Source of the DNA: Neisseriaceae bacterium JH1-16 | GTDB taxonomy: Bacteria; Pseudomonadota; Gammaproteobacteria; Burkholderiales; Chromobacteriaceae | DNA length: 64,000 nucleotides | NCBI GenBank assembly: GCA_025989215.1 | Contig: JAPDNP010000008.1 | Coordinates: 1 to 64,000, forward strand | Direction: 5' to 3' | Part shown: positions 1 to 64,000 of the stretch, in pieces | How positions within the stretch are numbered: the first letter of the stretch is position 1 | Layout: every line of letters begins with the position of its first letter | The notes under the pieces: model-generated | Databases searched by the model: none | What the model saw: only the letters and a program-made list of their open reading frames with translations | Told to the model about the DNA's origin: nothing | Program-made: the position numbers and the translations under genes

Positions 1-181
1 CGCCGGTGCGCTCGACCGCGGCCTGCAGCGCCGCCGGGTCGATGTCGCAGACGTCGACGATCTCGGCACGGTCGGCGTGCGCTTCCAGCGCGCCGAAGTG
101 GTTGTTGGCGATGCGGCCGCAGCCGACTACCGCGAAGCGGATCTTGCGGTCGGTGATCGGGGGATGTTGGGGGACGAGCAT
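1..181 (-). CDS. wbpB: Gfo/Idh/MocA-type oxidoreductase, N-terminal part (WbpB-like), cut by window edge
   Basis: The first 60 residues of a protein whose ATG is the complement of 179-181; the rest lies left of the window. The visible part has a Rossmann dinucleotide-binding start (RFAVVGCGRIANNHF, near residues 15-29) and an acidic strand end (VDVCDIDP), as in NAD-dependent sugar dehydrogenases of the Gfo/Idh/MocA family. It lies 61 bp downstream of wbpA on the same strand. In Pseudomonas, WbpA and WbpB act consecutively: WbpA oxidises UDP-GlcNAc to the uronic acid and WbpB oxidises C3. The symbol rests on that neighbourhood and the family match; another member of the family is possible. Confidence 0.68.
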   Translation of the reverse strand, partial: MLVPQHPPITDRKIRFAVVGCGRIANNHFGALEAHADRAEIVDVCDIDPAALQAAVERTG

Positions 182-242
182 GAGACGAAGATCCTTGTGA
201 GCCACCCCGGCCGAGCCGGGGCGACGAATCAGACGGCGGCGA

Positions 243-1550
243 TCAGGCCTTGACCACGTTAGCGCGCGGCGTCAGGTACTTGCCGCGGCTGTCGACCAGC
301 AGTTGGGCATGTTCAGCCAACAGCGCGTAGTCGAACTTGTCGTGATCGGTGGCGAGCAGCACGCAGTCGTAGCTGGCGATGCTCTCGGCGGTCAGCGCCA
401 CGCTCGCGAGATCGAAGTGGTGCTCGCGCATCTTCGGGAACACCGGCACGTGTGGGTCGCTGTAGGCCACTTCGGCGCCCAGGTCGCGCAGCTTCTCCAT
501 CAGGAACACCGACGGGCTCTCGCGCATGTCGTCGACGTTCTTCTTGTAGGCGATGCCCAGCACCAGCACGCGGCTGCCGTTGATCGCCTTCTTGCGGGTA
601 TTGAGCGCCGAGGCCACCTTGCTGACCACCCAGTCCGGCATATTGCTGTTCACCTCGCCGGCCAGCTCGATGAAGCGGGTGTTCACCCCGTACTCGCGCG
701 CCTTCCAGGTCAGGTAGAACGGGTCGATCGGGATGCAGTGACCGCCCAGGCCCGGGCCCGGGTAGTACGGCACGAAGCCGAACGGCTTGGTGGCCGCGGC
801 GCGGATCACTTCGTGGATGTCGATGCCCATCTTGTCGGCGACGATCTTCATCTCGTTGACCAGACCGATGTTCACCGCGCGGTGGATGTTCTCCAAGAGC
901 TTGGTCATCTCGGCGGCGCGGGTCGACGACACCGGCACCACCTGATCAATCACCGCGCTGTACAGCGCCACGCCGATTTCCTGGCAGGCCTCGGTCACGC
1001 CGCCGCATACCTTCGGGATGGTGCGGGTGGTGAAGTTCGGATTGCCCGGATCTTCGCGTTCCGGCGAGAACACCAGGAAGGCGTTGTCTCCGACCTTGAA
1101 GCCGCGCGACTCGATGCGCGGCAGCAGCTCTTCGTCGGTGGTGCCCGGGTAGGTGGTCGACTCCAGCGACACCAGGTGGCCTTCGCGCAGGTACGGCACC
1201 AGCGAATCCATGGTGTCGAGCACGAACGAAAGGTCAGGCTCGCGGTATTTGTTCAGCGGGGTCGGCACACACAGGATCAGCGTGTCGGCTTCCGGCGCAC
1301 GGCTGAAATCAGTGGTGGCCTCGAAGCCGCGCTCGCGCGCTTCGGCGATGCTGTCGGCGCTGATGTGCTCGATATAGGAGCGGCCTTCGCTCAGCGCATC
1401 GACCTTGCTCTGGTCGATGTCGAAGCCGAGCACTTTGTAGCCCACTTCGGCGAAACGCAGCATCAGCGGCAGGCCGACATAGCCGAGGCCGACGATGCCG
1501 ATGACGGCGGATTTGTCCGCCACTTTCTGGAGCAGTTGCTGTTTGATCAC
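243..1550 (-). CDS. wbpA: UDP-N-acetylglucosamine 6-dehydrogenase (WbpA/TviB family)
   Basis: A 435-residue nucleotide-sugar dehydrogenase, normal length for the family. The N-terminal Rossmann motif is [11 protein letters not shown] (about residues 18-28). The catalytic-cysteine segment [14 protein letters not shown] lies near 268-281, followed by the central helix domain and a C-terminal UDP-binding domain ([20 protein letters not shown]). It should oxidise the C6 hydroxyl of UDP-GlcNAc to the carboxylate with two NAD+, in the cytoplasm, feeding O-antigen or capsule precursors. The start is GTG (complement of 1548-1550) with only a weak ribosome binding site. It is probably co-transcribed with the wbpB-like gene downstream. 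Confidence 0.9.
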
Positions 1551-1810
1551 GATGACGATCCAAAGCTTGAGAATGTCGTGGCAGCGCGCGCCGAGCGCCC
1601 GCCGCCGATGTCATTAAGAGCCGACCCTCCCGCCGCGCGCGCCCACTCGGGGCTGATGCGCGGCCCGGGAAGCAAACCGGCCCTGCTGGCAGCAAGTGTG
1701 GTGGTTTCGGCCAACGTTGACGCTGATCTGCCGCAAACCGCCCCACTGCCGCGCGGTTGCCGGCGATTATACGCCGCAGGCCGCCCGCCGCGAGGCCCGT
1801 TTACGAAACG
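1551..1810. other. Intergenic region with a possible wbpA promoter
   Basis: 260 bp without a gene. On the minus strand a TATAAT hexamer (complement of 1766-1771) could be the -10 element for wbpA; no convincing -35 sits 17 bp upstream, so this is weak. One TTGGCCGAA word lies at 1706-1714 (minus). Confidence 0.4.
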
Positions 1811-2626
1811 TTACACCGCCAGCCGGTTGGCCGAATGCAGGTTGTTCGACTTGAGCTTACCGACGAAGTCGCCGAACTCCAGACCGAAGCGCGCCTCCAG
1901 TTGTTCCGCGCGCTTGGCGAGCGCATCGAGCCGCGCCGGGGTCGGCGAGTTCTTGAACGCCATCACCGCCACATTGCCGTGGCTGGCCGCCGGCAACTCC
2001 AGCACCCGCCCCTCGAACACCGACAGCAACCGCTCCAGGAAACTCACATAGCGGATGTCGCCGCTCCACCAGTTGGTGACGAACACGCCGTTCGGCGTCA
2101 GCGCGCGCTTGCAGTCCTCGAAGAACTCCTCGGTGGTCAGCGCATCGACGATCTGGAAGCCGTCGAAGCCGTCGACCAGGATCGCATCGGTCGACTCGCG
2201 CAGCACCTTCACATAGTCGGCACCGTCGCCCTCGACGATCTCGAAGCGGTCGCCCTCTTCCGGCAGTTCGAAGAACGCCCGCGCCACCGCGATCACCTGC
2301 GGATTGATGTCCACCGCCACGCTCTTGGCGTCGCGCAGGTAGAAGTCGATCCAGCGCGCGAACGAACCGCCGCCCAGGCCGATCTGCAGGATGTGCTTGG
2401 GCGCGTCGTTGAACAGCAGCCAGCCCATCATCGAGCGGCTGTACGACAGCACCAGCCGCTCCGGGTCGTCGATGTCCATCGAGCTTTGCACCGTCTCGCT
2501 ACCCAGGTGCAGCGAGCGGACATTGTCGACCTCGGAAATCTCCACCTCGGGCAGCGCGTCCTGCGCCTGGCGCACCCGGCGCCGGAACGGATGTCGTGCC
2601 TTACCCGCCACAGGAAGTCTCCCCAA
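1811..2626 (-). CDS. Spermidine-synthase-fold methyltransferase-like protein
   Basis: A 271-residue protein with the class I Rossmann fold of polyamine aminopropyltransferases. Visible motifs are [14 protein letters not shown] (nucleoside binding, about 99-112), [10 protein letters not shown] (about 122-131), [10 protein letters not shown] and the [10 protein letters not shown] strand containing the catalytic-type acidic residues. The usual N-terminal beta-hairpin domain of SpeE is only partly recognisable. Many such proteins are not true spermidine synthases, so I give no symbol. The start overlaps the 3' end of ttcA by 26 bp, suggesting co-transcription; a GTG at 2611 is an alternative. Confidence 0.75.
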
Positions 2627-3566
2627 CGGTCGTCGAAGGCTTACGGGAGTCGAGGATGCTGATGCCGCGCAGGCCGGTCGCCTCTTCCGGCTGCGGATCG
2701 CGGAACTCTTCCTTATCGAAGGCGGTATCGCCGCCGGCTGCCGGCACCGCGCCGGTTTTCAACCCGGCGAAATCGAACAGCTCGGTATCGGCCAGGTGCG
2801 ACGGCACCACATTGCGCATCGCGCGGAACATGGTCTCGACCCGCCCCGGGAAACGCTTGTCCCAGTCGTTGATCATTTCCTTGATCACCTGACGCTGCAG
2901 GTTCGGCTGCGAACCGCACAGATTGCACGGGATGATCGGGAAAGCTTTGATCGCGGCGTAGCGTTCAATGTCCTTCTCGCGGCAGTAGGCCAGCGGACGG
3001 ATCACCATATGGCGGCCGTCGTCCGACACCAGCTTCGGTGGCATGCCCTTGAGCTTGCCGCCGTAGAACATGTTGAGGAACAGCGTCTGCAGGATGTCGT
3101 CACGGTGGTGACCCAGCGCGATCTTGGTCGCGCCCAGTTCGTCGGCGACGCGGTACAGAATGCCGCGGCGCAGTCGCGAACACAGCGCACAGGTGGTCTT
3201 GCCCTCTTCCACCACGCGCTTGACGATGCTGTAGGTGTCTTCCTCGACGATGCGGTACTCGACGCCCAGCTCGGTCAGATAGGTCGGCAGCACATGCTCG
3301 GGGAAGCCCGGCTGCTTCTGGTCCAGGTTCACCGCCACGATGGTGAAATCGATCGGCGCCGACTTCTGCAGGCCGAGCAGGATGTCCAACAGGGCGTAGC
3401 TGTCCTTGCCGCCGGACAGGCAGACCATGATGCGATCGCCCTGCTCGATCATGTTGAAATCGTTGATGGCGTCGCCCACATGGTGGCGCAGCCGCTTGGC
3501 GAGCTTGTTCGCCTCGAAGAGTTCCTTTTTGGCCTTGGGATCAAGACCTTGTTCGGTGTCGTGCAT
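2601..3566 (-). CDS. ttcA: tRNA 2-thiocytidine(32) synthetase TtcA
   Basis: A 321-residue ATP-dependent enzyme that thiolates cytidine 32 of some tRNAs using an iron-sulfur cluster. The PP-loop [12 protein letters not shown] lies near residues 49-60. Two cysteine pairs typical of TtcA are visible, [10 protein letters not shown] and [13 protein letters not shown]. The length and the N-terminal [14 protein letters not shown] region match the family. The C-terminal tail (about 285-321) is less conserved, and its coding region overlaps the start of the spermidine-synthase-like gene. ATG start, only weakly preceded by a ribosome binding site. Confidence 0.95.
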
Positions 3567-3636
3567 GGGGTGAGGCTAAGAATTTGAAAAACAGGCGATT
3601 TTAGCGCAAAGCGACGCCGATTTCAGCGCCGCGCGC

Positions 3637-3670
3637 AAAAACGCCGCCCGGCGGCAAGGCGCGGGCGGCG
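3637..3670 (-). terminator. Rho-independent terminator after the SDR gene
   Basis: Read on the minus strand, CGCCGCCCG pairs with CGGGCGGCG (3662-3670 with 3642-3650) and is followed by five T (3637-3641). It lies downstream of the 3724-4464 gene and about 70 bp upstream of ttcA, so it should separate the two transcripts. Confidence 0.7.
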
Positions 3671-3723
3671 CGTGGGGGCAAGGTTGGCCGAAAGACGGAA
3701 GCTCGGGATGGCTGAGCGATGCG

Positions 3724-4464
3724 CTACAGCACCACGCTGCGCCCGCCGTCCACCGCGATGATCTGGCCGGTGATATAGGGCGCGTCGTCGAGCAGGAAGC
3801 GCACGGTGCGCGCCAGATCGTCCGGCGTACCGGTGCGCTGCAGCGGAATGCTCGCCTCGATCTGCGCCTTCAGGCCGGCATCGAAGAAGGAATCGCCCTC
3901 CGGCCAGATATTGCTGCCCGGCGCCACGCCGTTGACGCGCACCTGGGGCGCCAGCTCGATCGCCAGCGCGCGGATCAGCTGGGCATGGCCGGCCTTGGCC
4001 AGGTTGTAGACCAGATGCGACTTCATCGGCCGCTCGGCATGGATGTCGACAATGCCGACGATCGCGCCGCCGCTCGCCGCCAGGTGCGGCGCGGCCGCCT
4101 GGGCGAGAAACAGCGGCGCCTTCAGGTTCGAGCCCATCAGATCGTGCCAGGCCGCCTCGTCGATCGCCCCGACCTCGGTAGGGAAGAAGCTCGACGCATT
4201 ATTGACCAGCGCATCGAGTCGGCCGAACGCCGCTACCGTGGCGTCGACCAGCGCCGGCAGGCGCGCGGTGTCGTGCAGATCGGCCTGCAGCACCAGCGCC
4301 GAGTCGGTGCGCACCTCATTGAACTGTTCGGCCAAGCTATCGGCCTCGGCGCGCGCGCCGCGGCAGTGCAGCGCCACGCGCCAGCCGTGCTCGTGCAGAT
4401 GCCGGGCAATGCCGGCGCCGACGCGGCGTGCCGCGCCGGTAATCAGAACCACCTTGTCGTGCAT
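3724..4464 (-). CDS. Short-chain dehydrogenase, pteridine reductase/FolM-like
   Basis: About 246 residues of a classical SDR. The N-terminal motif TGAARRVGAGIARHL has the arginine-rich cofactor loop (TGxxxRxG) typical of NADPH-dependent pteridine reductases and FolM rather than the usual TGxxxGxG. Further motifs are NNASSFFP, the catalytic YNLAKAG and NGVAPGSNIWP. A role in reducing dihydrobiopterin or dihydromonapterin in the cytoplasm is likely but not proven. I start at MHDKVV (ATG complement of 4462-4464) because GAGGAT lies about 8 nt upstream; a longer reading would overlap the preceding gene. It follows the secreted-protein gene by 19 bp. Confidence 0.8.
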   Translation of the reverse strand: MHDKVVLITGAARRVGAGIARHLHEHGWRVALHCRGARAEADSLAEQFNEVRTDSALVLQADLHDTARLPALVDATVAAFGRLDALVNNASSFFPTEVGAIDEAAWHDLMGSNLKAPLFLAQAAAPHLAASGGAIVGIVDIHAERPMKSHLVYNLAKAGHAQLIRALAIELAPQVRVNGVAPGSNIWPEGDSFFDAGLKAQIEASIPLQRTGTPDDLARTVRFLLDDAPYITGQIIAVDGGRSVVL

Positions 4465-4483
4465 GGGCGATCCTCGTCGTGGG

Positions 4484-4996
4484 TTAGTTGTTCGCGTCAA
4501 GGCAAGGCTGCAACACCTCGCGCAGCGTGGCGTTGTTGGCCGGCAGATCGAGCCACAGCCGGTAGCGGTTGCCGCTGCCCTTGGCCGGACGCACCGAGAA
4601 GCCCAGCGCGCGCGTCTTGATCGCCGCGTCCAACAGCTCCTGCGGCAGCGTCAGCGACCAGTGGAAGCGATCCTTGTCGATATGCCAGCCGCTGACGTTC
4701 AACGCGGTGAACTTGCCGTCGAGGCCGATCGCCGCGAGCTTGACCTTTTCGCCCGCCGCGCCCGGCCCTTCGAACGGCCCAAAATCGAAACTGCCGCCGG
4801 CCGGCACTTCCAGCGACAACACCGGCTGGCCGGCATCGGCGCGGCACGACCACAGCACGTCGGTGCTGCCCGACTTGACCCAGGCGGTCTTCAAAGGGTT
4901 GTCGGCATAGGGGCTGCTCACCTGCCAATCGCCAGCCTGGGCGGCACCGGCCAACAGCGCGGCCAGCGCCCAGGCGGCGCGATGCATTTTCTTCAT
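4484..4996 (-). CDS. Secreted protein of unknown function
   Basis: About 170 residues starting MKKMHRAAWALAALLAGAAQA, a signal peptide with a plausible cleavage after AQA near residue 21. The mature part is beta-rich, with only two cysteines (in LWSCRAD and near the C-terminal QPCLDANN) that could pair in the periplasm. I do not recognise the family. The start was chosen because AAGGATGAG precedes it at a suitable distance; ATGs further upstream are less well placed. It is divergent from the MidA-like gene (57 bp apart) and probably co-transcribed with the SDR gene downstream. Confidence 0.7.
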   Translation of the reverse strand: MKKMHRAAWALAALLAGAAQAGDWQVSSPYADNPLKTAWVKSGSTDVLWSCRADAGQPVLSLEVPAGGSFDFGPFEGPGAAGEKVKLAAIGLDGKFTALNVSGWHIDKDRFHWSLTLPQELLDAAIKTRALGFSVRPAKGSGNRYRLWLDLPANNATLREVLQPCLDANN

Positions 4997-5052
4997 TCTT
5001 CTCATCCTTGACGAATTCACCGACAATCGCGGCAGAGTATAACGGTTTACCC

Positions 5053-6207
5053 ATGATGAGCACCCTCCCTACCCCATCCGCCGATGCGCTGGCCGCCAGC
5101 CGCACCCTGTCCGAACTGATCGCCGCCGAGATCGCCGCCGCCGATGGCTGGCTGCCGTTCTCGCGCTATATGGAACTGGCGCTGTATGCGCCGGGCCTCG
5201 GTTACTACGCCGGCGGCAGCCGCAAGTTCGGCGGCGCCGGCGACTTCATCACCGCGCCGGAAATGACCCCGCTGTTCGCGCGCACCGTCGCCCGCCAGTT
5301 GGCCGAACTGCTGCCGCACACCGCCGGCACCGTCTATGAATTCGGCGCTGGCACCGGCGTGCTGGCCGCCGACCTGTTGACCGCGCTCGACGCGCTCGGC
5401 GTGCCGCCGGCCCGCTACTGCATCGTCGACCTGTCGGCCGAGCTGATCGAGCGCCAGCGCCAGACCTTGGCCGAACGGGTGCCGCACTGGCTCGACCGGG
5501 TCGAGTGGCTGACCGAGCTGCCGGCCGAACTGGACGGCGTGGTGATTGGCAACGAGGTGCTCGACGCGATGCCGTGCGAGCTCTTGCACTGGAACGACAG
5601 CCCGCTGCAGCGCGGCGTCACCGTGCGCGACGGCGCCTTCGCCTGGGAGGACCGGCCGATTAGCGATGCCCCGCTCGCCGAGCTGGCCGACACGCTGCTG
5701 CCACCGCTGCCCGGCTATACCACCGAAATCAGCCTGGCCAACCGCGGCTTCATCGCGCTGTTGGCCGAACGCCTCACTCGCGGCGCCATCCTGCTGTTCG
5801 ACTACGGCTTCCCGCGCGCCGAGTACTATCACCCGCAGCGCCACATGGGCACGCTGATCGGCCACTACCGCCATCACACCGTCGACGACCCGTTCTACCT
5901 GCCCGGCCTGATGGATCTGACCTGCCACGTCGACTTCACCCTGGTCGCCGAAGCCGGCATCGACGCCGGCCTCGACCTGATCGGCTACACCACCCAGGCG
6001 CAGTTCCTGATCAACGCCGGTCTTACCGACGAACTGGCCACGCTCGACATCAACGACCACGCCAGCTACCTGCCCACCGCCAGCGCGGTACAGAAGCTGA
6101 CCAACCCGGCCGAGATGGGCGAACTATTCAAGGCCATCGGCTTCGGGCGCAATGTGCCGATCGACTGGATCGGCTTTACCCACGGCGACCGCTGGCACAC
6201 CCTGTAG
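5053..6207 (+). CDS. MidA/NDUFAF7-type SAM-dependent methyltransferase (COG1565)
   Basis: A 384-residue protein of the DUF185/MidA family. The start region (ISFSRYMELALYAPGLGYYAGG-like, about residues 36-57) and SRKFGGAGDFITAPEM are the family signature. The SAM-binding glycine motif is VYEFGAGTGVLAADLL, and IVDLSAEL and VIGNEVLDAMPCELL follow. The mitochondrial homologue methylates an arginine of complex I subunit NDUFS2; the bacterial substrate is not settled. Two adjacent ATGs (5053, 5056) are possible starts. Three TTGGCCGAA words lie inside the gene (5299, 5467, 5761). Confidence 0.88.
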   Translation: MMSTLPTPSADALAASRTLSELIAAEIAAADGWLPFSRYMELALYAPGLGYYAGGSRKFGGAGDFITAPEMTPLFARTVARQLAELLPHTAGTVYEFGAGTGVLAADLLTALDALGVPPARYCIVDLSAELIERQRQTLAERVPHWLDRVEWLTELPAELDGVVIGNEVLDAMPCELLHWNDSPLQRGVTVRDGAFAWEDRPISDAPLAELADTLLPPLPGYTTEISLANRGFIALLAERLTRGAILLFDYGFPRAEYYHPQRHMGTLIGHYRHHTVDDPFYLPGLMDLTCHVDFTLVAEAGIDAGLDLIGYTTQAQFLINAGLTDELATLDINDHASYLPTASAVQKLTNPAEMGELFKAIGFGRNVPIDWIGFTHGDRWHTL

Positions 6208-6315
6208 CGCCATGACATTTAGCTGAAATGAAATATTTTCGGCACAGGGTGTTGACAGTAAAAAACCCACCACGTATAGTTCGCTCCACTTCGCGGCGCC
6301 AAGCGCAGCAAGTTC

Positions 6316-6393
<78 letters not shown>

Positions 6394-6408
6394 TACATTC
6401 AAGCACTT

Positions 6409-6440
6409 AGGCCAACTCTTATGGGTTGGCCTTTTGCTTT
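6409..6440 (+). terminator. Terminator downstream of the tRNA, supplied by the island
   Basis: AGGCCAAC (6409-6416) pairs with GTTGGCCT (6425-6432) around an 8-nt loop, followed by a T-rich tract. Since the crossover is in the tRNA, this hairpin belongs to the island and replaces the original terminator, which is now at 35997. Confidence 0.75.
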
Positions 6441-6450
6441 TTCGGTTTCG

Positions 6451-6594
6451 TGTAGGCACTGTGTAGGCATTTGAGATCAGCATTAACCCATGTCGATCCA
6501 CATCACCCTGCTCTAGACTACGACGTGACGACGAAAAGGCCTGCACACTCCAGGCAGCGCTTCCACACCCTTCTATTGCCTACATGTGCCTACA
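6451..6594. repeat. Paired TGTAGGCA(C) motifs, candidate integrase arm sites (left end)
   Basis: TGTAGGCAC-TG-TGTAGGCA lies at 6451-6469. An inverted copy, TGTAGGCAC-A-TGTAGGCA read on the minus strand, lies at 6577-6594. A third pair lies just upstream of the integrase start at 35794-35812. Paired 8-9-bp direct repeats near both ends of a tyrosine-integrase element are what arm-type binding sites look like. Confidence 0.6.
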
Positions 6595-7369
6595 CAGCAT
6601 CAACGACCACTCCCACGTGTTCGCGCAAATCTCGATGTTGCTGTACCCACTCAATTACACCTCGACGGGCCATACCCAACCGGCCACCTCCACTGAGCTG
6701 TGCTTCAACTCCAACACCATCAGGCAATACCGTTGACTCATGATATCCGAACACCACTCATGCCCCCTGAGGACGGCATAAAGCACTAAACGGGGATGCG
6801 TAGTATGTGCTGCACACGATGGGGGACCGAAATCTGGACCGATTCTGGCTGAACTCCAGGTTTCCCGGGGTTATGGACGTCTCCCGTACTCTATTATGAC
6901 AGCGTGCCCCGCGCCTTTCCCTACGCGCTTCGCCTTTCACTCAACGCTCGGGGCACTGGGACGTTGTTTCCCACGGCGGGACCGCTTGGCGTAGGTCAAG
7001 CCAACCCTTAGTGACAACTGGGCCTGTTGGGGTTTCCTCACAGCGCCCTCTTGTTCGCGTACTGCCTGGCTGGCTGGTGCATACTCGAAGGCATCGGCTG
7101 AACCCTCCCCCCGCACTGCGAGGCTGGTGTGTCTTGCGGCATCCGCCAGTACCTACTCATCCCATGAGCGGTAATAACGATAGTTATTGCTGCGCATCGT
7201 GGCGCCTTGCCCAACCAGGCCATGTCCTTGTTCAGCCAGATCACCAGCGAGCCCCGCCTTTTGACCTTGGCGTTGTAGCTCTTCCAGAGCTTCATGATTT
7301 CAGCAAGAGAGTCCATCGGACTAGCCAGATGATGTAACATGATGAAAAGTGATGCACAAGGAAGAGAGC
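6595..7369. other. Decayed left end of the island
   Basis: No complete gene. An open stretch on the minus strand (about 6592-6766, from GTG) encodes a 50-residue peptide ending EHVGVVVDAV whose stop falls in the TGTAGGCA repeats; it may be the tail of a lost gene. The stretch around 6780-7030 has no open frame I can interpret. A transposase remnant lies near 7210-7310. Confidence 0.5.
7205..7312 (-). pseudogene. Remnant of an IS5-family transposase N-terminus
   Basis: On the minus strand about 35 residues read LWKSYNAKVKRRGSLVIWL and NKDMAWLG, which matches the N-terminus of IS5-type transposases (a Y-N-x(3-5)-RGSL-x-x-W pattern). After that the frame loses all similarity, so only a short fossil remains. 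Assignment is from memory of the motif. Confidence 0.5.
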
Positions 7370-7558
7370 ATGAAATCAGTCCGAACAACCGTTTCCCTCT
7401 CGCCAGAGCAACTCAAACAGCTTCAAGCGTTAGCCGATGAACATGGCTTGTCCCTAGCCTGGGTTATCCGCCAGGCTGTCAGTGAGTTTCTTGAGCGGGT
7501 GGATAAGCTTGCTGCTTTCGATCCACTCCAAAGTTCCTCCGCGAGGAGAGAAAGTTGA
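7370..7558 (+). CDS. Ribbon-helix-helix DNA-binding protein, likely cassette regulator
   Basis: A 62-residue protein, MKSVRTTVSLSPEQLKQLQA onward, with the pattern of CopG/Arc repressors: a short beta strand (RTTVSLS) followed by two helices (QLKQLQALADEHGLS and AWVIRQAVSEFLERV). It begins after AAGGAAGAGAG and its stop overlaps the start of the SNF2 gene by one base (TGATG). That places it as first gene of the defence-like operon, where it may repress its own promoter. No toxin partner is visible, so an antitoxin role is less likely. Confidence 0.75.
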   Translation: MKSVRTTVSLSPEQLKQLQALADEHGLSLAWVIRQAVSEFLERVDKLAAFDPLQSSSARRES

Positions 7559-10386
7559 TGTACACCCCCTATCAGCGTGGTTACTTGGCGCATTGGCTGT
7601 CGCTTGATGGCGCAATTGAGGATGGTTTGACACAGACCATCGCCAGCGCCAAGGTGGACATGAACCCCCATCAAGTCGAAGCGGCGCTGTTTGCCTTGCG
7701 CTCGCCCCTTTCCAATGGGGTCATCCTGGCAGATGAGGTAGGGTTGGGGAAAACCATCGAAGCCAGTTTGGTGCTCGCCCAGAAGTGGGCGGAGGGCAAA
7801 CGCAAGTTGCTGCTTATCGTGCCCGCCACCCTGCGTAAGCAGTGGAGCCAAGAACTGGAAGAGAAGTTTTCGCTTGGTTCAAGAATCATCGAGGCTAAAA
7901 GCTTCAATGAGGCAAAAAAGGCGGGGGCGGACAACCCTTTTGATGTCGAACTCACCTTTGGCAAACCGGCTGTCGCAATTTGCTCTTATGAATTTGCCGC
8001 CCGCAAGGAACTCGATCTGGCCCGCGTACCATGGGATATGGTGGTGCTGGATGAAGCCCATAAACTGCGGAACATCTATAAGAACAACGGAGCCAAGACC
8101 GCCAAAAAACTCGATAGCGCCTTGCTGGGCCGTCCCAAGGTCATGCTTTCCGCAACGCCGTTGCAAAACAATCTTCAAGAGTTATACGGCCTAGTTTCCA
8201 TCATAGACCCGTACTTTTTCGGCGATCTTGACTCGTTCAAGGCACGATATTGCCGCCCGAAACTGGAACCGGCCGAGTTTGCGCTGCTGCGCGACCGGTT
8301 GGGGAAAATATGCACCCGCACCCTGCGCCGGCAAGTGCAGGAAGAAGGGGGAATCAAATTCACACGTCGCTACTCGATGACCGAGGATTACCGGCCAACC
8401 AGTGAAGAATTGGCGCTGTATAGCAACGTGTCGGCTTATCTGCAGAAGGACGACTTGCTGGCAATCAAGAGTGGTGCACGTCATCTGGTGACCTTGGTCA
8501 TCCGCAAGATTCTGGCATCCTCATCCTATGCGATTCAGGGCACCTTGCAGACCATGATCGAGCGTCTGGAAAAGAAGATGCCACTGGCCGATGCCTTGCG
8601 GGATTACGACGCGCTCGACGATCTGACCGACGCTAATGATGTCGAAGACGAAGATTTGATCGACCCGGAAGCCTTACAAGCGGAAATCAACCAACTCAAA
8701 GACTTTCGCACTCTGGCCGCCAGCATTAGCGAGAATGCCAAGGCGGATGCCTTATTGCGGGTGCTGGGAAAAGCGTTTGAGTTCACTGAGAGGTTGGGTG
8801 GCACACGCAAGGCCGTGATTTTTACCGAGTCGGTGCGCACCCAAGCCTGGCTATTCGATTTGCTGACTGAAAATGGATATCAGGACCAGATTGTCCTGCT
8901 GAACGGCAGCAATAGCGACACAGCATCCCAACAAACCTACCGGGCCTGGCTGCAAAAGCACCAAGGGTCTTCGAGGGTTTCCGGTTCAAAAACGGCGGAC
9001 ATGAAGGCCGCTTTGGTTGAGAGGTTCCGGGACGATGCCAGCATCATCATCTGCACCGAAGCAGGGGCCGAGGGTATCAACCTGCAATTCTGCTCTCTGC
9101 TTATTAACTACGATCTACCGTGGAACCCCCAGCGGGTTGAACAGCGTATTGGTCGTGTTCACCGCTATGGTCAAAAACACGATGTAGTCGTGGTGAATTT
9201 CATCAATAAAGGCAATCGCGCCGATGAACGAGTTTTTGAGCTGCTGAGCGAAAAATTCCAGTTGTTTGAAGGAGTGTTCGGCGCATCGGACGACATCCTA
9301 GGCTCAATCGAATCTGGAGTGGATATCGAGCGCCGTATTCATGACATCTATCAGAGGTGCAAAAGCGATGTGCAAATCGAGGCTGAATTCAATCAGTTGC
9401 AGGAAGAGCTAAAAAGCCAACTCGATGCTCGTGCGCAGGACACCCGTCGCTCCTTGCTGGATAATTTCGACGTGGATGTGGTGAAACGGCTCAATCTGCG
9501 CCGTGAAACAACCCTGAGAAGCCTTAGTGACTATCAAGAACGTCTGCTGAAACTGGCCAAGATGTGCCTGCCAAATGCAACGTTTAACGAAGATCGTTTT
9601 TACCACGATGGTCACTGGCACGATGTGGACTGGCAAAGAGCGAACGAGACCGACGCCCAGTTTTTTCAGCCAGGTGATGGGCAAGGGTTGGCGCTCATCA
9701 AACAGGCCAAGGCGGCACTAGGGGCATTGGATGATGCCGAGCTGGAGTTTGACTACAGCCAGCAGGGCGACGGCCATTATTCCGACCTTCGCTCTTTGAT
9801 CGGGCAGTCTGGCGAGCTGATTCTCGAAAAGGTCACCTTGACGACTGCCAAGCAAACCAGGGAGCGCTTGCTGCTAAGTGCCAGAACCGATGGCGGGCAA
9901 GAGTTGGATGAGAGAACCAGCGAGCGCCTGCTTTTCCTACCGGCTGAGGTAATGTCCCCCCTGCCCGCGTTCCAGCACGAAGCGGTCCTTCATGAGCAAC
10001 TGTCTACGCAGCGGTCAGCTTATTTGCAGGCAGCAGAGCGGGATAACGAGCGTTATTTCGAAGAAGAAACCGAAAAGCTGGACCGCTGGGCAGAAGACCG
10101 CCGCATTGCCTTGGATATCCGCATCAAGCAATTGGATCAGGAAATCAAGGAGGCGCGCAAGGCCGCCCGCCAGCTCGACTCCTTGCAAGAAAAGATGGAT
10201 GCAAAAAGAGTTCTCAAACAGTTGGAACGGGAACGGGACCGCGTGATGCTCGATTATCACGAGGAGAAGAAAAAGATTGAAGTCGAAGAAGACCGCCTGC
10301 TGGCCGAAATCGAAGAAGCGCTGCGCATGACGCCGCATTTCCAACGGCTGTTCGCCATCCGCTGGCATCTGAAGGGGCAAGCATGA
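7558..10386 (+). CDS. SNF2-family helicase (RapA/DrmD-like) of the defence cassette
   Basis: A 942-residue superfamily 2 translocase. Motif I is DEVGLGKT (about residues 59-66), motif II DEAH (about 165-168), motif III LSATPLQNN. The C-terminal helicase half has AGAEGINLQFC, NYDLPWNPQRVEQRIGR and VHRYGQ. After the motor comes about 350 residues without recognisable domain, ending in a charged coiled coil (about 830-930). It resembles the SNF2 proteins of phage-defence loci and should move on double-stranded DNA. ATG at 7558 is preceded by GCGAGGAGAG. The stop overlaps the next start (ATGA), so translation is coupled. Confidence 0.88.
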   Translation: MYTPYQRGYLAHWLSLDGAIEDGLTQTIASAKVDMNPHQVEAALFALRSPLSNGVILADEVGLGKTIEASLVLAQKWAEGKRKLLLIVPATLRKQWSQELEEKFSLGSRIIEAKSFNEAKKAGADNPFDVELTFGKPAVAICSYEFAARKELDLARVPWDMVVLDEAHKLRNIYKNNGAKTAKKLDSALLGRPKVMLSATPLQNNLQELYGLVSIIDPYFFGDLDSFKARYCRPKLEPAEFALLRDRLGKICTRTLRRQVQEEGGIKFTRRYSMTEDYRPTSEELALYSNVSAYLQKDDLLAIKSGARHLVTLVIRKILASSSYAIQGTLQTMIERLEKKMPLADALRDYDALDDLTDANDVEDEDLIDPEALQAEINQLKDFRTLAASISENAKADALLRVLGKAFEFTERLGGTRKAVIFTESVRTQAWLFDLLTENGYQDQIVLLNGSNSDTASQQTYRAWLQKHQGSSRVSGSKTADMKAALVERFRDDASIIICTEAGAEGINLQFCSLLINYDLPWNPQRVEQRIGRVHRYGQKHDVVVVNFINKGNRADERVFELLSEKFQLFEGVFGASDDILGSIESGVDIERRIHDIYQRCKSDVQIEAEFNQLQEELKSQLDARAQDTRRSLLDNFDVDVVKRLNLRRETTLRSLSDYQERLLKLAKMCLPNATFNEDRFYHDGHWHDVDWQRANETDAQFFQPGDGQGLALIKQAKAALGALDDAELEFDYSQQGDGHYSDLRSLIGQSGELILEKVTLTTAKQTRERLLLSARTDGGQELDERTSERLLFLPAEVMSPLPAFQHEAVLHEQLSTQRSAYLQAAERDNERYFEEETEKLDRWAEDRRIALDIRIKQLDQEIKEARKAARQLDSLQEKMDAKRVLKQLERERDRVMLDYHEEKKKIEVEEDRLLAEIEEALRMTPHFQRLFAIRWHLKGQA

Positions 10387-11657
10387 TCAATACCACCGAA
10401 CTGGTGCGTGAACTGATCTATCAGATTCGCTTGGGCGAAGATTCTGCCTATGAATTCAAAAGCATCACCATCAAAGGCAACAAGGTCGAGCAACCGCACC
10501 GAGACAGCGTGGCCGACGAACTGGCCGCTTTTGCCAACGGTAATGGCGGCATGCTGGTGCTGGGCGTCAATGACAAGACCCGCGAGGTGGAAGGCATTGC
10601 GCAGCAAGATCTAGGCACGGTCGAACTTTGGCTTACCAATATGGCCAACGACGCCATCAGCCCACCGCTGGCTATTGAAACCCGGCTGGTGGAAATTCCC
10701 GATCACCAAGGTAATGCGAAACCACTGGTGTGGGTGCGGGTAACCAAGAGCCTGTTCGTTCACCGTAGCCCACATGGCTATTACCTTCGGGTTGGCTCCA
10801 GCAAGCGAGAAATGTCGCCGGAATTACTGGCGCGACTGTTCCAGCAACGCAGCATGGCACGGCTGATCCGTTTCGACGAACAACTGGTGCCGCACGCCGG
10901 ATTGGACGCTATCGATCCCGAGCTAAAAGCCCGCTTCCTGCGCGGTGATTTGCCGGAGGCCATGCAACTCAAAAAGCTCTACCTGGCGATGGAGGACGAA
11001 AATCGGGAAGTTCACCTGACCGTTACCGGTGTATTGCTGCTGACTCCGCGCCCGGCAGATTTTCTATCTTCGGCCTATGTACAATGCGTGGCGTATTCCG
11101 GCACAGAACGCAACGCCGAATACCAGGTAGATGCTCAGGATTGCGACGGCCCGGTGGACCTGCAAATCCAGCAGGCCTTCAACTTCGTCAAACGCAATAT
11201 GCGGGTGGAAGCAGTCAAGCGCCCCGGCCGCATCGACATTCCGCAGTTCGATTTAGGCGCAGTGTACGAAGCATTGGTTAATGCTGTCGCCCACCGCGAC
11301 TACGGCATGCATGGCGCACGGGTGCGGGTGCATCTGTTTGCCGACCGGTTGGAAATCGCCACGCCTGGCGGCTTACCCAACAGCCTGACCGTGGATAGCA
11401 TGGACTCCAACAGCATCACCCGCAACGAAACCTTGGTGAACCTGTTGAGCCGCTACTACCCGGCCGACCCGGCCAGCCAGCGGCAGAACATGATCGAACG
11501 CCGGGGCGAAGGCGTCCCTACCATCATCGCCGCCAGCGAGCGGCTATCTACCCGCCGCCCGCTGTACGAGCAAATCGACCATACCGAATTGAAACTCACC
11601 ATCTATGCCGCCAGCCGCGAACAGAACGGCCTGCTGGCACAGTTTGGCGACGAATAA
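10383..11657 (+). CDS. ATP-binding protein with AlbA_2 (Schlafen-like) and HATPase_c_4 domains
   Basis: A 424-residue protein. The N-terminal third carries the AlbA_2 signature (EFKSITIKGN, then DELAAFANGNGGMLVLGVND near residues 38-57). The C-terminal third has the GHKL-like ATPase motif EALVNAVAHRDYGM and IATPGGLP near 295-340. Such proteins are often annotated RecG-like or transcriptional regulators but contain no helicase. It overlaps the SNF2 gene by 4 bp and sits 18 bp before the methyltransferase, the arrangement of a single complex. It probably supplies ATP-dependent sensing or regulation; the exact role is unknown. Confidence 0.85.
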   Translation: MINTTELVRELIYQIRLGEDSAYEFKSITIKGNKVEQPHRDSVADELAAFANGNGGMLVLGVNDKTREVEGIAQQDLGTVELWLTNMANDAISPPLAIETRLVEIPDHQGNAKPLVWVRVTKSLFVHRSPHGYYLRVGSSKREMSPELLARLFQQRSMARLIRFDEQLVPHAGLDAIDPELKARFLRGDLPEAMQLKKLYLAMEDENREVHLTVTGVLLLTPRPADFLSSAYVQCVAYSGTERNAEYQVDAQDCDGPVDLQIQQAFNFVKRNMRVEAVKRPGRIDIPQFDLGAVYEALVNAVAHRDYGMHGARVRVHLFADRLEIATPGGLPNSLTVDSMDSNSITRNETLVNLLSRYYPADPASQRQNMIERRGEGVPTIIAASERLSTRRPLYEQIDHTELKLTIYAASREQNGLLAQFGDE

Positions 11658-11675
11658 AGCAAAGTAAAACATCGA

Positions 11676-13325
11676 ATGAGCAATAAACAGAAACTGGAAC
11701 TGAACTGGATCGGCAAAGACAAGCGCCCACGCTTGGAGCCGCGCATTTTGATTGAAGACAAGGCACTGTCTTACCGCGCCGTATCCGCCGTTCAGCCAGA
11801 GCTGCTGGAAGGTCGCGACGCGACTGCGCCTCACCCGTTCAATGACAATCTGCTGATCCAAGGCGACAACTTGCTGGCGCTTAAGGCGCTGGAAGCCCAG
11901 TACGCCGGTCGCGTGAAGTGCATATTTATCGACCCACCGTACAACACCGGCAGCGCCTTCACCCACTACGACGATGGCGTTGAGCATTCGATGTGGCTGA
12001 CGCTGATGCGTGATCGGCTGGAGTTGATCCGCAGCTTACTAGCGGAGGATGGGTCGTTGTGGATCACTATTGACGACAACGAAGCGCACTATCTGAAGGT
12101 CCTTTGTGACGAGATATTTGGCCGACAGAACTTCATCGCCTCAAATGTTTGGCAAAAGAGATATTCACGTGAGAACCGAGAAGCCATCGGTGATGCGCAT
12201 GACTATGTTCTCGTGTTTGCTAAGAATGCCGATCGCTTTAAGGCGATTCGCAATCGTATACCGATGAACGAAGAGCAAGCGAAGGTCTACAAAAACCCGA
12301 ACAACCATCCGCGTGGTCGTTGGCGTCCGATTCCGATGACTGCTCAAGGATATCGACCAAACCAAATGTATGAGATTGTTGCTCCCGGGGGCGCAGTGCA
12401 TCGGCCACCTGAAGGACGTTGTTGGTCCACAATCGAAAGTGAGTTTCTGAAGTTGCGGGAGGCTGGCCGAATTTATTTCGGCAAGGATGGCAATAGCCAG
12501 CCAAACATCATTCGCTTCTTGGATGAGGTCGAAGGTATGGTGCCTTGGACATGGTGGCCTCACGATGAAGTTGGTCACACCGATGAAGCAAAAAAAGAGG
12601 TGCATGCCTTGTTTGGTAAAGCGGATGCTTTTCTCACGCCGAAGCCGGAACGACTAATTCATCGCATACTCCATATCTCAACCAATCCAGGCGACCTCGT
12701 CCTCGATTCCTTCGCCGGCTCCGGCACCACCGGCGCAGTCGCCCACAAAATGGGCCGACGCTGGATCATGGTCGAGCTGGGCGAACACTGCCACACCCAT
12801 ATCGTGCCCCGCCTGAAAAAAGTCATCGACGGCGAAGATCAAGGTGGTATTTCCAAAATAGTCAACTGGCAGGGCGGCGGCGGGTTTCGCTATTTCCGCC
12901 TCGCGCCGTCGTTGTTGAAAAAAGACCAATGGGACAACTGGATCATCAACCCGGAGTACAACGCCGAGATGCTGGCGGAAGCCATGTGCAAGCATATGGG
13001 CTTCACCTACGCGCCCAGCCAAGCGCATTTCTGGATGCACGGCCACAGCACCGAAACCGACTTCATCTATGTCACCACCGGCAGCCTGAGCCATGACCAG
13101 CTGCGGGTGATCAGCGACGAAGTGGGCACGGGGCGTACGTTGCTGATTTGTTGCAAGGCCTTCATGGCCGATGCCGACGCCTTCCCCAACCTCACCCTGA
13201 AGAAAATTCCTCGTGCCATTCTGGGCAAGTGCGAATGGGACCATGACGACTACAGCTTCAGCGTGAATGTGTTGCCGGATGAAGAGGACAATGATGAAGC
13301 GCCCCTTCTTGATGACGAAGAATAA
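11676..13325 (+). CDS. Site-specific DNA methyltransferase (type III Mod-like, beta class)
   Basis: A 549-residue amino-methyltransferase. The catalytic motif IV DPPYNTG lies near residue 86, before the SAM-binding motif I LDSFAGSGTTG near 345, the beta-class order of type III Mod subunits and adenine N6 methylases. The region between them (about 170-320) should hold target recognition; its base composition is lower in GC than the flanking domains, as expected of a recently exchanged specificity segment. It likely marks host DNA so that the neighbouring Res-like protein spares it. The target sequence cannot be read from the gene. Confidence 0.9.
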   Translation: MSNKQKLELNWIGKDKRPRLEPRILIEDKALSYRAVSAVQPELLEGRDATAPHPFNDNLLIQGDNLLALKALEAQYAGRVKCIFIDPPYNTGSAFTHYDDGVEHSMWLTLMRDRLELIRSLLAEDGSLWITIDDNEAHYLKVLCDEIFGRQNFIASNVWQKRYSRENREAIGDAHDYVLVFAKNADRFKAIRNRIPMNEEQAKVYKNPNNHPRGRWRPIPMTAQGYRPNQMYEIVAPGGAVHRPPEGRCWSTIESEFLKLREAGRIYFGKDGNSQPNIIRFLDEVEGMVPWTWWPHDEVGHTDEAKKEVHALFGKADAFLTPKPERLIHRILHISTNPGDLVLDSFAGSGTTGAVAHKMGRRWIMVELGEHCHTHIVPRLKKVIDGEDQGGISKIVNWQGGGGFRYFRLAPSLLKKDQWDNWIINPEYNAEMLAEAMCKHMGFTYAPSQAHFWMHGHSTETDFIYVTTGSLSHDQLRVISDEVGTGRTLLICCKAFMADADAFPNLTLKKIPRAILGKCEWDHDDYSFSVNVLPDEEDNDEAPLLDDEE

Positions 13326-13342
13326 GTAGGAAGTCCAGCACG

Positions 13343-16120
13343 ATGGCTGAGCAAATCAACGGCACAAAAGCCGCCAACCAATTGACGGCGCGGCTTTCGT
13401 TGCGCACCCCGCAGCATGAATCGCTGCAGATTCTGGCAGACCTGCTGGAGCAGTTACAGCTAAGCAAAGACCCGGATTTGCAGCATTGGCGGACGGTGAT
13501 CCAGCAGCAACACCCGACCATGCAGGCGTTCGAACGGGCCTTCCCTTCGCTGTGTTTTGCGCTGGCCACTGGGGTGGGCAAGACCCGTTTGATGGGGGCG
13601 ATGATCGCCTGGCTGTATATCACCGGGCGCAGTCGCCATTTCTTTGTGCTGGCCCCCAACCTGACCATTTACGAGAAGCTGAAGCAGGATTTCACGCTCG
13701 GCCACCCCAAATACGTGTTTGCCGGCATCCCCGAAATGGCGCAAACCCCGCCGGTGATTGTGACCGGCGAGGATTACGATGACGGACGTGGCGTGCGGCT
13801 CGATTTCGCGGTGCCGGAAAGCCTAACCGGCGACTTGTTCGGCTCGGACAACGCCCCGCATATCAACATCTTCAATATCGCCAAGATCAATGCCCGCGAC
13901 AACAAGCAGGGCGCGGCCAAGTCCGCTACTGCCAAGGTGCGGCGATTGCAGGAATACATAGGCGAATCCTATTTTGCCTATCTGGCGGAGTTACCCGATC
14001 TAGTGGTGTTGATGGACGAGGCGCACCGCTACTACGCCAGTGCTGGGGCCAAGGCGATTAACGACTTGAAGCCGGTGCTGGGTATCGAGCTGACCGCCAC
14101 GCCCAAGACCACCGGAGCCAACCCGCGCGCCTTCAGCAACATCGTCTACCACTACCCGTTGGCCAGCGCGCTGAACGATGGCTTTGTGAAGATACCGGCG
14201 GTCGCTACACGCAAGGATTTTCGCGCCGACCAGTACAGCTCCGAAAAACTGGAGGAGATCAAACTGGAAGACGGCATCCATCATCACGAATATGTAAAGG
14301 TGGAGCTGGAAACCTACGCCCGTACTCATGGCGTAAAGCCGGTTAAACCGTTCATGCTGGTGGTGGCGCAGGACACCGCCCACGCTAGCGCCATCAAGAC
14401 GCATCTCGAATCCGAGCAATTTTTTGACGGGCGTTATCAAGGCCGCGTTATTGAGGTGCACTCCAATCAGTCTGGCGAAGAGTCGGACGCTTCGATGCAG
14501 CGTCTGTTGGAGGTGGAGCACGACGAGTTGACCGAGGTGGTGATTCACGTCAACAAGCTTAAAGAGGGCTGGGATGTGACCAACCTCTACACCATCGTGC
14601 CCTTGCGCGCTTCGGCCTCGGAAATTCTTACGGAGCAAACCATCGGCAGGGGCTTGCGTCTGCCGTATGGCAAGCGCACTGGGGTGGAGGCGGTAGACCG
14701 TTTGTGCATCATCGCGCACGACCGATTTCAGGAAATCATCGACCGCGCCAACGAGGAAGAGTCGATCATCCGCAAGACGGTGTATATCGGCGCTGGCAAC
14801 GATGCAGAAATTCCGGACAGAAAGCCACAGATCATCACCGCGCCTTCTTACGCGGAGATGTTGGCGACGGGCAAGCCAGCGATACAGGACGGAAGGGCCG
14901 TGCAGGGAACGGTCGCCCACTATCAGGTTGACCGGTTCTCTGAGCAGCAAACCCGGATTGCTGAAATCGCCCTGCAAGCCATCCACGATGGGGCTGAAGG
15001 GTTGAATTCCAGCAAGGATCTAGACAGGACTGAGATCCAACAGCAGTTGGTCACGCGAGTTGAGCAAGTGCTGCGCGATAGCCAGCCGGCCCAGCCGCAA
15101 CTGGAAGGGCTGGAGCCCGCCGCTTCCTCAGAGGAGGTCGCAGGCATCGTGCTCAAAGTAGTTGCCAAGTTGATCGAGCTGACCATTGATGTGCCGCAGA
15201 TCGTGGTGCTGCCCACCCGGGAGGTCAACTATGGCTTTGACAACTTTGACTTGCTGCAACTGGAGAAAATCAACTACCAGCCGGTGAGCCAGGAAATTCT
15301 GTTGCAGCATTTGGAGAACAATCAGCGGGCCAGTATTCAGTGGGGCCGCCAGGGGGCGCGCGAATCGAAGCTTGAGAACTACGTTGTTCGCCATCTGCTG
15401 GACCAGGATGCCATCGATTACGATGAGCACGCCGGTTTGCTCTACAAGTTGGCGTCACAGGTCGTGGAGCGCTTGCGTGCTTACCTGGCGGATGAGGGGC
15501 AAGTAGAGAATGTCCTAATCTATTGGCAGAAACAACTTAGCGATTTTGTTTGGGCACAGATGAAGGAACACCGCTGGACGACGCCTACCGATTACGTTGG
15601 CAAAGTCACGCAGGGGTTTGACATCTTGAAACCCGCCACGTTTACCTTGGCCGCCGGAGAGCAGCCCCGCGATTTTCGGATACCCATTGCCGATAAGCGC
15701 GCTGTTCGGCAGATGGTGTTTACCGGTTTCCGGCGCTGTTGCTACCCGTATCAGAAGTTCGACTCGGTAGATGGAGAGTGGCGTCTGGCGCAGGTTCTGG
15801 AAGACGATGAAGACGTGCTCAAGTGGATGAAGCCTGCACCTGGGCAGTTCCGCATTGAATATAAGAATGGCCAGAACTATGAGCCCGACTTCGTGGTGGA
15901 AACCAAATCGTGCTGCTTGATTATTGAACCGAAGCGCGCCGATCAGGTGGCTGCTGAAGATGTGCAAGCCAAGATGCGAGCCGCAGTGCGCTGGTGCAGT
16001 TATGCCAATCAGCATGCGGAAAGCACCGGTACCAAACCATGGTCTTACTTGCTGGTGCCTGACGATAGGATTGTTCTGGGCCTAAGCGTTGCAAGGCTCA
16101 AAGCAGAGTATGAACAATAG
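13343..16120 (+). CDS. DEAD/DEAH helicase with C-terminal nuclease, type III Res-like
   Basis: A 925-residue superfamily 2 protein. Motif I is ATGVGKT (about residues 75-81), motif II DEAH (LMDEAHRYYA, about 224), motif III LTATPK, and motif VI IGRGLRLPYGKR. Near residues 848-866 the pattern PDFVVETKSCCLIIEPK matches a PD-(D/E)xK nuclease active site, as in Res subunits. It lies 17 bp after the Mod-like gene on the same strand. With Mod it would form a restriction pair, but the two extra proteins upstream set the locus apart from an ordinary type III system. Confidence 0.88.
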   Translation: MAEQINGTKAANQLTARLSLRTPQHESLQILADLLEQLQLSKDPDLQHWRTVIQQQHPTMQAFERAFPSLCFALATGVGKTRLMGAMIAWLYITGRSRHFFVLAPNLTIYEKLKQDFTLGHPKYVFAGIPEMAQTPPVIVTGEDYDDGRGVRLDFAVPESLTGDLFGSDNAPHINIFNIAKINARDNKQGAAKSATAKVRRLQEYIGESYFAYLAELPDLVVLMDEAHRYYASAGAKAINDLKPVLGIELTATPKTTGANPRAFSNIVYHYPLASALNDGFVKIPAVATRKDFRADQYSSEKLEEIKLEDGIHHHEYVKVELETYARTHGVKPVKPFMLVVAQDTAHASAIKTHLESEQFFDGRYQGRVIEVHSNQSGEESDASMQRLLEVEHDELTEVVIHVNKLKEGWDVTNLYTIVPLRASASEILTEQTIGRGLRLPYGKRTGVEAVDRLCIIAHDRFQEIIDRANEEESIIRKTVYIGAGNDAEIPDRKPQIITAPSYAEMLATGKPAIQDGRAVQGTVAHYQVDRFSEQQTRIAEIALQAIHDGAEGLNSSKDLDRTEIQQQLVTRVEQVLRDSQPAQPQLEGLEPAASSEEVAGIVLKVVAKLIELTIDVPQIVVLPTREVNYGFDNFDLLQLEKINYQPVSQEILLQHLENNQRASIQWGRQGARESKLENYVVRHLLDQDAIDYDEHAGLLYKLASQVVERLRAYLADEGQVENVLIYWQKQLSDFVWAQMKEHRWTTPTDYVGKVTQGFDILKPATFTLAAGEQPRDFRIPIADKRAVRQMVFTGFRRCCYPYQKFDSVDGEWRLAQVLEDDEDVLKWMKPAPGQFRIEYKNGQNYEPDFVVETKSCCLIIEPKRADQVAAEDVQAKMRAAVRWCSYANQHAESTGTKPWSYLLVPDDRIVLGLSVARLKAEYEQ

Positions 16121-16398
16121 ACCACTACCCACCATCTGTAATTAATTCACAATCCCGGGTGAGCATCAAAAGTACGATTCCGATTGATACATCTTAGTGG
16201 TACACCGAGGGAGTGTCGTACAAGATTAAGATATTGATCTTATTTAATATTTTATCAGAACGACAGTCCCCGTGCCTCTCTGCACGCTCTTGGATTGAAG
16301 AATATTTCAGACCCATATCACCCCCATGGAGAGCGATGGAATGCCATCGCTTCTGGGCCGCTCGGTCCGCCTTTTGTCCTATCCATGGAGCCACTGTG
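16121..16398. other. AT-rich spacer between defence cassette and ICE-type operon
   Basis: 278 bp, clearly AT-richer than its surroundings around 16200-16260, without a gene. It probably holds the promoter of the downstream operon, but I cannot assign -35/-10 elements with confidence. Confidence 0.4.
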
Positions 16399-16521
16399 AT
16401 GCCCTACAACTCCCCCCTCGAAACCCTCTGCGTATTCGCCCTGCTCTTCCTGCTCGGCGCACTCTGGGGCCATTTGCGCTGCAGCAACCGCGACGCTCCC
16501 CAGAAGGAGCAAACGGCATGA
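16399..16521 (+). CDS. Small single-span membrane protein
   Basis: A 40-residue ORF with one hydrophobic segment (LCVFALLFLLGALWGHL, about residues 10-26) and a short charged tail. Its stop overlaps the start of the next gene by 4 bp (ATGA), which argues that it is translated. No strong ribosome binding site is visible (AGCCACTGTG precedes the ATG). First gene of the ICE/plasmid-type operon; function unknown. Confidence 0.5.
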   Translation: MPYNSPLETLCVFALLFLLGALWGHLRCSNRDAPQKEQTA

Positions 16522-16973
16522 TGGTGAGCTGCCCGCATTGCCTGTCCCCACAAGTAGTGACCCGCAACCATGCGCGCAAGGTTGGCGGCACCATCGGTGC
16601 CATCGCCGGCGCGGCCAGCGGTTTTTCTGCCGCCATGAAAGGTGCGCGCATCGGCGGCACGCTTGGAGGCCGGATCGGCCTCATTGCCGGTCCTTCCGGC
16701 GCTGCCCTGGGCTCCGTCGCCGGAGCCATCCTCGGTGGCCTGCTGGGCGGGACGACCGGCTGCTCGGCTGGTGCGGCGCTAGGCGAGCTGATCGACGATA
16801 AGGTTCTGCACAACTACCGCTGCCTGGACTGCGGGCACACGTTCGGTGAGGCATCGGCCGGATATCGTACCCGCCAGTCTCCATCCTTCGACGAACCCGA
16901 TTCGGGTGGATACGGAGCCCATCCCTTCGACCTGTCCGAAGACGACGAACCGCTTCCTCTGCCTCACGGCTAA
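16518..16973 (+). CDS. Zinc-ribbon protein with glycine-zipper membrane segment
   Basis: A 151-residue protein. The first half of a zinc ribbon (CPHC) lies near residues 5-8 and its second half (CLDCGHTF) near 98-105. Between them is a long Gly/Ala-rich hydrophobic stretch with GxxxG repeats (IGGTLGGRIGLIAG, AGAILGGLLGGTTG), a glycine zipper that should insert in or pack against membrane. The C-terminus is acidic and low complexity. ATG at 16518 or 16521. Found in the operon with DUF932 and YqaJ; role unknown. Confidence 0.68.
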   Translation: MMVSCPHCLSPQVVTRNHARKVGGTIGAIAGAASGFSAAMKGARIGGTLGGRIGLIAGPSGAALGSVAGAILGGLLGGTTGCSAGAALGELIDDKVLHNYRCLDCGHTFGEASAGYRTRQSPSFDEPDSGGYGAHPFDLSEDDEPLPLPHG

Positions 16974-17029
16974 CCCCGGCGGCGGACTCATCCGCCCCCT
17001 TCCTTTCGCCCCCTCTTCTATCCATCATC

Positions 17030-17049
17030 AGCCCGGCTCTTGCCGGGCT
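17030..17049 (+). other. Intergenic hairpin before the DUF932 gene
   Basis: AGCCCGGC (17030-17037) pairs with GCCGGGCT (17042-17049) around TCTT. No T-run follows, so a leader or processing element is as likely as a terminator. Similar GC-rich hairpins precede the genes at 18112 and 21082. Confidence 0.5.
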
Positions 17050-17081
17050 ATATGCACTCGTCTTTCCAAAGGAGCAATCAC

Positions 17082-18035
17082 ATGGCCCACCTCGTCGAAA
17101 CCATGGCCTACGTCGGCGACACCCCGTGGCACGGCCTGGGTAATCAGTTGACCGCCCATCAGCCTTTTACAACCTGGCTCACCGAAGCCGGCATGGACTG
17201 GACCATCGAGCAGAGCGACGTACTGTTCAACGTCCCCTCGGATGGCCTGCATATCCGCTCGCACGCCGATGCCAAGGTACTGTATCGCTCGGATACTTTG
17301 GCACCTCTGTCGATCGTATCGAACCGCTACAAGGTGGTTCAGCCTTCCGAGGTCCTGCACTTTTACCAGGACCTGGTGCATGCCGGCGGCTTCGAACTGG
17401 AAACCGCCGGGGTGCTCAAAGGCGGGCGCAAACTGTGGGCCCTCGCACGCACGGGCCAGGAAACGCTACTGCGTGCCGGCGATAACGTGAAGGCATATTT
17501 GTTACTTGCCACAAGTTGCGACGGCACACTTGCCACCACAGCCCAGTTCACTTCGGTGCGCGTGGTGTGCAACAACACCCTGCAGATGGCGGTCGGCGAC
17601 AAGACTGGTGCGGTCAAGGTGCCGCACTCGACCGTGTTCGATCCGCAAGCGGTCAAGGAAGCGTTGGGGCTCGGGTTGTCGTCCTGGGATCGGTTCATCG
17701 GCAATCTGCGCCAGTTGACCCGCCGCCCTGTCTCACCGCAGGAGGCCAAGCAGTACTTCGCCGATGTGCTCGATGAAGCCATGCTGGTTGGAGACGACAG
17801 CGTGGCTTCAAAGGCGATGCAGCAGCTTACTGCTTTATATAGTGGCGCCGGCATGGGCTCGATGCTGACCGGCACACGCGGGACGGCCTGGGGGCTGCTC
17901 AATGCGATGACCGAGTTCGTCGATCATCGTCGCCGGGCACGCAGTCAGGACTACCGGCTCGATTCAGCCTGGTTTGGCGCAGGTGCCACGCTCAAGCAGA
18001 AAGCGTTCGATGAAGCGCTCAAGCTGGTCGTGTAA
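17082..18035 (+). CDS. DUF932 domain protein (plasmid/phage type)
   Basis: A 317-residue member of the DUF932 family, common on plasmids, ICEs and phages. Characteristic features are the start with AYVGDTPWHGLG (about residues 9-20), VSNRYKVVQPSE near 83, and a second half with VRVVCNNTLQMAV. Biochemical role is not established; the gene commonly sits beside recombination genes, as here. Start chosen because AAAGGAGCAATCAC precedes the ATG at 17082. The next gene is the YqaJ exonuclease, 76 bp on. Confidence 0.85.
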   Translation: MAHLVETMAYVGDTPWHGLGNQLTAHQPFTTWLTEAGMDWTIEQSDVLFNVPSDGLHIRSHADAKVLYRSDTLAPLSIVSNRYKVVQPSEVLHFYQDLVHAGGFELETAGVLKGGRKLWALARTGQETLLRAGDNVKAYLLLATSCDGTLATTAQFTSVRVVCNNTLQMAVGDKTGAVKVPHSTVFDPQAVKEALGLGLSSWDRFIGNLRQLTRRPVSPQEAKQYFADVLDEAMLVGDDSVASKAMQQLTALYSGAGMGSMLTGTRGTAWGLLNAMTEFVDHRRRARSQDYRLDSAWFGAGATLKQKAFDEALKLVV

Positions 18036-18064
18036 CGACTTTTTCTCTTCGTTCTTCATCTGTC

Positions 18065-18091
18065 GGCCCGGTCGAGTTCGCTCGCCGGGCC
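18065..18091 (+). other. Intergenic hairpin before the YqaJ gene
   Basis: GGCCCGG (18065-18071) pairs with CCGGGCC (18085-18091), with an inner CGAG/CTCG stem and a TTCG tetraloop, 20 bp upstream of the YqaJ start. No T-run, so it probably stays in the mRNA. Confidence 0.5.
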
Positions 18092-18111
18092 TCGTTCTTT
18101 CTGGAGGTTGC

Positions 18112-19110
18112 ATGAGTGCCCTCGAACCCGCGCAGGGCAGATCCCCCCGTCCTGCACTCAAGCTGGTCAAGACAACGGCGCTGTCCCGTACCGACTGGCT
18201 GGCGGTACGCAGAACCGGCATCGGTGGGTCGGATGCGGCTGCCGCAGTGGGTCTGAATCCCTACAAGAGCCAGCTCGAACTGTGGCTGGAGAAGACCGGC
18301 CGGGATGCCGATCTGCCGAAGCCCGATCCGAACGACACGACGGAACCTATCTACTGGGGAACCCTGCTGGAGCCGATCGTAGCGGCGGCGTATACGCAGA
18401 AGACAGGCCACCGGGTGCGCAAGATCAATGCCGTCCTGCAACACCCCACCATCCCCTTCATGCTCGCCAACCTGGATCGCGAAGTGATCGGCGTGTCTGA
18501 CGTGCAGATTCTGGAGTGTAAGACGGCTGGCGAGTTCGGCGCCAGGCACTGGCAGAGCGGTGTGCCGGAATACGTGCAGCTACAGGTGCAGCACCAGTTG
18601 GCGGTCACCGGCAAGCGTGCTGCCGACGTAGCCGTGCTGCTGTGCGGGCAGGCGTTAGAAGTGCACCGGATCGAGCGGGACGACAACCTGATCGCTCGGC
18701 TGATCCCGTTGGAAGCGCAGTTCTGGCGCTATGTCGAAACCGATACCCCACCACCAGGAGACGGCTCAGAGTCAGCCGACCGCGCACTGCGCTGCCTGTA
18801 CCCCAGAGACAGCGGGGGCACAGTGGATTTCTCGGAGGACCGCCAGTTGTCAGCGGCGTTCGCCGATCTGGTTGCCGTGCGGGCCGAGATCGACGCCCGG
18901 GAACAGGTAGCGGCCAGGCTCAAGCAGACCCTGCAGCAAGCGATGGGCAACGCCTCGCGAGCACTGTTCGAGACCGGTGAAGTCAGCTTCAAGCGCAGCA
19001 AGGACAGCACCAGCACCGACCTGGAACGGCTGCTGGCCGATCATCCGCATCTTGCGCAGCGGTACGTCATCCCCAAAGCCGGCACCCGCCGCTTTCTCAT
19101 TTATCCCTAA
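18112..19110 (+). CDS. YqaJ-like viral recombinase exonuclease
   Basis: A 332-residue lambda-exonuclease-fold protein. The N-terminal motif RTGIGGSDAAAAVGLNPYKS (about residues 34-53) is the YqaJ signature. The nuclease active site is visible as E in WGTLLEPIV, D in LANLDREV and the catalytic pair in VQILECKTA (E-x-K). It should degrade double-stranded DNA from ends to give single strands for annealing, in partnership with the following gene product. ATG at 18112 has GGAGG 5 nt upstream. The C-terminal 80 residues are charged and helical. Confidence 0.87.
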   Translation: MSALEPAQGRSPRPALKLVKTTALSRTDWLAVRRTGIGGSDAAAAVGLNPYKSQLELWLEKTGRDADLPKPDPNDTTEPIYWGTLLEPIVAAAYTQKTGHRVRKINAVLQHPTIPFMLANLDREVIGVSDVQILECKTAGEFGARHWQSGVPEYVQLQVQHQLAVTGKRAADVAVLLCGQALEVHRIERDDNLIARLIPLEAQFWRYVETDTPPPGDGSESADRALRCLYPRDSGGTVDFSEDRQLSAAFADLVAVRAEIDAREQVAARLKQTLQQAMGNASRALFETGEVSFKRSKDSTSTDLERLLADHPHLAQRYVIPKAGTRRFLIYP

Positions 19111-19127
19111 TCCCGAGGAGTTTTCCG

Positions 19128-20042
19128 ATGCTCAAAGGACTCGCCATTACCCCGCCCGTCATCGGGCGCATTTCCATTGGTCGCGTGGTCGAGAAGAACG
19201 GCAAGCGGCTGCCGGAGAAGGACGACCAGTTCACGCTGACGACGCAGGTGCAGAACCGCGACGGCTGGATACTGCACCCGCTCAACGAATCACTGCGCAA
19301 GGCCACGCTGGGCAAGCTGCGATCGATCCCGGTCCGGATGCTGTTCAACGAACCTGATCTGAATCTGCGCGCGGAATATTGCCTATTCGATCGCAATACC
19401 GGTCGTCCCGTCTGCGTCGGTAATGGCGAGCGGTGCAAGCGCGTGGGTCGCGATGGCATAGCGATCCTGCCCTGCCCGTCGCCGGACGGCTGCCAGTTCG
19501 GCGGTCACGGCGGCTGCAAGCCGTATGGTCGACTCAACGTCATTGTGGGTGACGAAGATGAGATGGGATCGTTCATCTTCAGGACCACGTCTTTCAATTC
19601 GATCCGAACACTCGCTGCGCGGCTGCATTACTTCAGTGGGGTATCGGGCAACCTGCTGGCCTGCCTGGCGTTGGAACTGAGGCTGCGTGGCAAGTCCACG
19701 GCGCAGAGCTACCGGTCTGCGATCTACTACGTCGACCTGGGGATTCGGACTGGCAGTACGCTGGAAGCCACCCTCACCGAAGCGCGCGAGCTGGACGCAC
19801 GGCGCAAAACGGCCGGGTTCAACCAGGTGGGGCTGGACGCGGCGGCCAAGCTGGGCTTCAGCAACGGCGCGTTCGAGGACAGTCCGGAGGAAGCTGCGGC
19901 GGTGGTCGAGGAATTCTTCCCCGAGGGCACGGACGACCGTTCGGACTCTGGTGACGCAGAGAAGTCCGGTGAGGGCAAGCCCCCTACCTTGCGAGACAAG
20001 TTGGACCGCAAGGCAGCGTTGCTGGGCGGGGCGACTGCATGA
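19128..20042 (+). CDS. Putative metal-binding recombination partner of YqaJ
   Basis: A 304-residue protein commonly annotated as hydrolase or metal-binding protein on ICEs. A cluster of cysteines and a histidine (CVGNGERCKRV, LPCPSPDGCQFGGHGGCKPYG, about residues 88-130) looks like a metal site, and may be an iron-sulfur or zinc site. It follows the YqaJ gene by 17 bp with a strong GAGGAG ribosome binding site. By position it may be the single-strand annealing or DNA-binding partner, but I see no RecT/Beta signature. The C-terminus is acidic. Confidence 0.6.
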   Translation: MLKGLAITPPVIGRISIGRVVEKNGKRLPEKDDQFTLTTQVQNRDGWILHPLNESLRKATLGKLRSIPVRMLFNEPDLNLRAEYCLFDRNTGRPVCVGNGERCKRVGRDGIAILPCPSPDGCQFGGHGGCKPYGRLNVIVGDEDEMGSFIFRTTSFNSIRTLAARLHYFSGVSGNLLACLALELRLRGKSTAQSYRSAIYYVDLGIRTGSTLEATLTEARELDARRKTAGFNQVGLDAAAKLGFSNGAFEDSPEEAAAVVEEFFPEGTDDRSDSGDAEKSGEGKPPTLRDKLDRKAALLGGATA

Positions 20043-20980
20043 TCCGGCCATCCTGCTGGGTGCTGGCGATCGGGACCACCGGGACAGCGCTCTGCCTGTC
20101 GGTGCTGGCCGGCTGGCAGCGCGGCGGGGCGCTGGCCGAGAGGTTGGTATGGGTAGCAATCGGCATTGTGCTGGTCGTCAGTGCGCACCTGCTGCCGGCG
20201 CTGATCCGGGATTTGCCATACCGGGTACGTGCCGTTGCCGGCGTCTTGTGGCTCGCCTGCATGGCGACGGCCTGTTCCGGTCACCTGACGTTCTTCCTGC
20301 TGGCCCAGCGGCATGCCGGGGAACTGCGGGCCTCAGCGGTTCCCGTGTCCGAGACGGCTCCGTCCGGCCGCAGTCTCACGGTGGTCACGGCGGAGCGGGC
20401 TGGCGTCACCGCACGACTGGCTACGATCATTGCGCAGCGCTGTATGGGCAACTGCACGACGCGGGAAGCCCGTCGTATCACGCTTGCCGCCAAGCTTGAT
20501 GCACTGGACGCCGAAGCCGACGACATTCGACGTCGGCAGGCAGCGGATGACAGGGCCGTGACCCGACGCGACGCCCTGGCGACCGATCCAGTCACGGGGC
20601 GACTCGCGGCGCTACTCGGCACGACCGTCGCGCGCGTCGATCTGCTGTCGGGTCTCACCTTCGCGGCGGTGCTGGAAGGCGTTGCCTGCTTGCTGTGGAC
20701 GATCGCGCTGCAGCCCCGGTCAGCTCTGGGGATCATGGCAGTCGTGCCCCCAGTCACGGCGGGGCACGAAGCGAACGGCAGTCATACGCCGGACAGCGCT
20801 CCAGTCACGCCGTTACCGGCAGACGCATCGCCCGATCCCGAGGTGACGCAGCTCATGCGGGACATCGCCGCCGGGCGGGTCCGCCCGACTGTCGCCGACA
20901 TCCGCAAGCACTGTGGCTGCTCACAAGCCCGCGCGACTTTCCTGCGCCGTCAACTCGCCACGACCAACTCGAAGGCATAA
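20039..20980 (+). CDS. Membrane protein with C-terminal helix-turn-helix-like tail
   Basis: A 313-residue protein with three hydrophobic segments in the first 90 residues (about 5-24, 36-56, 65-88) and one near 202-220. A charged helical region (about 130-190, LDALDAEADDIRRRQAADD) lies between. The last 45 residues (TVADIRKHCGCSQARATFLRR) look like a winged or ParB-type helix-turn-helix found at the end of KorB/TrbJ-type plasmid proteins. It overlaps the upstream gene by 4 bp. The family is unknown to me; a DNA-tethering or transfer role is a guess. Confidence 0.6.
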   Translation: MIRPSCWVLAIGTTGTALCLSVLAGWQRGGALAERLVWVAIGIVLVVSAHLLPALIRDLPYRVRAVAGVLWLACMATACSGHLTFFLLAQRHAGELRASAVPVSETAPSGRSLTVVTAERAGVTARLATIIAQRCMGNCTTREARRITLAAKLDALDAEADDIRRRQAADDRAVTRRDALATDPVTGRLAALLGTTVARVDLLSGLTFAAVLEGVACLLWTIALQPRSALGIMAVVPPVTAGHEANGSHTPDSAPVTPLPADASPDPEVTQLMRDIAAGRVRPTVADIRKHCGCSQARATFLRRQLATTNSKA

Positions 20981-21035
20981 ACCGGGCATCCGCCCGACGC
21001 GCGTTTTCCCTTCTTCCCACCTGACGTGTCCACAT

Positions 21036-21055
21036 CCGGCCCCACCGGAGGCCGG
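21036..21055 (+). other. Intergenic hairpin before the 100-residue gene
   Basis: CCGGCC (21036-21041) pairs with GGCCGG (21050-21055), about 26 bp upstream of the ATG at 21082. A weaker stem, CGGGC/GCCCG, lies at 20982-20995. Same arrangement as before 17082 and 18112. Confidence 0.4.
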
Positions 21056-21081
21056 CACTCGTCCCTATTCAGGAGCACTAC

Positions 21082-21384
21082 ATGACGGATCACTCCCTAC
21101 CCGCATTACCCCGATCGCGCCTGCCCCTCGGCCGCCTGCTGGCCACGCCCGCCGCGCTCAGTGCTCTGCAGACCGCTAACGTCTCGATCTTTACCCTAGT
21201 GAACCGCCACGCCCGTGGCGACTGGGGCGATGTGTGCGACGAAGACCGGCAGCACAACGATCTTGCTGCCGTTGCCGGTGAGCGCGTGCTATCCAGCTAC
21301 TCGCTGCCGAACGGACAGAAGGTCTGGATCATCACCGAATGGGACCGCTCGGTGACGACCGTCCTGCTGCCGGAAGACTACTAA
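21082..21384 (+). CDS. Conserved plasmid/ICE protein of unknown function
   Basis: A 100-residue protein with a pattern I recognise from plasmid and ICE gene sets: RHARGDWGDVCDEDRQHND (about residues 43-61), ERVLSSYSLPNG and ITEWDRSVTTVLLPEDY. Homologues are often mislabelled as restriction subunits; nothing here supports that. A strong ribosome binding site (CAGGAGCACTAC) precedes it. Its stop overlaps the next start by one base (TAATG). Confidence 0.7.
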   Translation: MTDHSLPALPRSRLPLGRLLATPAALSALQTANVSIFTLVNRHARGDWGDVCDEDRQHNDLAAVAGERVLSSYSLPNGQKVWIITEWDRSVTTVLLPEDY

Positions 21385-22010
21385 TGAACATGCTGATCCA
21401 GAAATTTCATCCTGTCTTGCGCCTCGGCCGGCGGCTCACGGTAGCCACCTCAGGCAAGCCGCTCCTCAGCCGGCAGGGCGACTGGGACGGTGGCAGTCCC
21501 CTGCACTGCGTCGCTATGGCGCTCGCGTTGCTCGGCAAGTTGTCTGATCCGGTTCAGGTCTGGCGGTGTCGGGACGGTCCCGAAAGCCGCTTCTGGAGTC
21601 GCGCCTGGCCTCACTACTTGCACGGCCTAACACTATCGGAACTGGCGAGCTTCGTTTGGGAGCTGAACTGTGGCGTGCAGCCGGGTGCCGTCAAGGGCAA
21701 TGCAGCGGTGGTGCTGCGTTTCTGCACGCAAGAACTGGCTAAGGGCTGGCCGGTGATCGTCGGCTGGCACAGCCGGGAGCGTGCCCATACCGCGCTGGCG
21801 GTCGGCATCGAGGGGCGCCAGCGCAAGCAGGGCTTCACGCCCCACGCTCTGCTGCTGCTCGATCCGGCCGAAGCTGAACCGAGGCTGGCCGGTTTCAATG
21901 CTCGACTGGAACTCAGCAAGAACAAGCGACCGACCTACGTCACTGCGGCGGCAACGTACCCTGTCTCGATCGAAGGAGCCGTATCGATCCGGCTATCCCG
22001 CCCACCGTAA
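21384..22010 (+). CDS. Papain-like (C39-type) cysteine peptidase homologue
   Basis: A 208-residue protein that I read as a C39/papain-like fold. A Cys in GGSPLHCVAMALALLG (about residue 44) sits at the start of a helix, a His in RERAHTALAVG (about 138) begins a strand, and an Asp in LLLLDPAEAE (about 160) could complete the triad. No signal peptide or membrane segment is seen, unlike bacteriocin-processing transporters. It ends the ICE-type operon, stop to stop with the convergent XRE gene (22010/22011). Confidence 0.5.
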   Translation: MNMLIQKFHPVLRLGRRLTVATSGKPLLSRQGDWDGGSPLHCVAMALALLGKLSDPVQVWRCRDGPESRFWSRAWPHYLHGLTLSELASFVWELNCGVQPGAVKGNAAVVLRFCTQELAKGWPVIVGWHSRERAHTALAVGIEGRQRKQGFTPHALLLLDPAEAEPRLAGFNARLELSKNKRPTYVTAAATYPVSIEGAVSIRLSRPP

Positions 22011-22340
22011 TCACCGCAACCGGCGGCGCTTGATCTCGGGCGGTGTCGCGGTGTTCGCCCGCCGCTCCCCGCTTGGTGCACGTGGGATATCGGTCATCGG
22101 TGCAAACAGTTCCGCCAGGCTGATCCCGATCGCGTGGCAAATGTCTGCCAACGTTTCGATTGAGGGGTTGGCCGCGCCGCGCTCTATGGCAGATATGTAC
22201 GTTCGGTCCACCTGTGCCTCGAACGCCAACGTTTCCTGCGACTTGTCGACAGCATGCCGGCACTCCTTGATCCGTTTGCCAAGTGCAATCGAGATCGGGG
22301 CCGGCCTGGCAGTAGGAGTGTTTGAGCGCTTGGCAGTCAT
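22011..22340 (-). CDS. XRE-family transcriptional regulator
   Basis: A 109-residue helix-turn-helix protein. The HTH runs from ALGKRIKECR through SQETLAFEAQVDRTYISAIERG to NPSIETLADICHAIGISLAELF (about residues 20-78), the standard lambda Cro/C1 type fold. The tail is basic. It converges on the ICE-type operon and reads away from the outer membrane protein gene, whose promoter lies in the 180 bp upstream. ATG at 22340 is my choice; an in-frame GTG at 22358 is an alternative. It may regulate the island operon or the neighbouring OMP gene. Confidence 0.85.
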   Translation of the reverse strand: MTAKRSNTPTARPAPISIALGKRIKECRHAVDKSQETLAFEAQVDRTYISAIERGAANPSIETLADICHAIGISLAELFAPMTDIPRAPSGERRANTATPPEIKRRRLR

Positions 22341-22521
22341 GGCATGCAGGATGCCCACCTGATGACTGATTATCGACGCTATAGAAACAGCAAAAATTGT
22401 CGCCTTTACTCTACAATGCGTTACGCATGGGTGGTGAGACCGTCTTATCCATATCGGGTCTGACTTGGTGTAAGCCAGTATTCCCGAGAACGACCATTTT
22501 TAATCTCAACAGGGGGATTTC

Positions 22522-23802
22522 ATGAAAAGAACCTTAATCGCAGCAGCCTGTCTCGCCTCATTTTCGGCTTATGGACAGACTTATGTCGGTCTTGAGGTTG
22601 GCAAGGCCGACCATAGCAAGTACAGCGTCAACGACATGGAGTGGGATAGCCTGTCGATCACCAAGAACGACAACCATCCGACGGGGTGGGGCCTGTATGT
22701 CGGGCACGGCATCAATGACTACCTGTCTGCCGAACTGGGCTACCTGAACTTGGGCAAGAAGAAGGTCGCGGGAACGGATAGCGGTGCGGTAGCCGATGCC
22801 TCCATCGGCATCGACGGCCTTGCCTTATCCTTCTTGGCAGGCAAAAGCCTCGGCCCCATCAAGCCTTACGTCAGGCTCGGTATGATGTACGCGCGTCGCC
22901 AGCGCGATGTCACCCCGTCCGGAAATGCGGCAGCCGTATTTGCCAACCCGAATCCTGAGCATTCTGAAACCTCTGCGGTGCGGCCACTTTACGGTGTCGG
23001 CGTGGAAGCGGAACTCAGCCGTAGCGTATCGCTCCGTGCCGACTACAGCGTGGTGAAGGATGCATACGTCGATTACATCAACAACATCGACAACGGCTAC
23101 ATCAAACGTAGTGTCACGCTAGCTTCCTTGGGGCTGCTCTATAAATTCGACAGCAGGCCAAACGGCACCGCGCTAGGGGACGGCAAATGGTCGATGGGGT
23201 TGGCCGGAGGCTGGTCGAAGACCTCAGCGCGGCTCACAGGCGGGCACTACACAGGCAATATCTGGGACCTGAGGACGAATACGGTAGATTCCCAGGTGAG
23301 CGGCAACATGTCGGATAACAAGACCGGCACCACCTACCGCCTATCGCTCTTCCGGGATGAAGGGCCATACGAGCTGGAGGTCTACCTCGCCACCCTCGGC
23401 GAATACCGGTCGAGAAGTGCCGTCAATGGCGTCACAGGCGGCGGCAATATCCTGACCGGGGCGACCACCCGCACCGCCAACGCCTTCGGTGCCGACGTGG
23501 GGTACAAATTTGAACCACGACCATCGCTGTTGATCATCCCGAAAGTCGGCTTGGCGGCAGTCAAGACACGTGACGAGATCTACAACAACCTGGATTTTGC
23601 TGGTGTGGAAGGCTCGGCACGTGGGCCGGTCGTGAATCACACCGTACTTTCTCCAACACTTGGCCTAACAGTTGGCTATCAGTTGACCAAATCGATCGAA
23701 GCCCGGTTGGGGTACGACCACTACTTCCGCTCCGGAACCGATTCAGCGCTTGGCAAGGGGAGCATCGATACACTGTCTGCCGGGGTAAAGATCGGGCTCT
23801 AG
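22522..23802 (+). CDS. Outer membrane protein with two tandem beta-barrel domains
   Basis: A 426-residue protein with signal peptide (MKRTLIAAACLASFSAYG, cleavage near 18). Residues 20-210 form an OmpA/Opa-like eight-strand barrel, recognisable from alternating amphipathic strands (YVGLEVGKADHSKY, GLYVGHGINDYLSAELGYLN) and a terminal aromatic strand (LASLGLLYKF). Residues 215-426 start again with GKWSMGLAGGWSKTS and end with a second barrel-type strand (LSAGVKIGL). Strong ribosome binding site (AGGGGGATTTC). Function in the island is unknown; a surface-exclusion or phage-receptor role is possible. Confidence 0.75.
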   Translation: MKRTLIAAACLASFSAYGQTYVGLEVGKADHSKYSVNDMEWDSLSITKNDNHPTGWGLYVGHGINDYLSAELGYLNLGKKKVAGTDSGAVADASIGIDGLALSFLAGKSLGPIKPYVRLGMMYARRQRDVTPSGNAAAVFANPNPEHSETSAVRPLYGVGVEAELSRSVSLRADYSVVKDAYVDYINNIDNGYIKRSVTLASLGLLYKFDSRPNGTALGDGKWSMGLAGGWSKTSARLTGGHYTGNIWDLRTNTVDSQVSGNMSDNKTGTTYRLSLFRDEGPYELEVYLATLGEYRSRSAVNGVTGGGNILTGATTRTANAFGADVGYKFEPRPSLLIIPKVGLAAVKTRDEIYNNLDFAGVEGSARGPVVNHTVLSPTLGLTVGYQLTKSIEARLGYDHYFRSGTDSALGKGSIDTLSAGVKIGL

Positions 23803-24183
23803 GCACAGACTCCGGTGAATAAGGACACTCATTCCGCCACAAACTGGAATGGGTGACCAGACTGCCCCGGAATCCAAATCTTTTCCGGCTACATCGGCCA
23901 GCTCTACATCGAGTGGGGAGAAGATAAAGGCTACAAGCCAACATCTCTCCACCGCATCGTGCATCTAGCGCTGGAGCTGCGCGACACCGTGCAGCAGCAG
24001 ACATCCATGCATCTCGACGGCGGCTCGATTGACCCCCATCACAGCTTCATACCGCAGCGTGCACCGGATCTGCTGACGGCTATCAGTAGCGGCGAGCAGA
24101 AGATCCAATTCCCACAACTCATTTCACAACCCTGTAGAGAACGGTTTAAACCGCTATCTATGACGCTTCTTTCAAGGACTCTC
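23803..24183. other. Gap with a possible gene remnant
   Basis: About 380 bp. From 23868 to 24170 one plus-strand frame is open and protein-like (GYIGQLYIEWGEDKGYKP and SLHRIVHLALELRDTVQQQ), in frame with the next gene but without a start or ribosome binding site. I read it as the remnant of a lost gene rather than an N-terminal extension, since the next gene starts with a clear signal peptide. Confidence 0.45.
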
Positions 24184-24552
24184 ATGCGTACCTATATTCT
24201 CGCCATTGCTCTCGCTCTCTCGACTTCCAGCGCATTCGCAGTATCTACCTGCGACACTATGCCAACCAAAAACCAACAGAACGACTGTTGGTCGGCAATG
24301 ATCGGCAGTGAAATGCAGGAAGCTGATGAGTATGTTTCCGCAGTAAAGGAATCGCGCAAGGTTCCTGCGGCGGTGAAACAGAAGGTCAAAGCAAAACGTC
24401 AAGCGATCACATCTGACGCAAATCGTCAGTGTGCGAAAGACAATCTCGGTTATCCGGAAAATAAGTGTTACATCGAGCAAATCCAGAAGTTCAAAGATTT
24501 CACCTACAAAGAAACCGCGAAATATGGCGTGCTCGACAAGCGGCTAGATTGA
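24184..24552 (+). CDS. Small secreted protein, LprI/DUF1311-like, copy 1
   Basis: A 122-residue protein starting with a signal peptide (MRTYILAIALALSTSSAFA). The mature part has four cysteines (CDTM, NDCWSAMI, NRQCAKDN, NKCYIEQI) and is otherwise helical, similar in spacing to the lysozyme-inhibitor-like LprI/DUF1311 fold. The end (ETAKYGVLDKRLD) parallels that of the next gene. Start chosen at 24184, preceded by AAGGA. Longer in-frame sequence upstream has no start signal. Role unknown; possibly protection of the cell envelope. Confidence 0.65.
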   Translation: MRTYILAIALALSTSSAFAVSTCDTMPTKNQQNDCWSAMIGSEMQEADEYVSAVKESRKVPAAVKQKVKAKRQAITSDANRQCAKDNLGYPENKCYIEQIQKFKDFTYKETAKYGVLDKRLD

Positions 24553-24594
24553 AATAAGAAATTTCCGAACTCCACTATCTCCTAGAAAAACTTC

Positions 24595-24939
24595 ATGCGT
24601 AAACATATTATCACCCTCACTTTTGCTGTAATCAGCACTCAGGCCTTGGCTGGAGCTAGCGATATCTGCAACATGAAACCTAGCCAGTATGAACGCGACC
24701 AGTGTATTGAGTACGGTGCCCGTGGCAGCATGTTGCGTGTGAAAGGCAACAGCGATCGTTTGATGCAATCTACCCGTGTTCCTCAGTCGGAAAAAGAGAG
24801 CATCGCGAAGTCGCACAAGCAGTGGGCCAGCAAGGTCGAAAGCAAGTGCTCGACCAACGAGTGCTACTGGGACATGGCTAGCAAGCGTAATAACGAGTTG
24901 GAGCAGATCATGGCTAAGTACGGCATTGCACCGCTGTAA
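24595..24939 (+). CDS. Small secreted protein, paralogue of the preceding gene
   Basis: A 114-residue protein with signal peptide (MRKHIITLTFAVISTQALA). Four cysteines follow (ICNMKP, DQCIEY, SKCSTN, NECYWDM), in the same order as in the neighbour, and it ends LEQIMAKYGIAPL where the neighbour has ETAKYGVLDK. The two are diverged paralogues arising by tandem duplication, with 42 bp between them. The gene is followed by a strong terminator. Confidence 0.65.
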   Translation: MRKHIITLTFAVISTQALAGASDICNMKPSQYERDQCIEYGARGSMLRVKGNSDRLMQSTRVPQSEKESIAKSHKQWASKVESKCSTNECYWDMASKRNNELEQIMAKYGIAPL

Positions 24940-24954
24940 GCCTGTAGGCATAAC

Positions 24955-25001
24955 GATGAGAGTGGGCGTAACGCCCACTCTCATCTATGTCGCTTTTTTT
25001 T
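24955..25001 (+). terminator. Strong rho-independent terminator
   Basis: GATGAGAGTGGGCG pairs perfectly with CGCCCACTCTCATC (24955-24985) around a short TAA loop, followed by a run of nine T at 24993-25001. It ends the transcript of the two secreted proteins. Confidence 0.9.
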
Positions 25002-25479
25002 TCGTCTTATTGCAGCAGTTATTTTAATATAACCAAGTTTCCATTCCGGCTCGATAGAGTAAAGCAATGTTGCTCTTATCAAATACGGACAGCAACCATC
25101 AGATCAGGCGAAATTAGGCAATTTATCAAGTAACGACCTGGCCCCGGAGAACAATTATTAGAGCTCCCGTAATAGAACCATCTCGGGACAGACAAGCAGT
25201 CAAACGACTATTCTGTTTAAATTCAATAACTTACGGGCATGGCGATTTTATACTTCCTGTTCAGAAACCATGCTACAACAGCGCATCGATCAATTGCACC
25301 CGAGTGGACGCAAGCCGGTAAATGACGAGCAGTAAATGGGCTTTAATAACCACCAGCGTATCAAATATTGCCGTGACCAGCCCGAGTGCAAGCCTTGGCA
25401 ACCACAGTCGCACCCGGCGAACACAACACCTCATAAGTCTTTGATTACAAAGAGAGGGAGAAAAAACGGATATCCATGT
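25002..25479. other. Non-coding stretch
   Basis: About 480 bp, AT-rich at its start, without a gene or repeat that I can support. It precedes the integrase fossil and may be the former end region of an older element. Confidence 0.4.
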
Positions 25480-25937
25480 TCAGCAGCTGGGGGGCTGGTG
25501 GTCAACCCCGACAGTGCTTTTCGTGCGCGGACGCCCTCCATTCGCCTTACGTTGCCGGCGTGTAAAGCCGCTGCCGACGCAGGCGGTGGCACTGCTCAAC
25601 GCGATGCAGCCAATCATTGGGCACACCAAGCTCGTTTTTCCGAACCGGGACGACCGACAAAGGCCGATGGCCGACGCCGCTTTGCGGTCAAGCGCTGAGG
25701 AAGCTTGGCTGGGCCACCAAGTACAGCCCGCACGGCACCCGTACCACGGGGAGCACCCGGCTCAATGAAATGGGTTATCGGCCAGACGCCATCGAGGCGC
25801 AACTGGCGCACGCGAAGCCCAACAGCTTGCGGCGCAGCTACAACCACGCCACCTACCTCGACGAGCGGTGGGTCATGATGCAGGATTGGGTGGACCAGCT
25901 GGAGGCATGGAAGTTGGCCGCAAGGGCTGGCGGCTGA
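25480..25937 (+). pseudogene. Fossil tyrosine integrase (P4 type), C-terminal part, frameshifted
   Basis: The C-terminal third of a P4-family integrase spread over two frames. The first frame reads PLPTQAVALLNAMQPIIGHT and VFPNRDD (about 25560-25660). The second, from about 25690 to the stop at 25937, reads LRKLGWATKYSPHGTRTTGS, RPDAIEAQLAHAKPNSLRRS and YNHATYLDERWVMMQ. The H-x-x-R and final Y boxes are recognisable, although the HGxR arginine context is altered (HGTRTTG). The N-terminal two thirds are missing. It records an earlier, different integrative element in this place. Confidence 0.8.
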
Positions 25938-25961
25938 TCACGCCTACCTACGGCAACCAGA

Positions 25962-27131
25962 TCACATGAACTTACGCCGTTCCGTTTCGCCATTCCAGAT
26001 GACACCGTGCAAGAAGGTATCCCGTTCTTCCGGTGTCGTTAACGGGAAATTGGCATGCTGGGTATGTGCCATTAACTTCACTTCATCCGCCCATTGCTGA
26101 CGCATGTCGTCTGATTCCAGTCTTTCGCCACTCAGCGTCTTGGGGTCGAACAGTTCGGTAAGATCACGGGGGGCGGCACTAGCAGAGCACAGGCGAGAGC
26201 GGATGTTTGCTGAGGCTATTTCTACCATCAGCCCCGAGATGTCTTTCTGCAGCAGTTGCTCGAGCACTTTGATCCGTTTCGGCGCGGCAAAGTTGGTGTC
26301 TTTCAACTGTACGTTGTAGTACGGCTGGAAATGCCGGATCAGCGCCGCTTCGGCTAAAGCGACCTGCGCATGCCTGGAGAGTGTCAAAGTTCTCATCCGC
26401 TCCAGATGCGCACGTTCCTCCTCCGCGGTGGATAGCGGATCGGCTTGAAGATCACCACCCGTGCTCATGAAAACCCGACGATGCTCAAAGCGGTAGAGCA
26501 ATAACAGCACTTCCGAGTCGGGTCGGTAGGTCGTCGCATCGGCGAGGATGCGCTGCAATGTTGAGTGCTTGAGCAGTCGATCCAGCGCGGTTCGCCGCTG
26601 CGATCTGCCTATGCCTTGGCCAACGTAAATCACCTCCAGGTCGCAATCCTCATAGCTCAGGTCGGACTCGGCATTGGCGACGACAAAATGTGCAGGCACC
26701 TGCATCGGGCCGCGCAGGGTGTCCACGATCAGGTGCGTACCCGATGGCAGGACGCCGATGCCCTTCACAGCGTCACCGCTACACTGCCATGTCGCCACCA
26801 GGTTCCAGCGGAATGGAACGTGCACTAGGCCGCTAGCCCGTCTGACGACGAACAGGCCGTGCAGGATATTGTCGATGAAGGTAAATCGCTCCGGCTGGAT
26901 CAGTATCCGCTCCCGGCTACCTACGACATAGATATTGCAGTCGGCGATGATCTGTCTGAATTGCGCATCGGTTCTCGCGTCGTACAGGTCAGCCGGACTC
27001 AGGGCAAAGGGCAGGCTGGAGTAGAGATGCACACTGCCTTCTGTCACATATAGGCGCCGTGCGCGCGATTGGACGCCGACAAAATCCTCCACACCTTCTC
27101 TCTGTGCGAACATACTTGTTGCCGCTGCCAT
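25962..27131 (-). CDS. Unknown protein with a GIY-YIG-like signature
   Basis: A 389-residue protein of no family I know. Its middle resembles the GIY-YIG nuclease fold: EVIYVGQG (about residues 166-173), RLLKHSTLQRILAD (about 185-198), and EAALIRHFQPYYN (about 261-273), where Glu and Asn occupy the positions of the family's metal-binding Glu and final Asn. The first Tyr is replaced by Ile-Tyr. Residues 1-150 and 290-389 have no visible motif. No ribosome binding site is clear for ATG at 27131; 27113 is an alternative. It stands alone between the integrase fossil and a gap. Confidence 0.5.
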   Translation of the reverse strand: MAAATSMFAQREGVEDFVGVQSRARRLYVTEGSVHLYSSLPFALSPADLYDARTDAQFRQIIADCNIYVVGSRERILIQPERFTFIDNILHGLFVVRRASGLVHVPFRWNLVATWQCSGDAVKGIGVLPSGTHLIVDTLRGPMQVPAHFVVANAESDLSYEDCDLEVIYVGQGIGRSQRRTALDRLLKHSTLQRILADATTYRPDSEVLLLLYRFEHRRVFMSTGGDLQADPLSTAEEERAHLERMRTLTLSRHAQVALAEAALIRHFQPYYNVQLKDTNFAAPKRIKVLEQLLQKDISGLMVEIASANIRSRLCSASAAPRDLTELFDPKTLSGERLESDDMRQQWADEVKLMAHTQHANFPLTTPEERDTFLHGVIWNGETERRKFM

Positions 27132-27497
27132 GTTTATCGCCTAAATAGCCAAACTTGGTGATCAATCTACCTGTCATGGTGGCGGTGTTCAATCCTGCTT
27201 ATGGCCTGGACTCATCACGGCTGCCCCTTTTCCGCCTGACCAAGCTTGGCCGTCGCAGCCGGTGCATCCAATTCGACACGGACGCATCTCGATAGTCTGC
27301 TGTGATGGCATAGGTGAGGGTGGAATTTGAGTCCGCCAGTGAATAGCGGGAAAGTAGACGGCGGTTTTGGGCCGCTTGGCCACGATGGGCGTGGCCAAGC
27401 TGGAACGCCCCGTGAGCCTCATGAGGCCACAGCACACCGAATGGGCTTAGAACGAGGCGTGTTCATACCCTCTTGACAACAAGCCCTTCACCAAAGA
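27132..27497. other. Gap without a gene
   Basis: About 366 bp. Short open frames here have no ribosome binding site or recognisable product. I see no repeat or structured element that I can support. Confidence 0.4.
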
Positions 27498-28154
27498 TCA
27501 AATCCTACTGGCACCAAATCCATGGAGACCATCCCCATAGACTTTGGTGGCAGCCTTGCAGAGATAGCTTGCACGGAAAAAGAAGTTGGCTACGCTCTCG
27601 CCATCACCACGTTCCAAGCGATAGCAAGGATTGATCGGTATCTCGACCGAACCCCTGACAGCCTCCACAGACAAACCCAATGCACTAGCCCAGGCCTCTT
27701 GAAGACGGTTGAACATATTGTCTCGCCCAGGAGCAAAGATCCCCAACGAGCAGAAGGCATCGTAGTTCAGCAAGAACACCAAGTGGTAATGGGGACGACC
27801 ATGCTGCCCCTCCTCCCGAGCCCACACGTAGCGAACATCGCTGTCATGTGCGTACGGGTTCACCTGCCTGGCCTTACGTCGGTTGTTCTTGATCTTGGCC
27901 TTAACCGACCCCAGAAATCGTTCGATTACTTCATTGGTATAAGCGTAGTCTGGCAACTCCTGGTCCACTGGCAGGCGAAGATCGACCCTAAAGGCAAAGA
28001 CTCTTGAATAGTATCGCAGCGCCCTGTTAACGACCTGATGAAGGCTTTTTAGGTATTGGCTGATGAGCGGCCCTTTCTCAGTCTGAACAGACAGGCCATG
28101 GTAGGTATTGTCGTAGTGCAGTATCAGGTTAGTGTTCTTGGAATGGCGGATCAC
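27498..28154 (-). CDS. Inovirus Gp2-like / YagK-YfjJ family replication protein
   Basis: A 218-residue protein of the inovirus Gp2 / YagK-YfjJ C-terminal domain family, frequent on P4-like satellites and small islands. Features are RVDLRLP near residue 55, a central RYVWAREEGQHGRPHYHLVF (about 115-134) that has the H-x-H of HUH-type replication initiators, and a C-terminal NFFFRASYLCKAATKVYG. It probably nicks or copies the element DNA, as part of satellite replication. Start is GTG at 28154, since AAGGAG lies 8 nt upstream; the upstream ATG is out of reach of a ribosome binding site. Confidence 0.75.
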   Translation of the reverse strand: MIRHSKNTNLILHYDNTYHGLSVQTEKGPLISQYLKSLHQVVNRALRYYSRVFAFRVDLRLPVDQELPDYAYTNEVIERFLGSVKAKIKNNRRKARQVNPYAHDSDVRYVWAREEGQHGRPHYHLVFLLNYDAFCSLGIFAPGRDNMFNRLQEAWASALGLSVEAVRGSVEIPINPCYRLERGDGESVANFFFRASYLCKAATKVYGDGLHGFGASRI

Positions 28155-28571
28155 GATGCTTACTCCTTGGTGAGGTACATAACCTTCACACAAGGAGTAT
28201 TTTCTTATTGGTCACAGTTAAGAGACTATTGACATACATAGCCTTTCAACCATTACCAAGATGTTTTCTTCAAGTACGACTTCCATTAAATCTAATCACT
28301 TGAGTATGCACACCTGGAGGCAGGCTCTCCAATACATTAGCTGCGTAATTCAGCAATGGAACAATAAGGCATTACCCAATAAGCACACAGAGCAACACCT
28401 ATTGAACACTAGAAGTAACACTAGCATTAATAATACCAATACCGAAGAGAGACTATCCATGTCTCTCTTCGGTATTGGCGTTTAAACTACCATATAGCTT
28501 TGGAAATTACATGGCCAGCAACTCTGGGAAAATATCATCCTCTTATAGCTCTTCCAGCATAAGCAAAACAG
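28155..28571. other. Region between Gp2-like and AlpA-like genes, AT-rich, with a long perfect hairpin
   Basis: About 417 bp of AT-rich sequence with no convincing gene. It holds an 18-bp perfect inverted repeat at 28436-28478 (listed separately). Upstream regulatory sequence for the Gp2-like gene, and possibly a replication origin. Confidence 0.45.
28436..28478. other. 18-bp perfect inverted repeat, 7-nt loop
   Basis: CCAATACCGAAGAGAGAC (28436-28453) pairs with GTCTCTCTTCGGTATTGG (28461-28478) around TATCCAT. Only short T-runs flank it, so a terminator is uncertain. It lies between an HUH-like replication gene and an AlpA-like regulator, so an origin hairpin or operator is possible. Confidence 0.6.
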
Positions 28572-28811
28572 TTACGACTTCCGGCTACGATCTTCAATTC
28601 GTGCCGCAATCCAATCTTGAATCTCACTTTCCAGCCAACCGACGTGATCGCCTCCGAAGGTAGGATCGGCGTGGGGGAGTTTGCCATCCCTGATGTAGCG
28701 GTAGAGCATCCTTCGGCCATGGCCAGTGGTTGCCTTGGCATGGAGATGGTCACGAGCACCAGAGCGCCCCTTCAGAAGGTTGGCTTGGATCCATGGGACA
28801 ACGGAGGCCAT
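28572..28811 (-). CDS. AlpA-like excisionase/regulator
   Basis: A 79-residue protein. The second half reads RMLYRYIRDGKLPHADPTFG and VGWLESEIQDWIAARI, the pattern of the AlpA/excisionase helix-turn-helix: a recognition helix followed by an arginine-lysine turn and the W-x-x-x-E-(V/I)-x-x-W-I ending. Proteins of this family regulate integrase expression and excision of P4-like satellites. The ATG chosen (complement of 28809-28811) has only a weak ribosome binding site. It points at the Gp2-like gene, with the hairpin between. Confidence 0.72.
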   Translation of the reverse strand: MASVVPWIQANLLKGRSGARDHLHAKATTGHGRRMLYRYIRDGKLPHADPTFGGDHVGWLESEIQDWIAARIEDRSRKS

Positions 28812-29011
28812 GAATTCTCGACATGAACATGAGAAGGCACCCATGAAAGGCAGGAAAACACTAGGCATTAACACCACTCTTACACTCAATAGCACATCTA
28901 GAGATCAACTAGGATTCGTCTTGTTTGAATCTTTTATGGATCTTGAATCATTCTTGAACGATTCCTGCGAAAATTGGGTATGATCATCTGGTCTAGACGG
29001 CAGGATAGGGT

Positions 29012-29965
29012 ATGGCTATCAAAGCAGATGGGGTGTTAGGGCGAATCGCGGAGCTCTGGGGTGAAGTGCCTTCGGCGCGCGAGAGGAGGTGGCTGTGGAT
29101 GTGTTTGAAGTTTTTCAGTGATGGCCCACCTACCCAATTTTCACAGTTTTACAACCCAGCAATTGAGCGAACGATTAAATCTAAAGGCCAGTTCCTTGGG
29201 GGCGATATTGAGTTCGAACTTGAAAAATTATTGGTAATACATGCCACATCAATCCCAGTTCTACGAATGGGGCGATTTTTCAATCAATTGACGGATTTTG
29301 ACTGGATTGATGGGAACGATGTTCGCCAGCTCTGCTGGCTGATTGACCACATCCACAAAGGGCTGAATATCGAAGTTCCAGAAGCTAGAGCGAGATTGAT
29401 TGATCGTGATTATTTTATTTGCCTGACGGACATTGTTTCGTTGCCAATAGAAAATAAGCTGGGCTACCTCTCCAACCTTCATCGGTCGTGGATGGGGCAT
29501 TTAAAAGACACATTTTATCTTAATTGGTTTAACGACGACAAAGATCCGGGGCGATGCGCTTTTTCCTGGAAAACTCTTGATTCTCGACTGAAATCTACTT
29601 CACTGGACTCAATCCAACTTGACCCAATTATTGGTCAGGAATTCAGAAAATACCCTGGCGGCGTTGGTTTAAAATGCTATTTTGACTCACTTCAAGTTTC
29701 GGATTTTGAGAAGAAGAGTCACGTTGGTCATGTTAAGAAGCTTTGGAGCCAGAAAAAGTACCGTGAGAAACTAGAAAAGGATAAGGTCCGCCAGAGGAAT
29801 TTTGTTCTATCTGATACGACCATGAAGAATCTGGACAAGCTGGCTAAAGGGCTTGACGTATCTCGCACAGAGGCGCTGGAGCGGTTGATTGAACTCGCGG
29901 CCAGGCACGGGATGCCCGGTACGCAGGCAGGGTCTGATGCGACTCCCAATGGAGCCCTGCCATAA
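29012..29965 (+). CDS. Unknown protein with C-terminal ribbon-helix-helix-like tail
   Basis: A 317-residue protein, clearly AT-richer than its neighbours. Residues 1-225 match nothing I know, and are aromatic-rich (LWMCLKFFSDGPPTQFSQFY). Residues 230-290 are basic (KLWSQKKYREKLEKDKVRQR), followed by NFVLSDTTMKNLDKLAKGLD and SRTEALERLIELAA, which looks like a ribbon-helix-helix DNA-binding motif. It may bind DNA of the island. GGATAGGG provides a ribosome binding site for the ATG at 29012. No partner gene is adjacent. Confidence 0.6.
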   Translation: MAIKADGVLGRIAELWGEVPSARERRWLWMCLKFFSDGPPTQFSQFYNPAIERTIKSKGQFLGGDIEFELEKLLVIHATSIPVLRMGRFFNQLTDFDWIDGNDVRQLCWLIDHIHKGLNIEVPEARARLIDRDYFICLTDIVSLPIENKLGYLSNLHRSWMGHLKDTFYLNWFNDDKDPGRCAFSWKTLDSRLKSTSLDSIQLDPIIGQEFRKYPGGVGLKCYFDSLQVSDFEKKSHVGHVKKLWSQKKYREKLEKDKVRQRNFVLSDTTMKNLDKLAKGLDVSRTEALERLIELAARHGMPGTQAGSDATPNGALP

Positions 29966-30056
29966 GGAACATGCACAGCCAGCCCCACCGACAGACAGGC
30001 GGGCGGGAGCCCCTCAGTACGGGCTGGCGATTTCCCTGCTCCCTCATGCGGAACCA

Positions 30057-30833
30057 CTATTCGGCGCTTGGCTCGGGAAAATTACGGCCACCGCCGCTCA
30101 ACAGTTTCTTGACATCTGCTACCGGCCACAGCAATCGGCGGTTAGCGAGTTTCGTCGGCCTAATGCCAAGGTAGCTGCCATCCATAGAGTAGCGTTTGCG
30201 GATCGATTGAGGTTCGATAGCCAGAATGGCTGCCAACTCTTCCGTGTTTACGTGATCCCGGTTTGCCGGAATTGGCATCGGTACGCGCGGCGCACTCTTT
30301 TCCACCTTCTTAGGCACCGGGGTGCTCACTGATGCATCGCCGGACACCTGTCCTGCAAGGGCGTGGATTGCGCTGATCGTCTCTGCCGCCTGGGCGGCAT
30401 ATTCGGCAACAGCGAGAGGGATCGGGTCAGGGTGATCGGTTTGCACCTTACCACCGCTGATGACGTCAAAAATCAGGCGCATCCACTCCGTATCAACGTC
30501 GAGGTCCTGACACCATCCGATGAACTCATGGGGTGGAAGCTGAGTCGGCGTAACGGTGCCGTTTTCCTCATCATCTTGGCAGCGCCATTCCCATAGCCGC
30601 ATGATTTCGCGAGCCTTGATCCAACGGTCTACAACCTCCCCTTTGAAGGGCCTCCCATCGAGACCCGCCGCCTCACGAGGGAAGGCTGTACACCCTGCCG
30701 GTGGGTGCATACCCGACACGATGAGCACCCCTTCGATCGGCGTCCAAGTTGGCCGATCGAGGTACTGCTTCAACACAGCATAAAGCTGCCTTGCGGCATC
30801 GATGCGTTCTTGTGGTGATTGGTCGTTCGTCAT
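30057..30833 (-). CDS. Unknown protein with C-terminal helix-turn-helix
   Basis: A 258-residue protein when read from MTNDQSPQER (ATG complement of 30831-30833). The first 140 residues are helical with many tryptophans (WTPIEGVLIVSGMHPPAG, IMRLWEWRCQDD). The last 60 (NTEELAAILAIEPQSIRKRY, RLLWPVADVKKLL) match the MerR/excisionase-type winged helix in which a target-inserted helix is followed by a W-P-x-x-D/E-V ending. A DNA-binding regulator acting on the island is likely. A start 17 codons upstream is possible. No symbol known. Confidence 0.6.
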   Translation of the reverse strand: MTNDQSPQERIDAARQLYAVLKQYLDRPTWTPIEGVLIVSGMHPPAGCTAFPREAAGLDGRPFKGEVVDRWIKAREIMRLWEWRCQDDEENGTVTPTQLPPHEFIGWCQDLDVDTEWMRLIFDVISGGKVQTDHPDPIPLAVAEYAAQAAETISAIHALAGQVSGDASVSTPVPKKVEKSAPRVPMPIPANRDHVNTEELAAILAIEPQSIRKRYSMDGSYLGIRPTKLANRRLLWPVADVKKLLSGGGRNFPEPSAE

Positions 30834-31172
30834 AACCTCGTCGCAGCATCCCAACAATCTGAGGCGATCAATTATCGCCACCATCGTGAGATTTTAGCGT
30901 GCGGTAAGTCAGCAACACAAAGGGGAGCCGCTGCTCGTCTGCGAAGTTGCATCCAACCTACGCTGCTCTCTGCATTCGGTCTTCGGTCTACACAGCAGGT
31001 GCATGAATTGGCACACTTGGCCCCGTACGATGCCCGAAGCGATTTCGGAGTGGTAAGCCCGCTGGGCGCAGTCGGCCAGGATCAGTCGTTCGTACAGCAA
31101 AGTCAGAGCGGACAGTCACCCTTCAGTTCGAGGCCAGTCAAAACCAACATGCCAGCCGCAAGGATCCTTCCA
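30834..31172. other. Gap without a gene
   Basis: About 340 bp between two genes on the minus strand. I see no gene, repeat or terminator that I can support; short open frames here lack ribosome binding sites. Confidence 0.4.
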
Positions 31173-32168
31173 TCAATCGTTACCGTACTCCGGTTCGTAG
31201 GCGATTTCTTCCTCGAAGACCTCAACGACTCCCTCGGTAATGCCCGCCGCATTAACTGCAGTATCTCCGACTAGCGACAAACCGCACGTTGGACAGTGAA
31301 ACTCCGACGGCGAATAGGCGCGCTCAATGATCAGGTAGCCGTACTCGGCTCCAGACTGATCGTCTGCTGGCTGTTCCCAGTCCTCATCGCCAGCGACCAC
31401 CCCAATCGTCTTGCAGGATGGGCACTCGTTATACCAGTAGTGGGAGTACTGGTAGCGAAAGTCTTTGACGTTGGCGGGGCGCTTTTTTGTCTCAGCAACG
31501 AGCAGTGCAAACTTCTCCTTGCCCAGCTTGCCTAGTTCGGTCTTTTTGAATTCTGAGGCATGGTGTTTGACTCGCTGCTTGGCTGCTTCGGCTTCTGCCT
31601 GGCGATAAGCTTTCAGCATTGCTTTGGGTGTCTTAGCATCAGCCCCAAGCCACTCTTGTAAGTCCATATCCATGCTATCGAGGATCAGATCCGCCGCATT
31701 CCAAAAGTCGCCTTCCCAAGCCTCATAGGGCATGGCAGCACATGCGGCATCACCCGAGTGCAGTTCTGCGTTCCTACGCTCCGCGAGCTTTTTGCACTCC
31801 TCGAAAACGGGCGTTGAGAAGTGCGGTACTGTGTGTTTGAGCCTGGTGTACGCGACAGCCGCTCCAATGGTACGAACGGCGGTACCAGTGGAAATCCCGT
31901 TAGCCTCCAAAAGGCTGTTGTGGTTTTCCGCTTCCACGATCAATGACGGATGAATACCAGCAAGCTGTGTTTTGGCTAGAAGCTCCAAGGCGGCAGCAGC
32001 CCAAAGCTGGCAGTCGGTATCTTGGCCCGCCTGCTTGGCTTCTACGCTGCGCTTGGCAAAGAGCATAGACTTGGCCAAGAGAGCATCGTGAGAGAGTGCA
32101 GAGGGAGGGTGGAGCTTCTTGCCCTTCTTGGCAATTTTGAAGTAGTCCTTATTGACGCTACTGCTCAT
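31173..32168 (-). CDS. HEPN-like protein with C-terminal zinc ribbon, unknown function
   Basis: A 331-residue protein. Residues 28-170 are helical and end in KKLAERRNAELHSGD (about 126-140), where R132-x4-H137 fits the R-x(4-6)-H motif of HEPN ribonucleases, with the usual asparagine after the arginine. Residues 200-235 are a charged helix. The C-terminus has CPSC (249-252) and CPTC (292-295), the two halves of a zinc ribbon. HEPN-ribbon architecture suits an RNA-cutting or RNA-binding effector. Its start overlaps the stop of the TauD-like gene by 4 bp (ATGA), so the two are translated together. Confidence 0.6.
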   Translation of the reverse strand: MSSSVNKDYFKIAKKGKKLHPPSALSHDALLAKSMLFAKRSVEAKQAGQDTDCQLWAAAALELLAKTQLAGIHPSLIVEAENHNSLLEANGISTGTAVRTIGAAVAYTRLKHTVPHFSTPVFEECKKLAERRNAELHSGDAACAAMPYEAWEGDFWNAADLILDSMDMDLQEWLGADAKTPKAMLKAYRQAEAEAAKQRVKHHASEFKKTELGKLGKEKFALLVAETKKRPANVKDFRYQYSHYWYNECPSCKTIGVVAGDEDWEQPADDQSGAEYGYLIIERAYSPSEFHCPTCGLSLVGDTAVNAAGITEGVVEVFEEEIAYEPEYGND

Positions 32169-32938
32169 GTGGTCCCTTCTATGACACTGACCCGATACAG
32201 GGTGCGGTTTATAGACTTGGTGGCGTCAGCTCGCCGGTGGAGCATCTTCCAATTGTCGATTACCAGCACGCTTCCTGACTCCCAATGGTGAGTGTGAGTG
32301 GGTGTGAGGGCCTGATCCAAGAGCCTTTGCATCAGCATTTTGGCGCGTGTGGTAGCGCCTTGCATGCAGCCCGGGTCAAAGCGCACATAGGGCTGCCCCT
32401 TGGCTATCACCGTGGCGTAGAAAGATCTTGCGCCTGTACGCAACAGGAAGGGTTCTGATAAGGCATCTTCCTTGAAAGCATCTGGGACTAGCGTAGAGGC
32501 GTCTAGAAGCTCTGTGTTGGCGGTGTCGCCAGTGCTTTGGTGCATGCCCATCACCAAGTAGCGTGCAGGCTCTGTTCGGTGAGCCATGTCCATATGCCAT
32601 GGCTGCTGGCCAGTACTTGTCATGCGGCTTAGAGAGTTCGGGTGGGCGTCTTCGGCCTGCGTAGGCATCAATGTGTCCACCAGATCGCGCGAGCGTGTTG
32701 CCATGGGCGTGCCGAGGTGGCGTGCCAGCGTCAGTAAAGCCAGCTTGAAGGCTTCAGCACTTATGGAGTGGCGCCGGGTGGAGACCCAACCGCAAGCTTC
32801 CAGTGCTGCTTGCTCCTTTGGGGAAAGACGCCAGACTGGCTGCACCATGGGGCTTGGGATCGCTATGCTGATGTCGTGGGTATGGAGTTTTACCACATTT
32901 TTATACGACGGTAGAATTGTTCTTGCCGATATGGCCAT
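32165..32938 (-). CDS. TauD/TfdA-like Fe(II)/2-oxoglutarate dioxygenase
   Basis: A protein of about 257 residues of the clavaminate-synthase/TauD fold. The metal triad is visible: WHMDMAH gives H-x-D (about residues 115 and 117), and NWKMLHRR supplies the distal His (about 234). NRTLYRVSV, about 11 residues later, supplies the 2-oxoglutarate-binding arginine. Substrate unknown: none of the neighbours is metabolic. It is coupled to the HEPN-like gene downstream by a 4-bp overlap. The start is uncertain; ATG at 32938 lacks a ribosome binding site, and ATG at 32848 is possible and would leave a true divergent promoter region. Confidence 0.68.
   Translation of the reverse strand: MAISARTILPSYKNVVKLHTHDISIAIPSPMVQPVWRLSPKEQAALEACGWVSTRRHSISAEAFKLALLTLARHLGTPMATRSRDLVDTLMPTQAEDAHPNSLSRMTSTGQQPWHMDMAHRTEPARYLVMGMHQSTGDTANTELLDASTLVPDAFKEDALSEPFLLRTGARSFYATVIAKGQPYVRFDPGCMQGATTRAKMLMQRLLDQALTPTHTHHWESGSVLVIDNWKMLHRRADATKSINRTLYRVSVIEGTT
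32889..32917 (+). promoter_or_regulatory. Candidate promoter of the membrane SH3 gene
   Basis: TTTACC (32889-32894), a 17-bp spacer and TAGAAT (32912-32917), lying 33 bp before the TTG start at 32950. It falls inside the TauD-like gene if that starts at 32938. Confidence 0.4.
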
Positions 32939-32949
32939 GAGGAAAAATC

Positions 32950-34197
32950 TTGGACTTAGCGAAAATTCGTGAAGCAACCGTGAGAGGAATGCTGGCACGT
33001 GAGATGGCCATAATAGAAGAAGAAAGGGCGTCTTTACGCAAAGCCCTGCCCCAAACTGACATCATCGGCAAGCAGGTGCGAGAGCTTGTCGGGGCGGGTT
33101 CGGCGTATTCGCAGATGGCCAAGGAACTCACAGCCTTGCAATCGCCAGTCATGTCCATCGCCCAGCAGTACAAGGACCTATTGGGCCCTGGGTCTGCAGT
33201 GGGGGATGCATTCAAAGCCTGGAAGGAATCTGAGCGTGCTCAGTTCGAGCACATGCGAAAGATGCTCGAGCCGATGGCCGATATTCGCAAAAGCTTGCTT
33301 GGCGACAACATGACGCAGCAGCTCATCAAGGAGCTCACGGAAGGTAGCTCCATTCGCAGCTATATGAAGGAGTTTGCGGAGCAGACCTCTGGCATTGGAT
33401 CTATAGCCAAGCTGCTGACTCAGCAGGTGGAGGAGTCGCGAGCTCAGACGAAGAGATTCTTTGAGCACCTGAGTGTTGGCACCAGCATTCGGAGTTACCT
33501 CAAAGACTTCGAGTACATCAACACACAATGGAAGGTGCCCAGTGAAGTGCTGGGTATCGTGGGTTCGTTCAAAGAGATTCAGGAGCAGCTTGGCCTGGCG
33601 CAGGTGGCGCTGCCTACCATCGATTGGGGCTCTGCTGCCGCATTGGCCACAGTGCTGGGGCAAGAGGGCATTCAGGAGCAATTGGCCCTACTGGGCATCC
33701 AGCCGGATGGCTCCATGCACCCGCCTTCGGAGATGCCAGAGAAGGGCATTCTCAGCCGCAAGCAAGCCGACGTAATCACCCTGATCAGCTTCCTACTGAT
33801 CTTCGTGATCTTCTTCTATCAGGAGTACAACAGCGCCCAGCAACAGGCCAAGACGGATGCATCTCAAACGCAGAACACAGCTACGTTACGGCTTCAGGCT
33901 AAGCAGATTCAGAACCTGACGATCCTCATTGAGAAGGCCCTGGTACAAGCGGCGCAGGAACCTGAAGAGCGCTTTGTCGTCCGCTCGCGCACCGCCACCG
34001 TTCGTTCGAAGCCTGAGTATGGGTCAGCCGTTGAAGGGAAGCTTTTGCCCAATGAAGTGGTACGAGCCATTGACAAGGACGGCAAGTGGGTGGAGGTTGA
34101 GTACTACCACTGGTTGCACGAGGAATACCGCACGGGCTGGGTATTAAAGAAATACCTTGAACGGGTGCCGGCAACTTACTCGAAGCGCTCCGAATAG
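32950..34197 (+). CDS. Membrane-anchored coiled-coil protein with C-terminal SH3 domain
   Basis: A 415-residue protein. Residues 1-260 are helical, with an internal repeat (SSIRSYMKEF at 133-142, TSIRSYLKDF at 178-187) and predicted coiled coil. One membrane segment, VITLISFLLIFVIFFYQEY, lies near 275-293. A short coiled coil follows and then a bacterial SH3 domain (about 345-408, RSRTATVRSKPEYGSAVEGK then WVEVEYYHW and GWVLKKYL). The start is TTG at 32950 with GAGGA 7 nt upstream. It is divergent from the TauD-HEPN pair, suggesting a three-gene unit. Function unknown; a membrane sensor or effector is possible. Confidence 0.62.
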   Translation: MDLAKIREATVRGMLAREMAIIEEERASLRKALPQTDIIGKQVRELVGAGSAYSQMAKELTALQSPVMSIAQQYKDLLGPGSAVGDAFKAWKESERAQFEHMRKMLEPMADIRKSLLGDNMTQQLIKELTEGSSIRSYMKEFAEQTSGIGSIAKLLTQQVEESRAQTKRFFEHLSVGTSIRSYLKDFEYINTQWKVPSEVLGIVGSFKEIQEQLGLAQVALPTIDWGSAAALATVLGQEGIQEQLALLGIQPDGSMHPPSEMPEKGILSRKQADVITLISFLLIFVIFFYQEYNSAQQQAKTDASQTQNTATLRLQAKQIQNLTILIEKALVQAAQEPEERFVVRSRTATVRSKPEYGSAVEGKLLPNEVVRAIDKDGKWVEVEYYHWLHEEYRTGWVLKKYLERVPATYSKRSE

Positions 34198-34439
34198 CTC
34201 TCCAATCAATTCCCTTGCAAACGCCGTTGGTATCCTCGTGCCGAACCGGTGTATTGAGGCACGAGATGCGAGTTTGGCTGGCACGTCTTTATGTAGGTGA
34301 TGAACTCATACGGCGGTAATGATGTCCGGTTCTGCGCTTGGCCGGAGACTGGTTAGCTTAGGGTCGACTTCAGCCATATATGGTCAGGTGTGCAAATCCA
34401 TACAAGTACGCAGCCCGTCAGCTGCCGATCGTTTGTAGA
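34198..34439. other. Gap before the integrase 3' end
   Basis: About 240 bp between convergent genes, with no clear terminator or gene. Confidence 0.4.
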
Positions 34440-35783
34440 TCAAGCCGCATCGACTTGAAATTGGATTCCCGCCTGTTCCAGCATCCAAAACTCGATTTTG
34501 TCATGCCACTTCCGCAGCAAATCGAGAGGACGACGGCGATAATGCTTCTCGGCGATAGCTGACGGCTTGTGCCCCTGGATTTGCGCGACCACCCCGACCG
34601 GTACCTCGACCCATTCCGACAAAGTGCCGAACGAGCGGCGAAGGCCATGCAACGTAACATGGGGAAGCTCCGCCTCGGCAAGAGCCTTGTTGTGTGCGAT
34701 GCGGGGTTCAGCGATCTTGCCGTCCTCCGAAGTCTTGCTGGAGAACACCCATTCAGACGGCGCCCACTTCTCTCCTCGCTCGTTGAGGCGTGCGAGTTGC
34801 CGGCGATCCGGCGGCGTATCGTTCAGCCGCTTCAAATTCATCAACAACGTCGCGAGATACGGAGTAAGGGGAATCGTCCGGCCACCGGTCCCCTCGACCT
34901 TGTCGTCTAGAACGAGGCTTCGCCAACGAAAATCGACGTCCTCCCAACGCAAACCCGCCCATTCTTCGCGGCGAGCGCCTGTGATCAACAATCCTTGCAG
35001 GTACGCGCTGATGATTGGGTTGGTGGTATTGCGTACGGCGCGAAACCATGCCACCAACTGTTCTCGCTGCAAACAATCAGCTTTCGTTGCGGGCTTGGGC
35101 AAATGCTCTCGAATCCGCTTATTTGTGCATACCTCGGATGAAGCAAGGCCCGCGTAATCAGGTTGCTCTTGACACCAAGCGATAAATGCCCGAAGAAGCG
35201 AGAAAGCCAGTCGCGCTCTTGCCGGGCGCGCCTTCACCTCTTCCGCCAGCCACGAACCAACGGTATCGCGGGTTAACTCGGACAAGCGGAGTTCCATCAA
35301 CGGAGCTAGCGGACCTGCAACAATTTGACGTCCACCCTTCTTGGCTTGCCGCCCGCCCGCCTCCGACAACCGCTGATGGTCCAGGTAATGCCGCTCCGAC
35401 CACTTGTCCTTGCGAACCTCCAAATATTGCTGCCAAGCCTCCAAGACGAGCAAATCATGCCGCCGGGCCTCAGCACGACGCACTTCGTGGGCCACTTGCT
35501 GCTCTGCCCGTACTTCGCGGGGGTCTTTGCCGTCGTCAATCAATGTTCTGAGCCTTGCCGCCTCGGTACGTGCGCGACCCAGATCCCACGCCCGGGCATC
35601 CCCAATGGTCACCCTGATCGTCTTGCCGAACAAGCGAGATTCGAAAATGTAGGCTCGTGCACCAGCTGCCGTGATACGCAATCCGAAGCCGGCCGTCTTC
35701 GCATCCCAGTAGATGGTCTGCTGCTTACCCGGCTCGCATTGGAAGCTCTCGACCCGAGCCGCGGTGAAGTTCTGCTTGCTCAT
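34440..35783 (-). CDS. Tyrosine integrase of the island
   Basis: A 447-residue tyrosine recombinase with an N-terminal DUF4102-type arm-binding part (FGLRITAAGARAYIFE), a SAM-like core-binding domain (about 110-230) and the catalytic domain. The catalytic residues are visible: R in TGARREEWAGL (about 271), HGLRRSF with H-x-x-R (about 379-382), H in IQGHKPSA (about 405) and Y in KHYRRRP (about 415). It should catalyse integration at the tRNA site. ATG at 35783 is preceded by GAGGGG; the one codon earlier is less well spaced. The gene faces attR, 157 bp away, and paired repeats sit at its 5' end. Confidence 0.93.
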   Translation of the reverse strand: MSKQNFTAARVESFQCEPGKQQTIYWDAKTAGFGLRITAAGARAYIFESRLFGKTIRVTIGDARAWDLGRARTEAARLRTLIDDGKDPREVRAEQQVAHEVRRAEARRHDLLVLEAWQQYLEVRKDKWSERHYLDHQRLSEAGGRQAKKGGRQIVAGPLAPLMELRLSELTRDTVGSWLAEEVKARPARARLAFSLLRAFIAWCQEQPDYAGLASSEVCTNKRIREHLPKPATKADCLQREQLVAWFRAVRNTTNPIISAYLQGLLITGARREEWAGLRWEDVDFRWRSLVLDDKVEGTGGRTIPLTPYLATLLMNLKRLNDTPPDRRQLARLNERGEKWAPSEWVFSSKTSEDGKIAEPRIAHNKALAEAELPHVTLHGLRRSFGTLSEWVEVPVGVVAQIQGHKPSAIAEKHYRRRPLDLLRKWHDKIEFWMLEQAGIQFQVDAA

Positions 35784-35793
35784 CATCCCCTCG

Positions 35794-35812
35794 TGTAGGC
35801 ACCATGTAGGCA
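35794..35812. repeat. Paired TGTAGGCA repeats at the integrase start (arm sites or operator)
   Basis: TGTAGGCAC-CA-TGTAGGCA lies directly upstream of the ribosome binding site of the integrase and matches 6451-6469 in sequence and spacing. A partial inverted copy, GCCTACA, lies at 35897-35903. Position suggests both arm binding for recombination and autoregulation of the integrase gene. Confidence 0.6.
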
Positions 35813-35939
35813 AATCCTAGGGGAATCGATCCATCTCGGTCAATGAAAGAATCCGCAGAACATGGCAAAAACCCTTTATTTATAAGGCGACACGGAGCCT
35901 ACATGGATGTCCATCCACATGGATGAATGTTGAGTTCCT

Positions 35940-35989
<50 letters not shown>

Positions 35990-35996
35990 GGATTAC

Positions 35997-36026
35997 AAGG
36001 GGTTAGCTTCGGCTAACCCCTTTTCC
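35997..36026 (+). terminator. Original tRNA terminator, displaced by the island
   Basis: AAGGGGTTAGC (35997-36007) pairs with GCTAACCCCTT (36012-36022) around a TTCG tetraloop, with T's following. It lies right of attR, so before integration it was directly behind the tRNA gene. Confidence 0.85.
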
Positions 36027-36215
36027 GTTTTCGGCGCTGCCAACGTCGCAGGCCGTGCCATCCGCTGGCCATCAGGTTCGTCAACGGCTTCGGCAACCAT
36101 GCCCCGAGCAAGCGATCCGCCACCGGGAGCGTGTACCTCGTGGTCATCGTTTAGGCCACGCCGACCGAGCACACGCCGCGGCACCAGAATGCTCCCGCCA
36201 TTCATCATGAAATGC

Positions 36216-36279
36216 GATGCGAATGTCTGTCTGAGTACAGGAGCATTTGCCCATCGGGCAGCTCCTGACCCATCGCATC
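36216..36279 (+). other. Nested stem structure, candidate leader RNA of the FAD oxidoreductase gene
   Basis: Three concentric stems: GATGCGA/TCGCATC (36216-36222, 36273-36279), CAGGAGC/GCTCCTG (36238-36244, 36261-36267) and GCCC/GGGC (36249-36252, 36256-36259). The gene at 36379 begins 100 bp downstream. It matches no riboswitch class that I can name. Confidence 0.45.
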
Positions 36280-36378
36280 TCTGAATGCACCCAGCGGTGC
36301 TCCACCTCGCCCTCGGCGGCCGCCACCGTTACAATATCGGCTTGTTGAATAGACACCAACCTCGCTCTGGAAGGCCCC

Positions 36379-37977
36379 ATGCTTCGCATTACCGAACTGA
36401 AGCTACCGCTGGAACACCAGCCGGAAGAACTGCAAACCGCCATTCTCGCGCGCCTCGGCCTCAAACCGGCCGACCTGCGCAGCTTTACCGTATTCAAGCG
36501 CAGCTACGACGCGCGCAAGTCGATGATGGTGCTCACCTATATCGTCGATCTCGATGTCGCGAATGAAGCCCAGCTACTGACCAAATTCAAAGACGACCTG
36601 CATGTGATGCCCACGCCAGACACCGGCTATCACTTTGTTGGACAAGCGCCGGCCCAACTGGAACACCGCCCGATCGTGGTGGGGTTTGGCCCCTGCGGGA
36701 TTTTTGCCGCGCTGATTCTGGCGCAGATGGGCTTCAAGCCCATCGTGCTGGAACGCGGCAAGAAGGTGCGCGAGCGCACCAAAGACACCTGGGGTCTGTG
36801 GCGCAAGAACATCCTGAACCCCGAGTCCAACGTGCAATTTGGCGAAGGCGGTGCCGGTACCTTCTCGGATGGCAAGCTCTACAGCCAGGTCAAAGACCCC
36901 AAGTTCCTCGGCCGCAAAGTGCTCACCGAATTTGTGAAGGCCGGCGCACCAGAGGAAATCCTTTACATTGCCAAGCCGCATATCGGCACTTTCCGCTTGG
37001 TGGGCATGGTGGAAACCATGCGCGCCGAGATCGAATCGCTGGGCGGTGAAATCCGCTTCGAGCAGCGCGTGACCGACCTCTTGATCGAAGACGGCAAGAT
37101 GCGCGGCCTGACCTTGGCCAGTGGCGAGCAGCTTCGTGCCGACCACGTAGTGATGGCCTTGGGCCACAGCGCGCGCGACACCTTCGAAATGCTGCACGAG
37201 CGCGGTGTGTTCATGGAGGCCAAGCCGTTCTCGGTCGGCTTCCGTATCGAGCACCCGCAATCGCTGATCGACAAGGCCCGTTGGGGCAAATACGCCGGCA
37301 ACGCCATTCTGGGCGCCGCGGACTACAAACTGGTACACCACGCCTCCAATGGTCGTTCGGTCTACAGCTTCTGTATGTGCCCCGGCGGCACCGTGGTCGC
37401 CGCCACCTCCGAACCGGGCAGCGTGGTCACCAACGGCATGAGCCAATACTCGCGTAACGAGCGCAACGCCAACGCCGGCATCGTGGTCGGTATTACCCCG
37501 GCTGACTACCCGGGCGGCCCGCTGGCCGGCATTGCCTTCCAGCGCGCCCTGGAAAGCCACGCGTATACGCTGGGCGGCAGCACCTACGAAGCGCCGGCGC
37601 AGTTGGTTGGCGATTTCATCGCCGGCCGCGCTTCCAGCAAACTCGGTGCTGTCGAGCCCTCGTACAAGCCGGGCGTGCATCTGACCGATCTGGCCACGGC
37701 ACTGCCGGACTATGCCATCGCCGCGATGCGCGAAGCCATTCCGGCCTTCGACAAGAAGATCCGCGGCTTTGGCATGCACGATGCCGTGCTCACTGGCGTG
37801 GAAACGCGCACCAGTTCGCCTTTGCGTATTACCCGCGGTGAAGACTGCCAAAGCTTGAACGTACGTGGTCTCTACCCCGCAGGCGAAGGTGCCGGCTACG
37901 CAGGGGGCATCCTCTCCGCCGGCATCGACGGCATCAAAGTGGCCGAGGCACTGGCGCTGGAAATTCTGAAAGGCTAA
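36379..37977 (+). CDS. FAD-dependent oxidoreductase (COG2509 family)
   Basis: A 532-residue flavoprotein. After an N-terminal domain (about 1-95) comes the Rossmann motif PIVVGFGPCGIFAALILAQM (about 96-115). It is followed by the family signature FGEGGAGTFSDGKLYS and ends with the FAD-contacting GLYPAGEGAGYAGGILSAG and IDGIKVAEAL. Members are abundant in bacteria without an established substrate. The initiation codon follows GGAAGG at a good distance. It may be controlled by the structured leader upstream. No operon partner is seen; a terminator follows at 38089. Confidence 0.88.
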   Translation: MLRITELKLPLEHQPEELQTAILARLGLKPADLRSFTVFKRSYDARKSMMVLTYIVDLDVANEAQLLTKFKDDLHVMPTPDTGYHFVGQAPAQLEHRPIVVGFGPCGIFAALILAQMGFKPIVLERGKKVRERTKDTWGLWRKNILNPESNVQFGEGGAGTFSDGKLYSQVKDPKFLGRKVLTEFVKAGAPEEILYIAKPHIGTFRLVGMVETMRAEIESLGGEIRFEQRVTDLLIEDGKMRGLTLASGEQLRADHVVMALGHSARDTFEMLHERGVFMEAKPFSVGFRIEHPQSLIDKARWGKYAGNAILGAADYKLVHHASNGRSVYSFCMCPGGTVVAATSEPGSVVTNGMSQYSRNERNANAGIVVGITPADYPGGPLAGIAFQRALESHAYTLGGSTYEAPAQLVGDFIAGRASSKLGAVEPSYKPGVHLTDLATALPDYAIAAMREAIPAFDKKIRGFGMHDAVLTGVETRTSSPLRITRGEDCQSLNVRGLYPAGEGAGYAGGILSAGIDGIKVAEALALEILKG

Positions 37978-38680
37978 AAAGCCCGGCTTGTTAGCAAGAC
38001 AGGTTTGCCGCTGCTAGATGGTGCAAAAGAGCCACTATTTATACGTGGGTAAATCAGAGCAAGACTTTCACGACGAGTAAGTCGTACCAATGGCCATGGA
38101 GCGATCCATGGCCATTTTTCCTTCTGCTCCCGAGGCCAGTTGTCCCGCTGTTATTTGTTTGCTCTGCTGCAGTGCTGCTGCGCGATTGACCGGAACCGAC
38201 TCACTGCTGCCCTAGGCAAAAAACTGGTGATGGCAGCTTACCGCTAATACGGAAGAGGCCTGACAGCACGGTCATAGCGTGGGCTTGGGCCAGCAGGGGC
38301 AGGCGTGTCGAACGGAAGGGAAGCAGCCGCACCGGAACTACTGCTCGAGGGCATCGATGAAGCGCGGCGCCAAGCGGCCGGAAACCCAGTCCCGGTATCT
38401 GCACACTACACGAGGAACGGCCCTGATGCTTGCCTCTTATACCGCTCGTCGTGCCGCGCGCATTTCATGTCCAGCCTGCTAGAAACTGAGCCGCTTTTTC
38501 CGCCGTGGATTTACCACTTGCGCCAGGCAATGTTCCTGAGCCAGCGGCCATGGGCGAAGAGCAAAGAGTGGTGCTGTCGCAGGCGCAGTGTGTGATGACG
38601 CAGCTGTGACTGTAAGGCGGTGCTGGAGGCAACAGACTAAAGAGCCAGTTGTACGAGTTCCCCTTCATAAAGCTATTCAT
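37978..38680. other. Gap without a gene, with a terminator at its start
   Basis: About 700 bp. Apart from the terminator at 38089-38119, I find no open frame with a ribosome binding site and no repeat. The short lead-in to the lipoprotein gene begins near 38600. Confidence 0.4.
38089..38119 (+). terminator. Rho-independent terminator after the FAD oxidoreductase
   Basis: AATGGCCATGGA (38089-38100) pairs with TCCATGGCCATT (38105-38116) around GCGA, then TTT. Near-perfect palindrome, 112 bp past the stop. Confidence 0.85.
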
Positions 38681-39079
38681 ATGATGAGAATGATTTTCGC
38701 GGCAGCAGCACTCGCTACCCTGTTCGGCCTGTCCGGCTGCGCCGGTATGCGCGACCCGACACCCGAGCAACAGTCGGCAGCCGACTACGGCCGCAAGCCG
38801 ACGCCGAAAGAAGCCACCGCCCTGATCCGGGCTCACTTGGGCAAGACACTCACTCCGCCCGCGGCCTACCAGCTCAAGGCACCGACGTCGATGACGCCGA
38901 GCTGGAGCCGTCACAATCTCAACGTGATCACCTACGGCTATCTGGCCTACTACAGTGTCAACATCAAGAACAGCGCCGGCAGCTACACAGGTCCGCAGCA
39001 TCGTGCCGTGTTCATTCGCGATGGTCGGGTCATGAAGGCTCTGGCGGTTCGCAGCGACGGCGCGCTTGAACCGGAGTGA
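38681..39079 (+). CDS. Small lipoprotein of unknown function
   Basis: A 132-residue protein with a lipoprotein signal peptide: MMRMIFAAAALATLFGLSGC with lipobox LSGC (about residues 17-20), so it should be acylated at the cysteine and anchored in the envelope. The mature part (about 112 residues) is YSVNIKNSAGSYTGPQ-type beta-rich sequence without a known family. ATG at 38681, 38684 or 38690 are all possible; no strong ribosome binding site discriminates them. It stands alone. Confidence 0.7.
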   Translation: MMRMIFAAAALATLFGLSGCAGMRDPTPEQQSAADYGRKPTPKEATALIRAHLGKTLTPPAAYQLKAPTSMTPSWSRHNLNVITYGYLAYYSVNIKNSAGSYTGPQHRAVFIRDGRVMKALAVRSDGALEPE

Positions 39080-39743
39080 TCCGTAACCGTTGGCTGACAT
39101 TGCAAAGCCCCGTCCATGCGGGGTTTTGCATGCCATTCGGCCAGTAGTGCCCATGCCGCTTCCCCGTGCCTGACCCAGCGATGGGCATAGGAGTCACCCT
39201 ATGCATCGCGCCGCGCACAACAAACCCAGCCGGCCTTGCCTGCGCCCATACACGAGGTCGCAAGGTGCGGTGGCGATCAACACCTTCGCGCAGGCCGGCC
39301 GCCCGTTGGTAGCGCGCGGTGGACGAGGCGGCCGAGTTCGGCGTCGATGCGGTGACCCTCGCCGATGCGAACACCCGAGGCGTCCAACAATCACCTAACC
39401 GCACCAAGCAGCCTTGCGGTCCATGGACGGCAAGTCTCGGAGACTGAAGCTCCCCCGACTTCGGCTTACCACCGATAATATGACATTAGGTTAACGGCAC
39501 AAGCTGGCAAATCGCCCCAATGGCAGTGCCTCATTCAAGCCCTCAATCAGAGGGCTACAACAATGACATTTATGAATAATGATGGCCACTTTCATAACAA
39601 AACTCCAGCAAAAACAGCTGATATTCATTTGATCGTTGAAACAGTTTTCCAGAAATAAAAATTCAGCATATTGCCGAATTTAAAACAGCATTAAATTACT
39701 CGGTAAATATCTTTTTCTCTCTTCCTTACAATAAAACATGACT
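39080..39743. other. Gap with a decayed ubiU fragment and an AT-rich upstream region
   Basis: About 660 bp. It holds a degenerate copy of part of ubiU (39215-39375, listed separately) and, from about 39480 on, AT-rich DNA leading into the lectin promoter. Confidence 0.5.
39215..39375 (+). pseudogene. Degenerate duplicate of an internal ubiU segment
   Basis: Matches the real ubiU at about 40740-40905. Shared runs include GCGATCAACACCTTCGC, CAGGCCGGCC and GCGCGCGGTGGACGAGGC, separated by substitutions and small indels. No open frame is retained. It is a non-functional partial duplication 1.4 kb upstream of the intact gene. Confidence 0.75.
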
Positions 39744-39771
39744 TTGACATTAACAGGATGGTGCCTATAGA
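39744..39771 (+). promoter_or_regulatory. Sigma-70-like promoter of the lectin gene
   Basis: TTGACA (39744-39749), 16-bp spacer, TATAGA (39766-39771), in AT-rich DNA 45 bp before the lectin start. A good match to consensus. Confidence 0.65.
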
Positions 39772-39815
39772 TAGGTAACCAGCATGCCGCTGGCATTCAA
39801 ACGGAGACTTGCAAA

Positions 39816-40256
39816 ATGGCTTTCTCGAGCGTTCCCTATTTCATCACCTATACCCAGAACACCACTCTCGCGATTACTGCTAACGACTCCATCACCGGCG
39901 CGGGCCTGAAGCTTGGCCCGGTCAAAAACAACATCCTGGCCCTGTTCAATATCGATTTCGATAACGGCGTCTTTGGCCTGGCTGCCAGCGGCAACCAATT
40001 GGTCATCGACGTTTCGCAATTGTCGAATGCAAAAGGGCTGATCTTGACCGAAGCCGGTTCGACCAAAACCCAGCGCTGGGACTTGCACTCCCGCCCGGGC
40101 TTCATCCTGAACAGCCAAAACTCGGGCCTGGTCATCGACGACGAGGGCCGTGGCGGTCTGGGTAGCCAAGTGTGGCTGTACGAATTCAATGCCTCGCCGG
40201 CACAGCAATGGACCCTGCAGCCATTGACCTCGCTGCAGGCATCGGCTTACAAGTAA
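39816..40256 (+). CDS. Single-domain ricin-type beta-trefoil lectin-like protein
   Basis: A 146-residue protein with the beta-trefoil repeat pattern of ricin B-type lectins: three units with the Q-x-W ending are recognisable, TQRWDLH (about residues 86-92), and AQQWTLQP near the end, plus FGLAASGNQLVIDVSQ and GFILNSQNSGLVIDDEG at equivalent places. No signal peptide is seen, so it is cytoplasmic or secreted without cleavage. It sits alone with its own promoter and hairpin terminator in locally AT-rich DNA, so it may be acquired. Ribosome binding site GGAGA. Carbohydrate ligand unknown. Confidence 0.75.
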   Translation: MAFSSVPYFITYTQNTTLAITANDSITGAGLKLGPVKNNILALFNIDFDNGVFGLAASGNQLVIDVSQLSNAKGLILTEAGSTKTQRWDLHSRPGFILNSQNSGLVIDDEGRGGLGSQVWLYEFNASPAQQWTLQPLTSLQASAYK

Positions 40257-40592
40257 GTCCAACCGCCTCGCCACATGGCGGTAGCAAGGGGGCCACATGG
40301 CCCCCTTGCCTATCTCCAGCTCATCCCATGCTGATTGCCATTCGCGGCAACGACTTATCAGCCCAACCTCATGTACCGTCCAGCCTCAGGCGCAAGCAGG
40401 ACATGAAAATCCAAATACGGACAAAGCGCCGGTCAATAGTTCTGGCTCAATGCCCATCGAGCGCCCCACCTCTGCTTCCGACAGCATCGGCCACACACAC
40501 CGTACGCAGCAGACCTATCCTTGTTCCACATCAACAGCGACCCTGCCCCGCTTTGCTACCGTCGGCCCCATTTCCCTCGATGAAGCGCTGCA
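40257..40592. other. Leader region between lectin gene and ubiU
   Basis: About 336 bp. A hairpin lies at 40284-40309: GCAAGGGGGCC pairs with GGCCCCCTTGC around ACAT, a likely terminator for the lectin gene though without a T-run. The rest contains the FNR-like box (40521-40534). Confidence 0.5.
40521..40534 (+). promoter_or_regulatory. FNR/ANR-like box upstream of ubiU
   Basis: TTGTT-CCAC-ATCAA matches TTGAT-N4-ATCAA in nine of ten positions and lies about 59 bp before the ubiU ATG. Suggests oxygen-dependent activation of ubiUVT. Confidence 0.65.
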
Positions 40593-41609
40593 ATGTCCTC
40601 CACTTCCCGACTGCCCGAACTGGTCTGCCCGGCCGGCAGCCTGCCGGCGCTGAAGGCCGCCGTCGATAACGGCGCCGACACCGTCTACCTGGGGCTGAAG
40701 AACGACACCAATGCCCGTAACTTCGCCGGGCTCAATTTCGACGCCAAAACGGCCAGCGCCGGTCTCGCCTACGCCCGCAAGCGCGGCCGCAAGGTGCTGA
40801 TGGCGATCAACACCTTCGCCCAGGCCGGCCAAAGCGCACGCTGGCAGCGCGCGGTGGACGAGGCGGCCGAGCTCGGCGTCGACGCGGTGATCCTGGCCGA
40901 CACCGGCCTGCTCGCCTACGCGGCGCGGCGCCATCCCGGCCTGCGTCTACACCTGTCCGTACAAGGCTCGGCCACCAATTACGAGGCGATCAATCTGGCG
41001 CACGAGCTGTTCGGCATCCAGCGCGCGGTGCTACCGCGGGTGCTGACGCTGGCGCAGGTGCGCCATGTGATCGAGCACACCGAGGTGGAGATCGAGACCT
41101 TCGGCTTCGGCAGCCTGTGCGTGATGGTCGAGGGTCGCTGCCTGCTGTCGAGCTACGCCACCGGCGAGTCGCCGAACAGCCACGGCGTCTGCTCTCCGGC
41201 CAAGTTCGTGCGCTGGGAGGAGAGTCCCGCCGGCACCGATGCACGGCTGGGCTGCATCCTGATCGACCAGTACGGCCGCGACGAGCCGGCCGGCTACCCG
41301 ACGCTGTGCAAGGGCCGCTTCGAGGTGAATGGGGTGACCGACTACGCGCTGGAAGAACCGACTAGCCTGAACGTCAGCGAGATGCTGCCGCAGCTGATCG
41401 AGCTGGGCGTGGCGGCGATCAAGGTGGAAGGCCGCCAGCGCAGCCCGGCCTATGTCGCGCAGGTGACCCGCGCGCTGCGCGAGGCGCTGGATGCCGCCGG
41501 CCGCGACGGGGCGCGCTATTCGGTGAAACCGGCCTGGCGCGACGCGCTGGCGCGGGTGTCCGAGGGGCAACAGGTAACGCTGGGCGCGTACTCGCGTCCG
41601 TGGAAGTGA
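40593..41609 (+). CDS. ubiU: Anaerobic ubiquinone hydroxylase subunit UbiU (U32 family)
   Basis: A 338-residue protein of the peptidase U32 family. The start ([20 protein letters not shown]) and [10 protein letters not shown] near residue 29 are the UbiU signature. Cysteines for a [4Fe-4S] cluster are placed as expected: [11 protein letters not shown] (about 173-180), HGVCSPAK, and TLCKGRF. With UbiV it hydroxylates the quinone ring without oxygen, using prephenate-derived oxygen. Followed 16 bp later by ubiV; a TTGGCCGAA word fills that gap (41614). An FNR-like box lies upstream. Confidence 0.93.
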
Positions 41610-41625
41610 AAGGTTGGCCGAACCC

Positions 41626-42546
41626 ATGCAGACACAAGCACTGAAACTGACGCTAGGCCCGATCCTGTTCTTCTGGAACAAGGACGAGGTGCAGCGCTTC
41701 TACGCCGAACTGGCCGACTCGCCGCTCGACACCATCTATCTGGGCGAGGTGGTCTGTGGCCGACGCCAGCAGCTGCGCCCCGCCGACTGGATCGCGCTGG
41801 CCCGCGACCTGGCCGCCAGCGGCAAGGAGGTGGTACTGGCCTGCCAGGCACTGCTGGAAAGCGAGTCGGACCTGAAACGGCTGCGCCAGCTGGTCGAACA
41901 GGGCGAGATCCGCATCGAGGCCAATGACCTGGGCGCGGTGAAACTGGCCCGCGCCCAGAGCCTGCCCTTCGTCGCCGGCCCGCACCTGAATGTCTACAAC
42001 GCCGAGACGCTGGCACTGATGCAAGAGCTGGGCGCCTACCGCTGGCTGCCGGCGGTGGAAACCGGTTCGGCCAACCTGGCGCGGCTGATGCCCGACGCCG
42101 CCGGTATCGACACCGAGGTGTTCGCATGGGGACGGCTGCCGCTGGCGTTCTCGGCGCGCTGCTTCACCGCCCGCCATTACCAATTGAGCAAGGACGACTG
42201 CCAGTTCCGCTGCCTGGACCATCCGGACGGCCTGGCGCTGGCTACCCGCGAGCAGCACGACTTTCTCGCCATCAACGGCATCCAGACCATGTCGGCCGGC
42301 TGCCAGGCGCTGCTGCCGCACGCCGCCGAGCTGGCCCGGCTCGGCGTGAGCCGGCTGCGCCTGTCGCCGCAGAGCCGGCGCATGGACGAGGTGGTCCGCC
42401 TGCACCGGCTGGTGCTGGATGGCACGCTGGCGCTCACCGACGCGCTGCCGCTGTTGGCCGAACTGGCGCCGGGTGAACTGGTCGACGGCTACTGGCGCGG
42501 CAGCGCCGGCATCGATACCGTGGGAGAAACACATGCGTGTGCCTGA
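41626..42546 (+). CDS. ubiV: Anaerobic ubiquinone hydroxylase subunit UbiV (U32 family)
   Basis: A 306-residue U32 protein and partner of UbiU. It starts [20 protein letters not shown] and has [10 protein letters not shown] near residue 39. Cluster cysteines are in [20 protein letters not shown] and RCLDHPDG (about 173-196). The ATG at 41626 follows GGTTGGCCGAACCC; a TTG at 41614 is a longer alternative. The stop lies inside ubiT (14-bp overlap), so UbiV and UbiT are coupled. Confidence 0.92.
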
Positions 42547-42967
42547 ACTGACCCTGCCTGCCGGTGCCGCCCGGCTGATCGGCCGCCTGCCGGCAACCCC
42601 GCCGGCCTTGGCGCTGGTGACGCTGCTCAACCGCCTGATGGCGCGTGGCGTGCTGCCGGCCGATATGGAGCTATTGGACGGCCGGCGCTTCGCGGTCAAG
42701 GTGAGCGACGCCGGACTGACGCTGCGCTTTGCCGCCACCGCGACGGCCTTCCGCGTCGACCAGGCGACCGACGAACCCGACCTGCGCATCACCGCCAAGC
42801 TCGCCGACTTCGCGCGGATGATGCTGCGCGAGGATGATCCGGACACGCTGTTCTTCCAGCGCCGGCTGCTGATCGAGGGCGATACCGAGCTGGGGCTGAT
42901 CGTGAAGAACCTGCTCGACAGCGTCGACTGGAGCGACACGCCGCTGGCTCGCTTCATGGCGGTCTGA
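42533..42967 (+). CDS. ubiT: Ubiquinone biosynthesis accessory protein UbiT (SCP2 domain)
   Basis: A 144-residue SCP2-type lipid-binding protein. Its N-terminus ([19 protein letters not shown]) and the domain end [17 protein letters not shown] are typical of UbiT, which carries the hydrophobic intermediates in the anaerobic pathway. The start overlaps ubiV by 14 bp. A terminator at 42974-42996 ends the operon. The order ubiU-ubiV-ubiT is the usual one in Betaproteobacteria. TTGGCCGAA words lie within ubiV (42066 and 42454) but not in ubiT. Confidence 0.88.
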
Positions 42968-42973
42968 ATCTCG

Positions 42974-42996
42974 CGCCCCGCCCTGCGGGGCGTTTT
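42974..42996 (+). terminator. Rho-independent terminator of the ubiUVT operon
   Basis: CGCCCCGC (42974-42981) pairs with GCGGGGCG (42985-42992) around CCT, then TTTT (42993-42996). Confidence 0.85.
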
Positions 42997-43063
42997 CAAT
43001 GGCACGGCTAGACAGGCCGGCACGCCGTCATGACAATGCTTTTTTCTGCCGAGAAAGCGCGCC

Positions 43064-43573
43064 ATGCAGTTTCAGCTAGCCGACTCCGATACCACCGGCG
43101 ATGTCGTCACACTGCTGGCCGCTTGCAACGCCCGGCTGCAGGAGGTAGGCATTCACCAGTGGGATGCCCTCTATCCGACCCCGGAACTGATCGCCGCCGA
43201 CGCTGCTGCCCGCCGGCTGTGGCTGGCGCGCCAGGATGGCGTCACGATCGGCGCGATCACCCTCGACACCCACGCGCCCGCGTCCTACGCCCGGGTCGAC
43301 TGGGCAGTGCCGGCGGACACGCCAGCCCTGCTGATCCACCGACTCTGCCTCGCCCCTAGCCATCAGGGTCTGGGGCTGTCACGCGCCCTGCTCGAGTTGG
43401 CCGAAGCCCAGGCGCGCCGCCTGAGTCTCACCGTGCTGCGCACCGATGTACATAGCGGCAACCCGGCGGCGCAGGCAACATTTGCTCGCCAGGGCTACCA
43501 GCGCCGCGGCGAGCTGTTCTTTCCGCGCCGCAGTGCGCCATTCGTCTGCCTGGAGAAGCTGCTGACTGATTGA
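43064..43573 (+). CDS. GNAT-family acetyltransferase
   Basis: A 169-residue GNAT protein. The acetyl-CoA-binding motif A is seen in HRLCLAPSHQGLGLSRALLELA (about residues 94-115), with the R/Q-x-x-G-x-G/A pattern given here as Q-G-L-G-L. The core strand IGAITLDTHAPAS precedes it. The substrate cannot be told from sequence. A weak ribosome binding site (GAGAAAG) precedes the ATG. It converges on the puuB-like gene through a shared hairpin (43641-43675). Confidence 0.85.
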   Translation: MQFQLADSDTTGDVVTLLAACNARLQEVGIHQWDALYPTPELIAADAAARRLWLARQDGVTIGAITLDTHAPASYARVDWAVPADTPALLIHRLCLAPSHQGLGLSRALLELAEAQARRLSLTVLRTDVHSGNPAAQATFARQGYQRRGELFFPRRSAPFVCLEKLLTD

Positions 43574-43640
43574 GCGGTTCGGCCCTGTGGCCGCGAGCAA
43601 ACCGACGCAATGGATGCGCCACCACCGCCTGCCGCACAAA

Positions 43641-43680
43641 CGCCAACGCCGCTACCTGACGTAGCGGCGTTGGCGTTGTC
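43641..43680. terminator. Bidirectional terminator between GNAT and PuuB-like genes
   Basis: CGCCAACGCCGCTAC (43641-43655) pairs with GTAGCGGCGTTGGCG (43661-43675) around CTGAC, followed by TTGTCGTTTC on the plus strand. It lies between convergent genes. Confidence 0.7.
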
Positions 43681-43701
43681 GTTTCTTGAAGCTGGGTGGG
43701 C

Positions 43702-44991
43702 TTACACCCCCAGCTTGTCGCGCACCCCGTAGTACCAGGCGCCGGCGGTCAGCATCGGCACGCGCAGCAGGCGCCCGCCCGGGAACGGGAAGTGCGGCAG
43801 GCTGGCGAAGGCGTTAAAGCGCTCCGTCTTGCCGGCGATCGCCTCGGACAGCAGGCGGCCAGCCAGGTGAGTGTAGGTGACGCCGTGGCCACTGCAACCC
43901 TGCGAGTAGTAGATATTGTCGGCGAGCTTGCCCACCTGCGGCAGTCGCGACAGCGTCAGCGAGAAGTTGCCGGTCCAGCCGAATGCGACCTTCACATCGG
44001 CCAGTTGCGGGAAGGTCTTCAGCATCTTGGGGCGGATCAGCCGCTCGATCTCGCCCGGGTCGCGCGCGCCGTACACCGTGCCGCCACCGTACAGCAGGCG
44101 GTTGTCGGCGGTGAGGCGATAGTAGTCGAGCAGGAAGTTGCAGTCCTCGACGCACATATCGGTCGGCAGCAGCTCGCGCGCCAGCGCCTCCGGCAGCGGT
44201 TCGGTGGTCAACACCTGGGTGCCGCAAGGCAGCGACTTTTCGGCCAACTTCGGCACCAGCTCGCCGAGGTAGGCATTGCCGGCCACCACCAGGAAGCGCG
44301 CGCTGACTTCGCCCTTGGCGGTGTACACCTTGGCCGGCTGGCCTTCGACGATCTTGGTCACTGCCGACTGTTCAAAAATCTGACCACCGAGCGACTCGAA
44401 CGCCGCCGCCTCGCCCAGTGCCAGATTGAGCGGATGGATGTGGCCGCCCCAGTGGTCGATCAGCCCGCCGACATAGCGATCGGTGCCGACGTGCTGGCGG
44501 ATACCGCTGGCGTCGACCACCTCCAGCGCGGTGTGGCCGTACCGTTCCCACAAGGCTTTCTTCTCTTCCAGCTCTTTCAGCTGCTTGGCCGTCATCGCGG
44601 CGAAGATATTGCTGTCCTTCAGGTCGCACTGGATATCGTATTTCTGCACCCGCTCACGGATGATGCGCCCGCCCTCGAAGGCCATGCTGCCCAGCGCCTG
44701 GGCCGCTTCCTTGCCGTGCCAGCGCTCGATCACGTCCATGTCGCGGCTGTAGCTGTTGATGATCTGGCCACCGTTGCGGCCCGAAGCGCCCCAGCCCACC
44801 CGCGCCGCCTCCAGCACGATCACCGAATAGCCCTGTTCGGCCAGGTGCAGCGCGGTCGACAGGCCGGTATAGCCGGCGCCGATCACACAAACGTCGGCGC
44901 GGTGCGCGCCGGTCAGTTCGGGGCGCTCCGGCGTCGGGTTGGCCGAAGCGGCATAGTAGGAAGTGGTGTGCGCGATCTTGTGGGTAGCCAT
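43702..44991 (-). CDS. Gamma-glutamylputrescine oxidase-like FAD oxidoreductase (PuuB/OrdL)
   Basis: A 429-residue DAO-type flavoprotein. It has the N-terminal FAD motif DVCVIGAGYTGLSTALHLAEQ (about residues 34-54), the PuuB-like SGRNGGQIINSYSRD that follows, and the C-terminal FGWTGNFSLTLSRLPQVG and GCSGHGVTYTHLAG. Family members oxidise gamma-glutamylputrescine or related amines. The other puu genes are not adjacent, so the substrate is open. Start at MATHKI (44991). The LysR regulator gene is immediately upstream on the same strand, 125 bp away, and may control it. Confidence 0.83.
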   Translation of the reverse strand: MATHKIAHTTSYYAASANPTPERPELTGAHRADVCVIGAGYTGLSTALHLAEQGYSVIVLEAARVGWGASGRNGGQIINSYSRDMDVIERWHGKEAAQALGSMAFEGGRIIRERVQKYDIQCDLKDSNIFAAMTAKQLKELEEKKALWERYGHTALEVVDASGIRQHVGTDRYVGGLIDHWGGHIHPLNLALGEAAAFESLGGQIFEQSAVTKIVEGQPAKVYTAKGEVSARFLVVAGNAYLGELVPKLAEKSLPCGTQVLTTEPLPEALARELLPTDMCVEDCNFLLDYYRLTADNRLLYGGGTVYGARDPGEIERLIRPKMLKTFPQLADVKVAFGWTGNFSLTLSRLPQVGKLADNIYYSQGCSGHGVTYTHLAGRLLSEAIAGKTERFNAFASLPHFPFPGGRLLRVPMLTAGAWYYGVRDKLGV

Positions 44992-45070
44992 AACGAATCC
45001 AGTCCGGTTCAACCGTCGATGTGTTAATCATATTAAACACACGATCCGGGCTTTGTCACACCCTGCGCAC

Positions 45071-45097
45071 AAAAAAACCCGGCCGAGGCCGGGTTTG
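45071..45097 (-). terminator. Rho-independent terminator of the LysR gene
   Basis: Read on the minus strand, AAACCCGGCC pairs with GGCCGGGTTT around a short GAG-type loop, followed by at least seven T (complement of 45071-45077). Confidence 0.85.
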
Positions 45098-45115
45098 TGG
45101 GATGAACGGTACGGC

Positions 45116-46081
45116 TTACACCTCGGCAGCCACCAGCTCGCGACGCTTGGTCGACAAATCGAGGCCAGGCAGTTCGGCGACGATGTCCGGGTGATCGAAC
45201 AGTTTCTCGACGATGAAGTCGACGAACACCCGGGTGCGCGGCGCGATGTGCTCGCGGTGCGGGAAGCAGATGGTGATATTGCGCTGCAGCGACACGAACT
45301 CGGTCAGCACCACCTCCAGCTCGCCGGTACGCAGGTACGGCATCACCTCGTGGCCCGGCAATTGCGCCACGCCCAGGCCGAGACGCGCCAGCTCGCATAC
45401 CGCCTCGATATCGTTGACCGTGTAGGTGCCGGCCACTTCCAGCGGCAGGCGCTCGCCGTCGCGGTCGAATTCCCACTTGTAGAGACGGCCGGAAGTCGGG
45501 AACTGGAAGTTGATACAGTCGTACTGCGCCAGCTCCTCCGGCTTGGCCGGGCGGCCGTGCCGGTCCCAGAACGCCGGGCTTGCCACGACATATTGCGGAA
45601 TCTGCGCCAGCGGGCGTGCCGCCATGCGGCTGTCCGGCAGCATGCCGACCCGAACGCCGACGTCGTAGCCGTCCTCGATCAGGTCGCTGAAATGGTCGTC
45701 CAGGCCGAAGAACACCTTGATCTTCGGGTACTTCTCGCAGAACTCGCCCATCAGCGGCAGGATGAAACGCCGGCCGAACGAGTTGGGCAGGCTCACCCGC
45801 AGGTGGCCGGCCGGCTCGTCGCGGCTTTCCTTCAGCTGGTTGATCGCGGTATCCAGATGATTGACCGGGCCGCGGCACTGCGCGTAGAAGCGTCGCCCGT
45901 CCTCGGTCAGCGTCAGCTGGCGGGTGGTGCGATTGAACAGTCTCACCTCGAGCTCCTGCTCCAGCCGGGCAATGCTCTGGCTGATCGCCGCAGGCGAGAC
46001 GCCGAGTTTGCGAGCTGCATCAGAGAAGCTGCCGTTCTCGGCTGTGGTCATGAAGACCAGAAGTGCTTTAAGTGTATCCAT
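45116..46081 (-). CDS. LysR-family transcriptional regulator
   Basis: A 321-residue LysR regulator. The winged helix-turn-helix is SFSDAARKLGVSPAAISQSI and LEQELEVRLFNRTTRQLTLT (about residues 18-58). The rest is the two-lobed effector domain. The ATG follows CTGGAACGAGCC, a weak ribosome binding site. It belongs to the type that senses a small molecule and acts on the neighbouring operon; the likely target is the puuB-like gene or the divergent upstream region. Effector unknown. Confidence 0.9.
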   Translation of the reverse strand: MDTLKALLVFMTTAENGSFSDAARKLGVSPAAISQSIARLEQELEVRLFNRTTRQLTLTEDGRRFYAQCRGPVNHLDTAINQLKESRDEPAGHLRVSLPNSFGRRFILPLMGEFCEKYPKIKVFFGLDDHFSDLIEDGYDVGVRVGMLPDSRMAARPLAQIPQYVVASPAFWDRHGRPAKPEELAQYDCINFQFPTSGRLYKWEFDRDGERLPLEVAGTYTVNDIEAVCELARLGLGVAQLPGHEVMPYLRTGELEVVLTEFVSLQRNITICFPHREHIAPRTRVFVDFIVEKLFDHPDIVAELPGLDLSTKRRELVAAEV

Positions 46082-46579
46082 TGGCTCGTTCCAGGAGGGG
46101 GCGGGGCAACCCGGCCAGGATCAATTAAGTAGTAGCAATTTATAGTATGTATTACAAAACGATACACGAATATGCGGGGTAATAGTAGAAAAAACCGATT
46201 TATCAAAATGCCAAACACATATACATCCGGGCGATTTCGCCCTTGGCCTATCGGTTGCTGCCGCACCTAAGCACTTGACCCAAAAGCACTTGCACCAAGG
46301 GAATACCAAGCGCTCGCTCGTTTTACCGTGCGTCACTATTTCTCTCATTATTGTCTGTTTTCATGACGTGTCGATGGATATTTACACGTCATTGCCGTCA
46401 TCCGACCGGCGGACACCCGCTCGGTTAACGCATTCCAAGCCGTTGGGGACCGCAAAGCCCCCATTCGGTGCCCCGGTTCGCCCCACCCTTGCGCTGGATC
46501 AAACCAGCTCCGTCCCACAGGCTACACGGCGATTAGCACGATATATAGTACAGAAACTTTAATCTTCACTATATGTTGA
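46082..46579. other. Long divergent region between the LysR gene and nrdD
   Basis: About 500 bp with no gene. It contains the LysR gene's promoter side and, towards the nrdD start, the FNR-like box and NrdR-like boxes listed separately. The middle (46150-46250) is AT-rich. Confidence 0.5.
46489..46502 (+). promoter_or_regulatory. Weak FNR/ANR-like box upstream of nrdD
   Basis: TTGCG-CTGG-ATCAA shares eight of ten positions with TTGAT-N4-ATCAA; the right half is perfect. Located 78 bp before the start. Anaerobic activation of nrdD by FNR-type regulators is well known. Confidence 0.45.
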
Positions 46580-46581
46580 AT
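46536..46581 (+). promoter_or_regulatory. Two NrdR-like boxes, 30 bp apart
   Basis: GCACGATATATAGTAC (46536-46551) and TTCACTATATGTTGAA (46566-46581) resemble the NrdR box ACACWATATATWGTGT with centres 30 bp apart, near the usual spacing. The second overlaps the nrdD start codon. Both boxes are imperfect (about 12 and 10 matches of 16). Confidence 0.5.
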
Positions 46582-48298
46582 GAACTCTGCCAACCCCACC
46601 CTGATCGACCCGGTCGCCAGCATCGACGAGTACCTGAGCCGCGCCGACTGGCGCGTCAACGCCAACGCCAACCAGGGCTATAGCCTGGGTGGGCTGATCC
46701 TCAACGTGGCCGGCAAGGTGATTGCCAATTACTGGCTGGACAAACTCTACCCGGCCGAGGTCGGCGCGGCGCACCGCGACGGCGACCTGCACATCCACGA
46801 CCTCGACATGCTGTCCGGCTACTGCGCCGGCTGGTCGCTGCGCACCCTGCTGCAGATGGGCTTCAACGGCGTGCCGGGCAAGGTGGAGTCCGAAGCGCCG
46901 CGCCACCTGTCGAGCGCCTGCGGCCAGATCGTCAACTTCCTCGGCACGCTGCAGAACGAGTGGGCCGGCGCGCAGGCCTTCTCCAGCTTCGATACCTATC
47001 TCGCACCGTTCGTGAAGAAGGACGGCCTGGGCTACCGTGAAGTGCAGCAGTGCCTGCAGGAACTGATCTACAACCTGAACGTGCCGAGCCGCTGGGGCAC
47101 CCAGACACCGTTCACCAACCTGACCTTCGACTGGCGCTGCCCGGCCGACCTGGCCGAGCAGATTCCGATCATCGGCGGCGAGGAGATGCCGTTCACCTAC
47201 GGCGACTGCGAGGCCGAGATGGCGCTGATCAACCGCGCCTACATCGAGGTGATGCTGGCGGGCGACGCGCGCGGCCGGGTGTTCACCTTCCCGATCCCCA
47301 CCTACAACATCACCCCGGATTTCGACTGGGACTCGGACAACGCCGAGCGGCTGTTCGAAATGACCGCCAAGTACGGCCTGCCCTACTTCCAGAACTTCCT
47401 CAATTCCGACCTGGAACCGCAGATGGTGCGCAGCATGTGCTGCCGCCTGCAGCTGGACCTGCGCGAGCTGCTCAAGCGCGGCAACGGCCTGTTCGGTTCG
47501 GCCGAGCAGACCGGCTCGATCGGCGTGGTGACACTGAACTGCGCGCGCCTCGGCCATCTGCACCAAGGCGACGCCGCCGCGCTGTACGCCGCCACCGACC
47601 GGCTGCTGGAGCTGGCGCGCGACTCGCTGGAGATCAAGCGCATCGAGGTGCAGCGGCTGATCGACGCCGGACTCTACCCGTACACCAAGCGCTTCCTCGG
47701 CAGCCTGCGCAACCACTTCTCCACCATCGGCGTGAACGGCATCAACGAGATGATCCGCAACTTCAGCGCCGACGCGCACGACATCGCCGACAACTGGGGC
47801 CACGGCTTCGCCGCCGACTATCTGGAGCACATCCGCGCGCGCATGGTCGAGTTCCAGGAGGCCACCGGCCACCTCTACAACCTGGAGGCGACCCCGGCCG
47901 AGGGCACCACCTACCGCTTCGCCCGCGAGGACGCCAAGCGCCACCCCGGCATCCTGCAGGCCGGCAGCGCCGAGCAGCCCTACTACACCAATTCCTCGCA
48001 GCTGCCGGTCGGTTACACCGACGACCCGTTCGAGGCGCTGGCGCTGCAGGCGCCGCTGCAGCAGAAATACACCGGCGGCACAGTGCTGCACCTCTATATG
48101 ACCGAGGCGGTATCGAGCGCCGATGCCTGCCGCCAATTGGTGCGCCGCGCGCTGACGAATTTCCGCCTGCCCTACATCACCGTCACGCCGACCTTCTCGA
48201 TCTGCCCGCACCACGGCTATCTGTCCGGCCAGCACGAGTTCTGCCCGCAGTGCGACGCCGAGCTGCTGGAGAAGAAGTCCCGGGCCTGCCCGGCCTGA
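46580..48298 (+). CDS. nrdD: Anaerobic ribonucleoside-triphosphate reductase, catalytic part (NrdD), lacking the glycyl-radical tail
   Basis: A 572-residue class III ribonucleotide reductase, making dNTPs without oxygen. Conserved parts: WRVNANANQGYSLGGL (about residues 24-39), DGDLHIHDLDML (about 71-82), the finger-loop region MCCRLQLDLRELL (about 284-296), and GSIGVVTLNCARLG. The zinc site begins SICPHHGYLSGQHEFCPQC (about 542-560), the segment that normally precedes the radical domain, but the frame ends 12 residues later in SRACPA. The ATP-cone common in larger NrdD proteins is absent. The start has no good ribosome binding site and follows a stop codon directly in frame. The missing tail is in the next ORF. 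Confidence 0.9.
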   Translation: MNSANPTLIDPVASIDEYLSRADWRVNANANQGYSLGGLILNVAGKVIANYWLDKLYPAEVGAAHRDGDLHIHDLDMLSGYCAGWSLRTLLQMGFNGVPGKVESEAPRHLSSACGQIVNFLGTLQNEWAGAQAFSSFDTYLAPFVKKDGLGYREVQQCLQELIYNLNVPSRWGTQTPFTNLTFDWRCPADLAEQIPIIGGEEMPFTYGDCEAEMALINRAYIEVMLAGDARGRVFTFPIPTYNITPDFDWDSDNAERLFEMTAKYGLPYFQNFLNSDLEPQMVRSMCCRLQLDLRELLKRGNGLFGSAEQTGSIGVVTLNCARLGHLHQGDAAALYAATDRLLELARDSLEIKRIEVQRLIDAGLYPYTKRFLGSLRNHFSTIGVNGINEMIRNFSADAHDIADNWGHGFAADYLEHIRARMVEFQEATGHLYNLEATPAEGTTYRFAREDAKRHPGILQAGSAEQPYYTNSSQLPVGYTDDPFEALALQAPLQQKYTGGTVLHLYMTEAVSSADACRQLVRRALTNFRLPYITVTPTFSICPHHGYLSGQHEFCPQCDAELLEKKSRACPA

Positions 48299-48375
48299 GC
48301 GGCTTCGGCCAACCTTCCTCTTTGATTCCACACCGGGCCGGCCCGATCGCCGGTCCGCTACTGAAAGGCATTCCC

Positions 48376-48555
48376 ATGAGCAACCTCGCCGAACAACAAC
48401 ACCTCGCCATCCCGACCCTGCTCGACAGCGAACGCACCCGCTGCGAAGTCTGGACCCGCGTGATGGGCTACCACCGCCCGGTGCAGGCCTTCAACGTCGG
48501 CAAGCAGGGTGAGTTCGCCGAGCGGCGCTGCTTCGACGAAGCCCGCATTCGCTGA
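48376..48555 (+). CDS. Separate glycyl-radical domain of NrdD
   Basis: A 59-residue ORF that holds the C-terminal glycyl-radical segment of NrdD: CEVWTRVMGYHRPVQAFNVG and GKQGEFAERRCF (about residues 23-54), with the radical glycine in RVMGY. Normally this is the end of the NrdD chain. Here it is in another frame than nrdD, 77 bp after its stop. It has its own ribosome binding site (GAAAGGCATTCCC) and a 20-residue lead (MSNLAEQQHLAIPTLLDSER). It would work like the free radical subunit GrcA does for pyruvate formate-lyase. It lies 2 bp before nrdG. Confidence 0.85.
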   Translation: MSNLAEQQHLAIPTLLDSERTRCEVWTRVMGYHRPVQAFNVGKQGEFAERRCFDEARIR

Positions 48556-48557
48556 CC

Positions 48558-49259
48558 ATGGCCGCGCCCGAATCCGCCCGCTTCGGCGGGGTGGTGCCGT
48601 TTTCCAGCTGCGACTGGCCGGGCCGGCTCGCCGCCACCGTCTTTCTGGCCGGCTGCCCGTGGCGCTGCGGCTACTGCCACAATCCGCACCTGTTGTCGCG
48701 GCGCAGCGGCGAGCGCGACTGGCCGGCGCTGCACCGCCTGTTGACGCAGCGGCGCGGCCTGCTCGACGGCGTGGTGTTCTCCGGTGGCGAACCGTTGGCC
48801 GAACCGGCGCTGCCGGCGCTGATCGACGCGGTGCGTGAGCTGGGTTTCAAAGTCGGCCTGCATACCGGCGGCGGCTACCCCGACCGGCTCGCACCGCTGC
48901 TCGACCGGCTCGACTGGGTCGGCTTCGACGTCAAGACGATGTGGAGCAGCTATGCCGACATCACCGGCATCGCCGGCAGCGGCGAACGCGCCCGGCTGAG
49001 CCTTGCGCGGCTGGTCGATGCCGGCATTGAGCTTGAGGCACGCAGCACGCTGCACCCGCACTGGCACAACGAACCCACGCTGGCGACGATGGCAGAACAG
49101 CTGCGCGAGGCCGGGGTACGGCGCTGGGTGTGGCAGCGCGCCCGCACCGCGCCGGGCACGCTCAAACCGCTGGCGCCGCTGCCGCCCGACTGGCCGCCGC
49201 CCAGGTTGGCCGAACGGCTGGGGCGCGGCTTCGAGGCGCTGACGATACGGACGCAGTAG
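48558..49259 (+). CDS. nrdG: Anaerobic ribonucleotide reductase activase (radical SAM)
   Basis: A 233-residue radical SAM protein. The cluster motif GCPWRCGYCHNP (C-x3-C-x2-C, about residues 33-44) is near the N-terminus, then FSGGEPLAE and FDVKTMW. It creates the glycyl radical in NrdD by SAM cleavage. It is longer than the smallest NrdG proteins. ATG at 48558 follows the stop of the radical-domain ORF directly, which strongly couples the three genes. Confidence 0.9.
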   Translation: MAAPESARFGGVVPFSSCDWPGRLAATVFLAGCPWRCGYCHNPHLLSRRSGERDWPALHRLLTQRRGLLDGVVFSGGEPLAEPALPALIDAVRELGFKVGLHTGGGYPDRLAPLLDRLDWVGFDVKTMWSSYADITGIAGSGERARLSLARLVDAGIELEARSTLHPHWHNEPTLATMAEQLREAGVRRWVWQRARTAPGTLKPLAPLPPDWPPPRLAERLGRGFEALTIRTQ

Positions 49260-49287
49260 GCCGCATCGCGGCTGCATCCCCAACCCA

Positions 49288-49312
49288 CTGGCCCGCCCTG
49301 CGCGGGCCTCGC
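49288..49312. terminator. Weak hairpin between nrdG and the TonB receptor gene
   Basis: GGCCCGC and GCGGGCC pair (about 49291-49309) around CCTGC-type loop, in the gap of convergent genes. No T-run, so confidence is low. Confidence 0.4.
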
Positions 49313-49324
49313 GCTAGCCGGGTC

Positions 49325-51322
49325 TCACCACTTCGCCGCCAGCTTCACCCACAGCGTCCGCCCCGGCTCGTTCACCTGGGTGGTCTGGTCGTAGCCCGGC
49401 ACGCTGACGCCGCCCTTGCTGACCGCCTCGGCGTAGTTCTTGTTGAACAGGTTGTCGATGCCGGCGCTGAGACGGAACTGCTTGGCCAGCTGCCAGCCGG
49501 CGTTGATGCCGAGCACGCCGTAGCCGCCAGTCTCGCCGATGTCGACGCCGGCGATATTGCCCTGGCCCGGCGCGACCCGCGTATGCCGCATGGCGCCGCG
49601 CCACACCAGCGCCGCGCCTTGCACGCCGTTGTCCCAGCCCAGCGTCACCGAGCCCGCCAGCGGCGGGGTCTGCGCCAGCGGAGTGTTGTCGCTGAGGTTC
49701 TCGCCATAGGTGTAGGCCAGCGTGCCGGCCAGCTTCCACGCGCCGGCGAAGCGCCAGGTGGCATCGCCCTCGAAACCGTAGCGGCGCGCGTCGACGTTGC
49801 GGGTGCCCAGCGGCGAGTTGTTGTCGATCAGGATGAAGTCGTCGATGCGGTTGGCGAACAGCGACAGCGAGCCGCTCAGTGCCTCGTCGGCGTACAACAG
49901 GCCGAGGTCGAGCTGGTCGCTCAACTCCGGGCGCACCTGCTGGTTGGCGCGGTTGCGTTCCCAGTAGTCCGGCGCGCGCTCGGTGTGGCCGAGGCCGGCA
50001 TAGGCGGTCAGACCGCCGAGTTTGTGCTCGTAGCGCACGAAGCCGGCGGTCGGGTCGTAATCCTGCTGGCTGCGCGGTGTGGCCGGGCTCATGCCCATCA
50101 TCCCCATGCTGGCCGGCTGCGGCTCGTACACCGCCTGGGTGCGATCCTGGCGCAGGCCGGCGATCAGCGTGCCGGCGGCGCCCAGCGGCAGGCGGCCTTC
50201 GGCGAAGGCGCCGAGACTGTCGAAGCTCTGGTCCGGCACGCGGGTCTTGTCGCTATAGCTGTCGGCGTTCGGCCCCATCGCCATGCGGTTGCTGTGGCGG
50301 TCGCGCAGCCAGTCGGCGCCGACGGTCAGCGCCAGCTCCCCGAATGCCAGGTCCGCGGCGAGGCGCGCGGTGTCGGCGGTGCGGTCCGGGTTCATCGCCG
50401 CGCGCTTCATCGGCGGGGTGCCGTCGCGCAGCGTGTAGTTGTCCATCACGTGGTCGACGTAGCTGTGCGAGTAGTAGAGGCTCAACTTGTCCAGCCACGC
50501 GGTCAGCGCGCGCTTCTCGGCCTTCACCGACCAGGCGTCGCGATCGAACTTGCTGCCGTCGACCGAGCGGTCGGCGTAGGCGGCCTGGCCGCGGCTCTGG
50601 TCGAGCGAGAATTCCAGCTTGGTGGTGTCGTCCGGGGTCAGCCCGGCGATCACCGTGCCGCTGTCCCGATCGAATGCCGAGTGCACCTTGTTGCCGGCGC
50701 CGTCCTTGTAGTCGCCGCCCTCGTTGTGGCTGCCGATCAGGCGCAGATAGCCCAAGGGTTGGCCGAAGCTGGCGTCGACATAGCCGTCGAGGCGCTCGGC
50801 GTTGCCGGCGAGGATACTGGCCGAGCCGTGCGTGCCGGCCTCGGTGAAGCGCGGGGTATTGCGCTCGAAGTTGACCGCGCCGGCCACCAGGCCCGGACCG
50901 AGGGTGACGGTCTGCGGGCCCTTGAACACGGTGATCTTGTCGTAGGCGTCCGGGTACAGATAGGCGGTCGGCGGGTCCATGCGGCCGCCGCAACCGCCGA
51001 ACACATAGCCGCCGTCGGCCAGGATGGCGAGGCGCGAGCCGCCCAGACCGCGCAGCAGCGGATCGCCCGAGGCGCCGCCCTTGCGGATCACCGAGAAGCC
51101 GGGAATGGTCTTCAACAGGTCGGCACCGTCGGCGGCCGGCACCGGCTGCGGCGGATCGCGCGGGTCGATGTCCTGTACCAGCGGGCGCACGCTGCGCGGC
51201 GCGGTGACGATGATCGGGTCGCCTTGGTATTCGGGCAGGTCGGCGGCGGCGGCGTGGCCGGCATAGGCGAGCAGGCAGGCGAGAGAACAGCGGTGCAGCG
51301 GCGACATAAACATTTCCGTCAT
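49325..51322 (-). CDS. oprC: TonB-dependent copper receptor (OprC/NosA type)
   Basis: A 665-residue outer membrane receptor. The signal peptide is HRCSLACLLAYAGHAAAA. The plug domain has LLKTIPGFSVIRKGGASGD and FGGCGGRMDPPTAYLYPDA, the latter being the copper-receptor signature. The barrel ends in the strand TLWVKLAAKW. It takes up copper across the outer membrane by TonB energy; OprC and NosA are the known examples. Starts at 51322, 51313 or 51307 are possible; the first is used. It is divergent from regB, which senses redox and may affect its expression. A TTGGCCGAA word lies at 50759. Confidence 0.88.
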   Translation of the reverse strand: MTEMFMSPLHRCSLACLLAYAGHAAAADLPEYQGDPIIVTAPRSVRPLVQDIDPRDPPQPVPAADGADLLKTIPGFSVIRKGGASGDPLLRGLGGSRLAILADGGYVFGGCGGRMDPPTAYLYPDAYDKITVFKGPQTVTLGPGLVAGAVNFERNTPRFTEAGTHGSASILAGNAERLDGYVDASFGQPLGYLRLIGSHNEGGDYKDGAGNKVHSAFDRDSGTVIAGLTPDDTTKLEFSLDQSRGQAAYADRSVDGSKFDRDAWSVKAEKRALTAWLDKLSLYYSHSYVDHVMDNYTLRDGTPPMKRAAMNPDRTADTARLAADLAFGELALTVGADWLRDRHSNRMAMGPNADSYSDKTRVPDQSFDSLGAFAEGRLPLGAAGTLIAGLRQDRTQAVYEPQPASMGMMGMSPATPRSQQDYDPTAGFVRYEHKLGGLTAYAGLGHTERAPDYWERNRANQQVRPELSDQLDLGLLYADEALSGSLSLFANRIDDFILIDNNSPLGTRNVDARRYGFEGDATWRFAGAWKLAGTLAYTYGENLSDNTPLAQTPPLAGSVTLGWDNGVQGAALVWRGAMRHTRVAPGQGNIAGVDIGETGGYGVLGINAGWQLAKQFRLSAGIDNLFNKNYAEAVSKGGVSVPGYDQTTQVNEPGRTLWVKLAAKW

Positions 51323-51415
51323 AAAAATGGCGGCCACCTTAACCCCATTGGCAATGCGGACAAATGCGACATAGTGTCGCAGCCGCCCTTCCCGCCCCGG
51401 TGGTAAAGTCGCGCC

Positions 51416-52666
51416 ATGACCGCGATACCCGCTTCCTCCTCCGATTCGGCCAACCTGACGCGCGCGCTGGCCAGCCTGACCCGGCTGCGCTGGGCGCTGT
51501 TGGCCGTCGCCGTGCTGACACTGGCGGCGCTGTCGGCCGCCGGCTGGGAGCTGCCGCTGCCCGCATTGGGCGCCACCCTGCTGCTGCTGGCCGGCGCCAA
51601 CCTGTCGCTGGCCCACGCCGGGCTCGCGCCGCAGACCACGCTGCGCGCCGGGCTGCTGGCCGACACGCTGGCGCTGTCCGCGCTGGTGGCGCTGACCGGC
51701 GGCGCAGCCAACCCGATCGCCTCGCTGTTTCTCGGCCCGGTGCTGTTCGCCGCGCTGTTGTCGCCCGGCTGGTTCGCCTGGCTGCTGTCGCTGGCGACGA
51801 TGGTCGCCTATGGCGTGCTGTTCTACTGGCACGAGCCCTGGCCGCTGCTCGGCGGCGACGCCGCCTATGCCTTCCACCTGCACCTGATGGGCATGTGGTT
51901 CACCTTCGCCTTGTCGGCACTGCTGATCGCCGGGGTGGTGGCGCGCCTCGCGCGCGGCCTGTCCGAACGCGAGGCGGCACTGGCGCGCGCCCGTGAAATC
52001 CAGCTGCGCAACGAGCAGCTGGTGGCGCTGGGTGTGCAGGCGGCCGGCGCCGCGCATGCGCTGTCGACCCCGCTGAACACGCTGACCTTGCTGGCCGACG
52101 AGCTGGCCGCGAGCCACCGCGACGACGCGGTGCTGGCCGAAGACCTGGCGCTGATGCAGGGGCAACTCGCCAGCTGCCGCGAGGCGCTGGCGGCGCTGAA
52201 GCGCGGCGGCGAGCCGGCCCCCGAGCCGGCGCCGCTGTTCCTGACCCTGGCCGAACGCCTCGCCGCCTGGGCGACGCTGCGCCCGCAGGTGCAGCTGCGC
52301 CAGCAGCTGCCGTGCGCACCGGGGCCGACGCTGGCACTCGACACCACCTTCTGGCCGGCGCTCTACAACCTGCTCGACAACGCCGCCGAGGCCGGCGGCG
52401 GCCGGGTCGGGCTGGCCGCCACGCTGGCCGATGCCACGCTGACGCTGGCCATCGTCAACCCGAGCGGCCGGCTGTCGGCCGAACAGCTGGCACGCGCGGG
52501 TCTCGCCGAGCTGCCCAGCGACAAGCCCACCGGACTGGGCCTGGGCGTGCTCTTGACCCACGCCACGCTGTCGCGGCTCGGCGGCCGGGTGACGCTGACC
52601 AACCGACCGGAAGGCGGGGTGTGCGCCGAGCTGACCCTGCCGCTGCCCACCACCAAGGACGCCTGA
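51416..52666 (+). CDS. regB: RegB/PrrB-type redox sensor histidine kinase
   Basis: A 416-residue membrane kinase. There are about six hydrophobic segments in residues 25-185, with the RegB quinone-site motif given here as TGGAANPIASL (about 97-107). The H-box is ALGVQAAGAAHALSTPLNTL, with the phosphoacceptor His near residue 218, and the ATPase motifs are NLLDNAAEAG and GLGLGVLL. The usual H-E-x-x-T-P is changed to H-A-L-S-T-P. It should sense the quinone pool or redox and phosphorylate RegA. It couples to regA by TGATG. Confidence 0.85.
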   Translation: MTAIPASSSDSANLTRALASLTRLRWALLAVAVLTLAALSAAGWELPLPALGATLLLLAGANLSLAHAGLAPQTTLRAGLLADTLALSALVALTGGAANPIASLFLGPVLFAALLSPGWFAWLLSLATMVAYGVLFYWHEPWPLLGGDAAYAFHLHLMGMWFTFALSALLIAGVVARLARGLSEREAALARAREIQLRNEQLVALGVQAAGAAHALSTPLNTLTLLADELAASHRDDAVLAEDLALMQGQLASCREALAALKRGGEPAPEPAPLFLTLAERLAAWATLRPQVQLRQQLPCAPGPTLALDTTFWPALYNLLDNAAEAGGGRVGLAATLADATLTLAIVNPSGRLSAEQLARAGLAELPSDKPTGLGLGVLLTHATLSRLGGRVTLTNRPEGGVCAELTLPLPTTKDA

Positions 52667-53190
52667 TGGACAACCTGCTGATCATCGACGACGACCTGGC
52701 GTTTGCCGCGGTGCTGGCCCGTGCGCTGGCGCGGCGCGGCGTCGCCAGCCGTCATGCCGCCAGCCCGAGCGCGGCGCTGCAGGCGCTCGATCCGGCCCCG
52801 GCCGGCATCCTGCTCGACCTGAATCTGGCCGGCGACAGCGGCCTCGCGCTGCTGCCAACGCTCAAGGCGCGCTGCCCGGCGAGCCGCATCGTGGTGCTGA
52901 CCGGTTTCGCCAGCATCGCCACCGCGGTCGAGGCGGTGAAGCTCGGTGCCACCCAGTATCTGGCCAAGCCGGCCGACGCCGATGCCATCCTCGCCGCCTT
53001 CGGCCAACAGGAACCCGATCCGGATCTGCCGGTGGCGGCGCAACCGATGTCGGTGAAACGGCTGACCTGGGAGCATGTGCAGCGGGTGTTGGCCGAACAC
53101 GAGGGCAATGTGTCGGCCACCGCGCGGGCGCTGAACATGCATCGCCGCACGCTGCAGCGCATGCTGGCGAAGAAGCCGGTGGCGCGTTAG
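52666..53190 (+). CDS. regA: RegA/PrrA-type response regulator
   Basis: A 174-residue regulator. The receiver domain has the acidic pair in LLIIDDDLA (about residues 4-12), phosphoacceptor D in GILLDLNLAG (about 51), T in VVLTGFAS and K in YLAKPADAD. A short linker leads to a Fis-type helix-turn-helix (ATARALNMHRRTLQRMLAKK, about 150-169). It should activate anaerobic or redox genes. The start overlaps the regB stop (TGATG at 52664-52668). A terminator follows at 53249. Confidence 0.87.
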   Translation: MDNLLIIDDDLAFAAVLARALARRGVASRHAASPSAALQALDPAPAGILLDLNLAGDSGLALLPTLKARCPASRIVVLTGFASIATAVEAVKLGATQYLAKPADADAILAAFGQQEPDPDLPVAAQPMSVKRLTWEHVQRVLAEHEGNVSATARALNMHRRTLQRMLAKKPVAR

Positions 53191-53248
53191 CCGCGCTCAC
53201 CAGGCACCCGCGCTGCGCTGCCGCTGTTGCCAGTCCCCCACCTCCCTT

Positions 53249-53281
53249 ATTGAGCCGGATCAAGTCCGGCTCAATTCCTTT
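53249..53281 (+). terminator. Terminator after regA
   Basis: ATTGAGCCGGA (53249-53259) pairs with TCCGGCTCAAT (53265-53275) around TCAAG, followed by TCCTTTGT. Confidence 0.75.
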
Positions 53282-53371
53282 GTCATCAATCTGTCATTCG
53301 CCCGGCCGCTTTCCTACCATGGAACGTCGGCGCCGCGCGGCCGATTGCGATGACAACAACAGGGGACCACC

Positions 53372-55003
53372 ATGCTGGGACAGATGATGGACGCGCCGCT
53401 CTTGATCAGCGAGCTGCTGCGCCATGCCGAGCGCTACCACGGCGACACCGAGATCGTGTCGCGCACCGTCGAGGGGCCGATACACCGTTACGCCTACCGC
53501 GACGCCGCCCGGCGCGCCCGCCAGCTGGCCCAGGCGCTGACACGGCTCGACGTCGACCGCAACAGCACTGTCGCCACGCTGGCCTGGAACGGCCATCGCC
53601 ACTACGAGCTCTACTACGCGATCTCGGGCCTCGGTGCCGTCTGTCACACCGTCAACCCACGGCTGTTCGCCGATCAGATCCGTTACATCGTCAACCACGG
53701 CGAAGCCAGCGTGCTGTGTTTCGACCTAAGCTTCCTGCCACTGCTCGAACAACTGGCTCCACTGCTGCCGGCGGTGCGCCACTTCGTGCTGCTGAGCGAC
53801 CGCGCCCACCTGCCGCCCGACACCAGCCTGCCCGAGCTGCTCTGCTACGAGGAGCTGCTGGCCGCCGAGGACGACGACTACGTCTGGCCCCGCCTCGACG
53901 AGCAGACCGCCTCCAGCCTGTGCTACACCTCGGGCACCACCGGAGCCCCCAAGGGCGTGCTGTACAGCCACCGCTCCACCGTGCTGCACGCGCTGTCGAG
54001 CTCGCTGCCCGACGCCTTCGGCGTGTCGGCCGACAGCGCCATCCTGCCGGTGGTGCCGATGTTCCATGTCAATGCCTGGGGTTTCCCCTACAGCGCCACG
54101 CTGAACGGCGCCAAGCTGGTGCTGCCGGGGCCCAAGCTCGACGCGGCCAGCCTGTACGAGCTGATCGCAGGCGAGGAGGTCACCGTCGCCGCCGGGGTGC
54201 CGACGGTATGGCTGGCGCTGCTGCAGCATTGCGCGCAGCACGGCTTGCCGCTCAACACACTGGAACAGGTCATCGTCGGCGGCTCGGCGGTGCCGGAGGC
54301 AATGATCGAGCAGTTCGCCCGGCACGGCGCCGAGGTGCGCCAGCTCTGGGGCATGACCGAGCTGTCGCCGGTGGGCACCACCAGCTCGCCGAAGTTCAAG
54401 CACCGCCATGCCGACGACGCCACCCGACGACGCCTGCAACTGACTCAGGGCCGGCCGATCTTCGGCGTGGCGCTGCGCCTGGTCGACGCTGCCGGCCAGG
54501 AGCTGCCACAGGATGGCGTGGCGTTCGGCCGACTGCAGGTGCAAAGCGGCTGGGCGCTATCGCGCTATTTCCGCCGCGACGACTGTGCCAGCCATAGCGA
54601 CGACGGCTGGTTCGACACCGGCGACGTGGCGACCATCGATGCGGACGGCTACATGAAGATCACCGATCGCACCAAGGACGTGATCAAGTCCGGCGGCGAG
54701 TGGATCAGCTCGATCGAGCTTGAGAACATCCTGATCGGCCACCCGGCGGTGGCCGAGGCGGCGGCGATCGGCGTGGCGCACCCGAAATGGGACGAACGCC
54801 CGCTGATGGTGGTGGTGTTGAAACCCGGCGCCAGCGCCAGCCGCGAGGAGCTGCTGGCCTTCTATCAGGGCAAGGTGGCGAAGTGGTGGACGCCGGACGA
54901 TGTGGTGATCGTCGACGAGCTGCCGCACACCGCCACCGGCAAATTGCAGAAGATGGCGCTGCGCGAGCGCTTTAGCACTTATCGCTGGCCGGAAGGCGCT
55001 TAG
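53372..55003 (+). CDS. Acyl-CoA ligase (medium/long-chain type)
   Basis: A 543-residue AMP-forming ligase. The P-loop motif is [20 protein letters not shown] (about residues 189-208). Other motifs are [32 protein letters not shown] and the catalytic lysine in [13 protein letters not shown] (C-terminal). Closest in pattern to the 543-residue fatty-acid-CoA ligases that start with a short N-terminal [20 protein letters not shown]. It probably activates fatty acids in the cytoplasm. A strong ribosome binding site (CAGGGGACCACC) precedes the ATG. It stands alone. Confidence 0.9.
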
Positions 55004-55381
55004 AACCAAGAAAACCTGTACAAATTAGAGCAATTACCTTAAATTGTGCCCCGCACAGAAACTGAAAGGTTTTTGTGGTGTTAGCCCCTCGAAATGTCGC
55101 TCTGCCTACCGGCGGACGATATTTCTTCCTCGTGTTGGCCCCTGCCGGAATCCCGTCAGGGGATTTTTTTTGGCCTGCGCAAAGCGCCGATTCCAAACGG
55201 GCTCTTCCCGACAGAGCCGTACGGCCTTGCCGTGGCTCCATCGCCCCCGATCGCACCCGGCACGCCCCAGGGTCAGACACGATCATGCGGCGGATCGCCA
55301 GCCCCGCCATTCGCCGGGCCAAACCGGTCCGCAGCGTTTGCGCTACCCTATCCATATCGCGACCCTCGACCGGTGCCCATC
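55004..55381. other. Gap with a terminator
   Basis: About 378 bp. CCCCTG (55139-55144) pairs with CAGGGG (about 55157-55162), with the flanking stem CCGGA/TCCCG, followed by a run of T (55164-55171); this ends the ligase transcript. The remaining 200 bp hold the HugZ-like promoter region, without identifiable elements. Confidence 0.6.
55138..55171 (+). terminator. Rho-independent terminator
   Basis: A CCCCTG/CAGGGG stem-loop followed by a run of eight T (55164-55171), 135 bp downstream of the acyl-CoA ligase stop. Confidence 0.7.
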
Positions 55382-56035
55382 ATGAAACTGCCGCCGCACA
55401 GCGCCATCGAACTGCTGCACCGCGCCGCCCACGGCGCCCTGGCCACCCACTCGGTGCAACTGCCCGGCTACCCCTTCGCCACCCTGCTGCCCTTCGTGCC
55501 GGATGAACGCCATCGGCCGCTGTTCCTGATCAGCCGCCTGGCCGAACACACGCGCAATCTAGGTGCCGATCCGCGTGCCAGCCTGCTGTTGGCCGAACCG
55601 GGCGTCGACGAGGTATTGAGCGCCACCCGGCTGACCGTGGTCGGCGACGTGTTGCCCATCGACGCCGACGAGGCACTGATCGCGCGCTACCTGCGCTACC
55701 AGCCCGAGGCGGCCGGCTATCTGGCGCTCGGCGATTTCGTGTTCTACCGGCTGGAGCCCCAGCAATTGCGCTTGATTGCCGGCTTCGGACGCATGGGCTG
55801 GTTGACGGGCGAGGAGCTGACGCAAACGGCCCCGCTCGCGCCGGAACAGGAAGTCGCAGAGCTGGCCGAACTGGCGGCATTACGGCCGGCGGCCCGTTGG
55901 CTGGGAGTGGACGCCTACGGCGCCGATCTGGAAGAGCAAGGCAAGCGGCTGCGACTGGTGTTTGCGGCGCCGGCTCTCGATGCCGGCGCACGCCGACAGG
56001 CCGTCGCAGCAGCGCTGATGGCCCGGCCCAGCTGA
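55382..56035 (+). CDS. HugZ/pyridoxamine-5'-phosphate-oxidase-like protein
   Basis: A 217-residue split-barrel protein. The N-terminal domain has HGALATHSVQLPGYPFATLL (about residues 17-36) and PLFLISRLAEHTRNL, the FMN-binding barrel pattern of the HugZ/heme-utilisation family. The C-terminal 70 residues resemble DUF2470. Homologues degrade or store haem and sometimes bind FMN. No haem gene is adjacent, so the haem role is an inference. ATG at 55382, with ATCATG context but no strong ribosome binding site. A TTGGCCGAA word lies inside (55589). Confidence 0.8.
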   Translation: MKLPPHSAIELLHRAAHGALATHSVQLPGYPFATLLPFVPDERHRPLFLISRLAEHTRNLGADPRASLLLAEPGVDEVLSATRLTVVGDVLPIDADEALIARYLRYQPEAAGYLALGDFVFYRLEPQQLRLIAGFGRMGWLTGEELTQTAPLAPEQEVAELAELAALRPAARWLGVDAYGADLEEQGKRLRLVFAAPALDAGARRQAVAAALMARPS

Positions 56036-56573
56036 CGCTGTCATTTGCCGGACAAAAAAATGGCGGCCAAAAGGCCGCCGCTAAGCTTGGACACAAAGAA
56101 GGAGAAAAGCTGCACATACCACGGCACCGCGCGGATGGGGGATCCGCTGGCACCCCCTGAGCTAATCAGGACGACGGCAGGTACAAGCTCATTGTATCGC
56201 CCTGCCGACAGCGCGCCAGTTCAGAAGTGTTTACAGATGTTGCAGCGCGTCACACTTCGTCACACGAATCGTGCCGCCCCTACCCAGCACCGGAAACGCG
56301 GCAAATGCCCCTCCCGACAATCCTTTGATTTTCATGTCATCAATGAATATCAATGGCATTTTTCCATATCGCGCCCGCACGCTACAAAGCGTTAACATTT
56401 CGCCCCTGCCCGCCAGCTTTCACCGATAGAGCCCACCGTCTCCACAAGAAAAACGGCCAACGGCGATCATCCAGGCACCGCTCGACGGAGCCGTCAGGCC
56501 GCGCACGCTGGACTACGATGTCGCCTGAGACGGCCCGAGCAACTGTTCGCCGGGCCGCGATTTCGACGGGCGA
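56036..56573. other. Gap with a minus-strand terminator
   Basis: About 540 bp. GGCGGCC (56062-56068) pairs with GGCCGCC (56073-56079), with seven A on its left (T on the minus strand), a terminator reading leftward. It could end the chemoreceptor transcript, though 490 bp downstream of its stop. I see no gene in the region. Confidence 0.5.
56054..56079 (-). terminator. Rho-independent terminator (minus strand)
   Basis: Hairpin GGCGGCC-TTTT-GGCCGCC read on the minus strand, then ATTTTTTT. Confidence 0.7.
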
Positions 56574-58205
56574 CTACAGCCTGAAGAACGCCACCTCGCG
56601 GCGCAGGCCGGCGGCCAGCTCTTCGAGGTGACCGGCATGGCGGACCGCCTCGTCGACTGCATGGCTGCTCTCCTCGGCCATCTGCGCGATGGTCTCGATG
56701 CGGCTGGCCACCGCATTGCTGGCCTGCGACTGCTGCGTCAGCGCGGCGGAGATATCGGTGACCAGATTCACCACGCGGCGGCTGCTCTGATTGATGTCGT
56801 CCATCACCGTGCCGGCCTGGCCGGAGCGCTCGACCCCGCTGCCGACCCGCTCGACGCTCAGTTGCAGCTGCTCGGAGACCACGCTGCTGCGCTGCTGGAT
56901 CTGCCCGATCATGCCGGCGATCTCCTGGGTGGAATTGCCGGTGCGTTCGGCCAACTTGCGCACCTCGTCGGCCACCACCGCGAAGCCACGTCCCGAGTCG
57001 CCGGCGCGGGCCGCCTCGATCGACGCATTCAGCGCCAGCAAATTGGTCTGGTCGGAAATATCGCGGATCACCTCGACCACGCTGGAGATCTGCTGGGCAC
57101 TGGTTTCGAGGCTGCGCATCTCGGTGTTGACCGACTGCACCACCTCCTCGACGCCACGAATGTCGTCGACGGTGCTGTGGATCACTCGATAGCCGTGCTC
57201 GGTGCTGTCGCCGCTCTGGCGGGCCAGCGCGTGCGCCTCGCTGGCACTGTCCGACACATGCCGGATGCTGACGGTCAGCTGCTCGACCGCCGCGGCGATC
57301 GCCGACGCGGCCTGGCTCTGCTCGCGCACCCCCTCGGAGATCTGCCCCGACTGCTCGACGATGGCGTGCGACAGCGTATCAACTTGGTCGGCATTGTTCT
57401 GAATCGACGCGATGATGCCGGCCAGGCGTTGCTGCATTGCCGCCAGCGCACCGAGCAAGCTGGCGATCTCGTCACGACCGGCCACTGCCACCGGCTGCGT
57501 CAGGTCGCCGGCGGCCATCCGGTCGGTTGCCTGCACCGCCAGCGCCAAGCGGCGCACGGTGCTGCGGGCGATGCCGACCGACACCGCTACGCCGAGCAGC
57601 GTCGCCAATACCGCCGCCACGATCAGGCCGAGCTTGGTGCGCTCGCGCAACTCCAGATTGACCGCCTTGAAGCCCAGGTTGCGTTCGCGCGCCTTCTTCG
57701 CGCTGTCGTTGAACAGCTCGACGATCGGCCGGATATGACTGCTTGCCTCCCTCTCCAGCGCCCAGCGACTGAATGCCTCGAGCGTCAGCTTGCCTGCGGC
57801 GACTTCTTCGCGACGCTGCAGAAAGGGTTCGGCGTAGTCGTGCCGCCAAGCGGTGATCATCCCAACGGCCCGTTCGAGCTCTGCGGCGATTTCCGGTGTC
57901 GGCGCCGACTCCTTGCGCGCCAGGGCGAGGTCTTCCGCCAGCGACAGGCGGGACTCGTTGTAAAGCGCCAGCGAATCGGCGCTACCGGAAAACCCGTACT
58001 TCCACAGGCCCGCGCCCTCTTCAGCGAAACTGCCTTCCAGCGCCTCCAGCGCCGCCATCTGGCGCAGGCTTTGCGCACGCGCCTCGGTGGAATGGTCCAG
58101 CGCATCCAAGTTGCTGGCGATGAAACCGGCCAGCAGGATCAGCAGCAGGTTGAGCAGGCCGAAGCCCAAATAGAGTTTGCGGGAGATAGTGAGATTGCCA
58201 AGCAT
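56574..58205 (-). CDS. Methyl-accepting chemotaxis protein
   Basis: A 543-residue receptor. Membrane segments are near residues 10-32 and 190-212, flanking a periplasmic four-helix-bundle ligand domain. A HAMP domain follows (about 213-265), then the signalling domain with the conserved hairpin tip: [20 protein letters not shown] and [20 protein letters not shown] (about 385-430). Ligand unknown; its small periplasmic part is of the four-helix bundle type. The ATG at 58205 follows AGGAGCTACC. No che genes are adjacent. A TTGGCCGAA word lies at 56946 (minus). Confidence 0.9.
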
Positions 58206-58527
58206 GGTAGCTCCTGAACGGATCTGACTCGCCGCGAACGGCATCGCGCGTGTTCAGGCCACCGAGTGATGTACTGCCCGAAGCGAGGCTTCGGCTTCGG
58301 CTTCGGCCAACCTGCCGCGCCCTTGTTGTTGCACCCTCTGTCCCGCCCGGTCGAAGCGGCTACTCCGCGGTCGGTGACAGTACTGTATAGCCCATTTGCA
58401 TGAAAATATTGCGACGCATCAAATAGACGTCATTGCCGTTTTTTATGAGCAGCTGATAAGAAAGTGCTGAAACGAGCACGGGCGCCAAAAGGGCGCCCGT
58501 TAAGGGGGATGAAAACCAACCGAGGCA
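58206..58527. other. Promoter side of the chemoreceptor gene and IS boundary
   Basis: About 320 bp. A repeated GGCTTCGG tract (58285-58310) contains one TTGGCCGAA word. The inverted repeat ACGGGCGCC/GGCGCCCGT (58478-58486, 58492-58500) lies beside the transposase fragment and may be a terminator of the region or an IS-associated repeat. Confidence 0.45.
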
Positions 58528-58911
58528 CTAGGTTCTGTTGAAGTTTTGCCGTAGCCAGATGAACACCGCGCCGAAGCTCACCATGCTCATGAAGTTACGG
58601 GCGGTTTTCTCGAACCGGGACGCCAGTCGCCGGTAGTGCTTGAGCTTGCCGAAGAAGCACCCAATCAAGTGCCGCTCCTTGTACAGATGCCAGTCGCAGG
58701 GGCGCTGGATGGTTCGATTCTTCCGCGGCAGGATCACCGCGCTCATGCCGCGTTGCTGCCGATAGACCAGCAGGGCGTCCGCGTCATACCCCTTGTCGGC
58801 GAGCGACAATGCTGCTTCAACCCCGCTCAGCAGCGACTGCGCCTGGGTGAGGTCCGCTTGCTCCCCGCCGGTCAGGATGAGTTTCAACGCTTGGCCCAAG
58901 GCATCCGTCAT
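58528..58911 (-). pseudogene. IS5-family transposase, C-terminal part
   Basis: The final 128 residues of a DDE transposase: TQAQSLLSGVEAALSLADKG, YDADALLVYRQQRG, KNRTIQRPCDWHLYKERHLI and FFGKLKHYRRLASRFEKTAR. The D of ADKGYD and the E of YKERHLI are two of three catalytic residues. The N-terminal half with the first D is absent: similarity stops near 58911. Beyond it the DNA comes from another IS, so this is a broken copy. Confidence 0.85.
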
Positions 58912-58913
58912 GG

Positions 58914-59090
58914 GTGTGGCTCTTGCAACCGATACGCAAGGACTACCGCATGCGATTGCATGCCACCACGGCAGAGGTGACCGATCGCAAGGGCGCATTG
59001 CTGGCACTGGGGCGTTGTGCGACAAGCCTGCGGGGTGTGAAGTGCCTACTGGCGGATGGCGGCTATGTCGGGGGCAGCCACCACTGCGCT
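58914..59090 (+). pseudogene. Fragment of a second DDE transposase
   Basis: About 55 residues on the plus strand read RLHATTAEVTDRKGALLALG and GVKCLLADGGYVGG, which matches the middle of a different IS5-type transposase (V-T-D-R-x-G-A ... L-x-A-D-G-G-Y-x-G). Neither end of the element is visible. It abuts the minus-strand fragment head to head. Confidence 0.6.
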
Positions 59091-59110
59091 GCTCGCCTAC
59101 CCCTGGCCGA

Positions 59111-59431
59111 GCGCTGGAAAACACCATCCAGTACACGCTGCGGGTCTCGGGTGACGGGCCGACCCGCCCGGAGCACCTGCGCCTCAACGGCACCGCCCTG
59201 CAGGTGGCTCACCGGGCGGACAGCGATCCACTGATGGTGATCGGCAGCCAGCTCGATCGCCTGTTCACCTCGCCCGGCGAGCCGCTATTCGATGCGCTGA
59301 AGCAACTCATTGTCGGGCAGGCTTACCGACACAGCGCCTACAACCAAGTACGCGCTGCGGAACTGCTGGGGGTGACCCGCAATGTGCTGCGTACGCTGCT
59401 GAAACGGCATGGCCCTTTGGGCGAGCGCTAG
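59111..59431 (+). pseudogene. Truncated sigma-54-dependent regulator (SfnR-like C-terminus)
   Basis: About 106 residues of the C-terminus of an enhancer-binding protein: LENTIQYTLRVSGDGPTRPE, a linker with DPLMVIGSQLDRLFTSPGEP, and a Fis-type helix-turn-helix ending HSAYNQVRAAELLGVTRNVL and RTLLKRHGPLGER. The end of the AAA domain is the upstream limit; its first 200-300 residues are replaced by IS sequence. Closest in my memory to SfnR of sulfonate/DMSO2 utilisation in Pseudomonas. It should be inactive, though the DNA-binding tail could still be expressed. Confidence 0.7.
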
Positions 59432-59902
59432 CCACGGGAGCATGTGCCCGCGGGAAGCTGGCTCGTTGGTAAGCGGCCGGTTGCACCGCTAGAGTCAAGC
59501 TGGCAGTAGTGCGGCGGCAAGCGCAGGACTTGCCCTTGCCGCCTGTCTTGCCATTCGTTCCACAGGCGAGAAAGCCCATTTTCGCCTACATCGTCGCATC
59601 GGTTCCCGTACGCGACTCATCCGCAGCTCGACCCCCCACCTGACTCCGGTCGAGTCCTGCCGGGCTCGGGTACGCCTTCACGTATCCCTGGTTCAGCCCG
59701 GCCCCCAGTTCCCGGCTTTTTCGCGACCGCTTCCGAAATCCTGACCCTCTTCATTTAATACCAATACTTCATTAAATAAGCGCTGCATATTACTTTTAGT
59801 TTCATTGAGGTTCGCTTTATGATCTGGTCATCACGTCGGTTGACCGCTCGGGCGGGCGCGAGCGCCGGCATTTCCATCGATCCATCAGGGGGCACCCAAG
59901 CA
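59432..59902. other. Gap without a gene
   Basis: About 470 bp after the truncated regulator. I see no gene, IS end or terminator here that I can support. AT-rich DNA near 59750-59810 may hold the promoter of the following gene. Confidence 0.4.
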
Positions 59903-61210
59903 ATGAACAACAAACTGTCGTCTTCTTCCATCCGCTTTCACCGCCTTGCCACGTCGGCCATCCTGCTGTCGCTGGCCTTGGCCGGCCAAGCGTCGTTCGC
60001 GGCATCCGCCTCGACACAACAGGCGCTGGAATACCAGCAGTACCTGAAAGACAACTACGACGTGGCGCTCACCCCCGACCCCACCAACGGCGAATACCTG
60101 AAAACACTGGGGCGCGTGCTGAAGCTCGCACCGGCCGAACAGACCCTGCTCGGCAGCGACCAGCTCAAGCCCAACCAGCCGCTGACCGAACTGAACGCTA
60201 CGCTGATCGCGGTGAAAGCCGCAGGCCTGAAGGAGCTGGCTTACACCTATCCGGACGCCAAGGTGAAGCGTGCGCTGAAAAAGCTGGGCATCACCGACAC
60301 CGGGGCCGTGGGCCTCGACGCCAAAGGCGCGCAGGAACTCGCGGCCGCCGTCGACACCGGCCTGATTCCGGCCGAATCGGCCGACAGCTTCAAGCCTGCC
60401 GGCACCGCCAAATGGGACTTCGAATACCAGCTGCTCGGCAAGGTGCTGGCCGCCAACGGCCTGTACAAGCACTACCTCGGCAACACCCGCGACGACGACA
60501 TCCTGAGCAAGGTCAGCCAAGCCTGGCAGACCCACTGGCAGACCCAGGGCGTGATCCCGGCACCGGAACTGCGCGCGGTCTTCGACGAGGCGCTCAAGCA
60601 GAACCTGGTAACCGGCTACAACCTGAAGGACAAGCGCTACACCGCCCAATTCGACCGCAACCTGTCGCTGACCTACGGCCATTCCGACATTCGCCATGCG
60701 CGGCAACTAATCGGTCTGCTGCGCTCGGAAGGCATCGCTGCCAAGGTGCAGCTGGAGCCCAAGACCTCCGCCTTCATCTACTTGAAGGAATGGGGGGAGC
60801 CGAAAACCAGCGACGACTACCAGGTAGTGCAGATCCCCAACGGCAACTTCATCGCCTACGCCAAGGAATACGATCTGGCATTCGAGTTCGACAACACCGC
60901 GGACAAGGACCGTTTCCAGAAGATCGTGTTCAGCTACGCCAAGAAGAACACCGACAACCAGCCCGGTCTGCTGTACGACTCGTGGTGGCAGCCGCTGTAC
61001 TACTCGCTGACCGCAATCAGCGACTACAAGCTGATCGCCGACCACAAGATCGACCAGGGCAACTACTACGCCCAGTCGTTCTCGCTGGCGGACAAGTCCG
61101 CGTCGGTAGCGGCCGGGCTGAAGAAGCTCAAGCCCGGCGTAGCGGTGGACTCTTACACCGTCTGGGTGGATGAGCCGTTCTTCAATTACCTGAACGGCGG
61201 CTCCAAGTAA
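59903..61210 (+). CDS. Secreted protein of unknown function
   Basis: A 435-residue protein starting MNNKLSSSSIRFHRLATSAI with a signal peptide (hydrophobic core AILLSLALAGQASFA, cleavage near residue 32). The mature part is helical, with a repeat-like proline-glycine pattern (LTPDPTNGEYLKTLGRVLKL, about residues 57-76) and a C-terminal region with SWWQPLYYSLTAISDYKLIA. I do not know the family. The ATG at 59903 has only a weak G-rich ribosome binding site; no upstream start is better. It is flanked by IS remnants on one side and the frameshifted gene on the other. Confidence 0.65.
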   Translation: MNNKLSSSSIRFHRLATSAILLSLALAGQASFAASASTQQALEYQQYLKDNYDVALTPDPTNGEYLKTLGRVLKLAPAEQTLLGSDQLKPNQPLTELNATLIAVKAAGLKELAYTYPDAKVKRALKKLGITDTGAVGLDAKGAQELAAAVDTGLIPAESADSFKPAGTAKWDFEYQLLGKVLAANGLYKHYLGNTRDDDILSKVSQAWQTHWQTQGVIPAPELRAVFDEALKQNLVTGYNLKDKRYTAQFDRNLSLTYGHSDIRHARQLIGLLRSEGIAAKVQLEPKTSAFIYLKEWGEPKTSDDYQVVQIPNGNFIAYAKEYDLAFEFDNTADKDRFQKIVFSYAKKNTDNQPGLLYDSWWQPLYYSLTAISDYKLIADHKIDQGNYYAQSFSLADKSASVAAGLKKLKPGVAVDSYTVWVDEPFFNYLNGGSK

Positions 61211-61264
61211 GCCTTTCCTGCGCCCCGCAGCGTGTTGGCGCCGCGGGGCGCCACTGCTTATCCC

Positions 61265-61694
61265 ATGTCCGACTACCGCTCCACCAGCCAGCCAGTTTCG
61301 ACGGTGGCCACCCTGATGGCCATGACCGAAGATGCCGGGTTGCTGATCCAGGTACTCGCCTTCCGGCAGCGGCCTGATGATTCCGCCCCGCTGCCGTTGC
61401 CGGCCTTCGCCACCCTGGCCCGTGCACCGGAACTGATTGAGCGCGACTACCCGATGCTTGAACGCAACGAAGCCATCGCCAAGGACATCGACGCCGCCGC
61501 TATCGCTTGGGTAACCGGCTTACATGGCGAACCTCTGCTCGCGCTGAAGTCGACCGGCAAGCTGCTCGGCATGTCTGCGCATCGGAAACGCAGCGCCTGT
61601 AAAACTTTGGCCTCACCGTTGACAGCCTGAGCTGCAAACTTGCAGACGCACTGCGCTTCCTCGACGGCAAATCCCTGAAAGACCTGAACCCATG
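61265..61694 (+). pseudogene. Unknown gene upstream of mtnA with a probable frameshift
   Basis: An open frame of 121 residues (MSDYRSTSQPVSTVATLMAM onward) stops at 61630 after SACKTLASPLTA. Another frame continues with FGLTVDSLSCKLADALRFLD and GKSLKDLNP and its stop overlaps the mtnA start (ATGA at 61692-61695). One extra A in the run AAAA at 61601-61604 would join them into a 143-residue protein. It may be a real frameshift or a sequence error. The product is not recognised; its position suggests a methionine-salvage neighbour. Confidence 0.5.
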
Positions 61695-62795
61695 AACGTG
61701 AACGGCCAAGCCTACCGCACCATCTGGCGCGACGGCGCCACGCTGTCGGTGATCGACCAGACGCGCCTGCCCCACCAGTTCGACACCGTCGCGCTGCATA
61801 CGCTGGAAGACGTCGCCGACGCCATCCGCCGCATGGTGGTACGCGGCGCACCGCTCATTGGCGTGACCGCCGCCTACGGCTTGGCATTGGCTCTGCGTAA
61901 GGACCCGAGTGACCGCGGCCTGCAATTCGCCACCTCCACCCTGATCGCCACCCGCCCCACCGCCATCAACCTGCGCTGGGCGCTGGAACAGGTAATCGAC
62001 GAAGTCGCTGGCCTCGACCCGGAACAACGCGCCACCGCCGCGCTCGCCAAGGCGGATCAGCTCGCCGACCAGGATGCGGCGACCAATGCCGCCATCGGCC
62101 GGCACGGCGCCGACATGCTGCGCACGCAGTGGCAAGCCCTCGGCCGGCCGCCGCGCCTGAATGTGCTGACCCACTGCAACGCCGGCTGGCTGGGCTGCGT
62201 AGACTGGGGCACCGCCTTGGCCGCCCTCTACCAGGCGCACAACCAGGGCATACCGCTGCATGTCTGGGTGGACGAAACCCGCCCGCGCAACCAGGGCAGC
62301 CTGACCCTGTGGGAACTATCACGGCACGGCATCCCCGCCACCCTGATCACCGACAACGCCGGCGGCCACCTGATGCGTGCCGGCCAGGTCGACGCCTGCA
62401 TTGTTGGCGCAGACCGGGTGACCGCCCGTGGTGACGTGTGCAACAAGATCGGCACCTACCTAAAAGCACTCGCCGCCTTCGACAACGGCCTGCCCTTCTA
62501 TGTGGCGCTGCCGGTCAGCACCATCGACTGGCAGATCGAAGACGGCCAGGCCGCCATTGAAGTCGAAGACCGCGGCAGTGAGGAAGTCACTCATATCTGG
62601 GGCCGCAATGACGCAGGTGCGTTGACCCGTGTGCAACTGGCGCCGGTCGGCACCCAGGCGGTAAATCCGGCTTTTGACGTAACCCCGGCACGGTTGGTCA
62701 CGGCGTTGATCACAGAACACGGCGTGGTGGAAGCGAACAAGGCGGGGGTGGCGTCGTTGCGGCCGAAAGTGGAGGTGGTCAAACGGGTCTTGTAG
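61692..62795 (+). CDS. mtnA: S-methyl-5-thioribose-1-phosphate isomerase (MtnA)
   Basis: A 367-residue aldose-ketose isomerase of the methionine-salvage pathway, eIF2B-like family. Motifs: VVRGAPLIGVTAAYGLALAL (about residues 48-67), LTHCNAGWLGCVDWGTALAA (with the catalytic Cys near 160) and IVGADRVTARGDVCNKIGTY (with catalytic Asp near 240). The C-terminal region NPAFDVTPARLVTALITEHG is typical. ATG at 61692 overlaps the end of the upstream gene by 4 bp. No other mtn genes lie in the window. No TTGGCCGAA word occurs here. Confidence 0.95.
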   Translation: MNVNGQAYRTIWRDGATLSVIDQTRLPHQFDTVALHTLEDVADAIRRMVVRGAPLIGVTAAYGLALALRKDPSDRGLQFATSTLIATRPTAINLRWALEQVIDEVAGLDPEQRATAALAKADQLADQDAATNAAIGRHGADMLRTQWQALGRPPRLNVLTHCNAGWLGCVDWGTALAALYQAHNQGIPLHVWVDETRPRNQGSLTLWELSRHGIPATLITDNAGGHLMRAGQVDACIVGADRVTARGDVCNKIGTYLKALAAFDNGLPFYVALPVSTIDWQIEDGQAAIEVEDRGSEEVTHIWGRNDAGALTRVQLAPVGTQAVNPAFDVTPARLVTALITEHGVVEANKAGVASLRPKVEVVKRVL

Positions 62796-62839
62796 ATCAG
62801 GCTGAGCTTGGGAGTGATCCCCGGATACCAACGTAGCGC

Positions 62840-63070
62840 CTAAGCCGCCTTACCCTCCTGCTCGAAGCAAGCTGCATACTGCTGCGCTGGGGTTCGGCAG
62901 CCAAGGGAGGAGTGGCGGCGTTTTCGTTTGTAAAACACCTCAATGTATTCTAAAGAGGTCTTGCCTGGCCTCCGCCCGAGTCGCGTAGTTTTCATGGAAG
63001 ACGCTCTCATTCTTCAAACTGTTGAAGAAGCTCTCCATCGGTGCATTGACGCTCCTATGCCAAGCATGGC
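62840..63070 (-). pseudogene. IS3-family transposase (OrfB) tail, frameshifted
   Basis: On the minus strand, NAPMESFFNSLKNESVFHEN and YATRAEARQDLF are followed after a one-base shift (near 62945-62955) by YIEVFYKRKRRHSSLG and PAQQYAACFEQEGKAA, ending at the stop complementary to 62840-62842. This is the last third of an IS3 OrfB, including its final E (MESFF). The upstream part is replaced by an IS110-type transposase, fused in one open frame. Confidence 0.8.
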
Positions 63071-64000
63071 TCGTCGCCTCGGTCAAATCTGCCAATATCA
63101 GTGGGTATAGTTCTCTGACTAGGTAGCGTTTCAGGCAACGATGGATCTCCTTACCTGACAGGCCTTCTTGGGTGCGACGATCAACGTAGGCACGCGTTCG
63201 GGGATCACTTCTCATGCGTACCATGGCAATAGTCCACAACACATTGTTTGCCGCACGATCTCCACCCCTGTTCAGGCGATGTCGTGTCGTTTTGCCGGAT
63301 GAGGCCGGCAAGGGACTAACGCCGCACAGGGCCGCCAGCGCAGCCTCACTCCTCAGTCGTTCCGGGTTATCGCCTGCGACGGCAACCAATGCCGCAGCCG
63401 TCTGTGGACCAACCCCGAATCTTGCTCTGAGACGTTTGGCGTACTTAGCCGTCAGTTGCTCCAGCATGACATCGAGCCTTCTCAGCGCTTCGTCCAACAT
63501 CAGCCAGCGCTTGGCCAGTAGGCGCAGTGTCGCCGTCAATGTTTGCAGCAGGGGCGTGGCACCCAATGAACGCAGGCGGGCGCATCCCTCTACGCATTCT
63601 GCCGGCTTGCCCTTTCCAGAGCCGCTCGCGGATGTCCTGCGGTACGCTCACGAGCAACACCCGCAGCTGATTGATGGCCTGCGCCTTGGCCGCTGAGCGT
63701 CGGGCGACCGAGATGACCCGCATAGCTTCAGCTTCAGCGGCACCGCACTGGACCTTGGGAATAGCCGTTGCCGTTCCAGCCAGCACTGCACGTGCCGCAT
63801 TCTCGGCGTCGGTTGGATCGGACTTATCTTGCCGCCGGCGTCGAGCCCGGTCCGGGCGGTTCACCTCCCATACCTCAATGCCGTGTTCGCGCAGGACACG
63901 TGCCAACCCAGCACCATAGGTCCCAGTTCCTTCGACGCCGGCATAGCGCACTGGACCGAGCGAACCGGCCCACGCCAACAATTTCAGGTATCCCGCTTCA
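63070..64000 (-). pseudogene. IS110-family transposase, frameshifted and cut by the window edge
   Basis: Minus strand. The N-terminal part (from 64000 to about 63600) has LARVLREHGIEVWEVNRPDR and KSDPTDAENAARAVLA, the DEDD-type catalytic end. A second frame (about 63570-63070) has LRARFGVGPQTAAALVAVAG, the Transposase_20 motif (LCGVSPLPASSGKTTRHR) and the tail SGKEIHRCLKRYLVREL. The frame changes near 63570-63600, so the copy is broken unless the sequence has an error there. The start is beyond the window. The C-terminus runs directly into the IS3 remnant. Confidence 0.82.

Follow-up and report, generated by a model that had tools for sequence, protein, structure and literature searches.

We found that an operon in the 64-kb window (the whole stretch of DNA analysed here) combines a recurrent core, consisting of an SNF2 ATPase, a type III-like methyltransferase (Mod) and a restriction subunit (Res), with gaps that appear to act as slots for exchangeable defence modules. 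Our preferred reading, to which we give about an even chance, is that the operon encodes an SNF2-assisted type III-like restriction-modification (R-M) system with an embedded backup effector, an AlbA_2-HATPase protein that is probably an RNase. Gene order, conserved motifs, SNF2–Res co-divergence, exchange of the target-recognition region (TRD) of Mod, variable slot cargo and mobility by integration were all read from sequence comparison and are presented below.

Gene content and location of the operon

In the ORF listing of the window, the operon consists of five ORFs, all on the + strand, in the order RHH, SNF2, AlbA-HATPase, Mod and Res. The features of the operon and of the element that carries it are as follows:

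6316..6392, + strand: tRNA-Met (CAT), integration site, whose 3' part is attL (6344-6393; ARAGORN; direct repeat, 50 identical bases)
7370..7558, + strand: RHH (CopG-type) regulator, first gene of the operon (Pfam RHH_1, 4.4e-10)
7555 (TTG)..10386, + strand: DrmD-like SNF2 ATPase, core (PADLOC PDLC02619, 4.5e-205); ATG 7558 is an alternative start
10383..11657, + strand: Schlafen/AlbA_2 and GHKL (HATPase_c_4) protein, slot A cargo, probable RNase backup effector (Pfam)
11676..13325, + strand: Mod, beta-class type III-like DNA adenine methyltransferase, core (PADLOC PDLC03636, MTase_III, 1.2e-226)
13343..16120, + strand: Res, type III-like restriction subunit, core (PADLOC PDLC03648, REase_III, 1209 bits)
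34440..35813, - strand: tyrosine integrase of the element (Pfam Phage_integrase, 2.4e-11; Arm-DNA-bind_3, 1.4e-12)
35940..36006, + strand: attR, direct repeat of the tRNA-Met 3' end (50 identical bases at 35940-35989; repeat comparison)

The original prediction of five genes packed tightly on one strand at these positions was borne out: RHH and SNF2 overlap at TGATG, SNF2 and AlbA-HATPase overlap by 4 bases, and gaps of 18 and 17 bases separate AlbA-HATPase from Mod and Mod from Res, respectively. The ATG at 7370 of the RHH gene is preceded by GGAAGAGAGC, and a GTG at 7349 is an alternative start. Pfam searches detected SNF2-rel_dom (1.6e-35) and Helicase_C (2.1e-18) in the SNF2 protein, SLFN_AlbA_2 (1.8e-17) and HATPase_c_4 (1.4e-18) in the 424-aa AlbA-HATPase protein, N6_N4_Mtase (9.8e-48) in Mod and ResIII (2.7e-18) in Res. 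No promoter or terminator signal stood out clearly from shuffled sequence in the scans. A megablast search for a near-identical copy of the operon elsewhere returned five plasmid records with coverage of at most 3% and no E. coli genome.

The paired direct repeats and the integrase indicate an integrative element of 29.6 kb in the tRNA-Met gene, with the operon close to one of its ends, and the empty integration site is present in one congener. No tRNA was found beside the right-flank gene (FAD, 36379) in six other family genomes from three genera.

The SNF2–Mod–Res core is conserved across loci

Related loci were surveyed after two duplicates had been dropped (L119, identical to L014, and L138, identical to L009; both complete and AlbA-bearing), together with L025, which has no SNF2. 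Loci L006–L025 were found through AlbA and are biased towards it. Of the 89 surveyed loci, 57 have SNF2, Mod and Res one after the other on the same strand. Gene order in other genomes, a comparison proposed with the original prediction, was assessed for the 49 loci whose downstream sequence extends over at least 10 kb: 42 of them keep the core, and loss of core genes in most relatives was not seen. The same order was found in Pseudomonadota as well as on Deinococcota and Planctomycetota plasmids, and this recurrence argues against chance.

Pairwise distances of SNF2 and Res were strongly correlated (r = 0.86, 33 loci), while SNF2–Mod and Mod–Res gave 0.53 each; in every case none of 2000 permutations reached a value as high. 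These results indicate that SNF2 and Res diverge together. In the 33-locus alignment, the catalytic motifs of all three core proteins were present and largely invariant. Mod, which matched the 6k0w Mod (2.3e-42) and the EcoP15I Mod (2.8e-30) in the PDB, carries DPPY at aa 86 (D, P and P in 33 of 33 loci, Y in 31), followed by FAGSG at aa 346 (F, G, S and G in all 33). Between them lies a hypervariable TRD at about aa 186-312 (12231-12611), the least alike of five Mod segments in 25 of 25 closest pairs. For example, L118 and L014 share 90% identity in SNF2 and 58–93% in the other four Mod segments, against 10% in the TRD. The data thus point to exchange of the TRD between loci. Res is an SF2 helicase with a C-terminal PD-(D/E)xK-like motif, and its GVGKTR, DE-H and P-D ... 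E-x-K residues were present in 33 of 33 loci; because a sequence search against the PDB gave no match, the nuclease was assigned by motif alone.

Two slots in the core hold variable cargo

We counted ORFs of at least 90 aa on the operon strand with a crude ORF caller, which in L132 took a piece of Mod for a slot protein. Such ORFs lay between SNF2 and Mod (slot A) in 39 of the 57 complete loci and between Mod and Res (slot B) in 22. Both slots were scored as empty in 11 of the 57, wrongly including L029, whose record annotates slot A genes that the ORF caller missed, among them AIPR and VapC. When the genome survey and the window were taken together (44 complete loci), slot A was filled in 30 and slot B in 22, and AlbA was present in six, or in 8 of 46 once the two duplicates were counted.

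A Pfam family could be assigned to 35 of 40 slot representatives; for some of these (e.g. L159) the sequence ends before Mod or Mod was not seen, and 'slot' here means directly after SNF2. Across the survey, slot proteins matched the families IetAS, Dsr2, OLD, bSEFIR, GmrSD, AIPR/AbiU, YhcG, RhuM, Fic, HipA and Schlafen, and proteins with AAA_13, the RloC-type domain, also occurred. Ten slot proteins, chosen and not drawn at random, matched PADLOC models, among them IetA (1.6e-98), IetS (4e-257), Dsr2 (1.4e-143), Old (5.5e-96) and bSEFIR (9.8e-96). Taken at the level of gene content, the gaps between SNF2, Mod and Res thus appear as slots with exchangeable defence modules. A parsimony count of cargo changes (30 changes and 30 states over 56 rows) was not used, because nearly every cargo state is unique and the count is uninformative.

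The slots may reflect mere defence-island turnover, in which the core tolerates insertions and the cargo is independent of R-M; we regard this as a real prospect, short of an even chance. It overlaps with the backup-effector reading, and the likelihoods given for the readings in this report therefore do not sum to one. Consistent with turnover, PADLOC names file IetAS, Dsr2 and OLD as stand-alone defence systems, AlbA remains in three loci that lack an intact Mod and Res, and cargo differs between near relatives, being identical in only 5 of 40 pairs at an SNF2 distance of 0.15–0.30 (four of the five are AlbA pairs). However, the slot proteins are encoded on the same strand as the core, within an operon of stable gene order (only same-strand ORFs were counted), and AIPR, RhuM, YhcG, AAA_13 and Schlafen, families known from other R-M loci, recur in the slots. 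PrrC, moreover, is coupled to its host R-M enzyme, according to the available part of PMC12707154.

The AlbA-HATPase protein is a candidate RNase

The role of the AlbA-HATPase protein, left open by the original prediction, gains context because its slot holds other defence modules in relatives. A Schlafen triad, E19/E24/D64, was invariant in 18 AlbA-HATPase sequences and aligned in an E-x4-E ... D pattern with E206, E211 and D249 of SLFN14, presumably the catalytic residues; PDB entry 9uie names an SLFN14 E211A mutant. Foldseek matched the AlphaFold model to SLFN14 (2.1e-6) and the SAMD9 tRNase (9.9e-5). This model is reliable only for about residues 20-150 and poor beyond about 150 (mean pLDDT 58.9), so the matches of the ATPase half rest on sequence. 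In the window protein (424 aa), Pfam found no wHTH C-terminal to the ATPase domain. A relative on pNDM-KN is located inside a type I R-M operon, in the order HsdR-TrlF-AlbA/HATPase-HsdS-AAA-HsdM. These observations fit an embedded backup effector that is probably an RNase.

Alternatively, AlbA-HATPase might be part of the restriction enzyme itself: a GHKL ATPase that clamps or loops DNA, as proposed for the MORC/paraMORC proteins of R-M operons, and thereby assists the action of Res or SNF2 between sites. AlbA is nearly fixed in the SNF2 clade of the window (25 tree rows), the exceptions being L023, which has a truncated pair, and one Aeromonas plasmid with other cargo in the AlbA place, the sole replacement seen in the clade; given this near-fixation, AlbA could be a core subunit in its own clade. 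In all 17 loci compared, which had been found through AlbA, it was also better conserved than SNF2, and the available part of PMC2292703 describes R-M operons in which GHKL ATPases accompany SNF2 or type III-like helicases. AlbA persists with SNF2 where Mod and Res are lost: L018, L024 and L139 have near-full-length SNF2 and AlbA and at least 8.9 kb of sequence after AlbA, with Mod and Res only as fragments or absent, which argues against a simple picture of AlbA as a poison that Mod and Res restrain. In L006, neither Mod nor Res was found within the 2.6 kb up to the contig end. Against a subunit role, the loci scored with both slots empty (11 of 57, L029 wrongly) and the many with unrelated proteins in the AlbA place show that the chassis exists without AlbA; the conserved Schlafen triad and the Pfam match to HATPase_c_4 also argue against it. 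We consider an integral subunit rather unlikely.

It is still less probable that AlbA-HATPase is a transcriptional or RNA-binding regulator in an otherwise ordinary type III R-M operon with an extra helicase. In favour of this reading, one plasmid homologue (H64) is annotated as 'transcriptional regulator' and many others as 'RNA-binding domain-containing protein', and gene-regulatory names are common for AlbA_2 proteins. Against it, the operon already has an RHH regulator as its first gene; an RHH relative precedes SNF2 in 13 of the 20 loci L006–L025 (some of the remainder are cut upstream), and HTH or WYL genes hold the first position in relatives. The same slot elsewhere holds toxins and named defence systems.

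Proposed mechanism

In the preferred reading of an R-M system with an embedded effector, we infer the restriction activity, the role of SNF2, the RNase activity and its trigger. Mod would mark one target sequence, set by the exchangeable TRD, and Res would attack unmarked incoming DNA together with SNF2, a motor that would translocate along DNA or remodel it. The N-terminal Schlafen domain of AlbA-HATPase would be a candidate RNase on tRNA or rRNA, and the GHKL ATPase would be the switch, thrown once the R-M machinery is engaged or put out of action by phage DNA or an anti-restriction protein. AlbA-HATPase would then serve its R-M system much as PrrC serves EcoprrI. More tentatively, SNF2–Mod–Res may join type I R-M and BREX as a restriction chassis. 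Whole anti-phage systems would be exchanged at its two standing cargo positions (SNF2/Mod and Mod/Res), and the state of the restriction complex would control their activity. Restriction-blocking phages would set off whatever cargo is aboard, in the window a Schlafen tRNase switched by a GHKL ATPase.

Comparison with known systems

The operon resembles the type III R-M systems EcoP1I and EcoP15I in its beta-class Mod (DPPY before FAGSG), the adjacent Mod and Res on one strand, the SF2 helicase with a C-terminal PD-(D/E)xK-like motif and the exchangeable TRD. In contrast to classical type III R-M, which consists of two genes, the operon has a co-diverging DrmD-like SNF2 gene upstream and cargo slots at both junctions of the three genes. 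As originally predicted, the operon is of defence type and exceeds a simple type III pair. An effector gene inside an R-M operon, replaceable by other effectors, is a PrrC-like arrangement shared with EcoprrI/PrrC and type I hsd loci, but the chassis here is SNF2–Mod–Res and not HsdMSR, and the cargo–restriction coupling is putative. With bacterial Schlafen backup RNases, AlbA-HATPase shares AlbA_2 with an E-E-D triad and a C-terminal histidine-kinase-type ATPase. The available part of PMC12839542 reports Schlafen-type backup effectors in BREX and BREX-related (BR) loci; these RNases, in fusion with a minimal histidine kinase and a wHTH, are linked to such loci in at least 1017 taxa. In contrast to these, the window protein has no wHTH, and its core is SNF2–type III-like and not BREX/BR.

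DISARM membership was rejected. The SNF2 protein falls in the DrmD-like group but scored 676 bits against NCBIfam NF038318 (DrmD_b), below the cut-off of 950, and the methyltransferase is type III-like. Among the PADLOC matches listed for the five proteins, a DrmA model matched the SNF2 protein only (9.5e-36) and there was no DrmB or DrmC, in agreement with the original view that core DISARM genes are missing. The MZB domain, expected in DrmB, was absent from the genome. Membership in Hma or the related BR systems was likewise rejected, and the suggested link to Hma failed, despite the shared presence of a helicase, a methyltransferase and an ATPase in one operon: HmaA matched the SNF2 protein merely as a more distant SNF2 relative (5.8e-48, behind 4.5e-205 for DrmD), the models PDLC00660 and PDLC00661 for HmaB, an N6-methyltransferase, gave no match in the whole genome (a control match was obtained in Thermotoga maritima), no HmaC (DUF499 ATPase) was among the matches listed for the five operon proteins, and the ATPase here is a GHKL protein. 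Hma is described as a DUF499-centred system in the available part of PMC12839542. That the operon belongs to either system is, on this evidence, scarcely credible.

A literature search covering titles and the starts of abstracts, with few subscription papers and no bioRxiv preprints, found no description of an SNF2–Mod–Res operon among the papers listed, and none appears in the available parts of PMC7251935, PMC10853773, PMC3874165, PMC12373910 and PMC8989522. Backup Schlafens have already been published for BREX; for what appears to be an SNF2–Mod–Res chassis we found no report. After type I R-M and BREX, these loci provide another mapped set with effectors built into a restriction operon, and their fixed core with exchangeable cargo allows a direct test of whether restriction machinery senses for its passengers. 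Unknown defence genes may also be sought in the slots, where the proteins without a Pfam family (e.g. in L105 and L147) are, by position, candidates.

Operon and integrative element

The five ORFs of the original prediction were borne out in position and strand. All lie on the + strand; the first two junctions are overlaps, one of TGATG and one of 4 bases, and the last two are gaps of 18 and 17 bases. Searches with Pfam, PADLOC and NCBIfam point to RHH, SNF2 (DrmD-like), SLFN_AlbA_2 + HATPase_c_4 (AlbA-HATPase) and the type III proteins Mod and Res as their products. The SNF2, Mod and Res motifs were all present and mostly invariant in a 33-locus alignment.

A tRNA-Met lies 1 kb upstream of the operon start. 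Its 3' end is directly repeated at 35940, with 50 identical bases (6344-6393 = 35940-35989) that form part of a 67-base repeat (88% identical); allowing 2 mismatches, the 26-base tRNA-Met end occurred at only two places genome-wide, both of them repeat copies. In one congener genome (G1114), used for the empty-site comparison, window 4922-6392 aligned to 1-1473 of one stretch (88% identity) and window 35940-36030 to 1425-1517 of the same stretch (87% identity). The G1114 stretch is an empty integration site. The tRNA 3'-end repeat, the integrase and this empty site therefore identify the operon as cargo of a 29.6-kb integrative element:

6344-36006, integrative element at the tRNA-Met site, 29.6 kb, with the integrase at its right end
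17040-18035, DUF932/TIGR03299 phage/plasmid-like gene
19128-20042, Gp3-like directionality factor
22522-23802, OmpA-like outer membrane protein gene
34440-35813, tyrosine integrase, adjoining the right repeat copy

Gene order and divergence of the core

SNF2 relatives were found in 22/369 genomes of the class (E<=1e-100) and in 19/398 of the phylum and 29/399 of the order (both E<=1e-150); the three samples share genomes, with that of the window present in all of them. Genome contigs queried with AlbA yielded 20 loci, and plasmid tblastn with SNF2 gave 985 matching records, 45 of which had a single place covering 80% or more of the query. Loci were taken as stretches around matches, together with sixteen annotated plasmid loci around SNF2 matches. 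The survey set combined the window and L006-L025 with the stretches from genomes and the first six of the plasmid loci. It numbered 90 loci after removal of duplicates, and 89 after exclusion of L025, which has no SNF2.

SNF2, Mod and Res were ordered on one strand in 57/89 loci, and in 42 of the 49 loci with at least 10 kb of downstream sequence (exceptions: L018, L024, L124, L139, L140, L152 and L159). Ten further annotated plasmid loci were examined outside the 89-locus count, and five had SNF2, methyltransferase and Res-type genes in order (Planctomycetes K2D, Sphingopyxis, Rhizobium, Paracoccus and Blastomonas). A large hypothetical gene occupies the Res position on the Salmonella plasmid, the Hymenobacter plasmid stretch stops after the methyltransferase, the gene table of E. 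coli pSTEC639 is incomplete, and neither Mod nor Res was seen within the Thioclava plasmid stretch. The order is permuted to Mod-Res-SNF2 in Conchiformibius steedae (L190, NZ_CP059562.1, 2499-11847). A second branch (L030, L109, L110, L111, L128, L136, L154, L155, L157 and L158) is set apart by far larger proteins, with Mod at 1028-1189 aa and Res at 1066-1137 aa; in the branch member on an E. coli plasmid these two match N6_N4_Mtase and ResIII. The typed cargo of this branch includes RhuM, YhcG and GmrSD_N proteins in the Mod-Res gap.

Pairwise distances were compared across 33 complete loci whose proteins are full-length and of the window's type. They correlated at 0.86 for SNF2-Res and 0.53 for both SNF2-Mod and Mod-Res, values reached by 0/2000 permutations for each pair. 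The Mod correlations are lower because Mod residues 186-312, the target-recognition region (TRD), are exchanged. Between L118 and L014 this segment is 10% identical and the other four are 58, 78, 81 and 93% identical; it was the least alike segment in 25/25 closest pairs. By sequence, this pattern appears to be that of an R-M system changing its target.

Cargo of the two slots

According to the ORF caller, at least one ORF of at least 90 aa occupied the SNF2-Mod gap (slot A) in 39/57 loci and the Mod-Res gap (slot B) in 22/57. Both were filled in 15/57 and neither in 11/57, the latter count wrongly including L029, whose genes the caller missed. A Pfam family was assigned to 35/40 slot representatives: AIPR, YhcG/DUF1016, RhuM, OLD AAA-TOPRIM, AAA, DUF4276, AAA and subtilase, GmrSD, Fic, SIR2, AAA_13, TIR/SEFIR, PLD, HipA, HepT with nucleotidyltransferase, zeta toxin, AbiEi, HTH-M78, KilA-N, BRO and others. 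Families were also found for seven of eight additional non-core proteins, one being the L139 AAA_13 protein, located after a Mod remnant and outside any intact slot. All ten chosen slot proteins matched PADLOC models (9/10 at E < 1e-20), including IetA, IetS, Dsr2, Old, bSEFIR and Orf5/HEC-06. Defence-type cargo recurs in the slots, as distinct from a measured enrichment over equal-length flanks.

Slot A sets were compared in those pairs of the 33 loci where at least one partner has slot A cargo. Identical sets were found in 2/2 pairs at SNF2 distances <0.15, 5/40 at 0.15-0.30, 20/32 at 0.30-0.40, 2/126 at 0.40-0.50, 1/316 at 0.50-0.60 and 0/6 beyond. AlbA-only pairs accounted for 28 of the 30 identical pairs, and non-AlbA pairs at 0.15-0.30 were identical in 1/32. 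As the identical pairs are mostly AlbA, AlbA is stable in its own clade, whereas other clades swap cargo fast.

The AlbA-HATPase protein and its relation to restriction

The AlbA_2-HATPase relatives (n=17) are 69-84% identical to the window protein and more conserved than SNF2 in 17/17, in loci picked through AlbA and with two SNF2 genes slightly cut by a contig end. Within the window's SNF2 clade (25 rows), one Aeromonas plasmid carries different cargo, AAA + DUF4276, plus a WYL regulator, and the SNF2/AlbA pair of L023 is truncated. AlbA also recurs in distant clades (L145, L151). Slot A of L098 (8449-11162) contains a tandem pair of AlbA-HATPase genes that differ from each other. Residues E19, E24 and D64 are invariant in 18/18 proteins and align with SLFN14 E206, E211 and D249. 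Foldseek matched the AlbA model, which is good N-terminally only, to 3lmm, SLFN14/5/11/13 and the SAMD9 tRNase domain; 3lmm is the uncharacterised DIP2311, whose sequence matches AlbA-HATPase in both halves.

Most likely, the core restricts DNA that lacks methylation, SNF2 serving as its motor or remodeller, and AlbA-HATPase acts as a backup RNase. Strict caging, in which R-M holds AlbA inactive, is opposed by several loci. L018, L024 and L139 keep near-full-length SNF2 and AlbA and have lost Mod and Res or retain fragments, and L006 shows neither Mod nor Res between AlbA and the contig end. At L139 (8726-13038), full-length SNF2 and AlbA are followed by a fragmentary Mod and then by a complete AAA_13 protein (507 bits) of RloC type. 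Loci without intact Mod/Res would agree better with a trigger of phage origin, or with SNF2 and AlbA forming a unit.

According to PMC2292703, GHKL ATPases are found in R-M operons that also encode SNF2 or type III-like helicases, and AIPR is common in R-M operons; PrrC, the effector embedded in EcoprrI, is described in PMC12707154 and PMC3874165. Together with PMC12839542, on Schlafen RNases linked to BREX/BR loci, these papers thus show that the principle of an effector within an R-M operon is already known. Our literature search found no description of its use in a two-slot SNF2-Mod-Res chassis.

A 30% AlbA relative is encoded on pNDM-KN (L198, NC_019153.1, 1414-12184) within HsdR-TrlF-AlbA/HATPase-HsdS-AAA-HsdM, a type I R-M operon in which TrlF, this relative and an AAA ATPase lie between HsdR, HsdS and HsdM. 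Another AlbA-HATPase relative is paired with TrlF on pPsv48B. The PADLOC pAgo model PDLC02394 (1121 positions) spans residues 33-414 of the window AlbA-HATPase (9.6e-21), which suggests that this two-domain part also occurs elsewhere in fusion with an Argonaute or is catalogued alongside one.
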